Shown here piece by piece: positions 1 through 64,000 of a stretch of 64,000 bases of DNA. The stretch covers positions 434,001 to 498,000 of the forward strand of contig NZ_VTLB01000002.1 in assembly GCF_020514235.1 (NCBI RefSeq), written 5' to 3'. Position numbers and translations under genes: made by a program. The notes beneath the pieces were generated by a model, which made no database searches, was not told where the DNA came from, and worked only from the letters and a program-made list of their open reading frames with translations. The stretch is from Synechococcus sp. MU1617. Lineage in GTDB: Bacteria; Cyanobacteriota; Cyanobacteriia; PCC-6307; Cyanobiaceae. Each line of letters opens with the position of its first letter. Within the stretch, counting starts at the first letter, position 1.

Positions 1-405
1 TTCCTGGTGCTGCTGCTCGTGCTGCAAGCCCAGTTCCACCAGGGCCGTCACCACTTCAGGTGGATCCTGCAGCAGCGCTTCCAGCCCGTCATTGACCCGT
101 TGGCGCCAGGTCAGCACGTCGGCGATGGCCGGGCGGCTGAGCAGGCCCCGCTGTGGCCGGGGATGGCGGGCGCCGACGGCCTCGTAATAGGAGTTGAACT
201 GATAGCTCCAGAGCGGATCGCAGGCCTGGTGCCCTGGCGCATGGGGCTGCAAGACGAAGGTGTCGAAGAACCAGCTGGTGTGGCCCAGATGCCATTTGGG
301 CGGGCTCGCATCCGCCATCCCTTGGAGCATCAGATCTTCCGGTTCCAGCGGTGCGATCAATGCTTCGCTGCGGCGCCGCACCGCCAGCAGAGTGTCCAGC
401 AGCAC
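1..405 (-). CDS. egtB: EgtB-like ergothioneine biosynthesis protein (partial, N-terminal part)
   Basis: The gene enters from the left edge; only the first 135 codons lie in the window. EgtB is a non-haem iron sulfoxide synthase that joins hercynine to a thiol donor in ergothioneine synthesis. The N-terminal DinB-like iron-binding domain is visible: a KWHLGHTSWFF segment, then FNSYYEAVG, RHPRPQRGLLSRP, and near the edge the HX3HXE iron motif in HEQQHQE. The start is taken as the GTG at 405: the frame upstream reaches a stop with no ATG or TTG. It diverges from the kinase-like gene across 32 bp. The C-terminal sulfatase-modifying-like domain is not visible. The family call is secure; the start is less so. 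Confidence 0.85.
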   Translation of the reverse strand, partial: MLLDTLLAVRRRSEALIAPLEPEDLMLQGMADASPPKWHLGHTSWFFDTFVLQPHAPGHQACDPLWSYQFNSYYEAVGARHPRPQRGLLSRPAIADVLTWRQRVNDGLEALLQDPPEVVTALVELGLQHEQQHQE

Positions 406-437
406 GGGCCCGATCCAACCTGCGCGGACCCTAGGGG

Positions 438-2084
438 GTGCAGCAAACCATCGGTACCATCAGTCCATCGATACGGCTGAATCCCTTGAGCGGTTCCGGC
501 ACGGTGCTGGTGGAGCGCTACCGCTTGGAAGAGTGCCTGAGCGGTCCCGACTCGCTACGGGGATCCCTCTGGCGCGCGGTGGATGTGATGGCGGGTGATC
601 TTCCGGTGGCCATGCGCCAACTGGAGACCCCTGCAGCCCAGCAGAGGCTGCTTGGGGTTTGGCCTCAATTGCAGACGCTGTTGCATCCCCAGTGGCCCCG
701 CTGCGGTGAGTTTTTCGAGCTGGATGGTGCGCTGTGGCTCGTGCGTGATTGGGAGGACGGTGTCGCTTGCGACGTGCTGCAGCGGCAAAGGTCTTTTGGG
801 GCTGGAGAGGTGCTGCTGCTGCTGCGCCAGATCCTGCCGGTGCTGGCGGTGTTGCATGGCCAGGGGTTGGTGCACGGTGATGTGAATCCCCGCCATGTGC
901 TGCGCCGCCGCAGCGATGGCCTACCGGTGCTGCTGGACGGTGGTCGGCTGCAGCGGCAGGGAGCTACAGAGCAGGATGCTGCCTGGAGGGATCTGCATGA
1001 TCTGGGCGGCACTGCCCTGGCGTTGCTCGGGGGGGGCTGGCCAGAGGGCCTGGAGTCGGAAGCAGGATTTCGAGAGGTGCTGGAGCGCCTGCTCTCGAAG
1101 GCACCGGAGCGCCGTTTCAACGAGGCTTCCGAGGTGCTGAAGGCCCTCGAGTCGGTTGTGTTGCCGGCGGAGCCCCCCGTGGCGCCGCGAACCAGCCGGG
1201 CCTTGGCTCGCGAGCAGGGAGCGGAAGGTCGCCTCTGGCCCGTGGTGATCGCGCTGGGGCTGTCGGCTCTGGTGGGTTCCGCCATCGGCTTGTTTTTGCT
1301 TCCGCGCAGCTCCACCCCAGACGGGTCCCCTCGCACCACCCCTGATTGGGCGGCTCAGCAGCCAGCTGTCCGCTTGCTGCCGGAGGAGCTGGATCTACGC
1401 GAGCAGCTGTTCAGTCGGCTGCGGGCACTTCAGGTGGATCGCGGCTGGTTTCTCCAGCTGGTGGATGCCAGCCAACACGTTTCGGAATCGATGGAGGAGG
1501 CGCCGCTGCGAAGGGTCTGGACCGAGCTGGCGGAGGAGTGGCTGGCACGGATCGAGCAGCTGCCGCCTGGGATCCGTCCCCGGTTGGGGCGTTTAGGCGA
1601 TGCGGACTGGGAGCAGCCGCGTCAGGCGCTGCAACAGGAGGGTGTCCATCTGAAAGTCGTGGAACATCTGGTTAGTGCTGGTTCCCAGGTGCTGCTGCCA
1701 GGGACGATGCAGGACCGGAAACCTGCCGAACCATTTCGTCAGCTCTGGATTGCAGCGGCGATGCAGAGCCTTGATGACATCGAGATCGTGCGGCTCAGGG
1801 CGCGCCCTCTGAAACCCACCAACAGGTCCTTGCGTATTCCTGCCGGTGGTGTGCGTTTGGTGCTGGTGGAGGCTCCAGCAGATGATGCCCTGGCCCTGGG
1901 CATCAACGGCACACCGCTGATGCAGATGATGGTGTTCGACGCTAAGGGTAGGGTCGTGGAGAAGCGGGGTCCTTTGCGGGTGGGTCGAATCGCAGGGCAT
2001 GAGGGCACACCATTTCAGGTGCTGGTTACCAATGAGGGGGTCTCTTCAGGAATTTTCAACTTGTCCTGTCGGGTGGATTTTTAA
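438..2084 (+). CDS. Membrane-anchored Ser/Thr kinase-like protein, possible pseudokinase
   Basis: 548 aa. The N-terminal ~250 residues resemble a protein kinase: catalytic-loop HGDVNPRHV at about 146-154 and a DFG-equivalent DGG at 167-169. The position of the invariant VAIK lysine reads VAMR (R60) and the glycine-rich loop is poor, so phosphotransfer may be weak or absent. A basic linker precedes one transmembrane segment at about 267-290. The C-terminal ~250 residues are outside the kinase fold and unrecognised; by topology they would lie across the membrane. The GTG start at 438 follows a G-rich stretch. The gene diverges from egtB. Substrate and role are unknown. Confidence 0.6.
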   Translation: MQQTIGTISPSIRLNPLSGSGTVLVERYRLEECLSGPDSLRGSLWRAVDVMAGDLPVAMRQLETPAAQQRLLGVWPQLQTLLHPQWPRCGEFFELDGALWLVRDWEDGVACDVLQRQRSFGAGEVLLLLRQILPVLAVLHGQGLVHGDVNPRHVLRRRSDGLPVLLDGGRLQRQGATEQDAAWRDLHDLGGTALALLGGGWPEGLESEAGFREVLERLLSKAPERRFNEASEVLKALESVVLPAEPPVAPRTSRALAREQGAEGRLWPVVIALGLSALVGSAIGLFLLPRSSTPDGSPRTTPDWAAQQPAVRLLPEELDLREQLFSRLRALQVDRGWFLQLVDASQHVSESMEEAPLRRVWTELAEEWLARIEQLPPGIRPRLGRLGDADWEQPRQALQQEGVHLKVVEHLVSAGSQVLLPGTMQDRKPAEPFRQLWIAAAMQSLDDIEIVRLRARPLKPTNRSLRIPAGGVRLVLVEAPADDALALGINGTPLMQMMVFDAKGRVVEKRGPLRVGRIAGHEGTPFQVLVTNEGVSSGIFNLSCRVDF

Positions 2085-2205
2085 TTCACCATTACTTGTT
2101 ATGCATGGAAGTATTTGCTTGATTGGCGAGCTAATGAACTCTTGATGGATCTGAAAAAAATTTGGTGGATGAGTAGTGATTAAAATTGTATGAATATTCT
2201 TTGTG

Positions 2206-3327
2206 TCATTCGTTTTTTCGCTCTGCAATTTCACGTATTACGCGTTCCCATGCGGATTGATTTATTCGTGGGTTAAACATTTCAGTCGCATATTCTCTTA
2301 ATGAGTTGTGCTTGCTAATTAGTCTTTCATATTGCAAGATTGACATCTGTATAAGTTTTGGAAAATCGTTTCCGAGGATGCATACCTTTGAAAGTTCTTG
2401 GTAACTTTTCAAGGGGCTTGCGACTGTAATGCACCCGGAACGTATTGAATCAACAAGCCTGTTGTGGCTTGATCCTGCCTTCTTGGGGTCATCTGGGTCG
2501 GATGGAATTATAGAAATATGAGCCCTTCTGAGTTCTTTTGCGAGTTGCTCGGGCTGATTGTTGTTTGACCACGGAACTAATCTGAAAATCCATTCAGGTG
2601 GAAGGTTTTTGATTATATTACTTGATTGAATCTTTTTTAAGCTATACATATTCGACAAAACTGTTAACTCTATTTTTAAACTCCCAAGTTGGCTGCTAAA
2701 AAGATCCGGTAATATTTTTAAAAGATAGTCTAAATTTTTGCTGGAGCCAAACCATATTATTCTCCAAGGACATGAGCCTAATGGCTTTTCAGGATATTTT
2801 TCTAATGTATTTATTTGCCACGGATCTCGAATAATGTATGTATTCTTGATGTCTGTTTTAAGCTGTGGCTTGCAGTAGTCCCTGAGGTATTCTGTTGGAA
2901 AAATAACAAAATCACTTGCATTTATTAGAAATTCATAAAAATCTTTTGTGACGTCGTCATATGCCAAGTAATTATCGCAGTACAGAGTCGCAATTTTTGC
3001 GCCTGCGGATTTGAGTTTTGAGATAGCTGCTAAATTTGCGACAATCATATTATTTACTAATTCTGTTGTATTTGCAGACATTTTTCCAACTAGACAAATA
3101 TCATAATTTTTTAATCCTGTGATTAATGATGGCTTTGAACAGTGCAGGCTCTTTGCTTCTGTTGTTATGCCTATTCTTTCGGAGGCTGTCAACGCTGGAG
3201 CAAGTTGAAGTCGTTGGGATGCTGCGCTGCTCAGGGAGGACTTGGAGAAAAAATTATCTTTTAAGTCTCCTATCTTGTTGACATAAAATGATAAAGCGAG
3301 AAGCCTTTTGCTTTCCAAGTAATCCAT
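2206..3327 (-). CDS. Glycosyltransferase-like protein (GT-B type), AT-rich
   Basis: 373 aa. No family was named with certainty. The second half has the look of a GT-B sugar transferase: RIIWFGSSKNLDYLL at the start of the second Rossmann domain, then SIIPSDPDDPKKAGSSHNR followed by VDSIRSGCITVASPLKSYQEL, the region where GT4-like enzymes hold the nucleotide sugar. The ATG shares one base with the smpB stop (TAATG), so it can be translated from the smpB message. Its base composition is far more AT-rich than kinase, smpB and ruvB around it, like the large island downstream, which points to acquisition by transfer. A role in surface glycan assembly is inference. Confidence 0.6.
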   Translation of the reverse strand: MDYLESKRLLALSFYVNKIGDLKDNFFSKSSLSSAASQRLQLAPALTASERIGITTEAKSLHCSKPSLITGLKNYDICLVGKMSANTTELVNNMIVANLAAISKLKSAGAKIATLYCDNYLAYDDVTKDFYEFLINASDFVIFPTEYLRDYCKPQLKTDIKNTYIIRDPWQINTLEKYPEKPLGSCPWRIIWFGSSKNLDYLLKILPDLFSSQLGSLKIELTVLSNMYSLKKIQSSNIIKNLPPEWIFRLVPWSNNNQPEQLAKELRRAHISIIPSDPDDPKKAGSSHNRLVDSIRSGCITVASPLKSYQELSKVCILGNDFPKLIQMSILQYERLISKHNSLREYATEMFNPRINQSAWERVIREIAERKNE

Positions 3328-3833
3328 TACAAGTTCAGCCCCTTAATGGTATTGCGAATCTCTTTTTTCGATTGCTTTTCCCTTTCAGCAGCGCGCTTGT
3401 CGTGCAGCTTTCGGCCTTTGCCCAGGCCGATGGTGAGCTTGATCCACGAACCCTTGAGCTGGAGGCTCAGCGGGATCAGCGTTAGCCCCTTCTGATCCAC
3501 CAAACCGCGAAACTTGTCGATTTCGCGGCGATGGGCCAGCAGTTTGCGGGTGCGCAGCGGGTCGTGGTTGAAGTAGCTACCGGCGTGAGTGTGGGGTGAG
3601 ATGTGCACGTTGTGCAACTGCAGTTCCCCATTGCGGATCAGGCAGAAGCCATCGCGCAGGTTGGCTTTGCCGTTACGGATCGACTTCACCTCGGTTCCCA
3701 CCAGCTCGATGCCGGTTTCCAGGGTTTCGAGGATCTCGTATTGATGCCGGGCCTGACGGTTGTCCGCCAGCATCCGATTGGCGGCGGCCCTTGCTGCTGC
3801 TGCGGCTGTTTTTTTCGCTCCTCCCTTGGCCAT
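3327..3833 (-). CDS. smpB: SsrA-binding protein SmpB
   Basis: 168 aa from the ATG at 3833; an in-frame upstream extension exists but overlaps the ruvB promoter region. SmpB binds tmRNA and brings it to stalled ribosomes for trans-translation. Seen: an Ala/Lys-rich N-terminal extension, the family core [32 protein letters not shown] and the arginine-rich [12 protein letters not shown], and the basic C-terminal tail [13 protein letters not shown] that enters the mRNA channel. It diverges from ruvB (50 bp apart) and is followed directly by a foreign-looking glycosyltransferase gene. No ssrA gene was recognised in this window. Confidence 0.95.
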
Positions 3834-3883
3834 GGCTGCGGCTGCGTCTACCGACCCTATCCAGGTCTGGGTACCCTGCCCGC

Positions 3884-4933
3884 ATGGCGATTGTCTCCTC
3901 CAGCTCCGGTCGCAAGCCACCACGCCGTCCGGAAGCGTTGGTGGACCCCCAGCCGGCCCTTGAAGAGGCGGTGAGTCGGCCGGAAGACAAGTTGCGGCCT
4001 CAGCGCCTGGACGACTACATCGGCCAAAGTGAGCTCAAGCAAGTGTTGGGCATCGCGGTGGAGGCGGCCCTCGGCCGCGGTGATCCCCTCGATCATGTGC
4101 TGCTCTACGGCCCGCCGGGCTTGGGCAAAACAACCATGGCCATGGTGCTGGCCGAAGAAATGGGGGTGCAGTGCAAGGTCACCAGTGCACCGGCCCTTGA
4201 ACGCCCGCGCGACATCGTTGGCCTGTTGGTCAATCTGCAGCCCCGTGATCTGCTGTTCATTGACGAGATTCATCGCCTGAGTCGGGTGGCGGAGGAGTTG
4301 CTCTATCCGGCGATGGAAGACCGTCGCCTCGATCTCACCGTGGGCAAGGGCAGCACGGCGCGCACCCGCTCCCTGGACTTGCCTCCCTTCACCCTGGTGG
4401 GGGCCACCACCCGCGCCGGATCCCTGAGCTCGCCGCTGCGGGACCGTTTCGGCCTGATTCAGCGGTTGGAGTTTTACGGCCAGGACGACCTCGAAGCGAT
4501 CGTGGAGCGCACCGCAGGCTTGATCGGCGTCACCCTCACACGGGAGGCTCGCAGCAGCATTGCCGCCTCCTGCCGCGGCACGCCTCGGATCGCCAATCGC
4601 TTGCTGCGCCGGGTGCGTGATGTGGCCAGCGTGCGTAGCGACGCTGGCACCGGTGCCATTGATCAGGCCTTGGTGGGCGAGGCCCTCAGCCTGCATCGGG
4701 TCGACCATCGCGGTCTTGATGCCAGCGATCGCCGTCTGCTGCAGCTGCTGATCGATCACCATGGTGGCGGTCCGGTGGGGCTTGAGACCCTGGCGGCGGC
4801 CCTCGGTGATGACCCCGTCACTCTGGAGACCGTGGTGGAGCCGTTTTTGCTGCAGCAGGGGTTGCTGATGCGCACCCCCCGCGGCCGGATGGTCACGGAT
4901 GCGGCCCGCAGCCATCTCGCAGAGGCGGCATGA
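3884..4933 (+). CDS. ruvB: Holliday junction branch-migration ATPase RuvB
   Basis: 349 aa. RuvB is the AAA+ motor that, with RuvA, moves Holliday junctions during recombination repair. Seen: N-terminal RLDDYIGQ, Walker [10 protein letters not shown] at 76-84, Walker [11 protein letters not shown], sensor I GATTRAG, arginine-finger segment SPLRDRFG, and the C-terminal winged helix ending in RTPRGRMVT. The ATG at 3884 gives a ~40-residue N-terminal extension common in picocyanobacteria; the frame stays open further upstream, but that stretch runs antisense through smpB. The stop overlaps the start of the next gene by 4 bp (ATGA), so the two are probably co-transcribed. Confidence 0.96.
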
Positions 4934-5694
4934 ACCGGCTTTTGGTGCTGCTGCTGAGCTTGGCGCTGGCGCTGCCGGTTCATGCCCTCGATCTGCAGGG
5001 GCTCTATGAGCAGGCGCTGACGGCGAGCCGTCAGGGGAATTTTGAGGAGGCACTGCCCCTCTGGGACAGGTTCCTGGAGCAGGCCCCTGAGGATGCCGCA
5101 GCGCTGAGCAACCGCGGCAATGTGCGCCTCGCGCTTGGGGATGTGTCTGGGGCCATCGAAGACCAGAGTGCCTCGATTGTTCTGGCGCCGGAGGAAAGTG
5201 ACCCGCGCCTGAACCGCGGCACGGCGGAGGAAGCGCTTCAGGACTGGTCTGCGGCAGCGGACGACTATCTCTGGATCCTGGATCGGGATCCGAAGGATGC
5301 TTCAGCTCTCTACAACCTGGCCAATGTGCGCGGCTCCCAAGACGACTGGCTTAAGGCGCGAGAGCTTTATGGCCAGGCTGCTCTCGCCCGCCCCGGCTTC
5401 GCCATGGCCCGCTCAAGCGAGGCCCTGGCGGCCTGGCAAGCGGGCGATCTCGATTGGGCGGAGGCTGAATTGCGCAAACTGATTCGTCGCTACCCCTTGT
5501 TTGCCGATGCCCGGGCGGCCCTCAGTGGCCTGCTCTGGCGCGAAGGATCCAGCGGTGAAGCCGAAAGTCACTGGGCCGCGGCGGCTGGTCTGGATCAGCG
5601 TTACCGCCAGGCCGACTGGCTGCAGCAGGTGCGCCGCTGGCCACCGCAACCGACGGCTGATCTGATGGCGTTCCTGGCCTTGGAGGCGTCCTGA
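4930..5694 (+). CDS. Exported TPR-repeat protein
   Basis: 254 aa. Residues 1-19 ([19 protein letters not shown]) form a signal peptide with an A-x-A-like cleavage site, so the protein is probably periplasmic or thylakoid-lumenal. The rest is built of tetratricopeptide-like helical pairs ([14 protein letters not shown] at about 56-69, and [13 protein letters not shown] repeats following), a protein-interaction scaffold. It overlaps ruvB by 4 bp and is 1 bp from the amidohydrolase gene, so it sits in the middle of a tight operon. No specific partner can be named. Similar proteins are common in cyanobacteria. Confidence 0.8.
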
Positions 5695-5695
5695 G

Positions 5696-6877
5696 ATGAT
5701 CCAAGCGGCGTCCCTTGCCGATCGACTCAGCCGTGAGCTGCCTGAGCTTCTGGAGCTGCGCCGGCATCTGCATGCCCACCCCGAACTCAGCGGTGAGGAA
5801 CATCAGACGGCTGCCCTGGTGGCTGGCGAGTTACGTCAGTTGGGTTGGCGTGTGCGCGAGGGGGTCGGCCGCACGGGCGTGGTGGCCGAATTGGGGCCTG
5901 ACCACGGCCCCACAGTGGGCTTGCGGGTGGACATGGATGCCCTACCCGTAGAGGAGCGCACCGGGCTGAGCTATGCCTCCACCCGGCAGGGTCTGATGCA
6001 TGCCTGTGGCCATGACCTGCACACCTGCACGGGCCTGGGGGTGGCGCGCTTGATAGCACAGGAGAAGGCTTTGGCGGCCCGGGTGCGCTTGCTGTTTCAA
6101 CCCGCTGAAGAGTTGGCCCAGGGGGCGGTTTGGATGCGGGATGCGGGGGCTGTGGAGGACCTCGATGCCTTGTATGGCGTGCATGTGGTGCCAAATCTGC
6201 CGGTGGGCACCGTGGGGATCCGCCGGGGCTGTCTCACCGCGGCGGCTGGCGAGCTGGAGATCCTGGTGCAGGGGGAGGGCGGCCATGGCGCCCGTCCCCA
6301 TCAGTCGGTGGATGCAGTTTGGCTTGCGGCTCGGGTGATCACGGAATTGCAGCAGACCATCGCCCGACGCCTGGATGCGTTGCAGCCGGTGGTGATCAGC
6401 TTCGGCAAGGTGGAGGGTGGCCGCGCCTTCAACGTGATTGCCGATCAAGTGCGCTTGCTGGGCACGGTGCGCTGCCTGGATCTGCAGCAGCACGCCCAGC
6501 TGCCGGCCTGGATCGACGAGACGGTGCAGGGAATCTGTTCCAGCGGAGGGGGCACAGCTGTGGTGAACTACCGCTGTATTGCCCCGCCGGTGCACAACGA
6601 CCCGCAGCTCACGACTTTGCTGGAACGCTGTGCTGTGGAGTGTCTGGGCCGCGACAAGGTGCTGCCGGTGGAGCAACCCTCCCTGGGAGCCGAAGACTTT
6701 GCTGAGCTGCTGCGGGATGTGCCGGGAATGATGGTGCGGCTTGGGGTGGCCGGGCCCGAAGGGTGTGCTCCGCTGCACAACGGGGCCTTTACCTTGGAGG
6801 AAGACGCCCTTGGCGTTGGCATTGCGGTGCTCACGGCCACGCTGCTGGCTTGGATTGCGGAGAACACGTCGGCATGA
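5696..6877 (+). CDS. M20-family metal-dependent amidohydrolase (N-acyl-amino-acid or hippurate-type)
   Basis: 393 aa. M20D peptidase family: hydrolyses an amide bond linking an acyl group to an amino acid. Seen: RRHLHAHPELSGEE near the N-terminus, DMDALPVEE at about 79-87, the metal motif HACGHD at 102-107, a PAEE catalytic/ligand motif at 136-139, the dimerisation domain starting G-G-H-G-A-R-P-H, and the final ligand region with SLGAEDFAE and the C-terminal LHNGAF. The length is usual for the family. The natural substrate (IAA-conjugate, hippurate, aminobenzoyl-glutamate) cannot be read from sequence. It overlaps the next small gene by 4 bp. Confidence 0.88.
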   Translation: MIQAASLADRLSRELPELLELRRHLHAHPELSGEEHQTAALVAGELRQLGWRVREGVGRTGVVAELGPDHGPTVGLRVDMDALPVEERTGLSYASTRQGLMHACGHDLHTCTGLGVARLIAQEKALAARVRLLFQPAEELAQGAVWMRDAGAVEDLDALYGVHVVPNLPVGTVGIRRGCLTAAAGELEILVQGEGGHGARPHQSVDAVWLAARVITELQQTIARRLDALQPVVISFGKVEGGRAFNVIADQVRLLGTVRCLDLQQHAQLPAWIDETVQGICSSGGGTAVVNYRCIAPPVHNDPQLTTLLERCAVECLGRDKVLPVEQPSLGAEDFAELLRDVPGMMVRLGVAGPEGCAPLHNGAFTLEEDALGVGIAVLTATLLAWIAENTSA

Positions 6878-7101
6878 ACCAACGTCGTGCGGTGATTTGG
6901 GTTTCCCTCGGGGCTCCGTTGCTGATCCTGCTCGCGTTGCTGGCCACAAACCAGCGCCAGGGCAAGGATCGGGTGCAGGTGCTGCCCGCCATCTTGGTGG
7001 GTTCGGGTCTGATCATCAGCAGCGCTCTCGGTCGGCAGCGCCGCCGCGCCAGGCTGTTGGCTGATCTTCAACGGGCGCGCACCCCCGGCAGCAACCCATG
7101 A
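6874..7101 (+). CDS. Small two-helix membrane protein (DUF3188-like)
   Basis: 75 aa, starting at the ATG that overlaps the preceding stop (ATGA). Two hydrophobic segments are visible, about residues 6-24 (AVIWVSLGAPLLILLALLA) and 36-50 (VLPAILVGSGLIISS), separated by a short basic loop and followed by an arginine-rich tail QRRRARLLADLQRAR. By the positive-inside rule both ends would face the cytoplasm. The size and pattern recall the cyanobacterial family DUF3188, but that is from memory and not verified. The stop overlaps the start of the HEAT gene by 4 bp. Function unknown. Confidence 0.6.
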   Translation: MNQRRAVIWVSLGAPLLILLALLATNQRQGKDRVQVLPAILVGSGLIISSALGRQRRRARLLADLQRARTPGSNP

Positions 7102-7712
7102 GCGAGACCGATCCGCAACGTCCTGATCTCGAGGCGGTTCGCCAGGCCATTGCCAGTGGAGATCCGGTCCAGGCGATGCCGGCGATCACACAGCTCCGCC
7201 ATTGCTCGGACGCTGAGGCAGTGCCGTTGCTGGTGCTGGGTACGGAGCAGAAGCCCTTCCTGGTGCGTTCCTTGAGCTGCAGTGGATTGGGCTACAAGCG
7301 CACTGAACAGGGCTGGGCTGTGCTGAGTGCGTTGATCACTGCCGATGAAGACCCCAATGTGCGGGCTGAGGCAGCCAATGCCCTGGCCAGCTTTGGGGTG
7401 GAGCGGGCCTGGCCCTTGCTGCGTTCAGCCTTTGAAGCCGATGCCGCCTGGTTGGTGCGCTGCAGCATTTTGTCCGCCTTGGCCGAGCAGCCGCAGATCG
7501 ATCTCACCTGGCTGCTGGAGTTGGCAACCATGGCGATTGCTGATGCCGATGGCACGGTGCGAGTAAGTGGAGCCGAGATCCTCAGCCGGATCGTTCGGGA
7601 GAGCTGCCAGCAGCCTATTGGCGAGCAGGCAAGAACCCTCCTGCAGCCGCTTCAGCAAGACGGCGACCACCGGGTGGTGGCGGCGGCGTTGAACGGCTTG
7701 CAGATCAGCTGA
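7098..7712 (+). CDS. HEAT-repeat protein
   Basis: 204 aa. Repeated helical pairs with alanine/leucine-rich A-B helices (for example PNVRAEAANALASFGVERAWPLL at about 85-107 and AWLVRCSILSALAEQP) are typical of HEAT or PBS-lyase-like repeats. In cyanobacteria such proteins include phycobilisome-related lyases (CpcE/CpcF, NblB), but none of their specific features or neighbours is present here, so it is best left as a scaffold or interaction protein. It is the last gene of the ruvB-TPR-M20-small protein-HEAT run, all with 4-bp overlaps or near-contact. Its 3' end overlaps the convergent downstream gene by 8 bp. Confidence 0.7.
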   Translation: MSETDPQRPDLEAVRQAIASGDPVQAMPAITQLRHCSDAEAVPLLVLGTEQKPFLVRSLSCSGLGYKRTEQGWAVLSALITADEDPNVRAEAANALASFGVERAWPLLRSAFEADAAWLVRCSILSALAEQPQIDLTWLLELATMAIADADGTVRVSGAEILSRIVRESCQQPIGEQARTLLQPLQQDGDHRVVAAALNGLQIS

Positions 7713-8361
7713 TGCAGGAGCGATAGCCCTCGGTGCTGAAAGAGTCGTTGCGGATGTCGTTGCAGACCCGCACGAACAGATCCACGTTGTCGGCAAAACG
7801 GCCTTGATACAGGTGAAAGACACGGTCAGCGAAGACGCTGCCGATGCCATATGTGCCGTAGTTTCCCAGGCGCCATAAACCTTCCTGGCTGGGGTGGTGG
7901 AAATGCGTCGGATACCAGGCCTTGTAGGGGAGGCCCTGCTCTTCGGCGCGCCAGCTCAGCTCTTCGGCTACGTCGCCGCGGGGTGTGGGGCGGCAACTGG
8001 GCTGTCCCAACTTTTTCCAGGCTGATCGAGCGATGGCGAGAAAGGCTGGGGCAGCGAAGACATGGACGCCTTTGTTGATGTGATTGGTGGCCTGGGCCAG
8101 GCCTAGAAAGCTGTTCTGCTGGGCAGCCCACTGCAGGGCTTCCATTACGCCTGCTCGGGTGAGGGGCACGCAGTCGTTGTCCACAAAAAGCACCACATCA
8201 GCACTGGACTGCTGCAACACTGCATCCATCCATCGGCTGTGGTCCAGCTTGCGGTGGTGTTGGGTGAGCGGCAGTTGGAAATGGCTGAAGACGCTTTTCT
8301 GTTCTTCGGCCAGACGGGGATCGGATCCCGGCCAGTTGAGGGAATGGATTTCCGCGTTCAA
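7705..8361 (-). CDS. GT-A-fold glycosyltransferase-like protein
   Basis: About 218 aa. The frame opens after a stop at 8383 and holds no ATG before residue 45; the best start is a TTG at 8361. The protein carries VVLFVDNDCVPL at about 57-68, an aspartate pair resembling the DxD metal/nucleotide-sugar site of GT-A enzymes, and later FHHPSQEGLWRLGNYGTYGIG. It looks shorter than typical GT2 enzymes and may act on a small substrate or be a nucleotide-diphospho-sugar-binding protein of other use. It is convergent with the HEAT gene and diverges from riboswitch-thiC. The start is uncertain. Confidence 0.5.
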   Translation of the reverse strand: MNAEIHSLNWPGSDPRLAEEQKSVFSHFQLPLTQHHRKLDHSRWMDAVLQQSSADVVLFVDNDCVPLTRAGVMEALQWAAQQNSFLGLAQATNHINKGVHVFAAPAFLAIARSAWKKLGQPSCRPTPRGDVAEELSWRAEEQGLPYKAWYPTHFHHPSQEGLWRLGNYGTYGIGSVFADRVFHLYQGRFADNVDLFVRVCNDIRNDSFSTEGYRSCIS

Positions 8362-8443
8362 GGATCGGGTCTGGTCGTTGATCTATGTTCTCCGACGGCT
8401 TGCGGACGTCCCACCTTCGGGACTCTTGCTAGCTTTTGTTCAT

Positions 8444-8532
8444 CACTAGGGGTGTCCGGGTCTCCTAATAAGGCCTGGACTGAGATCACACCCTCCGAAC
8501 CTGATTCCGGGTCATGCTGGCGCAGGGAAGTG
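8444..8532 (+). promoter_or_regulatory. TPP riboswitch (THI element)
   Basis: The conserved aptamer parts are all visible in order: the AGGGGTG strand after 8447, CTGAGA at 8480-8485, ACCC at 8490-8493, GAACCTGAT at 8497-8505 and the closing GCGCAGGGAAGT. A P1 stem is formed by CACT (8444-8447) with AGTG (8529-8532). It lies 59 bp upstream of thiC, the usual target. No U-run terminator is seen between aptamer and start codon, so control by hiding the ribosome site seems more likely than attenuation; that part is inference. Confidence 0.93.
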
Positions 8533-8543
8533 TTTGAGCGTGA

Positions 8544-9974
<1,431 letters not shown>

Positions 9975-9983
9975 GTTTTATGG

Positions 9984-11504
9984 ATGGGTTTCATGTCTGA
10001 TTTTCTTGATTGGCATCCATCTTCTAAAAACGCCCAGAAACTGTATGAGATCCGAGCTGAGCTGCAGGATCTTGTTTATAAAAAGCCTGCAGAGGGTGTA
10101 AATCATTTAATCAATGCATGGAAATTTGGCAAAGTAAGTGAAATTTGGGATGACTATATTTTCGATCACTGCGTGAGGCCTGTTTTTGATAAAAATGAGA
10201 ATATAAGCATTAACGATGCGGTTCGTCGATATAGCATTTTAGATCATTTGCTTTTTATTCCTTACGTCAGGAGAGAAGAAAATCCTGTTCGATTTAGAAG
10301 AGCATTTTGGAATATAAATTCCTACGGATTAAGAATAGCCCAACGTTTTGAACAGCTGAATCAAAAGCCAATCAATGGCGCGGTGAATAAAATTCGCAAT
10401 GTTGACCGTAAAAAAATTGCATTTGTACTTAAAGGTCCTTACAAGCTTGCTCATGTTGAATTTCTGCACAGCTTTTTGAATGGATGTTCTATTTTTTCAG
10501 AGCATGTGGAAGTATTTCTTGTATTATTAGATGATTTAAAAAGTGCTCCAAAAGATTTAAAACATGTATCAATCTCTAGTTTTTCGCAGTATCAAGATCC
10601 TTTCCTGAAAGTTACTGCTTATCAACAATACTGCCTTGCAAATCAATTTGATCACATATGTTGGGTTGCTCCTATTCAAAATTTTTCTCTGTACATGGGA
10701 ATGCAACTCGCACCATGCCAAAGCTACTGGTCAATGAAATATCATAGTGTCGTTTTGCCTACAATTCAAAAATATGCAGGTTTAGGTTTTGGTGGAGATA
10801 GTTTTAAGTTTGATGATAAGGATTGGTTCCGTGGAAGGGCTTTTCCTGATCTGAAGATGTCTTGCCGTGATCAAGTTATCGTTGACAGACTGCGTTCCTC
10901 TTGCCAAATACCTAAAGGATCATTTGTTGTTGGTTGTTTTGTACGATCGGAAAAGCTACATGATGATGGTTTCTGGAATTCTGTATTTGAAATACTAAAA
11001 TCTTCTTCAAAGGTTCATTTTGTAATTGCCAGTCAATCTATTCCAGATAAGTATTCATTGGTTTTAAAAAATCTGCCGTTGGAATTAAAAAGTCGATTTC
11101 ACTCCTTGGGTTGGGTTAACACTAAGGATTGGGCCCATGCTCTTGATGTTTATTTTGATAGTTCACCGAGGGGATCTTGTAACACTATCTTTGAAGCGAT
11201 TGAAGCCGATGTTCCAATTTTCTTGGCAGATTCAACTCACAATAGAGAATCATCTGCGCTTCCATACTTGGCTTCTGCCGCGAGTTCACTCGGATTGCCA
11301 AATATTCCAGGTGTATTCAGTGATGAAAAAACTCGGCTTAACGCTTGTTTAGATCTTCTTCTGGATCCAGAAAAATGTGTGCTGTTAGCATCAAAGCAAA
11401 AAAAATTGCTTATTTCATTAAAAGGTCGACATTATTTGTTTGCAAAGGACTATCTCAATTACTTTTTGGATGCAAACTTTATGCTTTCTTCTGCTCAAAA
11501 ATGA
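9984..11504 (+). CDS. GT41-like (OGT/HMW1C-type) glycosyltransferase
   Basis: 506 aa. The C-terminal half resembles the catalytic domain of GT41 enzymes (O-GlcNAc transferase, HMW1C) and related GT-B proteins: FVVGCFVRSEKLHDDGFW at about 313-330, FVIASQ, RFHSLGWVN and the late acceptor/nucleotide segment SPRGSCNTIFEAIEADVPIF. The N-terminal ~150 residues are helical and unrecognised. It could glycosylate a protein or a lipid-linked glycan. The start may be this ATG or the one 9 bp downstream. The stop overlaps the next gene by 4 bp. It is the first island gene, 10 bp after thiC. Confidence 0.6.
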   Translation: MGFMSDFLDWHPSSKNAQKLYEIRAELQDLVYKKPAEGVNHLINAWKFGKVSEIWDDYIFDHCVRPVFDKNENISINDAVRRYSILDHLLFIPYVRREENPVRFRRAFWNINSYGLRIAQRFEQLNQKPINGAVNKIRNVDRKKIAFVLKGPYKLAHVEFLHSFLNGCSIFSEHVEVFLVLLDDLKSAPKDLKHVSISSFSQYQDPFLKVTAYQQYCLANQFDHICWVAPIQNFSLYMGMQLAPCQSYWSMKYHSVVLPTIQKYAGLGFGGDSFKFDDKDWFRGRAFPDLKMSCRDQVIVDRLRSSCQIPKGSFVVGCFVRSEKLHDDGFWNSVFEILKSSSKVHFVIASQSIPDKYSLVLKNLPLELKSRFHSLGWVNTKDWAHALDVYFDSSPRGSCNTIFEAIEADVPIFLADSTHNRESSALPYLASAASSLGLPNIPGVFSDEKTRLNACLDLLLDPEKCVLLASKQKKLLISLKGRHYLFAKDYLNYFLDANFMLSSAQK

Positions 11505-12466
11505 AGCCTCCCCATAGAGTTGCTGTTGTTGGTGCTGGAGGCTTCATTGGTAAATCATTTGTACACTACTTGTCCAATAAGAAAGTTCCTGCTTTAGCAA
11601 TTTCGAGAAGTTTTCAATGGAATCCAGATAGCTATTTTCGAGGTGGTTTGCATGTTTTGGTCTCTGACCTTAATTCTCTGCCTGATCAAGTTACTCACAT
11701 TCAGGATTGCTCTTTGATTGTCTATATGGCTGGTTCTACTAACTTGAGTGCAGCAGAATCTAATCCTGTAGACGATTTTCAGTCACATTCGGATTCATTG
11801 CTAGCATTCTTGTCTAGGATTAGTGGACATCAAAGGTTGATATTTTTTAGCTCTGGTGGGACTGTTTATGGTGAGCCAATGAATGGATCATCTTGCGAGA
11901 GTGATCCTCTGAATCCTAGTTCTGTTTATGGAAAAAGAAATAAAATCCTAGAAGAAATTGTTTTTTCTTTTTGTTCGCAAAATAATATTGATCATATGAT
12001 CCTTAGGTTGGCAAATCCTTATGGACTTGATCAACTATTTGTGAAGAGGAGGGGTCTTGTGTTATCCCTGATGCAGAGCTGTTTAGACCATAGGTATATC
12101 AAAATTAGGGGCTTTGGCTTGCAAAGAAGAGATTATTTTTCTGTTGATGATTTAAATTTTTTTCTCTCTCATTTTGTTGATCCAATGAATTCTTTTCCTG
12201 CTGAAGTTCTTAATATAGGTTCTGGTAAAAGTTTTACGGCCAAAGAGGTTGTTTCCTGTGTGACAAGTTTGCTGGGAAGTGAGCCTAACGTTATTTATTC
12301 TGCTGATAGTGATTCCTCCGATGTCGTTAATTCCTCGCTAGATGTAACGCTTTTGCGTAAATATTTGGCCTCGATTTGTCCTCGAAGGGAAATCTTTCAG
12401 GATCTCTCACGGGAATTGAAAAATTTCAATTTAGAAGAGTTTTACAATTGCTCAAAAATGATTTAG
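11501..12466 (+). CDS. NAD-dependent sugar epimerase/dehydratase (extended SDR)
   Basis: 321 aa from the ATG that overlaps the previous stop. Rossmann motif GAGGFIG at about 12-18, active-site serines in FFSSGGTVYG and the YxxxK catalytic pair in SVYGKRNK mark an extended short-chain dehydrogenase acting on a nucleotide sugar (GalE/RfbB-like). RLANPYG follows, as in UDP-sugar epimerases. A longer frame upstream overlaps the previous gene and is not favoured. The substrate is unknown; its place just before rfbF makes a role as 4-ketoreductase or epimerase of the CDP-sugar possible. Confidence 0.75.
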   Translation: MKPPHRVAVVGAGGFIGKSFVHYLSNKKVPALAISRSFQWNPDSYFRGGLHVLVSDLNSLPDQVTHIQDCSLIVYMAGSTNLSAAESNPVDDFQSHSDSLLAFLSRISGHQRLIFFSSGGTVYGEPMNGSSCESDPLNPSSVYGKRNKILEEIVFSFCSQNNIDHMILRLANPYGLDQLFVKRRGLVLSLMQSCLDHRYIKIRGFGLQRRDYFSVDDLNFFLSHFVDPMNSFPAEVLNIGSGKSFTAKEVVSCVTSLLGSEPNVIYSADSDSSDVVNSSLDVTLLRKYLASICPRREIFQDLSRELKNFNLEEFYNCSKMI

Positions 12467-12490
12467 CATTATGTCTGCTGCTTTTCCTGA

Positions 12491-13261
12491 ATGAAAGCTG
12501 TCATTTTGGCCGGGGGCTTGGGGACAAGGCTCAGCGAAGAAACCCATCTTAAGCCTAAGCCCATGGTTGAAGTTGGTGGCAAGCCCATTTTATGGCACAT
12601 TCTAAAAATATATAGCCATTATGGCGTAAACGAATTCATCATATGTTGTGGATACAAAGGTTATTTAATTAAAGAATATTTTGCCAATTACTTCCTTCAC
12701 ACTAGTGATGTCACATTTCATATGGATAATGATAACTATATGGAGGTCCATCATCGAAAAAGTGAGCCTTGGAAAGTCACCTTGGTTGACACAGGTGAGT
12801 TGAGTCAGACAGGTGGTCGATTGGCTCATGTCCGTGACTATCTCGGCAGCGGTAGTTTTTGTTTTACCTATGGTGATGGGGTTGCTGATGTGAATATCGA
12901 ATCCTTGATTTCTCACCATAGAGATGAAGGTCGAGAGGTCACGCTTACGGCTGTTCAGCCACCAGGTAGATATGGTGCTTTGCAATTGGATGGAAATACA
13001 GTTAACCAGTTCCAGGAGAAGCCTGAGGGTGATAATGCTTGGATTAATGGAGGCTTCTTTGTGATGGAGCCCAGCGTGCTTGATCGGATTCGTGGAGATC
13101 TCACGAGCTGGGAAGCGGATGTTTTGCCTCAGGTGGCTGCAGATGGTCAACTCAGCGCTTATCGGCATCAGGGTTTTTGGCAGCCAATGGACACGCTTCG
13201 TGATCGCAACCGACTCGAAGAGTTATGGGAGAAAGGTCAGGCTCCCTGGAAATTGTGGTGA
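12491..13261 (+). CDS. rfbF: Glucose-1-phosphate cytidylyltransferase
   Basis: 256 aa, full length for the family. Makes CDP-glucose from CTP and glucose-1-phosphate, the entry to CDP-linked 6-deoxyhexoses. Seen: MKAVILAGGLGTRLSEET at the N-terminus (nucleotide-binding loop), KPKPMVEVGGKPI, the YGDGVADV metal-binding region at about 131-138, and FWQPMDTLRDR near the end. The stop and the rfbG start share one base (TGATG). The 5' half is AT-rich and the 3' half GC-richer, with the change at roughly 12.8-13.0 kb, a sign of recombination inside the gene. Confidence 0.95.
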   Translation: MKAVILAGGLGTRLSEETHLKPKPMVEVGGKPILWHILKIYSHYGVNEFIICCGYKGYLIKEYFANYFLHTSDVTFHMDNDNYMEVHHRKSEPWKVTLVDTGELSQTGGRLAHVRDYLGSGSFCFTYGDGVADVNIESLISHHRDEGREVTLTAVQPPGRYGALQLDGNTVNQFQEKPEGDNAWINGGFFVMEPSVLDRIRGDLTSWEADVLPQVAADGQLSAYRHQGFWQPMDTLRDRNRLEELWEKGQAPWKLW

Positions 13262-14361
13262 TGCTCAATTCTTCGTTTTGGGATGGACGGCGCGTCTTGC
13301 TCACTGGTCATACAGGATTCAAGGGCAGTTGGTTATCGCTTTGGTTGCTGAAGCTTGGCGCTCAGGTATGGGGCTATGCTCTGCCTCCTGAGAACAAAAG
13401 CTCACTTTTTAATCAGCTCGACTTAGAAGAAAAATTCAGTTGCTTGCAACACAGCCTGGGTGATCTGAGTGATCTCCAGGCATTGCAATCTGTGGTAGCC
13501 CAAGCACAGCCTGAGGTCGTGGTTCACTTGGCGGCTCAGCCCTTGGTGCGTAAAAGCTACCTAGATCCTTTGGGCACTTGGGCCACGAACGTGCAGGGTA
13601 GTCTGCACCTTCTGGAAGCTCTTAAAGGCTTGAATCATGCCTGTGCGGTTGTCATGGTCACGACTGACAAGGTGTATGCGAATTGTGAATGGGATTTTGG
13701 CTATCGGGAGGAGGATCGTCTCGGTGGACATGACCCTTACAGCGCCAGCAAGGCTGCTGTTGAATTGGCGATCTCCAGTTGGCGATCCAGCTTCTGTGGA
13801 TCTGGGGGCCACCAGACCCCCTATCTAAAGATTGCTACGGCGCGGGCTGGCAACGTGATCGGCGGAGGTGACTGGGCAGACGAGCGGATTGTGCCTGATG
13901 CCATTCGTTCCCTGATGGCTGGCAAGCCGATTCCTGTACGCAATCATCTGGCGACTCGGCCTTGGCAGCATGTCCTCGAGCCGCTGGGTGGTTACCTCTT
14001 GCTGGCAGAGCGTCTCGCTGCTGCTGGAGGTGCTGGAAGTCGTTGTGAGACGGCTTTCAACTTTGGCCCTCAGCTCGAGGCCAACCGCACGGTGGGTGAA
14101 CTCGTAGAAGAAGCACTACAGCACTGGCCGGGCAGTTGGGAAGACCTTTCCGATCCGACAGCTCCCCATGAAGCCGGGCGGCTTCATCTTCAAATCGATA
14201 AGGCTCATCATCAGCTCAATTGGAGTCCCAACTGGGATTTCACCACCACTGTGGCTCGTACGGTGTTCTGGTATCGCGCGGTCCATGAGGGAGATAGTCC
14301 TTTGAACTGTTGCCTGGCTGATTTGGATGCCTATCAGCAGGAGTCAACTCATGCCAGCTGA
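13261..14361 (+). CDS. rfbG: CDP-glucose 4,6-dehydratase
   Basis: 366 aa. Converts CDP-glucose to CDP-4-keto-6-deoxyglucose, an NAD-dependent extended SDR. Seen: GHTGFKGSW nucleotide-binding motif at about 16-24, VTTDKVYAN and the catalytic YxxxK in DPYSASKAA, and the family segment RPWQHVLEPLGGYL. The start is the ATG overlapping the rfbF stop; a longer in-frame start 36 bp upstream is within rfbF. It overlaps the next gene by 11 bp. GC content is close to that of core genes. No RfbH-type 3-dehydrase follows, so the product is probably not a 3,6-dideoxyhexose. Confidence 0.95.
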   Translation: MLNSSFWDGRRVLLTGHTGFKGSWLSLWLLKLGAQVWGYALPPENKSSLFNQLDLEEKFSCLQHSLGDLSDLQALQSVVAQAQPEVVVHLAAQPLVRKSYLDPLGTWATNVQGSLHLLEALKGLNHACAVVMVTTDKVYANCEWDFGYREEDRLGGHDPYSASKAAVELAISSWRSSFCGSGGHQTPYLKIATARAGNVIGGGDWADERIVPDAIRSLMAGKPIPVRNHLATRPWQHVLEPLGGYLLLAERLAAAGGAGSRCETAFNFGPQLEANRTVGELVEEALQHWPGSWEDLSDPTAPHEAGRLHLQIDKAHHQLNWSPNWDFTTTVARTVFWYRAVHEGDSPLNCCLADLDAYQQESTHAS

Positions 14362-14920
14362 ACTTCGTCAAACTCCAATCGAGGGCGTGTTTGAACTGCT
14401 GAGCCACCCCTTCGTGGACTCACGAGGTGCTTTCCTCAATGCATTTCGAGCCCACGAAGAGGAATTCATCAGCTCCTGGGCTGATCGAGGCATTGCCCAG
14501 GTGAACCTCAGTCGCAGCGAGGTTGTGGGCACAATTCGTGGACTTCATTTCCAGGCGCCACCCCACAGCGAAGCCAAAATGGTGCGCTGCCTGAAAGGCC
14601 GAGTGTGGGATGTGGCAGTGGACTTGCGGGAAAAATCCGAAACGTATGGCCATTGGCAAGCCGTTGAGCTGACCCCAGAGCGGGGTAATGCCCTGTTGAT
14701 TCCCGAAGGTTGTGCCCATGGCTTCCAGGTGTTGGAGCCAGGTAGCGAGTTGCTCTATCTCCACTCAGGAGCTTGGGTGCGAGAGGCCGAAACAGGCGTG
14801 CGCTGGGATGATCTCCGATTAGCAGTTGCCTGGCCCCTTCCTCCGACGGAGCTGAGCGAGCGCGACCGCAACCTCCCATTGTTGTCTGACTGGCTTCTCA
14901 CCAATAAATCCAGCCCATGA
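14351..14920 (+). CDS. rfbC: RfbC-family nucleotide-sugar 3,5-epimerase (cupin)
   Basis: 189 aa from the ATG at 14351, preceded by AGGAG with good spacing and starting inside rfbG. dTDP-4-dehydrorhamnose 3,5-epimerase family: HPFVDSRGAF near the N-terminus, catalytic-histidine segment GTIRGLHFQ, KMVRCLKGRVWDVAVDLR and IPEGCAHGFQVL. In this operon the likely substrate is the CDP-4-keto-6-deoxyhexose made by RfbG rather than a dTDP sugar; similar enzymes act before or after C-3 methylation in branched deoxysugar pathways. That assignment is inference from context. Confidence 0.85.
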   Translation: MPAELRQTPIEGVFELLSHPFVDSRGAFLNAFRAHEEEFISSWADRGIAQVNLSRSEVVGTIRGLHFQAPPHSEAKMVRCLKGRVWDVAVDLREKSETYGHWQAVELTPERGNALLIPEGCAHGFQVLEPGSELLYLHSGAWVREAETGVRWDDLRLAVAWPLPPTELSERDRNLPLLSDWLLTNKSSP

Positions 14921-16128
14921 CCCACACCTGCCGCCACTGCCGATCGCCTCTTGAACACACGGTGATTGATCTGGGCCATCAGCCGCCCAGTAACGCCTAT
15001 CTCACCGCCGAGCAGCTGCTGGAGCCGGAGGTCACCTATCCGTTGCAGGTGTATGTGTGCACCAACTGCTGGTTGGTGCAACTACCAGCCCATGCCACAG
15101 CAGAGGAGCTGTTTACGGAGGATTACGCCTACTTCTCCAGCACGTCCAGCAGTTGGTGCGCTCACGCTGAGCGGTTCGTGGATGCGGCGGTAGAGAGGCT
15201 TGGCCTGGGGGTAGACAGTCACGTGGTGGAGCTGGCGTCCAACGATGGCTATCTGCTCCAATACGTGCAGAAACGTGGGATTCCCTGCCTTGGTATTGAG
15301 CCAACCCGTGCGACTGCAGAGGCGGCGCGTGCCAAAGGGATCGAAACGATCGAGCGCTTCTTTGGGGTGGCGCTAGCTGAAGAGCTTGAGCCTGCTGATC
15401 TGGTGGTTGCCAATAATGTGTTGGCCCATGTGCCGGATATCAATGATTTTGTCTCAGGTATCGCTCGGTTGCTTAAGCCCCAGGGCCGCGCCTCGATCGA
15501 GTTCCCCAACCTTCTGCGGCTTCTAGAGGGAAACCAGTTCGACACGATTTATCACGAGCACTACAGCTACCTGAGTTTGCGTGTGGTGCAACGGATTGCA
15601 GCATCTGCAGGACTGGAGGTAGTGGATGTGGAACAGCTGCCCACTCATGGCGGCAGTCTGCGGGTTTGGCTGGCCCGTCAGGGTGCAGCCAAACCAACCG
15701 CATCGGTTTCAGCAGTGCTTGCAGATGAAGAAACCGCAGGTCTGGAATCTTTGAAAGCTTATGACAATTTCCAGCATCGGGCCGAGGAGGCGAAGTACGG
15801 GCTTTTGGAGTTTTTACTCCAAGCAAAACGTAAAGGCCAGCGGGTGCTCGGCTACGGCGCTGCCGCTAAAGGCAATACCTTGCTCAACTACGCTGGTATT
15901 CGCGCCGACCTTTTGCCCGCTGTGGCTGATCGCGCGTCTAGCAAGCAAGGAAGCTACCTTCCCGGTAGCCACATTCCGGTGATCACTCCGGAGGAGCTTG
16001 AGGGGATGAATCCTGATGCATTATTGGTGTTGCCTTGGAATCTCATCAATGAGGTGAACGAACAGTGGCCAAGGCATTCTTTGGTGACAGCGATTCCGAG
16101 CCTTAAGAAGTGGGGTGAAAACAGCTGA
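14917..16128 (+). CDS. Nucleotide-sugar C-methyltransferase (NovU/TylC3-like)
   Basis: 403 aa. Three parts are visible: an N-terminal zinc-binding domain with CRHC at 5-8 and CTNC about 45 residues later, a central SAM-binding domain with VVELASNDGYLLQ, and a C-terminal domain with GYGAAAKGNTLLNY typical of sugar C-methyltransferases (Methyltransf_13/14 families). Characterised relatives such as TylC3, EryBIII and NovU put a methyl group on C-3 or C-5 of 4-keto-deoxysugars using SAM. The ATG overlaps the epimerase stop. With RfbF, RfbG and the epimerase it predicts a branched 6-deoxyhexose linked to CDP. Confidence 0.85.
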   Translation: MTHTCRHCRSPLEHTVIDLGHQPPSNAYLTAEQLLEPEVTYPLQVYVCTNCWLVQLPAHATAEELFTEDYAYFSSTSSSWCAHAERFVDAAVERLGLGVDSHVVELASNDGYLLQYVQKRGIPCLGIEPTRATAEAARAKGIETIERFFGVALAEELEPADLVVANNVLAHVPDINDFVSGIARLLKPQGRASIEFPNLLRLLEGNQFDTIYHEHYSYLSLRVVQRIAASAGLEVVDVEQLPTHGGSLRVWLARQGAAKPTASVSAVLADEETAGLESLKAYDNFQHRAEEAKYGLLEFLLQAKRKGQRVLGYGAAAKGNTLLNYAGIRADLLPAVADRASSKQGSYLPGSHIPVITPEELEGMNPDALLVLPWNLINEVNEQWPRHSLVTAIPSLKKWGENS

Positions 16129-16129
16129 T

Positions 16130-17254
16130 ATGAGCGACATATCGATTCGCAAAATCCCTTACACCAAGCCGTCAATTACGGCGCTTGAGGTTCAGTATGC
16201 GACCGACGCAGCAGCCAATGGTTGGGGTGAACACTGTTACGACTACATCGTCCGTTTTGAGGAGGCCTTTAAAGCCCACCTTGGCGTGAAGTACGCCATC
16301 GCCACGAGCAGTTGTACGGGCGCCTTACACATGGGCATGCACGCACTGGGGCTCGGGCCAGGCGATGAGGTGATCATGGCCGACACCAATTGGATCGCCA
16401 CCGCCGCACCGATCGTGCACCTGGGCGCTACGCCGGTGTTTGTGGACATCCTGCCGGATAGCTGGTGCCTGGACCCCGAACAAGTGGAAGCCGCTATCAC
16501 GCCGAAGACTAAGGCAATTGTGGCTGTGCACCTCTACGGGAACCTCTGTGACATGGATGCGCTTTTGGCGATCGGTGAGCGTCACGGCATACCCGTGATC
16601 GAAGATGCCGCCGAAGCTGTTGGTTCGGTTTACCACGGTAAGCGGGCCGGGAGTTTGGGGTGCTTTGGCGCCTTCTCGTTCCATGGGACAAAGACGATCA
16701 CCACTGGGGAGGGGGGGATGTTCGTCACTAACGACCCTAATCTTTACGAACAGGTTCTTACGCTGTCGAACCATGGGCGAGCGAAAGGACAGATCAAGCA
16801 GTTCTGGCCAGATATGGTTGGTTTCAAATACAAGATGAGTAATATTCAGGCTGCTATAGGTTGCGCACAGCTAGAGAGAGTTGATGAACTGGTTTCTCTA
16901 AAACGCAATATTTTTTCCGTCTACGAAGAACGGCTTTTTGATTTGCCTTTGAACCTTAATAACCAGCCTAAAGGGTGTTTCAATGGCTATTGGATGCCTA
17001 CTATGGTTTTACACGAAGAATATTCATTTTGTCGCGATCTTTTATTAGATCGCCTGAAATCAAAAGGAGTTGATGCCAGGGTATTTTTCTGGCCGCTGAG
17101 TTCAATTAATATTAAAGGTCGGAAAGCCTCTGATGAGCCGTTTCTTTCTGAGTCTATATACACTAGAGCGTTGAATCTTCCCTCTTCGTATTGCATGTCT
17201 ACTGAAGACATTGAACTTGTCTGCAATTCAGTACGCGAAGCTTTGTTCAGCTAA
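16130..17254 (+). CDS. DegT/DnrJ/EryC1/StrS-family sugar aminotransferase
   Basis: 374 aa from the ATG at 16130; a GTG 15 bp upstream is possible. PLP-dependent transfer of an amino group to a keto sugar. Seen: TSSCTGALHMGMHALGLGPGDEVI near the N-terminus, VIEDAAEAVGS (aspartate binding the PLP ring nitrogen), and SFHGTKTITTGEGG with the Schiff-base lysine at about 188. It is closest in feel to 4-aminotransferases such as perosamine synthase, but position specificity is not readable. The first two thirds are GC-rich and the last third (from about 16.8 kb) AT-rich, so a recombination junction probably lies inside. Confidence 0.88.
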   Translation: MSDISIRKIPYTKPSITALEVQYATDAAANGWGEHCYDYIVRFEEAFKAHLGVKYAIATSSCTGALHMGMHALGLGPGDEVIMADTNWIATAAPIVHLGATPVFVDILPDSWCLDPEQVEAAITPKTKAIVAVHLYGNLCDMDALLAIGERHGIPVIEDAAEAVGSVYHGKRAGSLGCFGAFSFHGTKTITTGEGGMFVTNDPNLYEQVLTLSNHGRAKGQIKQFWPDMVGFKYKMSNIQAAIGCAQLERVDELVSLKRNIFSVYEERLFDLPLNLNNQPKGCFNGYWMPTMVLHEEYSFCRDLLLDRLKSKGVDARVFFWPLSSINIKGRKASDEPFLSESIYTRALNLPSSYCMSTEDIELVCNSVREALFS

Positions 17255-17394
17255 ATTTTTATGCCTTCCCAACATCCTCTGTAATATCATTATGTTGTCC
17301 CATCTCGCGAGAACTTTCATTGAATGTCTCAAGTTATATGATATTATATTGAACTCTTATTTCTTCCGGATTGGTCAACCAATTCAGCTTTTAA

Positions 17395-18150
17395 ATGATT
17401 AGACTTATCGCTAGAGTAGATGTCCGCAACGGGTATCATATTAAAACAATTAAATGCGAAGGTGTCGAAAAGATACGCTCAATTAAATCTTCGCTTCAGT
17501 TATTCTCTTCTGGAATATTTGAGTACGATGAAATAGTTTTAGTTGATAATGTAGCATCTTTGTACGGATTTGATAACTGGTTGTTGAGAGAGGGTAAACA
17601 TTACTATTGCTCTGTTCCTCTTAGTGTAGGTGGTGCTATTATCAATCAAACTCAAGCAAAAGCAACATTAGAAGTTGGTGCAGATAAAATTATTATAAAT
17701 ACAGGAGCGATTGAAAATCCTAGTATTTTAAAATCGATTAGTAACAGCTGTGGTCGTCAAGCTGTTATCCTCCAAGTCGATGCCAAATATTACGAAGGTC
17801 GTTATATGTGTGCAACTCATGGGTCTAGAGAAATCTCAGATGTTTCTGTAAAAGAATGGTTATCTAATGCTTACGATCTTGGTGTTGGTGAAATTCATCT
17901 TACATCTATTGATAGTGAAGGTACTTCTTCAAGATTTCCCGACGACCTTGCAGAAATAGCATTTTCTTCGTGTGCGCTGCCTATTATTATTTCTGGAGGT
18001 ATACGCAATTCTTCTGATATTTTCCACTTTTCCAAAAACTATGGAGCCAACTCCTTTAGTTTGTCATCCATTCCAAATATTCATAATATTGACACAAATA
18101 CATTACGTAATCAATTAGAGTCTCTTGGCCTCTGCGTGCGTCGGACATGA
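17395..18150 (+). CDS. HisF-like cyclase subunit of a sugar amidotransferase system (WbuZ/HisF2-like)
   Basis: 251 aa TIM barrel of the HisF family. Both catalytic aspartates are kept: D9 in RVDVRNG and D129 in QVDAKYYEG; the phosphate-binding loops LSVGGAI and IISGGIRN are visible. The sequence is AT-rich and divergent, and it sits beside HisH-like and amidotransferase genes, not in a histidine operon. In P. aeruginosa O-antigen clusters the equivalent HisF2-HisH2 pair supplies ammonia to WbpG for acetamidino-sugar formation. The start overlaps nothing; 140 bp of AT-rich spacer lies upstream. The stop overlaps the hisH-like start by 4 bp. Confidence 0.85.
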   Translation: MIRLIARVDVRNGYHIKTIKCEGVEKIRSIKSSLQLFSSGIFEYDEIVLVDNVASLYGFDNWLLREGKHYYCSVPLSVGGAIINQTQAKATLEVGADKIIINTGAIENPSILKSISNSCGRQAVILQVDAKYYEGRYMCATHGSREISDVSVKEWLSNAYDLGVGEIHLTSIDSEGTSSRFPDDLAEIAFSSCALPIIISGGIRNSSDIFHFSKNYGANSFSLSSIPNIHNIDTNTLRNQLESLGLCVRRT

Positions 18151-18821
18151 AAGTATTCGTTTTAGCTCTTTCTACATCTAATTACAAATCTGTCATTGCC
18201 GCTTTAAGAACTCAGGATGTAGATGCTGTTCCATTGAGCGTATCTGAATTTAAAGATCTCCGTGATGAGTCACTTATAATAATTCCTGGTGTTGGTAATA
18301 TATCACATCTATGCGAAGAAATATCGTGCCAGATTAGTATAGCCGACCTTTCTAAACTTATTGCATTGTCTAGACATTATGTTATTGGTATATGTTTAGG
18401 TTTTCAATTTATGTGTAAATCATCAAGCGAAAATATCTCTAGTGAATGTCTAGATTTGTTCCCTTTTAATGTAAGCAGAATAAATAAATTTCAGGAATTA
18501 CCCTCTGTTGGTTGGAAAAAAATCGAAAAATGCTTGCCTTTGGGCAATAACTTGCGGTTAAAATCTCCGCAATGGGGGAACATATTGCAGTCAAGCTATT
18601 TCTACTTCACGCATTCATATGCAGTATTAGACATATATTCCACAAATGATTGCGAAGTTTTCAAATATATGATTGGCCAGCAATCTGTTACTGCCTCAAT
18701 TCTATTAGGTCGATATATAGGATTTCAGTTTCATCCTGAGAAAAGTGGTCATAGCGGATTGCTTCTTTTGAAAGCTGTTGTAGACTCAATTGAAGCAGAT
18801 TTTTTGCGAAGTAATGACTGA
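18147..18821 (+). CDS. HisH-like glutamine amidotransferase subunit (WbuY/HisH2-like)
   Basis: 224 aa class-I glutaminase. The catalytic triad is present: C83 in GICLGFQFM, H196 and E198 in FHPEKSG; the oxyanion-type loop PGVGN is at about 47-51. It should hydrolyse glutamine and pass ammonia through the HisF-like barrel encoded just upstream (4-bp overlap). The stop overlaps the amidotransferase start by 8 bp, so the three proteins are probably made together. It is diverged from housekeeping HisH and AT-rich, as expected of a polysaccharide-cluster paralogue. Confidence 0.87.
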   Translation: MKVFVLALSTSNYKSVIAALRTQDVDAVPLSVSEFKDLRDESLIIIPGVGNISHLCEEISCQISIADLSKLIALSRHYVIGICLGFQFMCKSSSENISSECLDLFPFNVSRINKFQELPSVGWKKIEKCLPLGNNLRLKSPQWGNILQSSYFYFTHSYAVLDIYSTNDCEVFKYMIGQQSVTASILLGRYIGFQFHPEKSGHSGLLLLKAVVDSIEADFLRSND

Positions 18822-20040
18822 TGGTTTTGGTGCTTTGGCGCCTACAGGCCTACCACTCAATGTTGAGTATTGCACGAGGTGCGTTATATCCAATCAGAAG
18901 CCCATATCTTCTAACGAGTCGCAGCACAAAATAAATGACAAAAAAAAGACAACTAACTTTGAGGGTGGAGTTTGTGATGCATGCTTATGGGCTGAAGAAA
19001 AAGAAACAAGTATAGATTGGAACCTGAGAGAATCAGAGTTAATTGAACTTTGCAATAAATATCGAAAATCAAATGGTGATTATGATGTTGTAGTGCCTGC
19101 AAGTGGAGGCAAAGATTCTAGATATGTGGCACATCTTTTGAAAGAAAAATATAATATGAATCCCCTTACAGTCACTTGGAAGCCACATAAATTTACACCA
19201 ATTGGCCTTGAAAACTATTTTAGCCTAATAGATTCTGGCCAAGCAAATATTTTGTATTCACCTCGTGGAGATGTCCAAAAAAAATTAACTTCTTTGGCGT
19301 TTAAGAATTTAGGTCATCCTTTTCAACCATTTATCGCCGGTCAGAGAGTTGTCGGCCCTGCTACAGCGTTAAAGTATGATATTAAACTTGTATTTTATGG
19401 AGAAAATGTTGCTGAGTACGGCAACAATAAAGATGATAATTACTCTCCCTTGATGGACCCAGGTCTGTACACATGTTTCGATTTTAGTCCTGATACATTG
19501 AATGATTATTATCTGGCTGGTGTGTCCTTAAAGGACTTAATTGAATCTTATGGGATCACACTTAATGATCTCAATCCTTATAAGTCACCTTCGATAGATG
19601 AAGTAAAAAATGCAGGAATTGAAGTTCATTATATGTCCTACTACCGTAAATGGGTTCCCCAGGAAAATTATTATTATGCAGTCAAGAATACCGGGTTTGT
19701 ACCTAACGAAAAAAGAAAAGATGGTTCATTTTCAAAATATGCAGGCATTGATGATGTTTTAGAAGATCTTCATTTTTATATGCAATTGATAAAGTTTGGC
19801 ATGGGCAGATGTACTTGGGATGCTGCCCAAGAGGTGCGCACTGGCAAGCTTGAACGTGAAGAAGCTGTAGCTCTTGTAAATAAATACGGCTCTGAAGAGC
19901 CCTATAACTTAATGGACGAAATCCTTGAGTATTTAAATCTTACAATCGATGAATTCAGGGAAATAGTTGACAGATTTAGGACCCCACATCTTTGGCGTAA
20001 AGATGGCGATAAGTTTTACTTGACGTATCCTGTAAAATGA
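18814..20040 (+). CDS. N-acetyl sugar amidotransferase (WbpG/PseA/WbuX family)
   Basis: 408 aa from the ATG at 18814. ATP-pyrophosphatase fold: the PP-loop SGGKDS is at about 97-102 and two CxxC pairs (CTRC at about 20-23, CDAC at about 54-57) suggest a zinc site. The family activates an N-acetyl group of a nucleotide sugar with ATP and replaces oxygen by ammonia, giving an acetamidino (amidine) group; ammonia comes from the HisH/HisF partners encoded immediately upstream. The conserved segments FYGENVAEYG and VRTGKLEREEA fit the family. About 100 bp of AT-rich spacer separate it from the diiron oxygenase gene. Confidence 0.88.
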   Translation: MTDGFGALAPTGLPLNVEYCTRCVISNQKPISSNESQHKINDKKKTTNFEGGVCDACLWAEEKETSIDWNLRESELIELCNKYRKSNGDYDVVVPASGGKDSRYVAHLLKEKYNMNPLTVTWKPHKFTPIGLENYFSLIDSGQANILYSPRGDVQKKLTSLAFKNLGHPFQPFIAGQRVVGPATALKYDIKLVFYGENVAEYGNNKDDNYSPLMDPGLYTCFDFSPDTLNDYYLAGVSLKDLIESYGITLNDLNPYKSPSIDEVKNAGIEVHYMSYYRKWVPQENYYYAVKNTGFVPNEKRKDGSFSKYAGIDDVLEDLHFYMQLIKFGMGRCTWDAAQEVRTGKLEREEAVALVNKYGSEEPYNLMDEILEYLNLTIDEFREIVDRFRTPHLWRKDGDKFYLTYPVK

Positions 20041-20140
20041 TTGATTTTTCTTCTGAGTATTATTAGATGTTAGTCTAACACAACACCAAGCCACACATGA
20101 TCGCAATGTACGCTAACTTGGATCCTTCGAGTATGTCTTT

Positions 20141-21085
20141 ATGAACAGGGCATTGCTTTCAGCGAGCGATAGGTGGGATTCTACTTCGTCAGTTCGTTCC
20201 AACCCAAATACATATGATTTGAATTTAGCCGCGAACTCGGCCTCATCTAAAACTTGGCATTTATCAGGATATTCTGGCATTTTATCCCTGCCACTGTTCG
20301 CAGACTTGAGCGAAGATGATATTAATTATGTTATGGGTCTTCAGCTTTTAGAGTTTGTAACTAAACAAGCTAGATTTGAGATTGAGTGTGTCAATAAAGT
20401 GGCTCAAGATCTTGCTTTTGGCAATTACACATATGTTATCAGTGATGAATTTAAGCTAGATGCACTCAAGATTTACACTGATGAAGGATATCATTCATAT
20501 TTCACGAAAAAACTTGCCAACCAAATTATAGCTCACTTCAAACTGCCTGAACATGAGATATCTAGTGTTGTAAACATTCACTTTAGCAAAATTTCTCAAA
20601 TTGGGTCCCAATTTGACAAAAAATATTCTTATCTGTCCGACCTTGCCATTGTCTTTGTTGCGGAAAATCAAATAGTTGCCGATATTTCCTCTGAAATGAA
20701 ATCCGTTGTTCATGAGCCAATCGTGTCAATGTTTAAAGATCATCTAGTTGATGAAGTCTTTCATGCTAAATATTTTGCTGAATTATTGCCCATCTTGTGG
20801 GGGCAAATGACAGATTATGAGCAAACAGTACTCGGGATAAACATTTGTGAAAGTATGATTGTCTTAGGGAAGCCTCGTACTGATATATATTATGTATCTT
20901 TAGCAAAACTTGGTTTTGCTGAGGAGGTAATTCGCGACGCGATTGATTTAAAATATAATAATGACGAATGGAATCGTGTACGCCTTAAAGACAGAATGAA
21001 GCCCACCATTGATCTTCTCTCTTCTGTAGGTGTTTTTCAACACGACTTGGTTAAAAGCACTTTTCAACAAAAAGGATTGTTATGA
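20141..21085 (+). CDS. AurF-like diiron N-oxygenase
   Basis: 314 aa, ferritin-like helical protein resembling AurF (p-aminobenzoate N-oxygenase). Seven candidate metal ligands can be placed: E80, E115 and H118 (DEGYH), E175, H201, E205 and H208 (HLVDEVFH). Their spacings match the published AurF ligands E101, E136, H139, E196, H223, E227 and H230 (as recalled) with a single one-residue difference. AurF-type enzymes oxidise amines to hydroxylamine, nitroso or nitro groups with O2. Finding one in a sugar cluster, between an amidotransferase and a methyltransferase (4-bp overlap with the latter), suggests N-oxidation of an amino or amidino sugar. The substrate is inference; the diiron fold is well supported. 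Confidence 0.8.
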   Translation: MNRALLSASDRWDSTSSVRSNPNTYDLNLAANSASSKTWHLSGYSGILSLPLFADLSEDDINYVMGLQLLEFVTKQARFEIECVNKVAQDLAFGNYTYVISDEFKLDALKIYTDEGYHSYFTKKLANQIIAHFKLPEHEISSVVNIHFSKISQIGSQFDKKYSYLSDLAIVFVAENQIVADISSEMKSVVHEPIVSMFKDHLVDEVFHAKYFAELLPILWGQMTDYEQTVLGINICESMIVLGKPRTDIYYVSLAKLGFAEEVIRDAIDLKYNNDEWNRVRLKDRMKPTIDLLSSVGVFQHDLVKSTFQQKGLL

Positions 21086-21801
21086 TGGATTACCTCCAAG
21101 CCAACGCTGAGTACTGGAGTCAGGCCGTTTATGACACGCCGAATCCCGAGACATATGCCTTTCGTCTATATGGCAGGGTTATTAAACATCAGTTTGGTCT
21201 TGATGGTTCATCACACCCGAATTTACTAGATTTTGGTTGCGGTGCAGGAGGAAACTGCAAGTTCTTCGCTGATAGAGGTTTCAATGTTCATGGAGTTGAC
21301 CAAAGTAAAGTTGATATTTCCCGAATAAAAGAGCGCATTCCCAATCTCTCCTCTAATTTTAAATGTATTAGTCCAATATGCAACGCAGATGATATTTGGT
21401 TTCCAGGTATCAAATTTAAGATTATTGTCTCCTTCCAGACTCTTTATTACTTGAGTGACACTGATTTGAAAAAAAGACTTATCTCTCTAAATAATATGCT
21501 AGAGCCAGGTGGTTATTTTATAGCAACTATGATGCATATTTCATCGTGGTACTTTGATATGAGCACCCCTTCATCCGATGGCCTGCATTTTGTAAAATTT
21601 CATAGAGACCAGGATAAAAATAGACCTGGTCTGTCTATCAATGATCACTTTATTAATTTCACTGATTCAGAAGCTGACTTGATTGACAAATTTAGTATCT
21701 TCACCCCTTTGCACACTAAAGGTTATTATGATGGTATATACAGAGATGATCAAGGTTCAGAAAAGCATTTGATTTTTGTTGGACAAAAAAAGAAATCTTG
21801 A
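21082..21801 (+). CDS. SAM-dependent methyltransferase (class I)
   Basis: 239 aa. The SAM-binding motif LLDFGCGAGGNCKFF lies at about 47-61, followed by VHGVDQSKVD (ribose-binding acidic residue) and the motif IVSFQTLYYLSDTDL. The class I fold is clear but the acceptor atom cannot be told. It starts with two consecutive ATGs overlapping the oxygenase stop, with AAGGA just upstream, so it is probably translated with the oxygenase. In this context O- or N-methylation of the oxidised sugar is a reasonable guess. Confidence 0.78.
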   Translation: MMDYLQANAEYWSQAVYDTPNPETYAFRLYGRVIKHQFGLDGSSHPNLLDFGCGAGGNCKFFADRGFNVHGVDQSKVDISRIKERIPNLSSNFKCISPICNADDIWFPGIKFKIIVSFQTLYYLSDTDLKKRLISLNNMLEPGGYFIATMMHISSWYFDMSTPSSDGLHFVKFHRDQDKNRPGLSINDHFINFTDSEADLIDKFSIFTPLHTKGYYDGIYRDDQGSEKHLIFVGQKKKS

Positions 21802-21823
21802 GGTAATTAAGCCGTATCTTTTT

Positions 21824-22570
21824 ATGAATAAAAGCGTTATTGTTTTCGCTCATAGTTCCGTTGGATTAAATTGCCTAGAATGGCTAATATCGAATTATAA
21901 GTCCGATATTTCGTTAGTGGTAACAACTGGTGTTGATCCTATTTACAAGTTGGCAATTAGCCATAATTTGCCAGCCATTGTCTTTGAATCAGAACAATCT
22001 TTACTGGCCTATATATGCAATGCCTCTTTGGTATTTGATTTCGGCTTGCTTTTATGGTGGCCATCTATTATTCATGAGCCTTTGTTAAACCTCACTAGTC
22101 GTGGTTTTATAAATACTCACCCGAGTTTATTGCCCTTTAATAGAGGAAAGCATCCTAATTTTTGGTCGATAGTATCTGAGACTCCTTTTGGCGTGACTCT
22201 GCATAAAATAGATTCAGGAATAGATACCGGCATGATTTTGGTTCAAAGAGAAATTCCTATCTCTTGGACTGATACAGGAGAAACTCTATACAATAAATCG
22301 CTTCTTGCAATGTTTGATTTGTTTGTTGAGTTTTATCCAAATTTAAGGTCGAGCACTTATAAGCCAAGATATCAACCAAAAATTATAGGTTCCTACCACC
22401 ATTCTTCCGAATTGATCAAGGCATCGTCTCTTTGTTTAGATCAACTTACAACAGTTAGAGATCTATTGAATCGTTTACGGGCTAGGACCTTCGCTGGACA
22501 TCCAGGCTGTACTTTTATCGATGATGGTATAAAATATGAAGTCACCATTCGCATTGAGAGAGAGGATTAA
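21824..22570 (+). CDS. Sugar N-formyltransferase (Fmt-like)
   Basis: 248 aa from the ATG at 21824; an ATG/TTG 48 bp upstream would overlap the methyltransferase. Formyl_trans_N fold using 10-formyl-tetrahydrofolate. The catalytic Asn-His-Asp set is present: N97 and H99 in FINTHPSLLP and D134 in KIDSGIDTG. A C-terminal part with LRARTFAGHPGC recalls the extra domain of sugar N-formyltransferases (VioF, WbtJ/QdtF types). It should formylate an amino sugar, often at C-3 or C-4 of a dideoxyhexose. It may use the same amino sugar as the neighbouring N-oxygenase, or a different one. Confidence 0.82.
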   Translation: MNKSVIVFAHSSVGLNCLEWLISNYKSDISLVVTTGVDPIYKLAISHNLPAIVFESEQSLLAYICNASLVFDFGLLLWWPSIIHEPLLNLTSRGFINTHPSLLPFNRGKHPNFWSIVSETPFGVTLHKIDSGIDTGMILVQREIPISWTDTGETLYNKSLLAMFDLFVEFYPNLRSSTYKPRYQPKIIGSYHHSSELIKASSLCLDQLTTVRDLLNRLRARTFAGHPGCTFIDDGIKYEVTIRIERED

Positions 22571-22575
22571 TCACT

Positions 22576-23328
22576 ATGTATGACTTCAAATCTGACTGCA
22601 GAAAGAATATCAAACAGCAAGCGGGCGATCCCTCTTTTATCAGTGCTTCTAAAAATTGGTTAAATTTAGCCAATAGGCATATGTATTCTTATAACTTTGA
22701 ATGCTTAGGGCGACCTTTAATCCAATACCCACAGGACATAGTTCAATACCAAGAAACTGTTTTTAACTCTAATCCAACTTTGATAATCGAGACCGGCATT
22801 GCCCATGGTGGTTCTCTTGTTCTCTCCGCCTCTATGCTCTGCCTGCTCGATGTGATGGAAGGACTCAATCCACGTGAATCTTCTAGAAAGGTTGTTGGAG
22901 TTGATATTGATATACGCCCTCACAATCGCAAAGCCCTCGATGAGCATCCCCTGCGCTTCAAGATGGAGCTTATTCAGGGATCCTCGATCGATTCTGCCAT
23001 CATCCAGCAAGTTCGTAGCCACGCTGATGGTGTTGAACGGGTGCTGCTGTCCTTAGATTCCAACCATACCCACGAGCATGTTCTAGCTGAGCTGAATGCC
23101 TATGCCGATCTCGTTTCCGTGGGCAGCTACTGCATTGTATTTGACACTGTTATTGAAGACTTGCCGGCTTCATCATTCCCTGATCGCCCATGGGATGTAG
23201 GTAACAATCCCAAAACCGCTCTACATGAATGGCTTAAAAGTCATCCCGAGTTTGAGATTGATAAGGATATTGATAACAAGCTTTCGATTAGCGTAGCGCC
23301 GGATGGCTATTTAAAAAGGATTACTTAG
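22576..23328 (+). CDS. CmcI-like methyltransferase (cephalosporin-hydroxylase family)
   Basis: 250 aa. Family PF04989, which covers CmcI and rhamnosyl O-methyltransferases of glycan clusters: IIETGIAHGGSLVL is the SAM-binding segment at about 70-83, VVGVDIDIRPHN carries the acidic residues, and LLSLDSNHTHEHVLAEL follows, as in the metal-dependent members. A purine-rich ribosome site GAGAGAGAGG lies ~10 bp upstream. Probable O-methylation of a sugar. The middle (roughly 22.86-23.23 kb) is GC-richer than both ends, another sign of recombination within a gene. Confidence 0.78.
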   Translation: MYDFKSDCRKNIKQQAGDPSFISASKNWLNLANRHMYSYNFECLGRPLIQYPQDIVQYQETVFNSNPTLIIETGIAHGGSLVLSASMLCLLDVMEGLNPRESSRKVVGVDIDIRPHNRKALDEHPLRFKMELIQGSSIDSAIIQQVRSHADGVERVLLSLDSNHTHEHVLAELNAYADLVSVGSYCIVFDTVIEDLPASSFPDRPWDVGNNPKTALHEWLKSHPEFEIDKDIDNKLSISVAPDGYLKRIT

Positions 23329-23417
23329 AATCATAGACATCAATCAGCATTTATTAATGCCATTTGCTCAGTACCATTATGGAAATATGATATGATGTAA
23401 ACATCAGAATATTTTCA

Positions 23418-24539
23418 ATGGATATTATCTGCGTTTCGGCTAGACCTCACGATCAAGTCTTGCCTTCTATAAATAATTTTTTGTCCATTGCTGATAAAGT
23501 TATTATTGCAAGGCATCCATCGTCAAAATTATTGCCTATTAGTAATCCTAAGTTAGTCCAATTTTGCGGAGCACATACCTACTTAGAAAGGCTTGAACTT
23601 GCGCTTTCTCAATCAGAATCGGAATATGTACTCTTAGCGGCTGATGATGACTTTTATGTTCCATCATCCGTCGAAAGTATAATTGATAAATTAAGTTTTT
23701 ATCCTAATTTTTCTTCCGTTTCTGCCATTACTCTCCATCTTGAAAAAGTAACTGAAGAATCTATTTCCCTTAATCCATATTTAATTTCTTCGGAAATTAT
23801 AACCAAAAAGAATCTTGTTCCGGCAAGATCTGTTGACGAGTATCTATACAAGTATTTTAGCCCTTTATCAGTAGATTATTATACGATTTATAATGCCAAA
23901 AAATTAAAGATTGTTCTAAATATGTTCACTAAGGAACTCACTCAGTCTACACTCGAATCTCTTGGGTATTCTATGAAGCTTTTTCAGCATCTATTTTCTT
24001 TAAGTCTTCTTTTAGTAGGTGATATTGTTCCATTTTCGCTTCCCTTATATGTTCGTGGAAAAGAAACCGCACTTAGAAAGCAATCAAGTTATTCAGACTC
24101 TATTGTGGACCCCAATCAGCTTAAAGCACTTGCTCAAGAAGCTTCTAATTTTTTGTCTGATACTGTTGCATACGAGGAGTTTGTAGAAGTTCTCTACTCA
24201 TTGAGTAAAGAGCATTTTGAGTATAGGCATCTAGACAAAAGATTACTTCACAAAATTGTTCAGAAAGTCATTCAGATGTCTACTTTGCAAGCCCGCATTG
24301 ACGCACTTTCATTCTTTATACCAAGATACAGCATAACCATAACAAGAGATTCTCACGAGATAAATCTAAAAAAACATAAAGACCGTCTTGCAATCTCTGT
24401 TCCATATGATCGTCTAGATAATGTTATCTTCCCTAACTATATTAGCGAAATGTTTGAACCTTTTCTCCTGTCAAATACATATTCTACCTCCCTAAAGTCC
24501 TTCTCTTCCTCTGTTTGGAGTTCAATTCAAAAGGCTTAA
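23418..24539 (+). CDS. Family 2-like glycosyltransferase
   Basis: 373 aa. The N-terminal half is GT-A-like: a sequence of strand-helix units then YVLLAADDDFYVP at about 73-85 with an acidic triplet for metal and nucleotide sugar, as in TIGR00180-type glycosyltransferases. The C-terminal ~200 residues are AT-rich, serine/leucine-rich and unrecognised; they may hold acceptor specificity. It stands apart, with 89 bp upstream and 420 bp of non-coding DNA downstream. Donor and acceptor unknown. Confidence 0.6.
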   Translation: MDIICVSARPHDQVLPSINNFLSIADKVIIARHPSSKLLPISNPKLVQFCGAHTYLERLELALSQSESEYVLLAADDDFYVPSSVESIIDKLSFYPNFSSVSAITLHLEKVTEESISLNPYLISSEIITKKNLVPARSVDEYLYKYFSPLSVDYYTIYNAKKLKIVLNMFTKELTQSTLESLGYSMKLFQHLFSLSLLLVGDIVPFSLPLYVRGKETALRKQSSYSDSIVDPNQLKALAQEASNFLSDTVAYEEFVEVLYSLSKEHFEYRHLDKRLLHKIVQKVIQMSTLQARIDALSFFIPRYSITITRDSHEINLKKHKDRLAISVPYDRLDNVIFPNYISEMFEPFLLSNTYSTSLKSFSSSVWSSIQKA

Positions 24540-24959
24540 ATCATAGCTCAATTTCAGACCTTTTGAGTCTTAATATCTAACATAGTGCATCAATATAAGC
24601 ATTTATATTCCCATTTTGAATTTAGGCTGTCTTTCGCAACTGCAGTTAGTTCATGAATTTCAGTAGTTTATATATCACAACGCTCCTTAAAAACCTTGGT
24701 CCATATCGATGCCAGACTAATACATTTGCTTGAATTAATTAATCTTTTATTTGGCTATAAATCCTCTAGAGAATGTATGAATTACTATTTCTGAGATTAA
24801 GTATATCCTATGCCTTCTTCGATACGTATGCATACTATTTTTTGAGACTGTTTCCCTTCGGGTTTCTTTAGGCCAATCTGAATCATATCAATTAAATTCT
24901 CGCAATATTATGCTAGGATTGGCGAAAAGATTTTTCTCGACTGTCTTTTTATATTTATT
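24540..24959. other. 420-bp AT-rich intergenic region
   Basis: No reading frame of believable length or family resemblance was found on either strand, and no tRNA, repeat or strong terminator. The only hint of function is TATGCT about 50 bp before the next gene (24909-24914), which could be a -10 element without a clear -35. A small CCCTTCGGG hairpin lies at 24855-24863. It may be decayed coding DNA, but no clear remnant was found. Confidence 0.5.
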
Positions 24960-26372
24960 ATGGGTCTAGCAGTTTTACCGTTGCATGTCTGGGATCGTGA
25001 AATTGATTCTAGAATATTTCTTGCTGCAATTTTGCTTTCAGAAGGTCACCAAGTAGTTTTTGGTCATGAATATAATATTTCACCACTTTACCAACGTTTC
25101 CCTCAGCTATTTCATGTCGGTGCCGGTAGACCTATTTATAATGAACCAAGAACTAATTTATGGTATGAGCCAATTACCGAAAATGGTGGATTTAATGGTT
25201 TGATCTTTGAGGAGGGTATCAATGACATTATGCTGAATTCCAGCATTTCATTTCCTGGAATTAATTCGCGATCAGTAAATTCTACTTCTAAGATTTTTGC
25301 ATGGTGCCAAAGAGAAGTTGACCAAATGTGTGACGCGGCACCTGATGACCTCCATCCTTTGTTACGCGCCAAGTCCTCATCATGTTCTAATAGCAGGATC
25401 GATTTACTTGGTCCTATTGGATCAGATTATTTTGAGCAGTACACAAACTCAATCCAACAGATTTTTGGGGACTTTATTCTCATTTCCGATAACTTTGGGC
25501 TTGAAATATTTGGTGTTGGCGCTCCTCTAGACACTCGACCAGAGTTTAAATGGGTTTCGGAAACTAATAAAAAAGAGGAATTAATTGAGTTTAACCAAAA
25601 TTATCATCAAAAAAGTCTTCGTTCACGTGATCAATTTTCCAAAATAATAAATACACTGGTTATAAGTTTCCCAAGCATTAATTTTATATTTCGACCTCAT
25701 CCTGTTGCCGATCCATTTTACTGGCACAAAAATTTGGTCAAGTCTCGAAATATCAATATCATCTGCAGAGATAGCCCGGTCCCTTGGATAAAAGCATCTA
25801 AAGCTGTTATTCACGCTGGCTGTACTCTTGGTTTAGAGTCGGAACTCACTAACATACCGGCCATTGATATTTCTCGAGTTTATGGAGATATTCGTAAACA
25901 ATCTGTGAGTAATATTGTTAGCAGATATAAACCGGACTCAATGGATCAACTCCTAAAATGCGTGCAGAAATCATGGCTTTCTCAAGGCTTCTCTAATAAA
26001 CCGTGCCACACTGAAAATCTTCATCTTGACAATGTTCTTCAAAATAATATGCAACATATAAATGATGATGTGTTTGAGCTTTTCAATTCTTTTAAGCTAG
26101 GGTTCCCCAAATTATCTAATCTCTCTTATACCCTTAGTGTTATCAGAGATTTTTACTCAAGTATAGATCTTAAATTTTCTCAGTCTTATTCCGCCCAGCT
26201 TATTGCTTCTTTTGTTGGAGATAAACCGCCACTTGCAGGTAAATCGCGCCATTACTCTGTCACTGAGATTACGAGGCGGCTTATATCTGCTAATAAAGCT
26301 CTACAACTAAATACAAAAACTAAGGTTCAAAAGATTTCTAAAAATAACGTGTTTTTATTTACTCCAAATTAG
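24960..26372 (+). CDS. Surface carbohydrate biosynthesis protein (GT-B type)
   Basis: 470 aa. The C-terminal half shows FIFRPHPVADPFYW at about 240-253 and then AVIHAGCTLGLESELTNIPAIDIS, the pattern of capsule and teichoic-acid-like GT-B transferases in which a buried histidine and a glutamate contact the nucleotide (TIGR04396-like surface polysaccharide proteins). The N-terminal half starts with a Rossmann-like strand and LAAILLSEGHQVVFG. It probably transfers a sugar or sugar-phosphate to the growing glycan. The ATG follows the long intergenic gap, so it may have its own promoter. Convergent with the next operon. Confidence 0.65.
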   Translation: MGLAVLPLHVWDREIDSRIFLAAILLSEGHQVVFGHEYNISPLYQRFPQLFHVGAGRPIYNEPRTNLWYEPITENGGFNGLIFEEGINDIMLNSSISFPGINSRSVNSTSKIFAWCQREVDQMCDAAPDDLHPLLRAKSSSCSNSRIDLLGPIGSDYFEQYTNSIQQIFGDFILISDNFGLEIFGVGAPLDTRPEFKWVSETNKKEELIEFNQNYHQKSLRSRDQFSKIINTLVISFPSINFIFRPHPVADPFYWHKNLVKSRNINIICRDSPVPWIKASKAVIHAGCTLGLESELTNIPAIDISRVYGDIRKQSVSNIVSRYKPDSMDQLLKCVQKSWLSQGFSNKPCHTENLHLDNVLQNNMQHINDDVFELFNSFKLGFPKLSNLSYTLSVIRDFYSSIDLKFSQSYSAQLIASFVGDKPPLAGKSRHYSVTEITRRLISANKALQLNTKTKVQKISKNNVFLFTPN

Positions 26373-26426
26373 CCAGCTTACTCTTCGAATCTACACGATT
26401 TGCACTAGTGTCTTCTTACCAATTCC

Positions 26427-27119
26427 TCAAGGCTTCCTGAATACCCCTACATATTCAGAAATTCCTTCTTTGCTTACAATACATTTCTGGCTATTGTTAA
26501 TAATCGATAAGGGCTCTAGTCTGTGAAAAAATGATTTATAAGTATCTAAGTCAATCAGAGTAATCTGATTTATATTGCTAAAACAACTGCTTTTGTATTC
26601 ACTTTCAAAGCTCCATGTGTCTTTTTCGATTTCTTTTGCATATTTAAGTTCTGAAAATCCAGGATGTTCTTTGTTGAACATAAATGAAATAAATTTCCCA
26701 CCAGGGTTAAGCATAGTAATTGCCTTGTCTATGACAATTTGAATATCCTTACAGGTTAGATTCGATAAAGACTGACGATCAAGTATTAGATCATATTTAT
26801 TTGGATAGTTGTCTATGTTGAGTAAATTATCTTCAATCAATTGTGCTGTCAAGTTTGCTTCGTCTAGCATGTTTTTCGCTATCTTTAAGGCAGTAGGTGA
26901 GCTATCAACTCCCCAGACATCAAATCCTTCCATGGCTAGAAATTTGACATGGTTTCCAACTCCACAACCGAGGTCTAACGCTTTATACCTATAAGTTGGG
27001 TCCTCTTTAGGGAAATTTTTAAGTACATTTGAAACAACTAAATCGTATGGATATTTATTAATCTGATAGCCCTTTTGATATAGCTCCTCATACCTTTTGG
27101 TGTAGCTGACTTGTTTCAT
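26427..27119 (-). CDS. SAM-dependent methyltransferase (class I)
   Basis: 230 aa. The SAM site is clear: ALDLGCGVGNHVKFLAMEG at about 47-65, VWGVDSSPTAL with the ribose-binding Asp, then DLILDRQSLSNL in place of motif IV. The N-terminal YxxRYEELYQKGYQINKYPYD resembles tellurite-resistance/ubiquinone-type methyltransferases. It overlaps the upstream FemAB-like gene by 4 bp (ATGA) and ends the five-gene minus-strand operon. Substrate unknown; the island setting suggests a sugar or sugar-linked acyl group. Confidence 0.75.
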   Translation of the reverse strand: MKQVSYTKRYEELYQKGYQINKYPYDLVVSNVLKNFPKEDPTYRYKALDLGCGVGNHVKFLAMEGFDVWGVDSSPTALKIAKNMLDEANLTAQLIEDNLLNIDNYPNKYDLILDRQSLSNLTCKDIQIVIDKAITMLNPGGKFISFMFNKEHPGFSELKYAKEIEKDTWSFESEYKSSCFSNINQITLIDLDTYKSFFHRLEPLSIINNSQKCIVSKEGISEYVGVFRKP

Positions 27120-28102
27120 TTATTATTTAATGCTAATGAAAAGTATCTTTCAATTGTACCACCAAAGCTTGTTTTAAACCAGCCACGTTTAGGGCTGTTG
27201 ATTCCTTCTAAATCGACTACCTCAACGTTTCGCCGAGTTAGTTCTTCAAAAGCTTCCCAAAGTACTGCCGTTCCTGTATGAGAGCCTCTTTGCTCTGGAT
27301 CACTTGCCCCATACAAATAACATGCTTGATCATGTTGAACTAAGAATATAGCTATGCTTCCTAAATTACCGTCCTCGCTGTATGAATTAAAGATTAGGAG
27401 CAGTCCAGCTCTATTCAGTGATTCCAGAAATTCTTTCAGCTCAATTAATTTTTCTTCTCCGACTGAGATGTTTTGCCTCTCAAAGGTTTTTCTATATAAA
27501 TCCACAAATGAACTAATCTCAGTTGTCATTTCTGTTGTTACTCCTTTTCTTTGAGAATATCTGATTTCTTGTTTCCTGGCCGATGAGCAGTTTCTGAATA
27601 ATTTGTTTTCTTTTAAGTCTCGAAATGATTCTGGCTCGTCATCCAAGTGAATGTAAGATGTAAATCGCATTTCAACTTCGAACTTTCTGCAATTAGTATT
27701 ATAGTTGTGCCATAAAAATGATCTTATGTCTTTAATTGATGGGTGTGTAGAAAATATCACCTCATCAAACCTAAAATCTAGGTACTTGGCAAGCTCTTCT
27801 TGTACGCTTAAATTCATAGATAAGATCTGTGATTTATTTTGATTATTACATGAAAAGTGTGTGATACCGTTATATATAAAAAAATCATGGCTTATTATCC
27901 TATTTTTATCCCTATTCATTGGCGCCACGAATGAGGCTAACTTTTCATTTCCCTTGCATATATAAAATGAATAAATTGGCACATCTAGAGAATTGATCAA
28001 TGTTGATGATAGAAATATGTTTTTACTTGTTGACCTTGTTGAGTGAATCTTATCCCAATCCTCACCTACTATGCACTCTTCAATTGTGTACTTATTTGGC
28101 AT
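27116..28102 (-). CDS. FemAB/GNAT-like acyl or aminoacyl transferase
   Basis: 328 aa. The second half has the feel of a FemAB-type GNAT domain: RKQEIRYSQRKG, then FVDLYRKTFERQ, and the closing segment SHTGTAVLWEAFEELTRRNVEVVDLEGINSPKRGWFKTSFGG, a helix-strand arrangement seen in the PF13480 family. Such enzymes place an acyl or aminoacyl group on an amine, for example on an amino sugar. The first half is a degenerate GNAT-like repeat. It overlaps its upstream neighbour by 11 bp and its downstream neighbour by 4 bp. The exact reaction is unknown. Confidence 0.65.
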   Translation of the reverse strand: MPNKYTIEECIVGEDWDKIHSTRSTSKNIFLSSTLINSLDVPIYSFYICKGNEKLASFVAPMNRDKNRIISHDFFIYNGITHFSCNNQNKSQILSMNLSVQEELAKYLDFRFDEVIFSTHPSIKDIRSFLWHNYNTNCRKFEVEMRFTSYIHLDDEPESFRDLKENKLFRNCSSARKQEIRYSQRKGVTTEMTTEISSFVDLYRKTFERQNISVGEEKLIELKEFLESLNRAGLLLIFNSYSEDGNLGSIAIFLVQHDQACYLYGASDPEQRGSHTGTAVLWEAFEELTRRNVEVVDLEGINSPKRGWFKTSFGGTIERYFSLALNNK

Positions 28103-29375
28103 TCGCTATCTCTCCCATAAACCAATTTTCATTATTTTGAATCCCGTAGCTTTTGTTTTTGCCAGCATCTAGTGCTTTATTAGTTAGTAATTTAGGTCTA
28201 AACCCTTTTGCGCGCAAATTTATATATTTTACTAGTTTTGTTTTAGCGCTCCTAGATATGATTGCATACTCCTTCATCTGATCAATGCAAGTTGATTCTA
28301 ATACTTCAATGCTAGGCATCCTCTCTTTTCTAAGGACGATTTCAACTACAAATCCATTATGATTACCGCCAATGTTTCTACACAAAGTAATTCTAGAAAA
28401 GACATCTCTTGATGTATAGGATGTTACGAAATGATTTCTTATTAATGGCTGTTGATCACTTTCAAAGAATAGTAAAGTTGTATGTGTCTGATTCGCTGCG
28501 GTTCTTTTTATTAGCCCTATGGTATCTATATAAGTATCCCCCTCTCGTAACTTTATTTCATGATACCTCCTTTCGCTACTTGCATTTAGACTATTAAGGA
28601 CTAGTTTTTCTGGGTTAGCTTCAACTACTTGTGTATTCATGACTAGATTTATGCTTAATTCTTTCAGATTTTCTGCAATTGCGTGCCACCATTCTTTGTA
28701 TTGTAATTGATATGGGACAAAATTTTGTTTTAATAGCCCTGTGGAGGTCGACCTATGATATGCAATTTTACGATCAAAATATGCAATTTTCTTTAGCAAA
28801 ATAGTCTGCCTTGGTGTTAGACACTTGACTCTATCTGTACATGCAAGTGGATCAATCGAATCTATTTCTTGTTCTTCAAGGTCTAATCCGTAATATTTAT
28901 TGCTTAGATTGTTAAACTGTTCGGCAACCATTGCCCCAAAACGAACTTTGATCATTTCTAATAGATTATCAGGATGTTTCTCGCTTCTTTTGAGGAATAT
29001 ATTCTTCAACAAATTCTTTAAGAGATGCATATAAAAACTTAACTTGAAGCTTGTGCTCGAGCTATTAATATTTAGAAATCCTGTGTCTGTGTCAATACAT
29101 CCAAAACTTGTACTCGCTGCACTTAATACATCAAAGTACTTCCATTTATAATGTTCTGAAAATAGAACCTCGTCGAGTTCTGTGTTTCCCGACTTCCTCA
29201 AGAAATGAGCACCAATTGGATATTGGTTTCCATTGATTTGTATACCATTTAGCAACCCTCCGAGTTGCTCAGAACTTTCAATTATTGTGGCGTCAAAATC
29301 ATGTTTCTTATTTATTGCTATCGATATTCCTGCTAGACCCCCTCCTAAAATGTATAGCTTAGGTTTTTCTTGCAT
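28092..29375 (-). CDS. FAD-dependent amine-oxidase/UGM-like oxidoreductase
   Basis: 427 aa from the ATG at 29375; a TTG 51 bp upstream in frame is an alternative. The FAD dinucleotide-binding motif GGGLAGIS (about 8-15) is followed by TIIESSEQLGGL and QYPIGAHFLR, as in protoporphyrinogen-oxidase, UDP-galactopyranose mutase and phytoene-desaturase-type flavoproteins found in polysaccharide clusters. The C-terminal segments do not identify the substrate. It could be a sugar oxidase, mutase or desaturase. It overlaps the FemAB-like gene by 11 bp, 80 bp after the aminopeptidase-like gene. Confidence 0.7.
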   Translation of the reverse strand: MQEKPKLYILGGGLAGISIAINKKHDFDATIIESSEQLGGLLNGIQINGNQYPIGAHFLRKSGNTELDEVLFSEHYKWKYFDVLSAASTSFGCIDTDTGFLNINSSSTSFKLSFYMHLLKNLLKNIFLKRSEKHPDNLLEMIKVRFGAMVAEQFNNLSNKYYGLDLEEQEIDSIDPLACTDRVKCLTPRQTILLKKIAYFDRKIAYHRSTSTGLLKQNFVPYQLQYKEWWHAIAENLKELSINLVMNTQVVEANPEKLVLNSLNASSERRYHEIKLREGDTYIDTIGLIKRTAANQTHTTLLFFESDQQPLIRNHFVTSYTSRDVFSRITLCRNIGGNHNGFVVEIVLRKERMPSIEVLESTCIDQMKEYAIISRSAKTKLVKYINLRAKGFRPKLLTNKALDAGKNKSYGIQNNENWFMGEIANAK

Positions 29376-29454
29376 CACTTTATGTATCTGATATAAAATT
29401 TCTTCTATTCTAACATGTGCTTCCAAAATTTCCCAATACCTTGGCGCAGTTCCA

Positions 29455-30735
29455 TTAATGCACTACCCTAAGTATCCCCTTTTCTTTCAGAGCATCTACT
29501 ATCTCTTTGGTTGAAAAGTAGTCTAATTTGCACAATTTTGATATGCTTATCATATCATTGCTCCCATCGCAGTAACTTATAACGTTAAGCATGTTCTGTA
29601 CTTTTTTATAATTGTCTCTGTTGGATATGGACGGATAAAGCCCTCTCCTCCCTAATTGTGGCTCACACTTAATTTTACACTCTGGGATTTCGTTTGACTC
29701 AATTACTTGTATTGTTCTTCTTATGGCTTCTATACCGCCTTCCAAGCCTATATTTGTGACCAGATTAAAATCATCTAATGACGAATGATATTCCGGGAAC
29801 TCACAATATTTAGTTCGCATAATTGAACATACTGGTAGATTAACACCTGGAGCACAGTATTGTCTTTCATCACTTCCTCGATCATTCCATGTAAACTGCT
29901 TGAAAGATTTATCAATTGAGAATAAAGCTATTTTCGCGGCTTCATCAGCCAGTGTTTTTCCGTATTTTGATGGCACATACGAATAATTTCGTGTATCTCC
30001 AATACATGTCAATACAAAACCTGCTATCAATTTAGCCCTTAGATAATCTAGATTTTTTGATATATATGCAATTGATCCAATTGTCTCGGGAAGAAATAAT
30101 ATCCTGTATGTATATTTTCTATTGGCTAATTGCTGTAGCCATTTCGATACAAATGCCGATACTACCGGACCCGATATTTCATTATTTGCCATCGATGGAT
30201 GGCATATATATGTTGATAATAGTACTTCTTTGCTGGACTTTCCAGGTATCAATATTTCTCCGTAATTCATCTCCCCTGCTTCATCAAAGTCGCTGTCAAT
30301 GTTTACCTCGTAATATTCATCTTTCATCTCTTGTTTTTGATTTTCGCTCATGCAGAATCCCCAGTTCTTATCGTAGTACGAAGTGATGTATGGAATCGCG
30401 TTTGGTTGTTTAGGTATCGTATAAATTTTCTTCATCAAATCTTCTCGCTTCATTACTCCTTGTACTCTGTCTGAATAGCTGATTACATGTAAGTTGTTAT
30501 CGTGCAAGTCAATAACTTTATTTCCTTGTAAATCTTTTATCCATCCGCTTTTGATAGACCACTCCGGCGGGATTTCCCAGTCGAAACATTTTTCCCCACT
30601 CTTATAGGATTTTATTTCCAAAATATCTATAAATTCTTTGATTACTTTTAGGCTCTCTCTTACTCCCTCACCCGTTATGCTTCTATGGATTGGATAAAGC
30701 TCTTTTGCTAAATCAATCGGTTTCATTTGGTCCAT
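29455..30735 (-). CDS. Aminopeptidase-like (DUF4910) protein with C-terminal winged helix
   Basis: About 426 aa; ATGs at 30735 and 30726 and a TTG at 30750 are possible starts, all overlapping the upstream methyltransferase. The N-terminus ELYPIHRSITGEGVR is the signature of a polysaccharide-cluster family with an M28-aminopeptidase-like core. Putative metal and catalytic residues are visible in STYICHPSMANNE, PETIGS, DRGSDERQY and YHSSLDDF. The last ~70 residues look like a small winged-helix domain (ISKLCKLDYFSTKEIVDALKEKG). Its substrate is not known; deacylation of a sugar-linked amide is one option. Confidence 0.8.
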   Translation of the reverse strand: MDQMKPIDLAKELYPIHRSITGEGVRESLKVIKEFIDILEIKSYKSGEKCFDWEIPPEWSIKSGWIKDLQGNKVIDLHDNNLHVISYSDRVQGVMKREDLMKKIYTIPKQPNAIPYITSYYDKNWGFCMSENQKQEMKDEYYEVNIDSDFDEAGEMNYGEILIPGKSSKEVLLSTYICHPSMANNEISGPVVSAFVSKWLQQLANRKYTYRILFLPETIGSIAYISKNLDYLRAKLIAGFVLTCIGDTRNYSYVPSKYGKTLADEAAKIALFSIDKSFKQFTWNDRGSDERQYCAPGVNLPVCSIMRTKYCEFPEYHSSLDDFNLVTNIGLEGGIEAIRRTIQVIESNEIPECKIKCEPQLGRRGLYPSISNRDNYKKVQNMLNVISYCDGSNDMISISKLCKLDYFSTKEIVDALKEKGILRVVH

Positions 30736-31447
30736 TATCAAGATTTTCAATCATATCAGAGTGTAATGTTTGTAACTCAATGCTTTTTTCTATATTACCT
30801 TTGTTCTTGTAGAGTAAAGTCATAGAAACTCTTTCATTTTCACGAGGGTTGAATCTATCTGAAGAAAACCCATAAGATGCATGACGCACTATTGAGTAGT
30901 GCCCAGAATTGCTCATATATTTGTAATAATTATCTTTAAAGCTCTTGATACCCTTCTTATGTTCATACTCGTTGGAGTATCTCGTGATAGGATCAAAATC
31001 TTCGATATACATATATCCCCCAATTCTTAGGACTCGATCTGCTTCCTTGATGGCTTGGCATACATCCAATCTGTCAATCAAATATAGGCAAAACCCAAAG
31101 CCTACTAAGTCAAAACTTGAATCATCAAAAGGTAGTTTATTTGCTACTCCCTTGACTAATTCAACATCTGTCGTTTTCATCTGCTTACGCTTTTTCCAGC
31201 TTTCTATTGCATGTGAAGAAGGTTCAATCCCGATTCCCTTGCTCTTACTTGATTCGGCTAAATACGCTAATGGATAGCCACTTCCCGCTCCTATCTCTAA
31301 TATTTTTCTTATATCTCTGCAGTTCTCTTGAATCCATCTTCCGAGCATTTGCCTTGAAGCACTGATTGTTGGTTTTTCATCCGCTTTGTGATTTCTTAAG
31401 AACCATGCATCACCCTCGCCTTTTAGAAATACATCTGCTTGATTCAC
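30713..31447 (-). CDS. SAM-dependent methyltransferase, first gene of a minus-strand operon
   Basis: 244 aa from a GTG at 31447. Motifs: ILEIGAGSGYPLAYLAES at about 49-66, GIEPSSHAI, then the PFDDSSFDLVGFGFCLYLIDR and ADRVLRIGGYMYIEDF segments typical of UbiE/BioC-like Methyltransf_11 enzymes. It ends inside the aminopeptidase-like gene. It opens a five-gene operon and is divergent from the SDR-NeuB-GT2 operon across 79 bp, which should hold both promoters. Substrate unknown. Confidence 0.78.
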   Translation of the reverse strand: MNQADVFLKGEGDAWFLRNHKADEKPTISASRQMLGRWIQENCRDIRKILEIGAGSGYPLAYLAESSKSKGIGIEPSSHAIESWKKRKQMKTTDVELVKGVANKLPFDDSSFDLVGFGFCLYLIDRLDVCQAIKEADRVLRIGGYMYIEDFDPITRYSNEYEHKKGIKSFKDNYYKYMSNSGHYSIVRHASYGFSSDRFNPRENERVSMTLLYKNKGNIEKSIELQTLHSDMIENLDNGPNETD

Positions 31448-31526
31448 TACTCAATGCATCTGTTTCCCTTTAATATTAGTACATCTGGTACGATCAAACA
31501 ATCCAGTAAGTAGCTAGATTTGCTCT

Positions 31527-32408
31527 ATGCAGTCTGTATGCGTCATTGGTTCCTCTGGCATGGCAGGCCAGGCCTTTTGTAATTATCTCGCGGCTAATAA
31601 TTTTAAAGTTTTTACCGTCTCCCGTGTCTCCCCTGATCTTAGCATTGACATACTAGCCTTAGATGCACTTACTAAATTAGAGCTATTTTTAGTCGATATT
31701 CAACCTTCTATTGTCATTAATTGCCTGGCTATAACCTCCCTTCAATATTGTGAGAATCATCCTCTTGATGCATTTAAGGTCAACTCCTTGCTCCCACGTT
31801 TTTTGGCTGATCTGTGTTTTCGTATCAAAGCCAAGCTTATCCATATTTCCTCTGATCATTTCTTCGATGACTCCTGCATCCTGCATTCAGAAACAGCTTC
31901 TCTTTCCCCATTAAATCACTACTCCGTTACTAAGCTTTGTGCTGAGAGATTTGTTTTACTTAACCCATCAGTACTCGTTATACGAACTAATATTGTTGGC
32001 TTTCGAGGTATTGCGCACCGTCCGACATTTGTCGAGTGGCTTATTGACTCTCTTTTAAATCGCTTCTCTTTAAATCTTTTTACCGATTTCTATACTTCTT
32101 CCATTGATGTTGAATCTTTTGTTCGTATATGCATGAATCCTTGTTTGATCTCTGCCTCTGGGATTTACAATATTGGTGCCTCATCACAGCTTTCCAAACT
32201 TGAGTTTTCCAGTCTTTTGGCCCGCGAATTTAATATAAAACTTGATTGGCATAATGAATCATCTGTTTTAGATCTTAGTCCCAGGCGTTCGCGTTTTCTT
32301 GGGCTTGACTGTTCAAAGGTTGAATCTCTTCTCAGCATGCCTATGCCCTCTCCTTCTCAAGTAATTGCTAATCTAGTAGTCCAATACAAGGCCCGTCTTT
32401 ACTTATGA
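31527..32408 (+). CDS. RfbD-like dTDP-4-dehydrorhamnose-reductase-family SDR
   Basis: 293 aa. The N-terminal GSSGMAGQAFCNYL is the NAD(P)-binding motif in RmlD style; INCLAITSLQYCE, ISSDHFFDD and the catalytic YxxxK of HYSVTKLCAE follow in order. RmlD enzymes reduce the 4-keto group of dTDP-6-deoxy-lyxo-4-hexulose; family members in glycan clusters act on other nucleotide sugars. The protein is strikingly rich in Ser, Leu and Phe, as are its + strand neighbours. The stop overlaps the neuB-like start by 4 bp. Confidence 0.75.
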   Translation: MQSVCVIGSSGMAGQAFCNYLAANNFKVFTVSRVSPDLSIDILALDALTKLELFLVDIQPSIVINCLAITSLQYCENHPLDAFKVNSLLPRFLADLCFRIKAKLIHISSDHFFDDSCILHSETASLSPLNHYSVTKLCAERFVLLNPSVLVIRTNIVGFRGIAHRPTFVEWLIDSLLNRFSLNLFTDFYTSSIDVESFVRICMNPCLISASGIYNIGASSQLSKLEFSSLLAREFNIKLDWHNESSVLDLSPRRSRFLGLDCSKVESLLSMPMPSPSQVIANLVVQYKARLYL

Positions 32409-33520
32409 CTAGTCGCCTACCTGATATGACCATTTCCTCATCTTCTGCTTTTCAGATTGGCAACTCATGGATCGGCAATAGCTGCCCTACTTATTTTATT
32501 GCCGATATTGCCGCTAATCACGATGGTAGTCTTTCTAGAGCCCAAGATCTAATTAAATTAGCTGCAGATTCAGGTGCCAACGCTGCTAAGTTCCAGAACT
32601 TCAAGGCATCTACTATTGTTTCTGATCATGGTTTTCGAAGTTTAGGCGATATAGCTAGTCATCAATCTTCCTGGGGTGAATCTGTTTACTCCGTTTACGA
32701 TAAAGCATCAATATCACTAGAGTGGACTCATCATCTTCATGATACATGCAAGGAATGTGGTATTGAGTACTTTACATCTCCTTATGATTTGGATATTTTG
32801 GATTATCTTGAACCCTTCGTCTCGGCTTGGAAAATAGGTTCAGGTGATATTTCTTGGCATGAACTGATTTCTAATTTAACTCACCGAAGCAAGCCTGTCC
32901 TTTTAGCAACTGGTGCATCTTCCTTGTCGGATGTTATTTCTGCTATGAAAATTCTTGAGCCGAGGACTAGCGAACTCGTTCTTATGCAATGTAATACTAA
33001 TTATACTGGTTCTTTGGAAAACTTTCAATTTATTAATTTGAATGTACTCAAGTGTTATTCCAAACTCTTTCCTGAAACCATTCTGGGCCTCTCAGATCAC
33101 ACACCTGGTCACGCAACAGTTTTAGGTTCTGTTGCTCTTGGTGCACGTGTGATTGAAAAGCATTTCACTGACGATCCTTCTCGCTCTGGTCCTGATCATA
33201 AATTTTCCATGTCACCTTCTGCCTGGACCGAGATGGTTACCTCCACTCGACAGCTCGAAAATGCCCTAGGCGACGGTGTGAAGCGTGTTGAAGAAAACGA
33301 GACGAATACATATGTTGTTCAACGCCGTGCCATTCGTGCCGCAGCTGACCTCCCTGCTGGAACTGTCCTATCATCCGAACATCTCGTTGCTCTCCGTCCT
33401 TGTCCTCCTGACGGTCTCCCTCCCTTCTCCATCAGTGATCTTATAGGCCGAAGCTTACACACTTCAATTCCTAAAGGTGAGTTAGTTACCTTTTCTTCGG
33501 TTAACTCTTCTGATGTCTAA
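32405..33520 (+). CDS. NeuB-family nonulosonic (sialic) acid synthase with SAF domain
   Basis: 371 aa (a second ATG 21 bp in is possible). Condenses phosphoenolpyruvate with a C6 amino sugar to a C9 sugar acid. Seen: FIADIAANHDGS near residue 31, NAAKFQNFKAS, WKIGSGDISWHELI, LSDHTPGH and EKHFTDDPSRSGPDHKFSM, then a C-terminal antifreeze-like SAF domain with RRAIRAAADLPAGTVL. Whether the product is sialic, legionaminic or pseudaminic type is not readable. No hydrolysing epimerase (NeuC) is visible, and the only nearby cytidylyltransferase is the SpsF part of the fusion at 36025-38091. Confidence 0.88.
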   Translation: MTSRLPDMTISSSSAFQIGNSWIGNSCPTYFIADIAANHDGSLSRAQDLIKLAADSGANAAKFQNFKASTIVSDHGFRSLGDIASHQSSWGESVYSVYDKASISLEWTHHLHDTCKECGIEYFTSPYDLDILDYLEPFVSAWKIGSGDISWHELISNLTHRSKPVLLATGASSLSDVISAMKILEPRTSELVLMQCNTNYTGSLENFQFINLNVLKCYSKLFPETILGLSDHTPGHATVLGSVALGARVIEKHFTDDPSRSGPDHKFSMSPSAWTEMVTSTRQLENALGDGVKRVEENETNTYVVQRRAIRAAADLPAGTVLSSEHLVALRPCPPDGLPPFSISDLIGRSLHTSIPKGELVTFSSVNSSDV

Positions 33521-34157
33521 AGTAGCCGTAATACCAGCATATAACGAGAGCGCTTCTCTTAAGTCAGTTATCGAGTCTATCTCTCAATACTTTGATCACA
33601 TCATTGTGATTGATGACTGTAGTAGTGATGACACCTTTTCAATTGCATCAGATAAAGGCTGTATTGTTCACTCCAATTCCCGTAACCTTGGCTATGATCG
33701 CTCTATTTTAATTGGTCTAAAACTTGCAATTAAGCTTTCCCCTTCAATAATTATGACACTTGATGCTGATGGCCAGCACCCTGCAACTTCTATTCCATTG
33801 ATTATTCAACACGCATTTTCCCGAAATTGTGATGTGTTGCTATGTAGTCGTAATAAGTTCCCACGCTTTTCGGAAACACTATCTTCCTATCTTTCTCGTT
33901 TAATCTATAATTGCCCTGATCTTTTTACCGGGATGAAATGTTATTGTCGGAGGTCTTTGGAGCTGATACCTTCACCTTGCTTGTGGGATTCTGTTGGTAC
34001 ATATTATGCCTTTCTATCTCTTAATCGTAGTTTGACTGTTGAGTCTTTTTCTATTACCTGTTCCAAGCGTGTAGGCTCCTCCAGGTTTGGTTCATCAATG
34101 CGATCTGAATTTAAGATCTTGAAAGCATTCTGTTTTGGTCTGTTTCGAGCCCTTTAA
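33513..34157 (+). CDS. Family 2 glycosyltransferase (DPM1/GtrB-like)
   Basis: 214 aa. Classic GT2 N-terminus: VIPAYNESASLKSVIESI, VIDDCSSDDT at about 33-42 and MTLDADGQHP at about 77-86, the DxD-type metal site, followed by a variable C-terminal part without the membrane helices of longer relatives. It may use a polyprenyl phosphate as acceptor. It overlaps the NeuB-like gene by 8 bp and ends 1 bp from the convergent carbamoyltransferase gene. Confidence 0.82.
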   Translation: MSKVAVIPAYNESASLKSVIESISQYFDHIIVIDDCSSDDTFSIASDKGCIVHSNSRNLGYDRSILIGLKLAIKLSPSIIMTLDADGQHPATSIPLIIQHAFSRNCDVLLCSRNKFPRFSETLSSYLSRLIYNCPDLFTGMKCYCRRSLELIPSPCLWDSVGTYYAFLSLNRSLTVESFSITCSKRVGSSRFGSSMRSEFKILKAFCFGLFRAL

Positions 34158-34158
34158 G

Positions 34159-35988
34159 TTAGCTTTCTCTAATTACAAGTCTATCTTCAAAGAGTATGCC
34201 GTCAATCTCACTATTTTCGAGTACATGTATAGCATCATCTGCATTATTTACAATTGGTAATCCGTGTAAATTGAATGACGTATTTAGTATTCCATACACT
34301 CCAGTAAGCTCTCCAAATGCCTGAATCAGTTCATGATACTCTTTATTCTTATTCCTATATACTATTTGTGGCCTGCAAGTATTATCATATGGATGTATTG
34401 CCGCTTGCAAGTCAGACTTACCTTTTTCAGTTGTCATACAGCATAGTGTCATGTACTCATATGAACTCATTTCTGCATCCATAAGAAAATAATCATTTGC
34501 TTTTTCACTTATTACACTACACGCAAAAGGCATCCAGAAATCTCGACTTTTAATCTTTTCATTTATTATTTGTTTGACTTCGTTTCTTCGTGGATCAGCC
34601 ATAATTGATCTATTACCTAGTGCTCTTGCACCAAACTCCTGTTTTCCACAGCATCTTGCTATAACCATACCTTTTGCCAATAATTCTGCTATATCTGAAA
34701 TCTTGACTTTATTTTGTATCATATATCTTTGTTTGAGTCCATTCTTTTCTTTTTCTATATACTTGTTATTTAGCACTTCCGTTGTGTTTGCTTTAGGGCC
34801 ACTGTATACATCTAGTCCATTCAATATTATTCCTTTATATTGTTTCTGCCTTAAGTATTCGAGCACAGCACCCATTGCTTGAGAAGAGTCATCCGGTGAT
34901 GGTGGTACATATATATTTTCAAGTCCTCCTTCCTTTGCCAATACCATATTGACTTTTACATTCATTCCAACTCCACCTGTAACTATTAACCTTTTCGTTC
35001 CGGTTAAATCTGTCAAATTTTTAATCCACTTTGTTATCAAATACTCAGTATATCTCTGCACCCCTCCGCATATAGAATCAAACCTTTCCCCTTCCAGCAT
35101 GTCTCTTACTTCAAAGTACATGTCTTTCGGTTTACTCTTGTATTTAAACTCTATTCCATCGACATCCTGATAGCTTTTGAATAGATTGAAGACATTTTCG
35201 CTATATTTATCTTTGCAATATGGAGCCATTCCCATAACTTTGTACTCATGCTCATTTGGTCTCAAGCCTAATATGAGTGTTATGTATCTATATAAACGGC
35301 CAATGATAAATGTTGCTCCTTTTACGATCTCTTCCTTCGTCCCATCTCCTCTAAATATTGATGCTGAGTAATTAACATTGTCGCCAAATGCGTCTAGTGT
35401 TACTACTAAAGCATCTTGTTCTCGAAGGTATTCGTTTGAACTGTAGTACCCATATGCTGCATGACTGCTTGAGTGATCCATAAAAACTATTTTGTCTTCC
35501 TTTACACCAAGGTGATGTATAACTACATCTTTCCTGATTTTAGCTATCTCTTTTGATGATTCTGAGCTCACGTGTCCGCTGTCTTCTTTATACCTATCAA
35601 GTACTTCACTCCAGAATTCTTCTCCTGGGTATTGTTTCAGATCTAGCCTATCTTTATAGTAGTTTACTTGTGAAATATTCTTGCCATCGTATATTCTAGG
35701 CTTCCATATGTTGTGTTGTTCGTCTATGTAGTCCTTGACTGTGAAGTTTGTGTAATGCCTCGTAAGCGTGTATCCATATGACCACATCGTTGATACAAAT
35801 ACTACTGCTTCGATGTTCTGTTTCTCTACCTTGAATTCATCTATTATCCAATTTATTGCATTTAAAGGGTAACTTTCATCATTTTTCTTGCGTGTGAATC
35901 TTTCTTCTGAGACGCATGCGATGAACTCACCATCTCTCCACAGACTGGCCGTTGAGTTCTGCTCCCAATTGATTCCTATGATGTCCAT
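34159..35988 (-). CDS. NodU/CmcH-family carbamoyltransferase
   Basis: 609 aa, full length. Transfers carbamoyl from carbamoyl phosphate, through carbamoyl-adenylate, to a hydroxyl or amino group. Two parts are seen: a Kae1/TobZ-like N-terminal domain with SEERFTRKKND and MDHSSSHAAYGYY (metal-binding histidines), VTGGVGMNVKVN and PPSPDDSSQAMGA; and a C-terminal domain with CGKQEFGARALGNRSIMADPR. The sequence is Lys/Glu/Asn-rich. It ends the operon that begins with the pseB-like gene, so the carbamate may be added to that sugar. Confidence 0.9.
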   Translation of the reverse strand: MDIIGINWEQNSTASLWRDGEFIACVSEERFTRKKNDESYPLNAINWIIDEFKVEKQNIEAVVFVSTMWSYGYTLTRHYTNFTVKDYIDEQHNIWKPRIYDGKNISQVNYYKDRLDLKQYPGEEFWSEVLDRYKEDSGHVSSESSKEIAKIRKDVVIHHLGVKEDKIVFMDHSSSHAAYGYYSSNEYLREQDALVVTLDAFGDNVNYSASIFRGDGTKEEIVKGATFIIGRLYRYITLILGLRPNEHEYKVMGMAPYCKDKYSENVFNLFKSYQDVDGIEFKYKSKPKDMYFEVRDMLEGERFDSICGGVQRYTEYLITKWIKNLTDLTGTKRLIVTGGVGMNVKVNMVLAKEGGLENIYVPPSPDDSSQAMGAVLEYLRQKQYKGIILNGLDVYSGPKANTTEVLNNKYIEKEKNGLKQRYMIQNKVKISDIAELLAKGMVIARCCGKQEFGARALGNRSIMADPRRNEVKQIINEKIKSRDFWMPFACSVISEKANDYFLMDAEMSSYEYMTLCCMTTEKGKSDLQAAIHPYDNTCRPQIVYRNKNKEYHELIQAFGELTGVYGILNTSFNLHGLPIVNNADDAIHVLENSEIDGILFEDRLVIRES

Positions 35989-36024
35989 TTTTCTCTTATC
36001 CTAACATGTGACAAGCTACAAAAC

Positions 36025-38091
36025 CTAGTTCAATCTCTTGAATCCTTTGTGACACACTGCACTTTCCAGTATCTCAATTTCTTCCTTGCTATCATTGATT
36101 TGGCCTAGTTTCTCAAATATTTTTTTTAATTCTTCCATGTATCTAGCGTACTCATCTTCTTTGTGCTCTACACATGCATAATGTACGTTGCTAGCTAAAA
36201 TACCCTTTTTAAGAAGTTCCTGCGTTATGTATGTCTTGTAGATCATATTTTTTTCTCCCTCGAAATTAAATCCTGCTAGAGCTGATAACCCGTTTGTTGA
36301 GATATTGAGCCCATTGTCTCTTGCTTCTTTCATCCAAAAATCTTTCATTAAGTTGCCATTCTTCGTTATTGTCTTCCAGCTTTCCTCTCGTTCCATGATC
36401 TCCAGTGTTTTCAAGGCGGCACTCGGCCCGATTCTCTCAGTCCAGAACGTGCTGCTTATAAACGTATTTTGCGCCTCCTGCATAATCTCTTCCTTCCCCA
36501 CAACAGCTGTTATTGCATAGCCATTGCCTAATGCCTTTCCATACATCGCCATATCTGGCTCAACGCCATATTTTTTGTGCAGTCCGCCAAACGTTTCCCT
36601 AAATCCAGAAGTACATTCATCATAGATTAAGATTATCCCCTCTTTGCTGCATAACCTTCGAATCTCTTGCAAATAATTTTCTACTGGTGGTTCTGATCTT
36701 TCGACTTCCATCTTTACTACCCCTATATCATTTTCTTCAATGACTCTCTTAAATTCCTCAATATTATTGTATCTAAATGGTACAACTGTATCTTTTAACT
36801 CCTTCGGTACGCCCTTAGGTTCCAGGCCTGGTAATAAGTGCCCCTCTAGGTTTCTTGTACTTGACAAATTAGTTGATAAATACCAGTCATGCCACCCGTG
36901 ATATCCACATATAGCAACCTTGTCCTTACCAGCTGCAGCTCGAGCGATTCTTATAGCTATCGCATTGGCTTCACCTCCACTCCTTGCAAATCTGACCATA
37001 TCAGCCCATGGATTTATTGAGATTAATTTTTCTGCCAGAAGAACCTCTTCTGGGCAATTTAACGTCGACATATTTCCTTTATGTACAGTTTCTAGTACCG
37101 CTTCATCTATCTCTTCATTGGAATAACCCAGAATGTTAGTGCCTATTCCCATTATGCTCATATCCATGTATTTTATTTCTTGAAGATCCCATATGTAGCA
37201 ACCTTTTGTTCGTGAAAAATACGTAGGCCACTTCCCTGGTAAATACATTTCAGGTCGCTTTGACAGCAGCATATTTCCTCCAGGTATTACCCCCTTTGCT
37301 CTTTCCCATAACTCTTGTCCCTTGCCTATATTTTTCTCTTGTTCCACCGACAGTATATATCCTTCGTTTCGTATAGTGGCTCCATTAATTCTCGCGATTT
37401 CTGGGTTTTTGTTTAACACTTTTATTACATCGTCAATCTGATGATGATTCTTGTCGCCTTCTAATTTATCTATAATTTTTTTTATTACCTCTAAGTCCTT
37501 TTCATCGTCTACTGTTAGTCGAAAGAATTTGCGTTCTGGATGATGTTTAATGTGCTTCCATCTAATCTCTGACTGGCTCTTTCTCATCCATGGTGTTACG
37601 TGTTCTCTTTCTGATGCCAATCTCGCTTCATCTGCCGCCCTATCTAGTGTTTTTGCGTTAAACACCTCTATGTCATATCCATCCGGAACACTTAATAGCG
37701 ATTCATCTGCAGCATTTGACAGGTAATCATATGAACTTTTGGTGTAAATATCCATTATCTCATCTATTAATTTTGGATCCATAAATGGGCAATCTCCCGT
37801 CACTCTGATCACTACGTCAGCCTTGTATTGTTTTGCGCATTTTGCATATCTATCCAGCACATCATTTAGACTCCCTCTATATACCTCATGACCCTCGCCA
37901 CTTACTATCTCTGCTAGTACATCATCTGATTTGTCCGTCGAAGTAGCCATCACAACTTTATTCGTCTTTTTTGACTTTATTAATCTATCCAGCATATATA
38001 TAATCATTGGCTTTTTGTTGATCTGCCTCAGTACCTTGCCCGGCAAACGTCTAGATGACGTTCTCGCTTGTACGATGATTACACTGTTCAT
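36025..38091 (-). CDS. Fusion: SpsF-like cytidylyltransferase and class-III (GSA-type) aminotransferase
   Basis: 688 aa from the ATG at 38091, which overlaps the upstream stop (ATGA). Residues 1-235 are an SpsF-like CMP-sugar pyrophosphorylase domain: VIIVQARTSSRRLPGKVL, TSTDKSDD and VTGDCPFMDP. Residues ~255-688 are a PLP aminotransferase of the glutamate-1-semialdehyde aminomutase type: ARSGGEANAIAIRIARA, YHGWHDW, IYDECTSGFR and the PLP lysine at about 519 in YGKALGNGYAI. The fusion suggests amination and CMP activation, or two steps of one pathway, handled by a single protein. Similar fusions or pairs occur in Spore-coat/flagellin-type sugar clusters; the exact product is unknown. Confidence 0.85.
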   Translation of the reverse strand: MNSVIIVQARTSSRRLPGKVLRQINKKPMIIYMLDRLIKSKKTNKVVMATSTDKSDDVLAEIVSGEGHEVYRGSLNDVLDRYAKCAKQYKADVVIRVTGDCPFMDPKLIDEIMDIYTKSSYDYLSNAADESLLSVPDGYDIEVFNAKTLDRAADEARLASEREHVTPWMRKSQSEIRWKHIKHHPERKFFRLTVDDEKDLEVIKKIIDKLEGDKNHHQIDDVIKVLNKNPEIARINGATIRNEGYILSVEQEKNIGKGQELWERAKGVIPGGNMLLSKRPEMYLPGKWPTYFSRTKGCYIWDLQEIKYMDMSIMGIGTNILGYSNEEIDEAVLETVHKGNMSTLNCPEEVLLAEKLISINPWADMVRFARSGGEANAIAIRIARAAAGKDKVAICGYHGWHDWYLSTNLSSTRNLEGHLLPGLEPKGVPKELKDTVVPFRYNNIEEFKRVIEENDIGVVKMEVERSEPPVENYLQEIRRLCSKEGIILIYDECTSGFRETFGGLHKKYGVEPDMAMYGKALGNGYAITAVVGKEEIMQEAQNTFISSTFWTERIGPSAALKTLEIMEREESWKTITKNGNLMKDFWMKEARDNGLNISTNGLSALAGFNFEGEKNMIYKTYITQELLKKGILASNVHYACVEHKEDEYARYMEELKKIFEKLGQINDSKEEIEILESAVCHKGFKRLN

Positions 38092-38987
38092 TTTGGCCAA
38101 TTTCTTGGATCTACTATACGACTATCTTTCACCTTCCATGTTTCGTACGTTACAACCTTTTCCAGTTCTATGTCCTTCTGCCAGGCTTTAATTATTTCTT
38201 CGAAATCCTTCACTGTGCTGACACCAATCAATACTGACTCTGCGTAGTTTTGCATTTTTGCAAAAGTTACTGCTTGATCAAGAAGGCTGCTTCCCAGGCT
38301 TTCAATTTGACTCACGTATTTCTTGTGATGACTTTTTGTTGTTTCGTCTATCCAGCCAGGCCACCTCTTTTCTGGCTGTAGTAGCAATCCTTGCATAAAT
38401 ATACTTCTAATTTGAATGCTACTTCCCGTCTGTATTAGCTTTTCTATTGTCCCATTATCTATTACCCTTTGGTCATAAATTGACATTGGTAGCTGTACGA
38501 CTTCTAGCAATTCTCTTGGTATTCTGTCTATTTCCTTCCCATCGTATATAGATACACCTGCACGGTTCAACCTATTGCTCTCTTTTTGTTTTTCAATCCA
38601 TCGACTGAACGCCTTAATTTTCTCTGGGCTCGCATCACCCGTATCATGTATTAATAACGTGTCTAGTTTGTTTATTTTGAGGCTTTCAAGCGTGTTGTTT
38701 AAATCTATGTCCCATTTTGCTCTGATATCACTTACTTTTTCATTCCCGTCGTTTATCTTGATTTTACTTGTTATATGCAGCTCTATATCCTTTTTTATGT
38801 TTCCAATAATTTCCTGTGATCTTCCATAGCACAATGCGGTGTCTACGTGATTTATCTCATGCTTTGCCGCTATTTGAAGCAGCTTATAGGCCTCATCTTC
38901 ATTTATTGCTGACTCTTGGTTTGTTATTCCATAATTTTGCCCGAATTGTGCTGTACCCAAGCAAAGTTTTGGTTCAACCATCGACAT
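38088..38987 (-). CDS. Aldo-keto reductase
   Basis: 299 aa TIM-barrel oxidoreductase. Seen: LCLGTAQFGQNYGI near the N-terminus, VDTALCYGRSQEIIG with the AKR active-site Asp and Tyr, LDTLLIHDT, and late ESVLIGVSTVKDFEEII for the NADPH site. Relatives sit in nucleotide-sugar clusters next to SpsF-like genes. It overlaps the fusion gene by 4 bp and begins 9 bp after the PseB-like gene, so all four genes of the operon are tightly packed. Substrate unknown, probably a keto sugar. Confidence 0.8.
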   Translation of the reverse strand: MSMVEPKLCLGTAQFGQNYGITNQESAINEDEAYKLLQIAAKHEINHVDTALCYGRSQEIIGNIKKDIELHITSKIKINDGNEKVSDIRAKWDIDLNNTLESLKINKLDTLLIHDTGDASPEKIKAFSRWIEKQKESNRLNRAGVSIYDGKEIDRIPRELLEVVQLPMSIYDQRVIDNGTIEKLIQTGSSIQIRSIFMQGLLLQPEKRWPGWIDETTKSHHKKYVSQIESLGSSLLDQAVTFAKMQNYAESVLIGVSTVKDFEEIIKAWQKDIELEKVVTYETWKVKDSRIVDPRNWPK

Positions 38988-38996
38988 TCACTCTTT

Positions 38997-40001
38997 TCAG
39001 ACGGGCTCGAAATCCTTGTCGATATTCTGCTTTATAAGTCTTCTGATTTCTTCAGGCGTGAGGAAGTCTTCGTTTTCCCCTGAATTGTATGAAAAACCTT
39101 CTTGCACTTTATTGGTGTTTTCCTTCTCCTTTATGTATCTCTCTAGTAGTTTTCCATCGCTTGGCAATATTGCAAAGTACTTACCCATGCGTACAGTCGT
39201 TGCGCTATCGGATCGTGTGATCATTTCTTCGTGGATTTTTTCACCTGGCCTGACTCCTACAATCTCCTTTTTACAGTTAGGTCCAATCGCTTCTGCTACG
39301 TCCGTTATTTTATAGCTGGGTATTTTGGGCACAAAAAGCTCGCCGCCTTCGGCATTTAATAATGCCCATCTCACCATTTCTACCCCTTGATCCAAGGATA
39401 TATTGAATCTCGTCATAGAAGCGTCAGTTATTGGTAGTGTTCCCTCTTTCGCTTTTTTTAAGAAAAATGGTATGACTGATCCTCTTGATCCCATCACGTT
39501 TCCGTACCTTACAACCGAAAATTTGAGGTCTCTGCTTCCTTTGATGTTATTCGCTGCTATAAATAGTTTGTCTGAGCATAGCTTTGTTGCGCCGTACAGA
39601 TTTATCGGCGCTGCAGCTTTGTCTGTGCTTAGTGCAACCACATTTTTTACTTCTGTATCCATACAGGCTTGAACGACATTTTCGCTTCCTAAAACGTTTG
39701 TATTTATGAATTCGATGGGATTGTATTCTGCTGCTGGAACTTGCTTTAACGCAGCTGCATGAATCACTGTGTCTATTCCCTCCATTGCTCTTTTTAGTCT
39801 TTCTCGGTCTCTAATATCCCCAAGAAAAAACCTAAGTTGTGGATATCTTTTTTCTGGAAAATGTTGTTGCATTTCCCATTGTTTCAATTCGTCTCTGCTG
39901 AAGACTACTAATCTCTCAATCGTTTCGCATGTTTCCAGCACGTTAGACACAAACGCTTTTCCGAAGCTTCCGGTCCCGCCTGTGATCAATACTTGCTTCA
40001 T
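38997..40001 (-). CDS. pseB: UDP-N-acetylglucosamine 4,6-dehydratase (inverting), PseB-like
   Basis: 334 aa. Extended SDR that makes the 4-keto-6-deoxy sugar from UDP-GlcNAc, first step to pseudaminic-type and other amino sugars. Seen: GGTGSFGKAF at about 8-17, HAAALKQVPAAEYNP (a signature of this subfamily), catalytic region ALSTDKAAAPINLYGATK and RYGNVMGSRGSVIP, then VRPGEKIHEEM. It is first in a four-gene operon with an aldo-keto reductase, the SpsF/aminotransferase fusion and the carbamoyltransferase. A standalone PseC-type aminotransferase is absent; the fused class-III aminotransferase may take its place. Confidence 0.92.
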   Translation of the reverse strand: MKQVLITGGTGSFGKAFVSNVLETCETIERLVVFSRDELKQWEMQQHFPEKRYPQLRFFLGDIRDRERLKRAMEGIDTVIHAAALKQVPAAEYNPIEFINTNVLGSENVVQACMDTEVKNVVALSTDKAAAPINLYGATKLCSDKLFIAANNIKGSRDLKFSVVRYGNVMGSRGSVIPFFLKKAKEGTLPITDASMTRFNISLDQGVEMVRWALLNAEGGELFVPKIPSYKITDVAEAIGPNCKKEIVGVRPGEKIHEEMITRSDSATTVRMGKYFAILPSDGKLLERYIKEKENTNKVQEGFSYNSGENEDFLTPEEIRRLIKQNIDKDFEPV

Positions 40002-40016
40002 TGTTGGGATAAGTCA

Positions 40017-40035
40017 GCCCCACTTTAAGTGGGGC
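40017..40035 (-). terminator. Perfect inverted repeat at the tktA / island junction, possible terminator
   Basis: GCCCCACTT and AAGTGGGGC form a 9-bp perfect stem with a single-base centre (in practice an 8-bp stem with a 3-nt loop). It lies just after the tktA stop on the minus strand and before the pseB-like start. No U-run follows on the minus strand, so it may be a weak terminator or an mRNA-stabilising hairpin. It marks the right edge of the island. Confidence 0.5.
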
Positions 40036-40055
40036 ACCTTGTGATTTCGATTGGC

Positions 40056-42065
<2,010 letters not shown>

Positions 42066-42119
42066 GGTGTTAAGAGGAAAAGTTGGAGCGATTTTGACGC
42101 ACGGCGTGAGCGCGAAGGC

Positions 42120-43367
42120 TCAGTTGGCGCGTTTGAAAGCCAGGCAGACGTTGTGGCCGCCGAAGCCGAAGGAGTTGGACAAGACGGTCCCCAGTGTCTG
42201 ATCCCGCGCCTGATTGGGCACGACATCCAGATCACAGTCTGGGTCCGGGGTGGTGTGGTTGATCGTGGGGGGAACGATGCCGTGTTGCAGCGCCAGCACG
42301 CAGGCCACGGCTTCGATGCCGCCGGAGCCACCCAGCAAGTGACCGGTCATGGATTTGGTGGAGCTCACCGGAATCTGCAGTGCCCGATCACCCAGGGCGC
42401 TTTTGATCGCCGAGGTTTCGTTTTTGTCATTCGCCGGGGTGCTGGTGCCGTGGGCGTTGACGTAATCGATCTCCGAAGGATCAATCCCGCCATCGTCCAG
42501 GGCCAGGCGCATGGCTTCGGCGCCGCCGACGCCGCCCGGCGTGGGTGAGGTGATGTGGTGGGCATCGCAGGTCATTCCGTAACCCACCACTTCGCCGAGG
42601 ATCGTGGCGCCACGGGCCTGGGCATGCTCGAGGGTTTCGAGCACCAGCACGCCGGCGCCCTCTCCGATCACAAAGCCATCCCGCTCCTTGTCGAACGGAC
42701 GGCTGGCCGTGGCCGGATCGTCGTTGCGGAACGACAGGGCCTTGGCGCTGGCGAAGCCGGCCACCCCCAGCGGGGTGATCGCTGATTCGGCGCCACCGCA
42801 GACCATCGCGTCGGCTTTGCCCAGCTGCAGCAGCCGGAAGGCATCGCCAACGGCATTGGAGCCGGCAGCGCAGGCCGTGGCCACCGCAGAGCTGGGCCCC
42901 TTGGTGCCTAAAGCAATGGCGGCAAGGCCCGTGGCCATGTTGGGAATCATCATCGGCACCGTGAACGGGCTCACCCGCCCAGGGCCGCGACCCTCCAGTA
43001 CGTGGGCCTGCGTTTCCATCGTCAGCAGACCGCCGACGCCGGAACCGATGATCGTGCCGATCCGATCCGCATTCGCGTCGTTGATCTCAAGGCCGGCATG
43101 GGCAACGGCTTGTTTGGCCGCTACCACTCCGAACTTGCAGAACCGATCCCAGCGCTTGGCTTCCTTCGGTTCGATGAAGCCGGACGGATCGAAATCCTTC
43201 ACCTCCGCCGCAAAGCGGCAGGCGTGCTCGGATGCATCGAACAGGGTGATGGCCTCCACTCCGTTCCTGCCGGAGGTGAGGCCGTTCCAGTAGTCCTGAA
43301 CCGTGTTGCCGATCGGTGTGACCGCGCCGAGGCCGGTAATGACGACGCGATGGAGACCATCCACCAT
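42120..43367 (-). CDS. fabF: Beta-ketoacyl-ACP synthase II (KAS II)
   Basis: 415 aa. Extends acyl-ACP by two carbons in fatty-acid synthesis. The Cys-His-His triad is visible: the nucleophile in ATACAAGSNAVGDA, the first His in NAHGTSTPANDKNET and the second in SMTGHLLGGSGG. The N-terminus RVVITGLGAVTPIGN and C-terminal SNSFGFGGHN are classic for the family. It is 8 bp downstream of acpP in the same direction, so acyl carrier and condensing enzyme are co-transcribed. Confidence 0.97.
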   Translation of the reverse strand: MVDGLHRVVITGLGAVTPIGNTVQDYWNGLTSGRNGVEAITLFDASEHACRFAAEVKDFDPSGFIEPKEAKRWDRFCKFGVVAAKQAVAHAGLEINDANADRIGTIIGSGVGGLLTMETQAHVLEGRGPGRVSPFTVPMMIPNMATGLAAIALGTKGPSSAVATACAAGSNAVGDAFRLLQLGKADAMVCGGAESAITPLGVAGFASAKALSFRNDDPATASRPFDKERDGFVIGEGAGVLVLETLEHAQARGATILGEVVGYGMTCDAHHITSPTPGGVGGAEAMRLALDDGGIDPSEIDYVNAHGTSTPANDKNETSAIKSALGDRALQIPVSSTKSMTGHLLGGSGGIEAVACVLALQHGIVPPTINHTTPDPDCDLDVVPNQARDQTLGTVLSNSFGFGGHNVCLAFKRAN

Positions 43368-43375
43368 TGCGTTGC

Positions 43376-44009
<634 letters not shown>

Positions 44010-44035
44010 TTTGCCTCGTTTCACCTCATAAGCTC

Positions 44036-44061
44036 AGCCCGGCTTCAGCCGGGCTTTTTTT
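44036..44061 (+). terminator. Rho-independent terminator of psaC
   Basis: AGCCCGGC and GCCGGGCT form an 8-bp GC-rich stem around a four-base TTCA loop, followed by a run of Ts. It starts 26 bp after the psaC stop. The T-run ends only 2 bp before the glmS start codon at 44064. Confidence 0.93.
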
Positions 44062-44063
44062 GT

Positions 44064-45953
44064 ATGTGCGGAATCGTTGCCCTGGTCGGCTCCCGAGAAG
44101 CGGCGCCTCAGCTCCTGGAGGGCCTGCGGCAGTTGGAGTATCGCGGTTACGACTCCGCTGGGATTGCCACGGTGGCCGCCCAGGGGCAGCTGACCTGCCT
44201 GCGGGCCAAGGGCAAGCTGCGCAACCTCACCGCTTGTTTTGACGCAGAAGGGGCTCCCGGCCAATGCGGCATCGGCCACACCCGCTGGGCCACCCATGGC
44301 AAGCCGGAAGAGCGCAATGCCCACCCGCACCGCAGCAGCGATGGCGCGGTGGCTGTGGTGCAGAACGGAATCATTGAGAACCATCGGGCCCTGCGGGAGC
44401 AGCTTGAGGCTGCAGGAGTGGAGTTCCAGTCGGAAACAGACACCGAGGTGATCCCGCACCTCTTGGCAGCTGAGCTGCAGCAACTACAGGCCGAAGCCCG
44501 AATACCCGGGGGTGGCTTGTTGCTGGAGGCTTTGCAGCGGGTGCTTCCCAAGCTGCAGGGGGCCTACGCCCTGGCGGTGATCTGGGATCAGGCGCCAGGG
44601 GCGTTGGTGGTGGCCCGCAAGGCGGCCCCGCTGTTGATCGGTTTGGGGGAAGGGGAATTTCTCTGTGCCAGCGACACACCGGCCTTGGCGGGCTTCACAC
44701 GCACGATCCTGCCGATGGAAGACGGCGAGGTGGCCCTGCTCTCACCTCTGGGTGTGGAGCTCTACGACGCCGCAGGGGTGCGCCAACAACGCATGCCCAC
44801 CCAGCTCAGCGGTGTGGACCACGTGGCCGACAAGCGCGAGTTCCGCCACTTCATGCTCAAGGAAATCCACGAGCAACCGGAGACGGCCGAGCTTTGGGTG
44901 ACCCGTCATCTGCCCCAGGGATTGCCGGTTGAGCAGCCCGTGGCGCTGCCGCTGGACGATGCCTTTTACGCCGGCATTGAGCGGATTCAGATCCTGGCCT
45001 GCGGCACCAGCCGTCACGCTGCGCTGGTGGGGGCTTATTTGCTGGAGCAGTTCGCCGGGATCCCCACGTCGGTGCACTACGCCAGTGAATTCCGCTATTC
45101 CCCGCCCCCGCTGGCCCCCCACACCCTCACCATCGGGGTAACCCAGTCCGGTGAAACGGCAGACACCCTCGCCGCCCTGGCCATGGAGGCGGAGCGGCGT
45201 CTGGCCCATGGGGATCCGGCCTTTGCGCCCCGCCAGCTGGGGGTAACCAACCGACCGGAAAGCTCCCTCTCGCGCCAGGTGCCCCACATCCTCGACATCG
45301 GGGCCGGTATTGAGGTCGGCGTGGCGGCCACCAAGACGTTCCTCGGTCAGCTCTTGGCCTTCTATGGCCTCGCGATGGCCTTTGCCGCCCGGCGTGGCGC
45401 TCGCCCCGCGGCGGAGATCAAGGCCCTGGCGGATGAACTCCGCAGCCTGCCCCAGCAGCTGCGCCAGTTGTTGGCGCTGCACGATGAGCGCTCAGCCGCC
45501 CTGGCCCATCGCTTCGCCGACACCCAGGACGTGATTTTCCTGGGCCGGGGAATCAATTACCCGATCGCCCTTGAGGGGGCCTTGAAGCTCAAGGAGATCA
45601 GCTACATCCATGCCGAGGGCTACCCGGCCGGAGAGATGAAGCATGGTCCGATTGCTCTGCTCGATTCCCGCGTACCGGTGGTGTCGATCGCTGTCCCCGG
45701 TGTGGTGTTCGAGAAGGTGCTCAGCAATGCGCAAGAGGCCAAGGCCCGCGATGCCCAATTGATCGGTGTGGCGCCCCAAGGGCCCGACACCGATCTGTTT
45801 GATGAATTGCTGCCGGTGCCTTCCGTGAGCGAGTGGATCAGCCCTCTGCTCACCGTGGTGCCGATGCAGTTGCTGAGTTATCACATCGCAGCTCATCGCG
45901 GCCTGGATGTGGATCAACCCCGCAACCTGGCCAAGAGCGTCACGGTGGAGTGA
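44064..45953 (+). CDS. glmS: Glutamine-fructose-6-phosphate aminotransferase (isomerising)
   Basis: 629 aa. Makes glucosamine-6-phosphate, entry to peptidoglycan and LPS amino sugars. The start is fixed because Cys2 must become the N-terminal nucleophile: MCGIVALVG. The glutaminase half has LEYRGYDSAG, HTRWATHG and QNGIIENH; the isomerase half has two SIS domains with LACGTSRHAALVG and VTQSGETADT, and ends in the family tail PRNLAKSVTVE. There is no room for a normal ribosome site between the psaC terminator and the ATG. It converges with manC, 3 bp apart. Confidence 0.97.
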   Translation: MCGIVALVGSREAAPQLLEGLRQLEYRGYDSAGIATVAAQGQLTCLRAKGKLRNLTACFDAEGAPGQCGIGHTRWATHGKPEERNAHPHRSSDGAVAVVQNGIIENHRALREQLEAAGVEFQSETDTEVIPHLLAAELQQLQAEARIPGGGLLLEALQRVLPKLQGAYALAVIWDQAPGALVVARKAAPLLIGLGEGEFLCASDTPALAGFTRTILPMEDGEVALLSPLGVELYDAAGVRQQRMPTQLSGVDHVADKREFRHFMLKEIHEQPETAELWVTRHLPQGLPVEQPVALPLDDAFYAGIERIQILACGTSRHAALVGAYLLEQFAGIPTSVHYASEFRYSPPPLAPHTLTIGVTQSGETADTLAALAMEAERRLAHGDPAFAPRQLGVTNRPESSLSRQVPHILDIGAGIEVGVAATKTFLGQLLAFYGLAMAFAARRGARPAAEIKALADELRSLPQQLRQLLALHDERSAALAHRFADTQDVIFLGRGINYPIALEGALKLKEISYIHAEGYPAGEMKHGPIALLDSRVPVVSIAVPGVVFEKVLSNAQEAKARDAQLIGVAPQGPDTDLFDELLPVPSVSEWISPLLTVVPMQLLSYHIAAHRGLDVDQPRNLAKSVTVE

Positions 45954-45956
45954 TCC

Positions 45957-47432
45957 TCAGCTGGCATTCATGCTGAGATCACTACTGCTGAGGTCGCTGC
46001 GGCCGTAGCGGTCCTGGAAGCGCACGATGTCGTCTTCACCGAGGTACTCGCCGCTCTGCACTTCAATCAGTTCCACCGGGATCCGGCCAGGGTTGGAGAG
46101 GCGGTGTTTGCAGCCCATCGGGATATAGGTGCTCTGGTTTTCCCCCACCAGCTGCTCGGAGCCGTCGCGCTCCACCAGGGCTGTGCCCTTCACCACCACC
46201 CAGTGTTCGGCGCGGTGGTGGTGCATCTGCAGTGAGAGGCTTGCGCCGGGTTTCACCGAGATTCGTTTCACCTGCCAGCGGGTTCCTTCGGTGACGCCCG
46301 TGTAATGGCCCCAGGGGCGATAGATCTTGCGGTGGGCCTTGCCCTCGGGGCTGCCAGCTGCCTCCAGCTGCTTCACCACCGTCTTGATCTCCTGAGCTTT
46401 GGAGCGATCCGCAATCAACACGGCGTCGTCGGTTTCCACCACCACGAGGTTTTCAACCCCCAGCCCCACCACCAAGCGGTGTTCGCTGCGCAAGTAGCAG
46501 TTGCGGCTGCCTTCGGCGATCACGTGGCCCTGCACCACATTCCCTTGGGAATCGCGGTTCTCAGAGGTTTCCCAGAGAGCACTCCAGCTGCCCACATCGC
46601 TCCAGCCCGCGTCCAGCGGCAGCACACTGCCCAGTTCTGTTTTCTCCATCACGGCCACATCAATGGCCACGTTGGGGCACTTGGCAAAGGCCTCCCGCTC
46701 CAGACGATGGAATTCCAGGTCGGCGGTGTCCTGCTCCAGGGCTGCTCGGCAGCAGCTCACCACCTCTGGGGCCAGACGCTCCAGTTCCGCCAGCATGGCG
46801 CTGGCGCGGAACAGGAACATGCCGCTGTTCCAAGTAAAACGTCCGGTGGCTAGGAGCTGCTCTGCTGTGGCCTGGTCCGGCTTTTCCACAAAGCGCTTGA
46901 TCGGCACATGGGCCGGTCCACCGAGGGAGAAGGGTTCGCTGGCCTCGATGTAGCCATAACCAGTTTCTGGGGCCGTCGGCACGATGCCGAAGGTCACCAG
47001 GCGGCCTTCTTCGGCGGGCTTGCGGCCGGCGTCGATGGCCTGGCGGAATTGGGCGGCATCGCGGATTAGGTGATCCGCCGCCAGCACCAGCAGCAGCGGG
47101 TCGTCGCCGCTGGCCGTGGCTTGTAGTGCGGCCACCGTCACCGCCGGGGCGGTGTTGCGGCCCATCGGTTCCAGCAGGATCGCGTTGGGCTCCACGCCGA
47201 TCTGGCGCATTTGCTCGGCCACGATGAAGCGGTGATCTTCGTTGCAGAGCAACAGCGGAGCCGCGAGGGCCTCCAGGCCATTGAGGCGTTGCTGGGTCTG
47301 TTGCAGCAGCGTCGCTTCGCCGTCACCACTTAACGGCCAGTACTGCTTGGGGTAACTCGCCCGAGATAGAGGCCACAGCCGTGTGCCGGTTCCTCCGCAA
47401 AGGATCACAGGAATCAGCGGTGTGGCGGCCAT
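45957..47432 (-). CDS. manC: Mannose-1-phosphate guanylyltransferase / mannose-6-phosphate isomerase
   Basis: 491 aa bifunctional type II PMI-GMP. The N-terminal pyrophosphorylase signature CGGTGTRLWPLSRASYPKQY is at about 12-31 and the sugar site FVEKPD follows; the C-terminal cupin isomerase domain has RPWGHYTGV, VKPGASLSLQMHHHRAEHW and the metal-binding histidines. It supplies GDP-mannose for O-antigen, capsule and GDP-deoxyhexoses such as fucose. GC-rich core, outside the AT-rich island but functionally linked to it. Confidence 0.95.
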   Translation of the reverse strand: MAATPLIPVILCGGTGTRLWPLSRASYPKQYWPLSGDGEATLLQQTQQRLNGLEALAAPLLLCNEDHRFIVAEQMRQIGVEPNAILLEPMGRNTAPAVTVAALQATASGDDPLLLVLAADHLIRDAAQFRQAIDAGRKPAEEGRLVTFGIVPTAPETGYGYIEASEPFSLGGPAHVPIKRFVEKPDQATAEQLLATGRFTWNSGMFLFRASAMLAELERLAPEVVSCCRAALEQDTADLEFHRLEREAFAKCPNVAIDVAVMEKTELGSVLPLDAGWSDVGSWSALWETSENRDSQGNVVQGHVIAEGSRNCYLRSEHRLVVGLGVENLVVVETDDAVLIADRSKAQEIKTVVKQLEAAGSPEGKAHRKIYRPWGHYTGVTEGTRWQVKRISVKPGASLSLQMHHHRAEHWVVVKGTALVERDGSEQLVGENQSTYIPMGCKHRLSNPGRIPVELIEVQSGEYLGEDDIVRFQDRYGRSDLSSSDLSMNAS

Positions 47433-47501
47433 CGTGTCCTGGAGACGGTGACCCAGATTCGCTCGCCCCAGGGGCTTCTGTCGATGCCCGCAAGAGATTT
47501 G

Positions 47502-48035
47502 TCAGAGCTCCAGTAGGCCCGGTGGCGGCGTGAGCAGCAGCCAGCCCTCTTCGAGCTTCACCTCCGGCACGATCGCTTCCACAAAGGGGATCAGCAGCTT
47601 GCGGCCATCGCTGGTGGTGATCTCCAGCAGATCGTTGCCGCCACTGATCAGGTCGCTCACCGTGCCGATGGCGGGGCCATCGGCAGTGAGCCGTGCCTCC
47701 AGCCCCATCAGATCGAGTAGGTGGAACTCACCTTCTTCAAGTTCGGGCCGATCGTTCTCCGACACCAGCAGTTCCTGTCCCACCAGGGCTTCGGCGGCGC
47801 TGCGGTTGTCGATTCCCTCGAAGCGCACGACAAACAATGACTTGCCCGGCAGTTGCCGCCCTTTGATGAGCTGGATTTCCGTGGGTCCACCACCTTTGCA
47901 GCTCCGCAGCCAGCGGGGCCCGGGTGCAGTGAAGCGCTCGGGGAAATCACTGGCGGGGTTCACCCGTAGTTCCCCTTGGAGCCCTTGGACTCCCACGATC
48001 TTGCCGACGCTGAGCCAGTCGTCGCTCTCCGCCAT
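47502..48035 (-). CDS. rimM: Ribosome maturation factor RimM
   Basis: 177 aa from the ATG at 48035; the longer open frame upstream crosses the divergent ndhS promoter and start, so it is not favoured. RimM helps assemble the 30S head. Seen: the RimM N-terminal domain [18 protein letters not shown] and the PRC-barrel domain with [16 protein letters not shown] and [17 protein letters not shown]. It diverges from ndhS across 55 bp. Confidence 0.93.
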
Positions 48036-48090
48036 GCCATCCGCCGCACACTCTGCCGATAATGGCGCCAGATCTGTCCGCGAACGAGCC

Positions 48091-48276
48091 ATGGCGTCTG
48101 CACCCGCTCCGATCCTTCCCGGCTCGACCGTGACCGTGGCCGATGCCACCTCGATCTACAACGGTTACACCGGCTTCGTGCAGCGGATCAGCGGCGACCG
48201 TGCGGCCGTTCTGTTTGAAGGCGGCAACTGGGACAAGTTGGTGACCCTGCGCTTGAAAGACCTCCAGCCGGCCTGA
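48091..48276 (+). CDS. ndhS: NDH-1 subunit NdhS
   Basis: 61 aa. SH3-like small subunit that forms the ferredoxin-binding site of the cyanobacterial photosynthetic NDH-1 complex. The family pattern is clear: [21 protein letters not shown] and [18 protein letters not shown]. The ATG is chosen as the first in frame after the rimM promoter region. It ends 4 bp before the ion-channel gene, suggesting an operon. Confidence 0.85.
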
Positions 48277-48280
48277 GGCA

Positions 48281-49108
48281 ATGGAAACGGACCGAAGCCT
48301 GCGACAACGCCTGCAGGCCACGGTGCTGGAAGCCAGCACACCTGCGGGTAAGGCCTACAACGCCGTCATCTTCGGCGCGATTCTTCTAAGTGTTCTGGCA
48401 CTGCTGCTGGAGCCCGACCCCTTGGGTAACTCGGCCTTGCGCCAGACCAATGTGCTCTGGATCGATCTGGTGCAGAACCTCTGCCTTGCGGTGTTTGCGG
48501 CGGATTTTGTGCTGCACCTGGCCTTGGTGGAGAAGCCCCGCCGCTACCTGTTCAGCTTCGCCGGATTGATCGACGCGTCAGCGGTGCTGTTTTTCTTCGT
48601 GCCGCAGGTGCGCAGCGAGCTGCTGCTGTGGGTGTTCAAGTTCGGCCGCATCCTGCGGGTGTTCAAGCTGCTCAAGTTCATTGATGAGGCCCGCGTGCTC
48701 GGGCAGGCCCTGCGGGGCAGTGCCCGCACCATTGGCGTCTTCCTGTTCTTTGTTGTTCTGCTGCAGGTGGTGCTCGGTTACAGCATCTTCGTAATCGAAA
48801 GCGCACGGCCCGACTCCCAGTTCCAGACGGTGGGGAGCGGCGTTTACTGGGCGATCGTCACCATGACCACAGTTGGCTATGGAGACGTGGTGCCGCAGAC
48901 GGAGCTGGGGCGGTTGCTGGCCTCGGTGGTGATGATGCTTGGTTTCGGCATCATTGCGATCCCCACCGGCATCCTGACGGTGTCAGGCGTGCAGCATCAC
49001 CAGCAGCGCGGGGTGGAGCTGACCTGCAGCAGCTGCGGGCGCCAGGGCCATCGCAAGGGCGCCCTTCACTGCGATGCCTGCGGCGCGTCGCTGCCCTCCA
49101 GGATTTGA
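48281..49108 (+). CDS. Voltage-gated-type potassium (ion) channel with C-terminal zinc ribbon
   Basis: 275 aa. Six-helix channel: hydrophobic S1-S4 in the first ~140 residues with an arginine/lysine-bearing S4 stretch (LRVFKLLKFIDEARVL), then a pore loop with the selectivity filter TVGYGD at 197-202 and S6 ending in PTGILTVSG. After the last helix a short tail carries C249, C252, C264 and C267, a zinc-ribbon-like pattern. The tail is unusual for such channels and may sense metals or nucleic acid. The 3' end overlaps rnc by 43 bp (convergent). Confidence 0.88.
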   Translation: METDRSLRQRLQATVLEASTPAGKAYNAVIFGAILLSVLALLLEPDPLGNSALRQTNVLWIDLVQNLCLAVFAADFVLHLALVEKPRRYLFSFAGLIDASAVLFFFVPQVRSELLLWVFKFGRILRVFKLLKFIDEARVLGQALRGSARTIGVFLFFVVLLQVVLGYSIFVIESARPDSQFQTVGSGVYWAIVTMTTVGYGDVVPQTELGRLLASVVMMLGFGIIAIPTGILTVSGVQHHQQRGVELTCSSCGRQGHRKGALHCDACGASLPSRI

Positions 49109-49791
49109 AGGGCAGCAGCGGCGGCGTTCTGCTCGGCCTCTTTGCGGGAGCGGCCCTTGGCCTCCGCCAGCTCTTTGTTGTGGATGCTCACCCGGCAGAG
49201 GAAGCGTTCGGGGTCTCCGTGCTGGTGGCTGCATTCCTCGGTGGCGTAGTCGGGCAGTCCCAGCCCTTGGCCTTGGCTCCACTCCTGCAGGGCGGTTTTG
49301 CCGTTGAACTGATGGGGAGTCGCCAGCACCGCTTGGGCGGTGGCGTGCCAGTGGGGGGTGAGCCAGCGGTGAACCGGCTCAAGATCTCCGAGGGCGCTGT
49401 ACAACGCTCCGATGAGTGCCTCGGTGGCATCGGCCCGCAGCCTTGATTGGGCGGAACGATCCCCTTGGGCGTGCCGCCCCAACAGCAGGTGCTGTTCGAT
49501 GACAAGCGTTGCACCCACGTCTGCCAGCCAGCGGTCGCTGACCAGTTGGGCCCGCAGGTTGGAGCAGGCGCCCACCGCGAGATCGGCGTGGTGGCGGTCG
49601 ATGAATTCGGTGGCGGCGAGCCGCAGCACCGCATCACCAAGGAACTCCAGCCGTTCCAGGTTGCGGGCTCGCCCGGTCGACACGTGGGTCAGGGCCTGAT
49701 CCACCAGGGCGAGTAGCTCAGGGTTGATTGGAATCTCAGCGTCGAGCTGCTGGATCAGGTTGGTGAGCGCTGCGGCGCGGGATGGATCCAC
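49066..49791 (-). CDS. rnc: Ribonuclease III
   Basis: 241 aa from a GTG at 49791, with AGGAG 8 bp upstream. Endonuclease of double-stranded RNA that processes rRNA precursors and regulatory duplexes. The family signature LERLEFLGDAVL is at about 40-51, catalytic acidic residues follow in DATEALIGALY, and a C-terminal double-stranded RNA-binding domain is seen at about 160-230 (GKTALQEWSQGQ, RKEAEQNAAAAAL). It lies 30 bp downstream of rnpB on the same strand, so RNase P RNA and RNase III may share a transcript. The 3' end overlaps the ion-channel gene. Confidence 0.95.
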   Translation of the reverse strand: MDPSRAAALTNLIQQLDAEIPINPELLALVDQALTHVSTGRARNLERLEFLGDAVLRLAATEFIDRHHADLAVGACSNLRAQLVSDRWLADVGATLVIEQHLLLGRHAQGDRSAQSRLRADATEALIGALYSALGDLEPVHRWLTPHWHATAQAVLATPHQFNGKTALQEWSQGQGLGLPDYATEECSHQHGDPERFLCRVSIHNKELAEAKGRSRKEAEQNAAAAALQILEGSDAPQASQ

Positions 49792-49821
49792 AGGGACTCC
49801 TGGGCAACGCGGAAAGAGGGG

Positions 49822-50211
49822 TGAAAGCAGGACATAAGCCGGGTTCTGTTCACGCCACCACAGAGGTTGGTCTGCAGAGGGTGGGTGGCTATCTATCTGG
49901 GACCGTCGTTACCGACGGCCTCAAGCGGCGCGTTCAAGCGGAACGGGGCCAATGGCCAGCCGTCGTTCCTTGGCCTTGCTCCCAGCCGGGGTTTACCGAG
50001 CCAGCACCTCTCGATGCTGCTGGTGCGCTCTTACCGCACCTTTGCACCCTTGCCTGTGCCGGCGAACCGGCCATCGGCGGTGTGTTTCTGTGGCACTCTC
50101 CTCACGGTCACCCGCACTGGGCGTTACCCAGCAAGCCTGGCCATCAGGGAGCCCGGACTTTCCTCAGCCGACACTCAAAGAGATCGGCCGCAACCACCTC
50201 GCCTGCTTTCA
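49822..50211 (-). ncRNA. rnpB: RNase P RNA
   Basis: About 390 nt on the minus strand. Seen: the 5' core GGAAAGTCCGGGCTCC, the conserved 3' part ACAGAACCCGGCTTATG, and a perfect 10-bp P1 helix between TGAAAGCAGG (50211-50202) and CCTGCTTTCA (49831-49822). The ribozyme removes 5' leaders from pre-tRNA. The limits given are those of the P1 helix. Confidence 0.95.
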
Positions 50212-50248
50212 GATCTCATCATGCCTCGTGGGCATAATTCAGAGGTCT

Positions 50249-50322
<74 letters not shown>

Positions 50323-50415
50323 TGAGAACTGCTTAAGAAGTAGTGAGCGCTACATCTGGTGGGGTGGGCAGATCGTTCACCACCGCTAGGGTTGAACCAA
50401 CCTGCTGTGGGTGCC

Positions 50416-50742
50416 ATGACCCAGCTTCACGATCTTCGTCTGCGGCTGTTGGTGCAGCAGGAAAGTGAGCGGATTGCTGAGTCCCAGCCCACGGATCTGG
50501 ACCTATCGGTGGTTCAGGCCCGCTGTCTCTGCTGGCTGGCTCTTCTGGCGGAAGCCCATGAAGACCAGGCAAGTGATGCCGAACGCCGCGGCGACACCGA
50601 ACAAGCCATGGGCTGGTTTGCGGATTCGATGCGGCTGCGGGATGTGATCGGTGTGGTGTCGTCCATTGAAATCCCTCTGCCCGACACGGCTGCGGAGGAT
50701 GGCCCCCAGGCCGAGGAGGATTTGGGACCTCAGGCGGCTTGA
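50416..50742 (+). CDS. Conserved small hypothetical protein
   Basis: 108 aa from the ATG at 50416. Helical and acidic: QLHDLRLRLLVQQESERIAESQ then ARCLCWLALLAEAHEDQASDAERRGD (about 39-64), which could form a coiled pair, followed by an acidic tail EEDLGPQAA. No catalytic motif, signal peptide or membrane segment. GC-rich and core-like, so probably a picocyanobacterial lineage gene. Function unknown. Confidence 0.55.
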   Translation: MTQLHDLRLRLLVQQESERIAESQPTDLDLSVVQARCLCWLALLAEAHEDQASDAERRGDTEQAMGWFADSMRLRDVIGVVSSIEIPLPDTAAEDGPQAEEDLGPQAA

Positions 50743-50779
50743 TCAGTGGCATAGTGGGGAATGACCGCGAGGGACTGCA

Positions 50780-51247
50780 TTGCCGGAAGAGCCCTGCCAG
50801 TGCCCGGATTGCCAACGGTTTTACCGGGAGCATGATCGGCTAATCCGGGAATCCCCCACGCTTCGTCAGCAACAGGAGCTCAACTGGGCCGCTCTCCAGT
50901 CGTTCCGCACCTTGTCCGGACGCGTTCTCGAGGATCTGCAAAAGCAGCACGGGTCCCGTCAGACAGCAGATGCAGCAGCATCAAAGCCTGCAGCAACTGG
51001 AGCGCCCCTCCCTGAGGAATCAGGTGATGGTCTCCAGCAGGCCATCGCTGATCTTGAGAACATCAACGCCCATCTGTTCTCGATTGAGGCCTTGATGGAA
51101 CGGGTCTTTGATGTGCGCGTTCCCGAAGAAATCGAGCAGAAGTTCCGCGAGCTGGCCGGTGAGTTGGCTCCTGATCCATTGAATGTGGACCGTCTGCGGC
51201 TCAATCGCCTGTTGCACCAGACTCCGGATCTACCCGATCGGAGCTGA
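50780..51247 (+). CDS. Hypothetical protein with N-terminal CxxC motif
   Basis: 155 aa from a TTG at 50780 (purine-rich CGAGGGA upstream); no ATG fits. Starts with CQCPDCQRFY, a possible zinc or thiol site, then a long charged helix (EHDRLIRESPTLRQQQELN), an Ala/Pro-rich linker and a second helical part ending near LLHQTPDLPD. It is followed by a strong terminator, so it ends a short transcription unit that may include the upstream small gene (37 bp apart). Function unknown. Confidence 0.55.
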   Translation: MPEEPCQCPDCQRFYREHDRLIRESPTLRQQQELNWAALQSFRTLSGRVLEDLQKQHGSRQTADAAASKPAATGAPLPEESGDGLQQAIADLENINAHLFSIEALMERVFDVRVPEEIEQKFRELAGELAPDPLNVDRLRLNRLLHQTPDLPDRS

Positions 51248-51263
51248 CACTTGATGTCCGATA

Positions 51264-51297
51264 GAAGCCCTGGAGAAGACTCCAGGGCTTCTTTTTT
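51264..51297 (+). terminator. Rho-independent terminator
   Basis: GAAGCCCTGGAG and CTCCAGGGCTTC make a perfect 12-bp stem around AAGA, followed by six Ts. It ends the + strand unit; its own T-run is absent on the minus strand, although glgP ends 9 bp away, so it may serve both in part. Confidence 0.95.
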
Positions 51298-51305
51298 GGC
51301 TGTTT

Positions 51306-53828
51306 TCAGCGCACGTCGCAGGTGATCTCCACGTTGAGTGGATCCACGGCCCAAATGTTGTTGCAGTACTCGCTGATGGAACGGTCGGAGGAGAAGAACC
51401 CGGTTCGGGCCGTGTTCAGTAGCGACATCCGATTCCAGTGCATCCGGTCGCTCCAGGCGCGGCTGACTGCCTCCTGGGCGCGCAGGTAGTCGGCGTAGTC
51501 GGCCATCACATAGAAGGGGTCGTTGCCGGTGAGGTTGTCGAGCAGGGGGCGGAACAGTTCGCCGTCGCCGTTGCTGAAGTGCCCCATCTCGATCAGTCGC
51601 AGGGCTTCCTGCAGTTCCGGCAGCGCTGAGATCACGTCGCTCGGGCGGTAACCGCTTTGCTTGAGGGCCGTGATCTCTTCGACGGTCTTGCCGAACAGGA
51701 AGAAGTTTTCGCTCCTCACCAGCTCGCGGATCTCCACATTGGCCCCATCGAGGGTGCCGATGGTGAGGGCACCATTCATGGCAAATTTCATGTTGCCGGT
51801 GCCGGAGGCTTCCTTGCCGGCGGTGGAGATCTGTTCGGAGAGGTCGGAGGCGGGATACACCTGCTCTCCCAATTTCACGTTGTAGTCCGGCAGGAACACC
51901 ACCCGCAGCAGACCATCCATGTCCGGATCGGCGTTGATGGTGTCGGCGATGCCGTTGAGGAAGCGGATGATCAGCTTCGCCATGTAGTAGCCCGGAGCGG
52001 CCTTGCCGCCGAAGATCACGGTGCGGGGTGCCATGCCGTCGGTCTGTCCGTTCTTGATCCGCAGGTACTGGGTGATTACCTGCAGGGCGTTGAGGTGCTG
52101 GCGCTTGTACTCGTGGATGCGCTTCACCTGCACGTCGAACAGGCTGGCGGGATCCACCAACACACCTGTGTTGCGATGGATGTAGGTGGCCAGCTTGCGC
52201 TTCACCGACAGCTTGGTGTTGCCCCAGAGCTCCAGGAAACCCTGGTCGTTCTGTCGTTCCTCCAGCTTGCGCAGGCTCTCCATGTTGGAGATCCAATCGG
52301 GCCCCACGTGCTCATCCAGCAAGGCGGACATCTCGGGGTTAGCAAGGGCGACCCAGCGGCGCGGGGTGACGCCATTGGTGACGTTGGTGAACTTCTCCGG
52401 CCAGAGCGCCGCGAATTCCGGCAGCAGGTCGGTTTTCACCAGATCGGAGTGCAGTGCCGCTACACCGTTGACGTGGTGGGCGCCGATGGTGGCCAGGTGG
52501 GCCATGCGCACGGCTTTGCTGCCCTCTTCATCAATGATCGAGAGCTTGCGCTGGATGGCATCGTTGCCGGGGTAGCGCAGTCGCACCTGCTGCAGGAAGC
52601 GACGGTTGATCTCGTAGATCAGCTCAAGATGGCGAGGCAACAGGCTGCTGAACAGGTCGAGGTCCCACTTCTCCAGGGCTTCCGGCAAAAGGGTGTGGTT
52701 CGTGTAGGCCACGGAGCGAGAGGTGATGTCCCAGGCCCGGTCCCACTCCAGATGCCGATCGTCGATCAGCAGGCGCATTAGTTCAGCCACGGCGATGGCC
52801 GGATGGGTGTCGTTGAGCTGAACCGTCCAGTAGTTGGGGAAGTCCTCGACGGCAAGCCCACGGTTGTCGAGGCTGCGCAGCATGTCCTGCAGTGAGCAGC
52901 TGACGAAGAAGTGCTGCTGCTTCAGGCGCAGACGCCGGCCTTCGTCAGTGCCGTCATTTGGATACAGCACCTTGGAGAGCGTTTCGCTGCCCACCTTTTC
53001 CTCAACGGCGCCGTAGTAGTCGCCGATGTTGAAGGCATAGAAGTCGAAGCTTTCGGTGGCATCGGCACGCCACAGCCGCAGCCGATCGCAGATGTTGACC
53101 CGGTAGCCCAGCACTGGCACGTCGTGGGGGATGCCGATGGCGTGTTCCGCTGGAATCCAGCGGGAGCGGTAATTGCCTTTGTCGTCGATGTAGCTCTCGG
53201 TGCGGCCCCCGAAGCCCACAAAACAGGCCTCATCGGGTTGGGGAAGTTCCCAGGGCCAGCCGCCCTTGAGCCATTTGTCGGTGATCTCCACCTGCCAGCC
53301 ATCGCGGATTAGCTGGTCGAAGATGCCGAATTCGTAGCGGATGCCGTAACCGGTGGCCGGGATCTTCAGGCTTGCCAGCGACTCCATGTAGCAAGCCGCC
53401 AGGCGACCGAGCCCGCCGTTGCCCAGACCCGGTTCCTCCTCCACATCCAGGATTTGCTGCAACGATTCGATGCCGAAATTCTTCAGTGCCTCTTCTGCCT
53501 CCTTCTGGATCCCCAGGTTCAGCAGGTTGCTGTGGAGCTGCGGGCCGATCAGGAATTCCGCTGACAGGTAGGCCACCGATTTCTGCGGGCGGGCCCTCAT
53601 CGCTTCGGTGGTGGCCAGATATCGCATCATTAAGCGGTCGCGCACCGCGTAACTCAGGGCCATGTAGAGGTCATGGCGGCTGGCAGTGGGGGCGAGTTTG
53701 CCGAGCGTGAAGAACAGGTGCTCCGTCATGCCGTCGAACACGCTCTTGGCATCGAGGCCGGCGCGTTCGGGGTCGTTGTGACAGCCGGGGGTCGGCAGAC
53801 GCAGATCGAACGGTTGGGACGTGGTCAT
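51306..53828 (-). CDS. glgP: Glycogen phosphorylase
   Basis: 840 aa, usual length. PLP-dependent phosphorolysis of alpha-1,4-glucan to glucose-1-phosphate. Seen: EPGLGNGGLGRLAACYMESLAS in the glucan/phosphate region, NDTHPAIAVAELMR, the PLP-binding lysine region EASGTGNMKFAMNG and IHEYKRQHLNAL. Glucose-1-phosphate is also the substrate of rfbF in the island. The ATG at 53828 is followed upstream by ~200 bp without a gene. Confidence 0.97.
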   Translation of the reverse strand: MTTSQPFDLRLPTPGCHNDPERAGLDAKSVFDGMTEHLFFTLGKLAPTASRHDLYMALSYAVRDRLMMRYLATTEAMRARPQKSVAYLSAEFLIGPQLHSNLLNLGIQKEAEEALKNFGIESLQQILDVEEEPGLGNGGLGRLAACYMESLASLKIPATGYGIRYEFGIFDQLIRDGWQVEITDKWLKGGWPWELPQPDEACFVGFGGRTESYIDDKGNYRSRWIPAEHAIGIPHDVPVLGYRVNICDRLRLWRADATESFDFYAFNIGDYYGAVEEKVGSETLSKVLYPNDGTDEGRRLRLKQQHFFVSCSLQDMLRSLDNRGLAVEDFPNYWTVQLNDTHPAIAVAELMRLLIDDRHLEWDRAWDITSRSVAYTNHTLLPEALEKWDLDLFSSLLPRHLELIYEINRRFLQQVRLRYPGNDAIQRKLSIIDEEGSKAVRMAHLATIGAHHVNGVAALHSDLVKTDLLPEFAALWPEKFTNVTNGVTPRRWVALANPEMSALLDEHVGPDWISNMESLRKLEERQNDQGFLELWGNTKLSVKRKLATYIHRNTGVLVDPASLFDVQVKRIHEYKRQHLNALQVITQYLRIKNGQTDGMAPRTVIFGGKAAPGYYMAKLIIRFLNGIADTINADPDMDGLLRVVFLPDYNVKLGEQVYPASDLSEQISTAGKEASGTGNMKFAMNGALTIGTLDGANVEIRELVRSENFFLFGKTVEEITALKQSGYRPSDVISALPELQEALRLIEMGHFSNGDGELFRPLLDNLTGNDPFYVMADYADYLRAQEAVSRAWSDRMHWNRMSLLNTARTGFFSSDRSISEYCNNIWAVDPLNVEITCDVR

Positions 53829-54028
53829 GGGGGGTCAGCGAGCCAAGGAGCGTGGAATCACCGTCAGGCCAGGGGTGCTCGGAGCCCAACTCAATGAATT
53901 ACTCGGACCGTAGCGATCACAACTGGGGCTGCCTGCAAAAAATGCCGCTTCTACAGCATCTCCAGTTAATTGGGATCTTTCAGCGAACAGTTCAGTGGCG
54001 GAATCACCATTAAGGTTCGGCGTGAGAC

Positions 54029-55417
54029 ATGCCCGGCTTGATGCTGCTGCCCACCCTGCTGAGCGAAATCAGCAGCCATGACCTCGAATTGGCGGAAACG
54101 CTGATCGGCGTCCTTCGCTTCATGCTCATCTTCGTGGCGGCCCGCACCCTCGCCGAGGTGCTGGTGCGTTTCGAGCTGCCCACCATCCTTGGGGAGCTCC
54201 TGGCTGGCGTGCTGATCGGTGCCTCGGGTTTGCATCTCCTGGTGCCGCCGGAGACTCAGGTACAGCTCTCTGGCGCTTTTTCCGAGGTGGTCTCCGGCCT
54301 GTCCCATGTGCCGGTGGACGAGATTCCGCTTCTGTACAACGAGAGCTTCGGGGCTTTGCAGGCGGTGGCCACGTTGGGGCTCTACTCCCTGCTTTTCCTT
54401 ACAGGTCTCGAGAGCGAGTTGGAGGAATTGATGGCGGTGGGGGCCCAGGCCTTCAGCGTCGCCGTGGTGGGTGTGGTGCTGCCCTTTGCCCTCGGCACCC
54501 TTGGCCTGATGGCCATCTTCCACGTTGATGCGATCCCCGCGATCTTTGCCGGTGCCTCGATGACGGCAACCAGCATCGGCATCACCGCCAGTGTTTTCGG
54601 TGAACTCGGTTATTTGCGCACCCGTGAGGGGCAGATCGTGATCGGCGCTGCCGTTCTTGACGACATTCTTGGCATTGTCATCTTGGCCATTGTGGTGTCC
54701 TTGGGAGCCGGCGGAAGTCTGGAGATTGGCCCCATCGTCCAGTTGGTGGTGGCAGCGGTGCTGTTCGTGGTGGTGGCCCTGTTGTTGAGCCAGAAGGCCG
54801 CACCAGCTTTTGATTGGATGATTGACCAACTCAAGGCCCCGGGCGCCAAGTTGATTGGTTCCTACCTGCTACTGGCCGTCAGTTGTTTTGTTGCTTCAGC
54901 GATTGGTCTGGAGGCTGCCCTTGGGGCCTTCGCTGCTGGTTTGATCGCAAGCACCTCCAAGCACCGCCACGAGATTCAGGCGGCGGTCACCCCCATCGTT
55001 GGCCTGTTCGCCACCGTTTTCTTTGTTCTGGTGGGTGCCGGCATGGATCTGTCGGTGATCAATCCTTCCGACCCCGGGGCCCGTTCTGCTCTGGTGGTTG
55101 CGGCCTTCCTGTTCGTCGTGGCGATCATTGGCAAGGTGGCTGCCGGCTGGGCCATCTTCAGCAAGGAAAAGACCAATAAATTGGTGGTGGGTCTTGGGAT
55201 GATGCCCCGAGGCGAAGTTGGCCTGATTTTCCTGGGCCTGGGAACGGCTTCAGGCTTGCTCAGCCCTGGCCTTGAAGCAGCGATTCTGCTGATGGTGATC
55301 GGCACCACCTTCCTCGCACCGGTGCTGCTGCGCATCGTCCTCAAAGACAAGCCACCCGAGGATGGCAACCAGGTGCCCGACGAATTTGCTGCTGATCCCC
55401 TGGCGGGTGCCTCCTGA
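54029..55417 (+). CDS. Na+/H+ antiporter, CPA2 (NapA-like)
   Basis: 462 aa membrane protein with about 12 hydrophobic segments. The paired aspartates D211-D212 in AAVLDDILGI match the DD site of electrogenic CPA2 antiporters such as NapA; LPTILGELLAGVLIG and FAGASMTATSIGIT are further family motifs, and MMPRGEVGLIFLGLG lies near the end. It should expel Na+ in exchange for protons, useful in sea water. No C-terminal TrkA/RCK domain. A second ATG 12 bp in is an alternative start. Confidence 0.88.
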   Translation: MPGLMLLPTLLSEISSHDLELAETLIGVLRFMLIFVAARTLAEVLVRFELPTILGELLAGVLIGASGLHLLVPPETQVQLSGAFSEVVSGLSHVPVDEIPLLYNESFGALQAVATLGLYSLLFLTGLESELEELMAVGAQAFSVAVVGVVLPFALGTLGLMAIFHVDAIPAIFAGASMTATSIGITASVFGELGYLRTREGQIVIGAAVLDDILGIVILAIVVSLGAGGSLEIGPIVQLVVAAVLFVVVALLLSQKAAPAFDWMIDQLKAPGAKLIGSYLLLAVSCFVASAIGLEAALGAFAAGLIASTSKHRHEIQAAVTPIVGLFATVFFVLVGAGMDLSVINPSDPGARSALVVAAFLFVVAIIGKVAAGWAIFSKEKTNKLVVGLGMMPRGEVGLIFLGLGTASGLLSPGLEAAILLMVIGTTFLAPVLLRIVLKDKPPEDGNQVPDEFAADPLAGAS

Positions 55418-55418
55418 A

Positions 55419-55769
55419 TCAGTCGTCTTTGCCGGTATTGGCGAGGATGAGCAAAACACTCCAGCCCACGGCCACAACGCCAAGGCTTGAGGCCCAGCCC
55501 GGACCCAAGGCCCAGCTGAATCCAAGCTGGGTGACGACGCCGGTGACCAGGGCCAGCAGCAGGCTGCTGATCACCAAGGTCGGTTGACGCACTGATTCAG
55601 GGAGCTCACTGTCCTCCAGGCTGGATTCCAGCTTGCTGAGGGGTGCGCTCAGCGGCACGTAAAGGGCGATGGCCCAGAGCAAAGCCCCGCGCCAGACGGA
55701 TGCGTCCGCCAGCGGTCCGCCCATGACCTCGTAGCTCACCATCCAGGCTGCCTCAGTGCTGCTTAGCAT
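55419..55769 (-). CDS. Small hypothetical membrane protein
   Basis: 116 aa. Three hydrophobic stretches are visible: about 29-42 (LLWAIALYVPLSAP), 64-82 (TLVISSLLLALVTGVVTQL) and 92-110 (ASSLGVVAVGWSVLLILAN), with an acidic loop between the first two (LESSLEDSELPESV). No family recognised. It ends 1 bp from the convergent antiporter gene and diverges from the hydrolase gene by 20 bp. Function unknown. Confidence 0.55.
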   Translation of the reverse strand: MLSSTEAAWMVSYEVMGGPLADASVWRGALLWAIALYVPLSAPLSKLESSLEDSELPESVRQPTLVISSLLLALVTGVVTQLGFSWALGPGWASSLGVVAVGWSVLLILANTGKDD

Positions 55770-55789
55770 CGCGTCCCTCGCAGCCGGCT

Positions 55790-56710
55790 GTGGATCGCGT
55801 CACCTGGAGCCATCTCGGCCACGCCGTGCACACTGTGCAGCAGCATCCTGAGCAGGACAGTGCTGATCGTCCGGCCCTTCTGTTGGTTCATGGGTTCGGG
55901 GCATCCACCGATCACTGGCGCCACAACATTCCCGTGTTGGCCCAGACCCATTCCGTGCATGCGATTGACCTGCTGGGCTTCGGCAGAAGTGCCAAGCCTG
56001 CAGGCCTGAACTACGGCGGTGCCCTGTGGCGCGATCAACTGGTGGCCTATGTGCGCGAGCGGATCGGCCGTCCGACGGTGATCGCCGGCAATTCCCTCGG
56101 TGGATTCGCGGCCCTTGCTGCCGGGGCCGCACTGGGATCGGACTGCGCGGGGGTTGTCTTGCTCAATGCTGCCGGTCCCTTCAGTGATGAGCAGAAACCA
56201 CCGCAAGGCTGGGGCGCCATAGCCCGCCAGAGCATCGGCACAGCCCTGCTGAAGAGCCCAGTGCTGCAGCGGTTGCTGTTCGAGAACCTGCGTCGGCCTG
56301 CCACGATCCGCCGCACCCTCAATCAGGTCTACGTCGACTCCACCAACGTCGATGACTGGTTGGTGGAGTCGATCCGGCGCCCCTCCCTCGATCCCGGCGC
56401 TTTCGGGGTGTTCCGCACCGTCTTCGACATCCCTCGCGGTCAGCCCCTTGATGAGCTTTTTGCGGAACTGACGGCGCCGCTGTTGTTGCTCTGGGGCATC
56501 CGTGATCCCTGGATCAATGCCCCCGGTCGCCGTTCCACCTTCCAGCGCCATGCCCCGGAGGCCACCACCGAGGTGGTCCTTGAGGCCGGGCACTGCCCGC
56601 ACGATGAAGTGCCGGATCAGGTGAATACGGCCTTGCTGCAATGGCTGGAGGGTCTCCAGTCGGCTGTGGCACCGACAAATGCGGATCTGCTGGCTAAGGG
56701 AGTGAAGTAG
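55790..56710 (+). CDS. Alpha/beta-fold hydrolase
   Basis: 306 aa from a GTG at 55790. The catalytic triad is visible: Ser102 in AGNSLGG, an Asp in LLWGIRDPWI, and a His in EAGHCPHDEVPDQV. The oxyanion region is LLVHGFGASTDHWR. Cyanobacterial and plastid relatives (pheophytinase-like) cleave ester side chains, but the substrate cannot be told. Same strand as the aldose-epimerase gene 19 bp downstream. Confidence 0.85.
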   Translation: MDRVTWSHLGHAVHTVQQHPEQDSADRPALLLVHGFGASTDHWRHNIPVLAQTHSVHAIDLLGFGRSAKPAGLNYGGALWRDQLVAYVRERIGRPTVIAGNSLGGFAALAAGAALGSDCAGVVLLNAAGPFSDEQKPPQGWGAIARQSIGTALLKSPVLQRLLFENLRRPATIRRTLNQVYVDSTNVDDWLVESIRRPSLDPGAFGVFRTVFDIPRGQPLDELFAELTAPLLLLWGIRDPWINAPGRRSTFQRHAPEATTEVVLEAGHCPHDEVPDQVNTALLQWLEGLQSAVAPTNADLLAKGVK

Positions 56711-56729
56711 CTACCCCGCGTTCCGGCGG

Positions 56730-57584
56730 ATGCCCATGACCCTCACCCAGCAGTCGGCCCCCTACGCCCACTGGGACTTTGTGCATCCCAGCAGCGGTGA
56801 TCGGTTGCGGATCATTCCTGAGCGGGGTGGATTGGTCAGCGGTTGGTGTTGCGGAGGGCGGGAGGTCCTGTATTTCGATCAGGAGCGTTACTCCGATCCC
56901 ACCAAAAGCATTCGCGGCGGTATTCCGGTGCTGTTCCCGATCTGCGGCAACCTGCCCGGTGATGTGCTGCCGGTGGACGGCGTTGAGTACCCCCTCAAGC
57001 AGCACGGCTTCGCCCGGGATCTGCCCTGGCAGCTTCAGCTGTTGGAGGATCAGAGCGGTGTGCGGCTGACGTTGTCCAGCACCGACGAAACGCTTAAGGC
57101 CTATCCCTTCCCGTTCCGTTTGGAGATGGAGCTGCGCCCAGTTACCTCTGCCTTGGAGATCTCCACCACCGTGCACAACTGCGGTGATGCCGCCATGCCC
57201 TTCAGCTTTGGCCTGCATCCCTACTTCAACGTGAGCGACCTGGCCCAGACCCGGCTCACGGGTTTGGCGGAGCGCTGCCTCAACCATCTGGAGATGGCGG
57301 ATGCGTCCACGGTGGATCAGCTCAAGCGGCTGCCGGAGGGGGTGGATTTCCTCTGCCGCCCAGCGGGCCCAGTCAGCCTGATCGATGACGCCACCGGGGT
57401 GACGCTGGAACTGCAGCATCAGGCACCGCTGGATCTCAGCGTGGTTTGGACTGAGCCTCCGCGGCCGATGGTCTGTCTGGAACCCTGGACGGGGCCCCGG
57501 CAGGCTCTGGTCAGCGGTGACTGCAAGCTGGTGTTGGAACCCGGTGCGAGGCAGACCCTCGCCTGTCGCTATAGCGTCTCCTGA
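56730..57584 (+). CDS. Aldose 1-epimerase-like (galactose mutarotase) protein
   Basis: 284 aa (or 282 from the ATG 6 bp in). Beta-sandwich mutarotase family; close to the YeaD-like glucose-6-phosphate 1-epimerases. Seen: GGIPVLFPICGNLPGD, KQHGFARDLPW with the catalytic His region, FSFGLHPYFNVSD, and near the end the acidic segment CLEPWTGPRQAL with the general-base glutamate. It should interconvert anomers of a hexose or hexose phosphate. It converges with and overlaps glcE by 16 bp. Confidence 0.85.
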   Translation: MPMTLTQQSAPYAHWDFVHPSSGDRLRIIPERGGLVSGWCCGGREVLYFDQERYSDPTKSIRGGIPVLFPICGNLPGDVLPVDGVEYPLKQHGFARDLPWQLQLLEDQSGVRLTLSSTDETLKAYPFPFRLEMELRPVTSALEISTTVHNCGDAAMPFSFGLHPYFNVSDLAQTRLTGLAERCLNHLEMADASTVDQLKRLPEGVDFLCRPAGPVSLIDDATGVTLELQHQAPLDLSVVWTEPPRPMVCLEPWTGPRQALVSGDCKLVLEPGARQTLACRYSVS

Positions 57585-58720
57585 TCCACCCCCGGCAGAC
57601 GGCCTCGGCTGAGTTGCAGTTTGGGGTCGAACTGGCGTTTCACCGCTTCGATCAGCGGTCGGGAGGGACGGTCTAGCCAGACCGGCACTGTTGATCCGGC
57701 CGCGCGTTTCAACAGCGACATTTCGCCGCCGAGGCCGATCACGCTGCGGCGCAGGGCCTCCAGCTGATGATCCGGCGTGGCGGCATCGCACCAGCCATCA
57801 CCGCATCCGGCTCCGGCGGCCAGCTCCCAGCACCACAACTTGAGGGCCTTCATCGCCTCATCCCGCAACAACCGCTGCAACTGGGCCGGCGGCAGCACCA
57901 GCCGCACCAGCTGCGTTGTGGGGCTGGCACCGAAGGGTGTGGTCAGGGCATCGGCGCAGGCCTTTCGTTCGGTGTTGAGCTGCTGTTCCGCAGCCACCGC
58001 CTCGAGCTGCTTCAGCTGGTCCTCCACCGCCTGCTCCGACACGCTGCTCACCACCAGCCGCAGCCGCCATGCACCATCGCCGCTGTTGATCCAGTCACAG
58101 CGTTCCGGCGTCAGGCTGGAGCGCAGCAGTTCGCTGCGGAAGGCCTCCTGGGCTTTCAGGTCGCCGTCCACGAGCAGGCTGCTCCGGGCGGGGCGCAGCG
58201 GTTGCAGCCGCAGAGTGAGTTCGGTGATCAGCGCCAGGCTCCCCCAGCTGCCGCAGAGCAGCCGCATTAGGTCGTAGCCCGCCACGTTCTTCACCACACG
58301 GCCACCGGCATGGGCTTCGGTGCCATCCGCGCGCAACAGGCCGATGCCGATGATCTGATCGCGCACCCCAAGATGGCGTTGCCGCAGTCCCCCCGCCAGT
58401 CCACGGGCCACCAGGCCGCCGATGCTTCCAGGAGTGCCGGCTCGGGGCCAGTCAATGGGCAGCCATTGCCCCTGCTTTGCCAACTGATCCTGCAGGTCCT
58501 GCAAGGGCAGGCCGGCTTCCACCGTGATGGTCAGATCGTCCACGGCATGGTCGATCACCCGGTTGAGCTGCCGGCAGGAGAGCACCTCATGGCGGGGATC
58601 CAGCGGTGGGCCCCAGTCCAGGCGTGTCCCAAGGCCACTGGGGCTCCAGGGGGTGCCGTCCTGATGCCACTGGCGCACCAGGTCGATCAGAGCGCTGCGG
58701 CTGGCGGGGGAATGGATCAC
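57569..58720 (-). CDS. glcE: Glycolate oxidase FAD-binding subunit GlcE
   Basis: 383 aa from a GTG at 58720. FAD-binding (PCMH-type) subunit of the glycolate dehydrogenase complex that oxidises photorespiratory glycolate to glyoxylate. Seen: LPIDWPRAGTPGSIGGLVARG for FAD pyrophosphate, GVRDQIIGIGLLRADGT, GGRVVKNVAGYDLMRLLCGSWG, and a degenerate C-terminal oxidase domain. The iron-sulfur subunit GlcF is 1.3 kb upstream on the same strand; GlcD is not in the window. It overlaps the mutarotase gene by 16 bp and diverges from the kinase gene. Confidence 0.9.
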   Translation of the reverse strand: MIHSPASRSALIDLVRQWHQDGTPWSPSGLGTRLDWGPPLDPRHEVLSCRQLNRVIDHAVDDLTITVEAGLPLQDLQDQLAKQGQWLPIDWPRAGTPGSIGGLVARGLAGGLRQRHLGVRDQIIGIGLLRADGTEAHAGGRVVKNVAGYDLMRLLCGSWGSLALITELTLRLQPLRPARSSLLVDGDLKAQEAFRSELLRSSLTPERCDWINSGDGAWRLRLVVSSVSEQAVEDQLKQLEAVAAEQQLNTERKACADALTTPFGASPTTQLVRLVLPPAQLQRLLRDEAMKALKLWCWELAAGAGCGDGWCDAATPDHQLEALRRSVIGLGGEMSLLKRAAGSTVPVWLDRPSRPLIEAVKRQFDPKLQLSRGRLPGVDQETL

Positions 58721-58734
58721 GGCACGATGGTGCC

Positions 58735-60081
58735 ATGAAGGTTGTGGTCATTGACGACGATCCCACCGGCTCGCAGACGGTGCATAGCTGTCCGCTGCTG
58801 TTGCATTGGGATGTCGACAGCCTGCGCCGGGGGCTGCGCCATGCGTCGCCCTTGTTGTTCCTGCTGGCCGACACCCGGGCGCTGACGCCAACGGATGCAG
58901 CGGAACGCAACCGCGATATTGCGGCGGCCTTGGATCACGCGCTGCACCGGGAGGGGTTGGCGCGTGATCAGGTGCTGCTGGTGAGTCGCGGGGATTCCAC
59001 CTTGCGCGGTCATGGGGTGCTGGAACCTGAGGTCTTGCAGGCGTCCTTCGGGCCCTTTGATGCCACGCTCCACGTTCCGGCGTTCTTGGAAGGGGGACGC
59101 ACCACCGTGAACGGGGTGCATCTCCTCCACGGGGAACCGGTGCACACCACGCCGTTTGCCCAGGACCGGCTGTTTGGGTTCAGCAGCAGTGATCTGGCCC
59201 ACTGGCTGGAGGAGAAAAGCAATGGCGCCATTGCCGCGGCGTCAGTGCAGCGGATTAGTGGCCGCGACCTTGATGCCGCCTGTGCTGGGGGGCTGCCGCT
59301 GTTGATCGATCGCCTGCGTGGTCTCCAAGGCAATGCAGCGGTGGTTGTGGATGCCGAGCGGCAGGAGCAACTCAACGCACTGGCCGCAGCGGTGCGCGCC
59401 CTGCAGAGGGAGAAACGGTTTCTGTTTCGCTCCGCCGCCAGCATGGTGAAGGCTCTGGCGGATCCCGGACCGCCGCCGCTTGATCCCGAGGGCCTGGCGG
59501 GGTTGCGGCGCTCGGCTTGCGATGGAACGCCTCTGCCTGGACTGGTGATGGTGGGTTCCCACGTGCCCTTGGCGGATCAGCAACTGGAGCTGCTGCTGGC
59601 GGAACCGGGATGCCAAGGGGTTGAGCTGCCGGTGCCGCGCATCGCTCGGGTGCTGGAGGGCCCGACACCTGATCTGCTGCTGGCCGACTTGGAACGGGTC
59701 TGGCTGCAGCAGCTTTATGAGCTGCTTGGAGCAGGCCTCACGCCGGTGCTGTTCACCAGCCGTGGTGAGCTGCGCTGTGCTTCAGAGCAGGAGGGCCGGC
59801 GCTTGTCCTGCGCTCTGGCCGAGTTGATGGGGCGACTCGCGGCATCTCTCGCTCCTGATCTGGGTTATCTGATCAGCAAAGGCGGCATCACCACCCAGAC
59901 ACTGCTGGCCAGGGGCCTGGCCCTCGAGTCGGTTCAGTTGGAAGGCCAGCTGCTGCCGGGGCTGTCGCTGGTGCGCCCCTCAGCGGGACTCTGCAGCGGA
60001 GTGCCGATCCTCACCTTCCCCGGCAATCTCGGTGGTGCCGACACCCTGCGTGACGCCTGGCAGAGGATGCAGGCCGGCTGA
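58735..60081 (+). CDS. Four-carbon acid sugar kinase family protein (DUF1537/OtnK-like)
   Basis: 448 aa from the ATG at 58735. N-terminal SBD domain with VVIDDDPTGSQTVHSC and the substrate loop SRGDSTLRGHG; C-terminal NBD domain with LISKGGITTQTLLARGL and SGVPILTFPGNLGG. Characterised members phosphorylate D-threonate, L-erythronate or 3-oxo-tetronate. The length is normal. It lies on the opposite strand between glcE and glcF and overlaps the 3' end of glcF by 102 bp, an arrangement that suggests a link to C2-C4 hydroxy-acid metabolism. Confidence 0.9.
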   Translation: MKVVVIDDDPTGSQTVHSCPLLLHWDVDSLRRGLRHASPLLFLLADTRALTPTDAAERNRDIAAALDHALHREGLARDQVLLVSRGDSTLRGHGVLEPEVLQASFGPFDATLHVPAFLEGGRTTVNGVHLLHGEPVHTTPFAQDRLFGFSSSDLAHWLEEKSNGAIAAASVQRISGRDLDAACAGGLPLLIDRLRGLQGNAAVVVDAERQEQLNALAAAVRALQREKRFLFRSAASMVKALADPGPPPLDPEGLAGLRRSACDGTPLPGLVMVGSHVPLADQQLELLLAEPGCQGVELPVPRIARVLEGPTPDLLLADLERVWLQQLYELLGAGLTPVLFTSRGELRCASEQEGRRLSCALAELMGRLAASLAPDLGYLISKGGITTQTLLARGLALESVQLEGQLLPGLSLVRPSAGLCSGVPILTFPGNLGGADTLRDAWQRMQAG

Positions 60082-61359
60082 GGCGGCCAGCAGTTCCATC
60101 GGGTGCTGCACCTGGGTCCGATCGCCCAGGTGTCGCCGCAGCTGCAGGGTGCAACCAATGTTGGCGCTGGCCACCCATTCAGCGCCGGTGCCGCTGAGAT
60201 CATCGGCCTTGATCCGGCCCAGTTCGGCGGCTTCCTCCGGTTGCACCAGGTTGTAGATGCCGGCGCTGCCGCAGCACACCCCCGCTTCGGTCGCTTCCCG
60301 CAGCTGAATGCCGGGGATGGCGCGCAGCAGCTGGCGGGGCTGGGCCTGGATCCCCTGGCCATGAATCATGTGGCAAGCGTCATGCATGGCCACCACGCCG
60401 GGGAGAGGTTGCAGTTGGGCGTGGAACGTCTCCACGAGGCCGCGGTCAGCAAGGAATTCCTGCACATCCAGCACCGGAGCCCGAAATGAAGCCTTGCTGT
60501 TCAGCAGCTCGCCATAGGCTTTCATCGTGTGGCCACAGCCTGAAGCGGCCACCAGCACCGCATCCAGATCTCCCTCAACGGCATTCATGCTCTGGATCAG
60601 ATCCCTCGCCAGTTGGCGGGTGAGCTCCAGCTCCCCCTGGTGATGGCTCACCGCCCCACAGCAGCCCTGGTCCGGCGGAATCACCACCTCAAAACCGTTG
60701 GCCTGCAACACCTTCACCGTTGCGTTGCTCACGCTGGGATCGAAGCAGCGCTGCACGCAGCCCAGCAACAGCGCTACGCGGCCTCGGCATTCCCCGCTGG
60801 CGGGATTGATCTGGGGCAGTTGGTCGCTGAAGCTTTCTGGTGCCAGGGGGGGCAGTAGTTGCTCCATCGCTTCGATCTCCGGCCCGAACAGACGGGTGAG
60901 ACCTGAGCGGCGGGCCAGGCGTTGGAGTGGTGTGCCGGCGTAGGCCCTCAGGGGTTGGAGCAGGGCCCGCAAGCGCTTGGGGTAGGGCAGCACCTGCAGT
61001 AGCAGCTTGCGGAAGCTGGTCTGCCAGCTGCTGCGGTGGTTGGTCTGATTCAGCTTGGGCCGGGTGGCCTCGATCAGCTGGTCGTAGCGGACTCCCGAAG
61101 GACAAGCCGAAACGCAGGCGAAGCAGCCCAGGCAGGTGTCGAAATGGCTGGCCACCGTTGCATCCAGCTCCAGCTCACCGGCCTCGATCGCCCGCAGAGC
61201 ATGGATGCGACCGCGGGGGGAGTCCATCTCACTGGCCAACACGCGATAGCTGGCACAGGTGGGCAGGCAGAAGCCGCAGTGCACGCAGGGGTCAGCGGCG
61301 CCTGCGGGAAGTCCGGGGAGAGTGCTGGTCGCGGGCTCGGCACTGCCTGGCTGGGTCAT
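59980..61359 (-). CDS. glcF: Glycolate oxidase iron-sulfur subunit GlcF
   Basis: 459 aa. Electron-transfer subunit of glycolate dehydrogenase. Two [4Fe-4S] motifs near the N-terminus: CVHCGFCLPTC and CLGCFACVSACPSG. Two CCG-type domains follow, visible as LLGCVQRCFDPSV, GCCGAVSHHQGE, HDACHMIHGQG and GVCCGSAGIY. The last ~34 codons overlap the kinase gene on the other strand; the protein continues past the last family motif to a tail rich in polar residues. Pairs with GlcE. Confidence 0.93.
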   Translation of the reverse strand: MTQPGSAEPATSTLPGLPAGAADPCVHCGFCLPTCASYRVLASEMDSPRGRIHALRAIEAGELELDATVASHFDTCLGCFACVSACPSGVRYDQLIEATRPKLNQTNHRSSWQTSFRKLLLQVLPYPKRLRALLQPLRAYAGTPLQRLARRSGLTRLFGPEIEAMEQLLPPLAPESFSDQLPQINPASGECRGRVALLLGCVQRCFDPSVSNATVKVLQANGFEVVIPPDQGCCGAVSHHQGELELTRQLARDLIQSMNAVEGDLDAVLVAASGCGHTMKAYGELLNSKASFRAPVLDVQEFLADRGLVETFHAQLQPLPGVVAMHDACHMIHGQGIQAQPRQLLRAIPGIQLREATEAGVCCGSAGIYNLVQPEEAAELGRIKADDLSGTGAEWVASANIGCTLQLRRHLGDRTQVQHPMELLAASAGLHPLPGVTQGVGTTEIAGEGEDRHSAAESR

Positions 61360-61465
61360 GAGCAGAGTCTGGATCGATCAGCCTGCGGACGGCTGGGTTT
61401 GAAGAGAAATCGTTGTTTGTTTGGCTCAGGCTTCCTCATCAGAACGGTTTCGCTCTTGAAGCTCT

Positions 61466-62188
61466 TTAAAATTGATATTTTCCCCATTCAATTTCCTGGT
61501 CAAAAATGTGCTCAATTTTATTTTTTTGGTTGAAATTGAGTAAGTCTTTGTAGGGTCTTTTGTCAGTACGCAAGTTCGACTTGGCTGTTGGGAGTCGTGG
61601 GTTTCCCGTCAGGTTGAGGTCGTTGAAAATGCTGTCGACTGTTTCCTGGAGGTTTTCGTAGCGATACAAGCGTTTGACCAGAATGTTTCCTTCGTGGCTG
61701 TAAATCGATCTGCATGATGTTGCGAACTTCTCCAGCATTCCTCCTTCGATGAAGGTGTCCAGGTCGAGAGTTTGCAGTCTCTGGTCTTTTTTGAGTTCGA
61801 AAAACTGGGACAGCGCGTGGTCCCATGGGTTGCGAATAAAGCAGAAGCTGTAATAGCTCTCGAGCGTCGATGCGCTGATGTAATTCTTGCTGAGGGCGGT
61901 TGTTGCTTCAATATGTGTGTGTAGGCCAATTGATTTGAGGTACCGGCTGACGCCTTTTTTCTGTATTTTGCATTTTGCCTTGATGGCAAAATAATTCACT
62001 TTGTTCCACCAGGGAATGAAATTGGTGGGCCCCTGGTAGCCAAGTTCTTTGCGAATTTTCTCGTCTCGACCTAAGGGAGTAATCACATCTTTGTGATTGC
62101 AGCTGCTCGATAGCGCAATAGCTGTCGATGTTGATGCTGTCTTTCGGTTGGCGAAAAATATGAATTTCTTCGAGTGATTGATGATCAC
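61466..62188 (-). CDS. Sulfotransferase-like protein
   Basis: 240 aa from a GTG at 62188, 21 bp after icd on the same strand. PAPS-binding pattern of carbohydrate sulfotransferases: the 5'-phosphosulfate loop FFANRKTASTSTAI at about 11-24 and the 3'-phosphate segment SFCFIRNPWDHALSQFF with R119, N120 and P121. AT-rich and Lys/Asn-rich, unlike icd and glcF on either side, so it looks like an acquired islet. It may sulfate a surface sugar; no sulfate-activation genes are near. Confidence 0.72.
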   Translation of the reverse strand: MIINHSKKFIFFANRKTASTSTAIALSSSCNHKDVITPLGRDEKIRKELGYQGPTNFIPWWNKVNYFAIKAKCKIQKKGVSRYLKSIGLHTHIEATTALSKNYISASTLESYYSFCFIRNPWDHALSQFFELKKDQRLQTLDLDTFIEGGMLEKFATSCRSIYSHEGNILVKRLYRYENLQETVDSIFNDLNLTGNPRLPTAKSNLRTDKRPYKDLLNFNQKNKIEHIFDQEIEWGKYQF

Positions 62189-62209
62189 AGATGACCTGTT
62201 GTTGAGTGT

Positions 62210-63634
62210 TCAGAAACGGGCGATGACTGCTTCGGCGAAACCGCTGCAGCTCACCGGATCCACCTGGGGTTCCATCAATCGCGCTAGGTCGTAGGTGACC
62301 TGCTTGTCGGCGATGGCGGCACTGAGACCCTTGGTCACCAGATCAGCAGCCTCCTGCCAGCCGAGGAATTCCAGCATCATCACGCCGCTGAGGATCACCG
62401 AACCGGGGTTGATCCGATCGAGGCCGGCGTGTTTCGGGGCGGTGCCGTGGGTGGCTTCGAAGATGGCAGCGTTCTCGCCGATGTTGGCGCCGGGGGCCAT
62501 TCCCAGACCGCCCACCATCGCAGCTGCGGCGTCTGAGATGTAGTCGCCGTTGAGGTTGAGCGTGGCGAGGATCGAATACTCCTGGGGGCGGGTCTGGATC
62601 TGCTGAAAGATGCTATCGGCGATGCGGTCGTCCACCAGCACCATCTCCTTCCACTTGCCGCCGCCGTGGCTGCGGCCAATGGCATCGAGCACCGCTTGCA
62701 CCTCGGCATCGATGTCGGCCTTTTTCTCAGGAGTGAGGCTGTCGTAACCCGGCTCAATCATCCGGCCGTTGTCCTGCACGCTCAGGTTGGGATCCTTCTC
62801 GAGGTTGCCGAGGATCCAGCTTTCCCGCTCGGTGATGCACACGTCGCGGAATTCGGTGGTGGCCAGTTCATAGCCCCAGTCACGGAAGGCCCCTTCCGTG
62901 AACTTCATGATGTTGCCTTTGTGCACCAGGGTTACGTGACGCTTGTCGCCTTCCAGGCGTAGGGCGTGTTGGATCGCCTTGCGGATGTGGCGCTGGCTGC
63001 CGTGTTTGCTCACGGGTTTGATGCCGATGCCGGATCCTTCGGGGATCTGGCGCTTGCCAAGCTTGCCGTTGGCGGGGATGACCACTTCATTGAGATGCTT
63101 TCGCAGCTCCTGGCCGACGGCGTCATCGGCTTCCCATTCCACCCCCATGTAGATGTCTTCGGTGTTCTCCCGATAGACGATCACGTCCAAATCCTGGGGA
63201 CGCTTGTGGGGGCTTGGGGTGCCCTCGTAGTAACGGCATGGGCGCACGCAGGAATACAGATCAAAGATCTGTCTCAGGGCTACGTTCAGCGATCGGATGC
63301 CGCCGCCCACCGGCGTGGTGAGGGGGCCTTTGATGGCTACGCCGTAGGCGCGGATTGCCTCGAGGGTGTCCTCAGGCAGGTACTGGTAGGTGCCATAGAG
63401 GTCGCAGGCCTCATCGCCGGCGTACACCTTGAACCATTCGATGCTCTTGCTGCCGCCGTAGGCCTTGGCCACGGCCGCATCCAGCACCTTCTGCGTTGCG
63501 GGCCAGATGTCTACACCGGTGCCATCACCTCGGATGAAGGGGATGATCGGGTTGTCGGCCACCACGGGCTGACCGTTCTCGAAGCGAATTGGTGTGCCCT
63601 GGCTGGGGGTGGTGAGCTTCTCGAACTGGGCCAT
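62210..63634 (-). CDS. icd: NADP-dependent isocitrate dehydrogenase
   Basis: 474 aa, the longer cyanobacterial/E. coli-type class. Oxidises isocitrate to 2-oxoglutarate, the main carbon skeleton for ammonium assimilation in cyanobacteria. Seen: [15 protein letters not shown] near the N-terminus, [15 protein letters not shown]-like substrate loop (here [12 protein letters not shown]), [25 protein letters not shown], and the NADP/Mg region [13 protein letters not shown] and [17 protein letters not shown] foreign-looking gene follows 21 bp downstream. Confidence 0.96.
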
Positions 63635-63716
63635 GTCGGTTGGTCGGGCGTCAGCAGGCTGAGCCTATGACTGAGCCGGGAGACCTACGGTTCACTGCAG
63701 TGCAGACCTTGCATTA

Positions 63717-64000
63717 ATGGCCAGCGAGCAGGTGTGGGTGGTAGCGGCCTGCTTCAACGAAGCTGAGGTCATCAGCACCTTTATGGAGCGGGTCACGGCC
63801 TTGCAGGAGGTGGACCATTTGCTGCTCATTGATGACGGATCGTCCGATGCCACGGTGGCGGTGATCCGTGCCTGGCAGCAGAGCCATGCCGACCAGGCCG
63901 TCACCCTTTTGGAACTCACCCGCAACTTCGGCAAGGAGGCGGCGATGCTCGCGGGCCTGGACTACGCCAACGGCCGCTGTGCTGCTGCGGTGCTGATTGA
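63717..64000 (+). CDS. Family 2 glycosyltransferase (DPM1/GtrB-like), partial, runs off right edge
   Basis: First 94 codons only. VVAACFNEAEVISTFMERV at about 8-26, LLIDDGSSDATVAVI with the GT2 acidic pair, and LTRNFGKEAAMLAGLDYANG are typical of undecaprenyl/dolichyl-phosphate sugar synthases (GtrB, ArnC, DPM1). It diverges from icd across ~82 bp. The C-terminal membrane helices, if any, lie beyond the window. Confidence 0.88.
   Translation, partial: MASEQVWVVAACFNEAEVISTFMERVTALQEVDHLLLIDDGSSDATVAVIRAWQQSHADQAVTLLELTRNFGKEAAMLAGLDYANGRCAAAVLI

Follow-up and report, generated by a model that had tools for sequence, protein, structure and literature searches.

The window analysed here (the whole stretch of 64,000 nucleotides from Synechococcus sp. 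MU1617) was found to contain an island in which the GC content drops from about 60–65% to mostly 35–43%, between about positions 10,000 and 40,000, its inner part at about 13,000–17,000 having 53–57%. The island is flanked by genes which, as read from the ORFs, we take to be thiC (8592–9974) and transketolase (40056–42065). Within it, a gene encoding an AurF-superfamily diiron oxygenase lies among genes for the synthesis of a surface sugar, arranged as follows.

12491..16128, + strand: overlapping genes for a nucleotidyltransferase, a 4,6-dehydratase-type protein, a 3,5-epimerase and a sugar C-methyltransferase, leading to the aminotransferase gene
16115..17254, + strand: DegT-type sugar aminotransferase, with perosamine synthetases as nearest solved relatives
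17255..21823: block between the aminotransferase and formyltransferase genes, missing from the same place in five of five comparison genomes
17395..18150, + strand: HisF-like subunit (PF00977); best NCBIfam model WbuZ, 136.8 bits against a cut-off of 299.7
18147..18821, + strand: HisH-like glutaminase (ammonia supply); TIGR01855, 123.9 bits against a cut-off of 105.4; GICLG and HPE motifs
18814..20040, + strand: N-acetyl sugar amidotransferase (WbuX/WbpG type); TIGR03573, 309 bits against a cut-off of 203.2
20141..21085, + strand: AurF-superfamily diiron oxygenase, 314 aa, ATG to TGA, assigned by Pfam, profile, fold and ligand alignment
21082..21801, + strand: class I SAM-dependent methyltransferase, overlapping the diiron gene by 4 bp
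21824..22570, + strand: sugar N-formyltransferase
22576..23328, + strand: CmcI/rhamnosyl O-methyltransferase family protein (PF04989, 306 bits)

The starts of the amidotransferase and formyltransferase genes were taken as ATG 18814 and ATG 21824, and the listed TTG starts (18790 and 21776, respectively) were set aside. The genes at 12491..16128 would direct a CDP-sugar route.

The second half of the island (26427–40001) is mostly on the minus strand and includes genes for a DUF4910 protein and a FemAB-like protein, together with genes presumed to be carbamoyltransferase-like and aminotransferase-like. A second methyltransferase, encoded at 26427–27119, shares 33% identity over 105 residues with the product of 21082..21801, and a NeuB-like gene (32405–33520, + strand) is matched at 62% identity in G023, a genome of the same genus.

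The amidine block in the deoxysugar operon

The three genes of a sugar amidine set (HisF2/HisH2/WbpG) stand together with their active-site motifs present. The amidotransferase carries the PP-loop SGGKDS and two CxxC pairs, and it matches the Legionella protein 8WEX in the PDB with an E-value of 3.5e-118, an enzyme described as an LPS amidotransferase with a PP-loop and a tetracysteine motif (PMC10607449). For the HisF-like part, the scores fall short of the equivalog cut-offs for both WbuZ and HisF2, and two weaker hisF/hisA-like matches lie on other contigs of the genome, one HisF-like on C4. A preliminary description of this DNA had named one neighbouring amidotransferase; the assignment was confirmed, but the set proved larger, the HisF/HisH/amidotransferase trio being complete. 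The surface-polysaccharide setting proposed there is well supported by the GC-poor island and by the upstream match to the Legionella LPS N-acetyl sugar amidotransferase, and the 4-bp overlap that it had reported between the diiron gene and the methyltransferase gene is present, the latter starting at 21082. A gap of 100 bp separates the amidotransferase gene from the diiron gene. In Pfam and NCBIfam family searches, no gene of the block gave a match to an acetyltransferase or to an electron-transfer partner.

Genome comparison showed that the block, 4.6 kb in length, comprises five co-directional genes in the order HisF-HisH-amidotransferase-AurF-methyltransferase. Carriers of the formyltransferase at E ≤1e-25 number six among the 300 genomes of the family, the MU1617 genome included. 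In all five comparison genomes (G023, G350, G1336, G1378 and G014) the formyltransferase gene directly follows the aminotransferase gene, and the CmcI-type gene comes next on the same strand in four of these and on the opposite strand in G014, a distant case with a formyltransferase 33–37% identical. The gene order from nucleotidyltransferase to aminotransferase is conserved in G023, with 65–79% protein identity, and this genome carries a separate amidine set at another place in that region and lacks a match to the diiron protein. At one G023 locus (L118, 8954–10993) the HisF-like and amidotransferase parts are fused in a single ORF of 679 aa. Thus, the AurF gene belongs to an amidine block, and this block either entered an older deoxysugar operon by insertion or was put together within it. 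As the direct repeats flanking the block are short and weak, no mechanism of insertion was assigned.

The diiron protein and its relatives

The product of 20141-21085 has a single family match, to Pfam AurF (PF11583), with 38.5 bits against the curated cut-off of 29.6; its E-value is 9.7e-10, and the best value in alignment A2, which has 27 members (the window protein and 26 relatives), is 6.4e-31. The family search disclosed only this one AurF-family gene in the 2.3 Mb genome, whose size and gene content fit a marine Synechococcus-like cyanobacterium; in genomes of its class there are also genes closely similar to those of named cyanobacteria. A search of the PDB with the single sequence gave no match up to an E-value of 10; the profile built from the 27 rows retrieved AurF (E 2.6e-25) and CmlI (E 3.7e-20). 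The AlphaFold2 model (mean pLDDT 88.2, pTM 0.89) has CmlI (Z 27.1) and AurF (Z up to 26.2) as its top structural matches, the six AurF/CmlI rows spanning Z 24.6–27.1 over 277–290 residues at 11–14% identity in the structural alignments, and Foldseek also ranked the CmlI and AurF chains first. The next family in the structural ranking was methane monooxygenase hydroxylase, with Z 16.5.

The iron ligands, three histidines and four glutamates, are E80, E115, H118, E175, H201, E205 and H208. Their agreement with AurF was checked by sequence alignment, in which they occupy one-to-one columns with AurF E101, E136, H139, E196, H223, E227 and H230, and in which CmlI has E/E/H/E/H/E/H in the same columns. 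All seven are invariant in the 27 rows of A2, window protein included. In the second shell, the aspartates D114 and D204 correspond to AurF D135 and D226 and also sit in the columns of CmlI. The segment D114-E115-x-x-H118 forms a DExxH motif and not the QExxH of halogenases; this motif and the seven ligands would favour N-oxygenation in general, naming no substrate.

It is therefore well supported that 20141-21085 encodes an AurF-type diiron enzyme. The preliminary description had reached this identity from the letters and had proposed a PF11583 search and a structure prediction as checks, and both bear it out, together with the profile match and the ligand alignment. Each of its seven candidate ligands proved to align with an AurF ligand, and the one-residue shift in spacing that it had noticed is real, the interval E175–H201 being 26 residues and E196–H223 in AurF 27.

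The position of the protein among its relatives was analysed in a tree of 39 rows, of which 37 were ORFs (33 representatives at 60% identity, the window protein among them, and four added by hand) and two were PDB fragments of AurF and CmlI. No other row has an end branch as long as that of the window protein (2.8), and the function of the diiron protein may accordingly have drifted. In the best tree it joins L020, a weak placement at 85/41, apart from AurF and CmlI; a clade of the window protein with these two, which entered as fragments only, was not rejected (p 0.136). Since a grouping with AurF and CmlI was neither shown nor rejected, the protein was filed under the AurF superfamily and not under the arylamine N-oxygenases.

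The diiron protein is rare, occurring in one of 34 genomes of the genus, one of 300 of the family and three of 388 of the class, the MU1617 genome included, and in two of 369 genomes from L020's class and one of 395 from L085's phylum, the centre genome being counted each time. Among the matches listed, the closest relative (30–31% identity) is in a gammaproteobacterial MAG, where its gene stands beside one for a class I glutamine amidotransferase; its other neighbour is presumably a transporter gene. One viral contig carries a relative; single-protein pattern scans of genome contigs and viral contigs gave none, and neither did phage records. A candidate in G018 (L002) scored above the Pfam cut-off and was dropped, as the protein search misses it and its neighbours, read without a family search, look like phage genes. 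Partial matches below the Pfam cut-off (L003–L006) were also dropped.

Neighbourhoods were compared in a set of loci holding the best 80 of at least 377 relatives found by the alignment scan, a biased sample in that most are from Pseudomonas; five of the 100 loci had no match in the ORF table. None of the 93 loci L008–L100, two of which repeat places of two others and several of which are short, contained HisF, HisH, amidotransferase, formyltransferase or aminotransferase at E 1e-4, and the pairing of an amidine set with an AurF gene was found in a single genome. A match to glutamine amidotransferase or asparagine synthase lies within 3 kb of the diiron gene in 10 of 32 representatives (22 without), and the same probes hit the outlying parts of these loci in two of 32 (184,764 bases near against 265,924 remote), a comparison biased by probes drawn from such neighbours and usable as a hint only. 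It would fit a frequent use, by AurF-family enzymes, of nitrogen that amidotransferases have just supplied. In several cyanobacterial relatives and in L020 a glutamine amidotransferase gene adjoins the diiron gene. The eight plasmid records with a match to the diiron protein have it near genes for NRPS, asparagine synthase or glutamine amidotransferase, and none has a sugar operon around it as annotated, the Burkholderia record being unannotated there; this last record we read as a fragin-type cluster. Of the 11 plasmid records with an amidotransferase match, four were inspected around the match, and none of these four lists a diiron gene in the PLSDB gene tables, which are incomplete.

Other arrangements were also observed. 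In Wocania (L085, 7695–9490) an AurF-like gene shares 4 bp with a methyltransferase gene, as in the window, and a gene for an FkbM-type methyltransferase follows; sequence comparison gave no clear kinship between the methyltransferases of Wocania, L013 and L100 and that of the window. In four actinobacterial loci (L018, L019, L037 and L090) the AurF-like gene adjoins an asparagine synthase gene, with a transporter gene nearby, while in L021 (Cupriavidus) and L022 (Pseudomonas) it lies between nitroreductase-family (PF00881) and transporter-like genes, a transporter neighbour recurring at many Pseudomonas loci.

Possible role of the diiron protein

The complete trio and the finding that the block is an insertion strengthen the idea of an amidine as substrate. 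The preferred reading, with a probability of roughly 0.45, is that the diiron N-oxygenase oxygenates the amidine (or amine/amide) nitrogen of the sugar and that methylation follows; in this scheme we infer the substrate nitrogen, the reaction, the order of steps and the role of the methyltransferase. HisH would release ammonia from glutamine and HisF would channel it, after which the PP-loop amidotransferase would use ATP to activate the N-acyl amide of the sugar, nitrogen replacing oxygen to give the amidine. This amidine chemistry is a proposal for the LPS family. The diiron enzyme would then activate O2 and oxygenate the amidine nitrogen, or an amine/amide precursor, most likely by hydroxylation to an N-hydroxyamidine (amidoxime), and the coupled methyltransferase would methylate the N-O group or an amidine nitrogen.

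Separate precedents exist for the parts of the scheme. LitN, a diiron N-oxygenase of lipothrenin synthesis, has been proposed to oxidise an amide nitrogen directly (PMC10616846), and the Legionella orf8 product is described as a dedicated methyltransferase that N-methylates an LPS amidine (PMC13306086). DnfA is reported to convert hydroxylamine to N2 and to be encoded with the glutamine amidotransferase DnfC. Combination of these precedents with LPS amidotransfer makes N-oxygenation of the amidine nitrogen or its precursor the most likely reaction. That the outcome is a picocyanobacterial surface sugar bearing an N-hydroxyamidine (amidoxime) or the methyl ether of this group, which the diiron N-oxygenase would form from an amidine supplied by its neighbours, is possible yet doubtful.

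The amine installed by the DegT-type aminotransferase might instead be oxidised to a hydroxylamine, nitroso or nitro group, giving a surface nitrosugar, the amidine set acting elsewhere. Some natural-product nitrosugars bear 3-C-methyl groups, and upstream of the block there are both aminotransferase and C-methyltransferase genes. AurF and CmlI are reported to convert amines to nitro groups. This route is nevertheless rather unlikely, as the aminotransferase–formyltransferase pair is kept in the five genomes that lack the block, so that the amine is probably formylated, and as the diiron gene is grouped with the amidine set. The protein might also have another, unlinked substrate of the island or be the product of a passenger gene with no role in the amidine pathway. 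Its single occurrence, the tendency of islands to gather unrelated genes and the 100-bp gap after the amidotransferase gene all point that way, and the intact ligands, the overlap with the methyltransferase gene and the position in a co-directional block point against it, leaving this explanation with a low probability.

An oxidase of small nitrogen compounds resembling DnfA (with ammonia or hydroxylamine chemistry, or formation of an N-N bond), using the nitrogen released by the glutaminase and modifying no sugar, is improbable. It would agree with the seven ligand types and the DnfC partner reported for DnfA, and with the glutamine amidotransferase genes beside several cyanobacterial relatives and L020; however, no dnfB-like reductase occurs among ten products scanned between 16115 and 26372, the glutaminase here is part of the HisF/HisH/amidotransferase set, and the placement of the window protein with L020 is weak. 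Modification of a sugar carbon or a lipid by a dimetal halogenase or a C-H hydroxylase that shares the AurF fold is more improbable still. AurF-resembling CylC halogenases are reported from cyanobacteria (PMC12101540), and methane monooxygenase hydroxylase was the next structural match, but the halogenases described there have QExxH, as against DExxH and seven ligands in the window protein; the halogenase reading itself was rejected on this motif.

Oxygenation of a sugar amidine nitrogen, the preferred reading, would place AurF-type chemistry in a new setting. AurF-type diiron N-oxygenases are reported from natural-product clusters and from ammonia oxidation, and in a limited set of papers the titles and abstract openings gave no case of an AurF-type or diiron N-oxygenase in LPS, O-antigen or surface polysaccharide. 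If the reading is true, AurF-type enzymes extend to glycans and a bacterial glycan carries an N-oxidised amidine, a surface group with possible effects on charge, on the binding of metals, on grazing or on the attachment of phages.

Comparison with known systems

The window contains all three parts of the WbpG/HisF2/HisH2 systems, with an amidotransferase that matches Legionella 8WEX. To our knowledge, the known WbpG/HisF2/HisH2 sets include no diiron oxygenase. The Legionella orf8 step, likened by role, has a methyltransferase acting on an LPS amidine, and the window has a methyltransferase gene in the block of the amidine set; in contrast to the scheme proposed here, the available part of the orf8 report (PMC13306086) mentions no N-oxygenation. 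LitN, likened by description, is an AurF-like diiron enzyme for which oxidation of an acylated nitrogen has been proposed, but it belongs to a lipopeptide pathway.

DnfA of the Dirammox system, likened by description and not by sequence, has the ligand types and a nearby amidotransferase gene in common with the window. Unlike dnfABC, the window has no reductase among the ten products of 16115-26372 (the rest of the island having been partly scanned), its amidotransferase is of another kind, and its context is a sugar operon. AurF and CmlI (PDB 2jcd, 3chh, 5hyg and 5hyh) differ from the window protein in the sugar-operon context of the latter, in its long separate branch in the best tree and in sequence, at 11–14% identity, and they share with it the fold, the seven ligands and the two second-shell aspartates.
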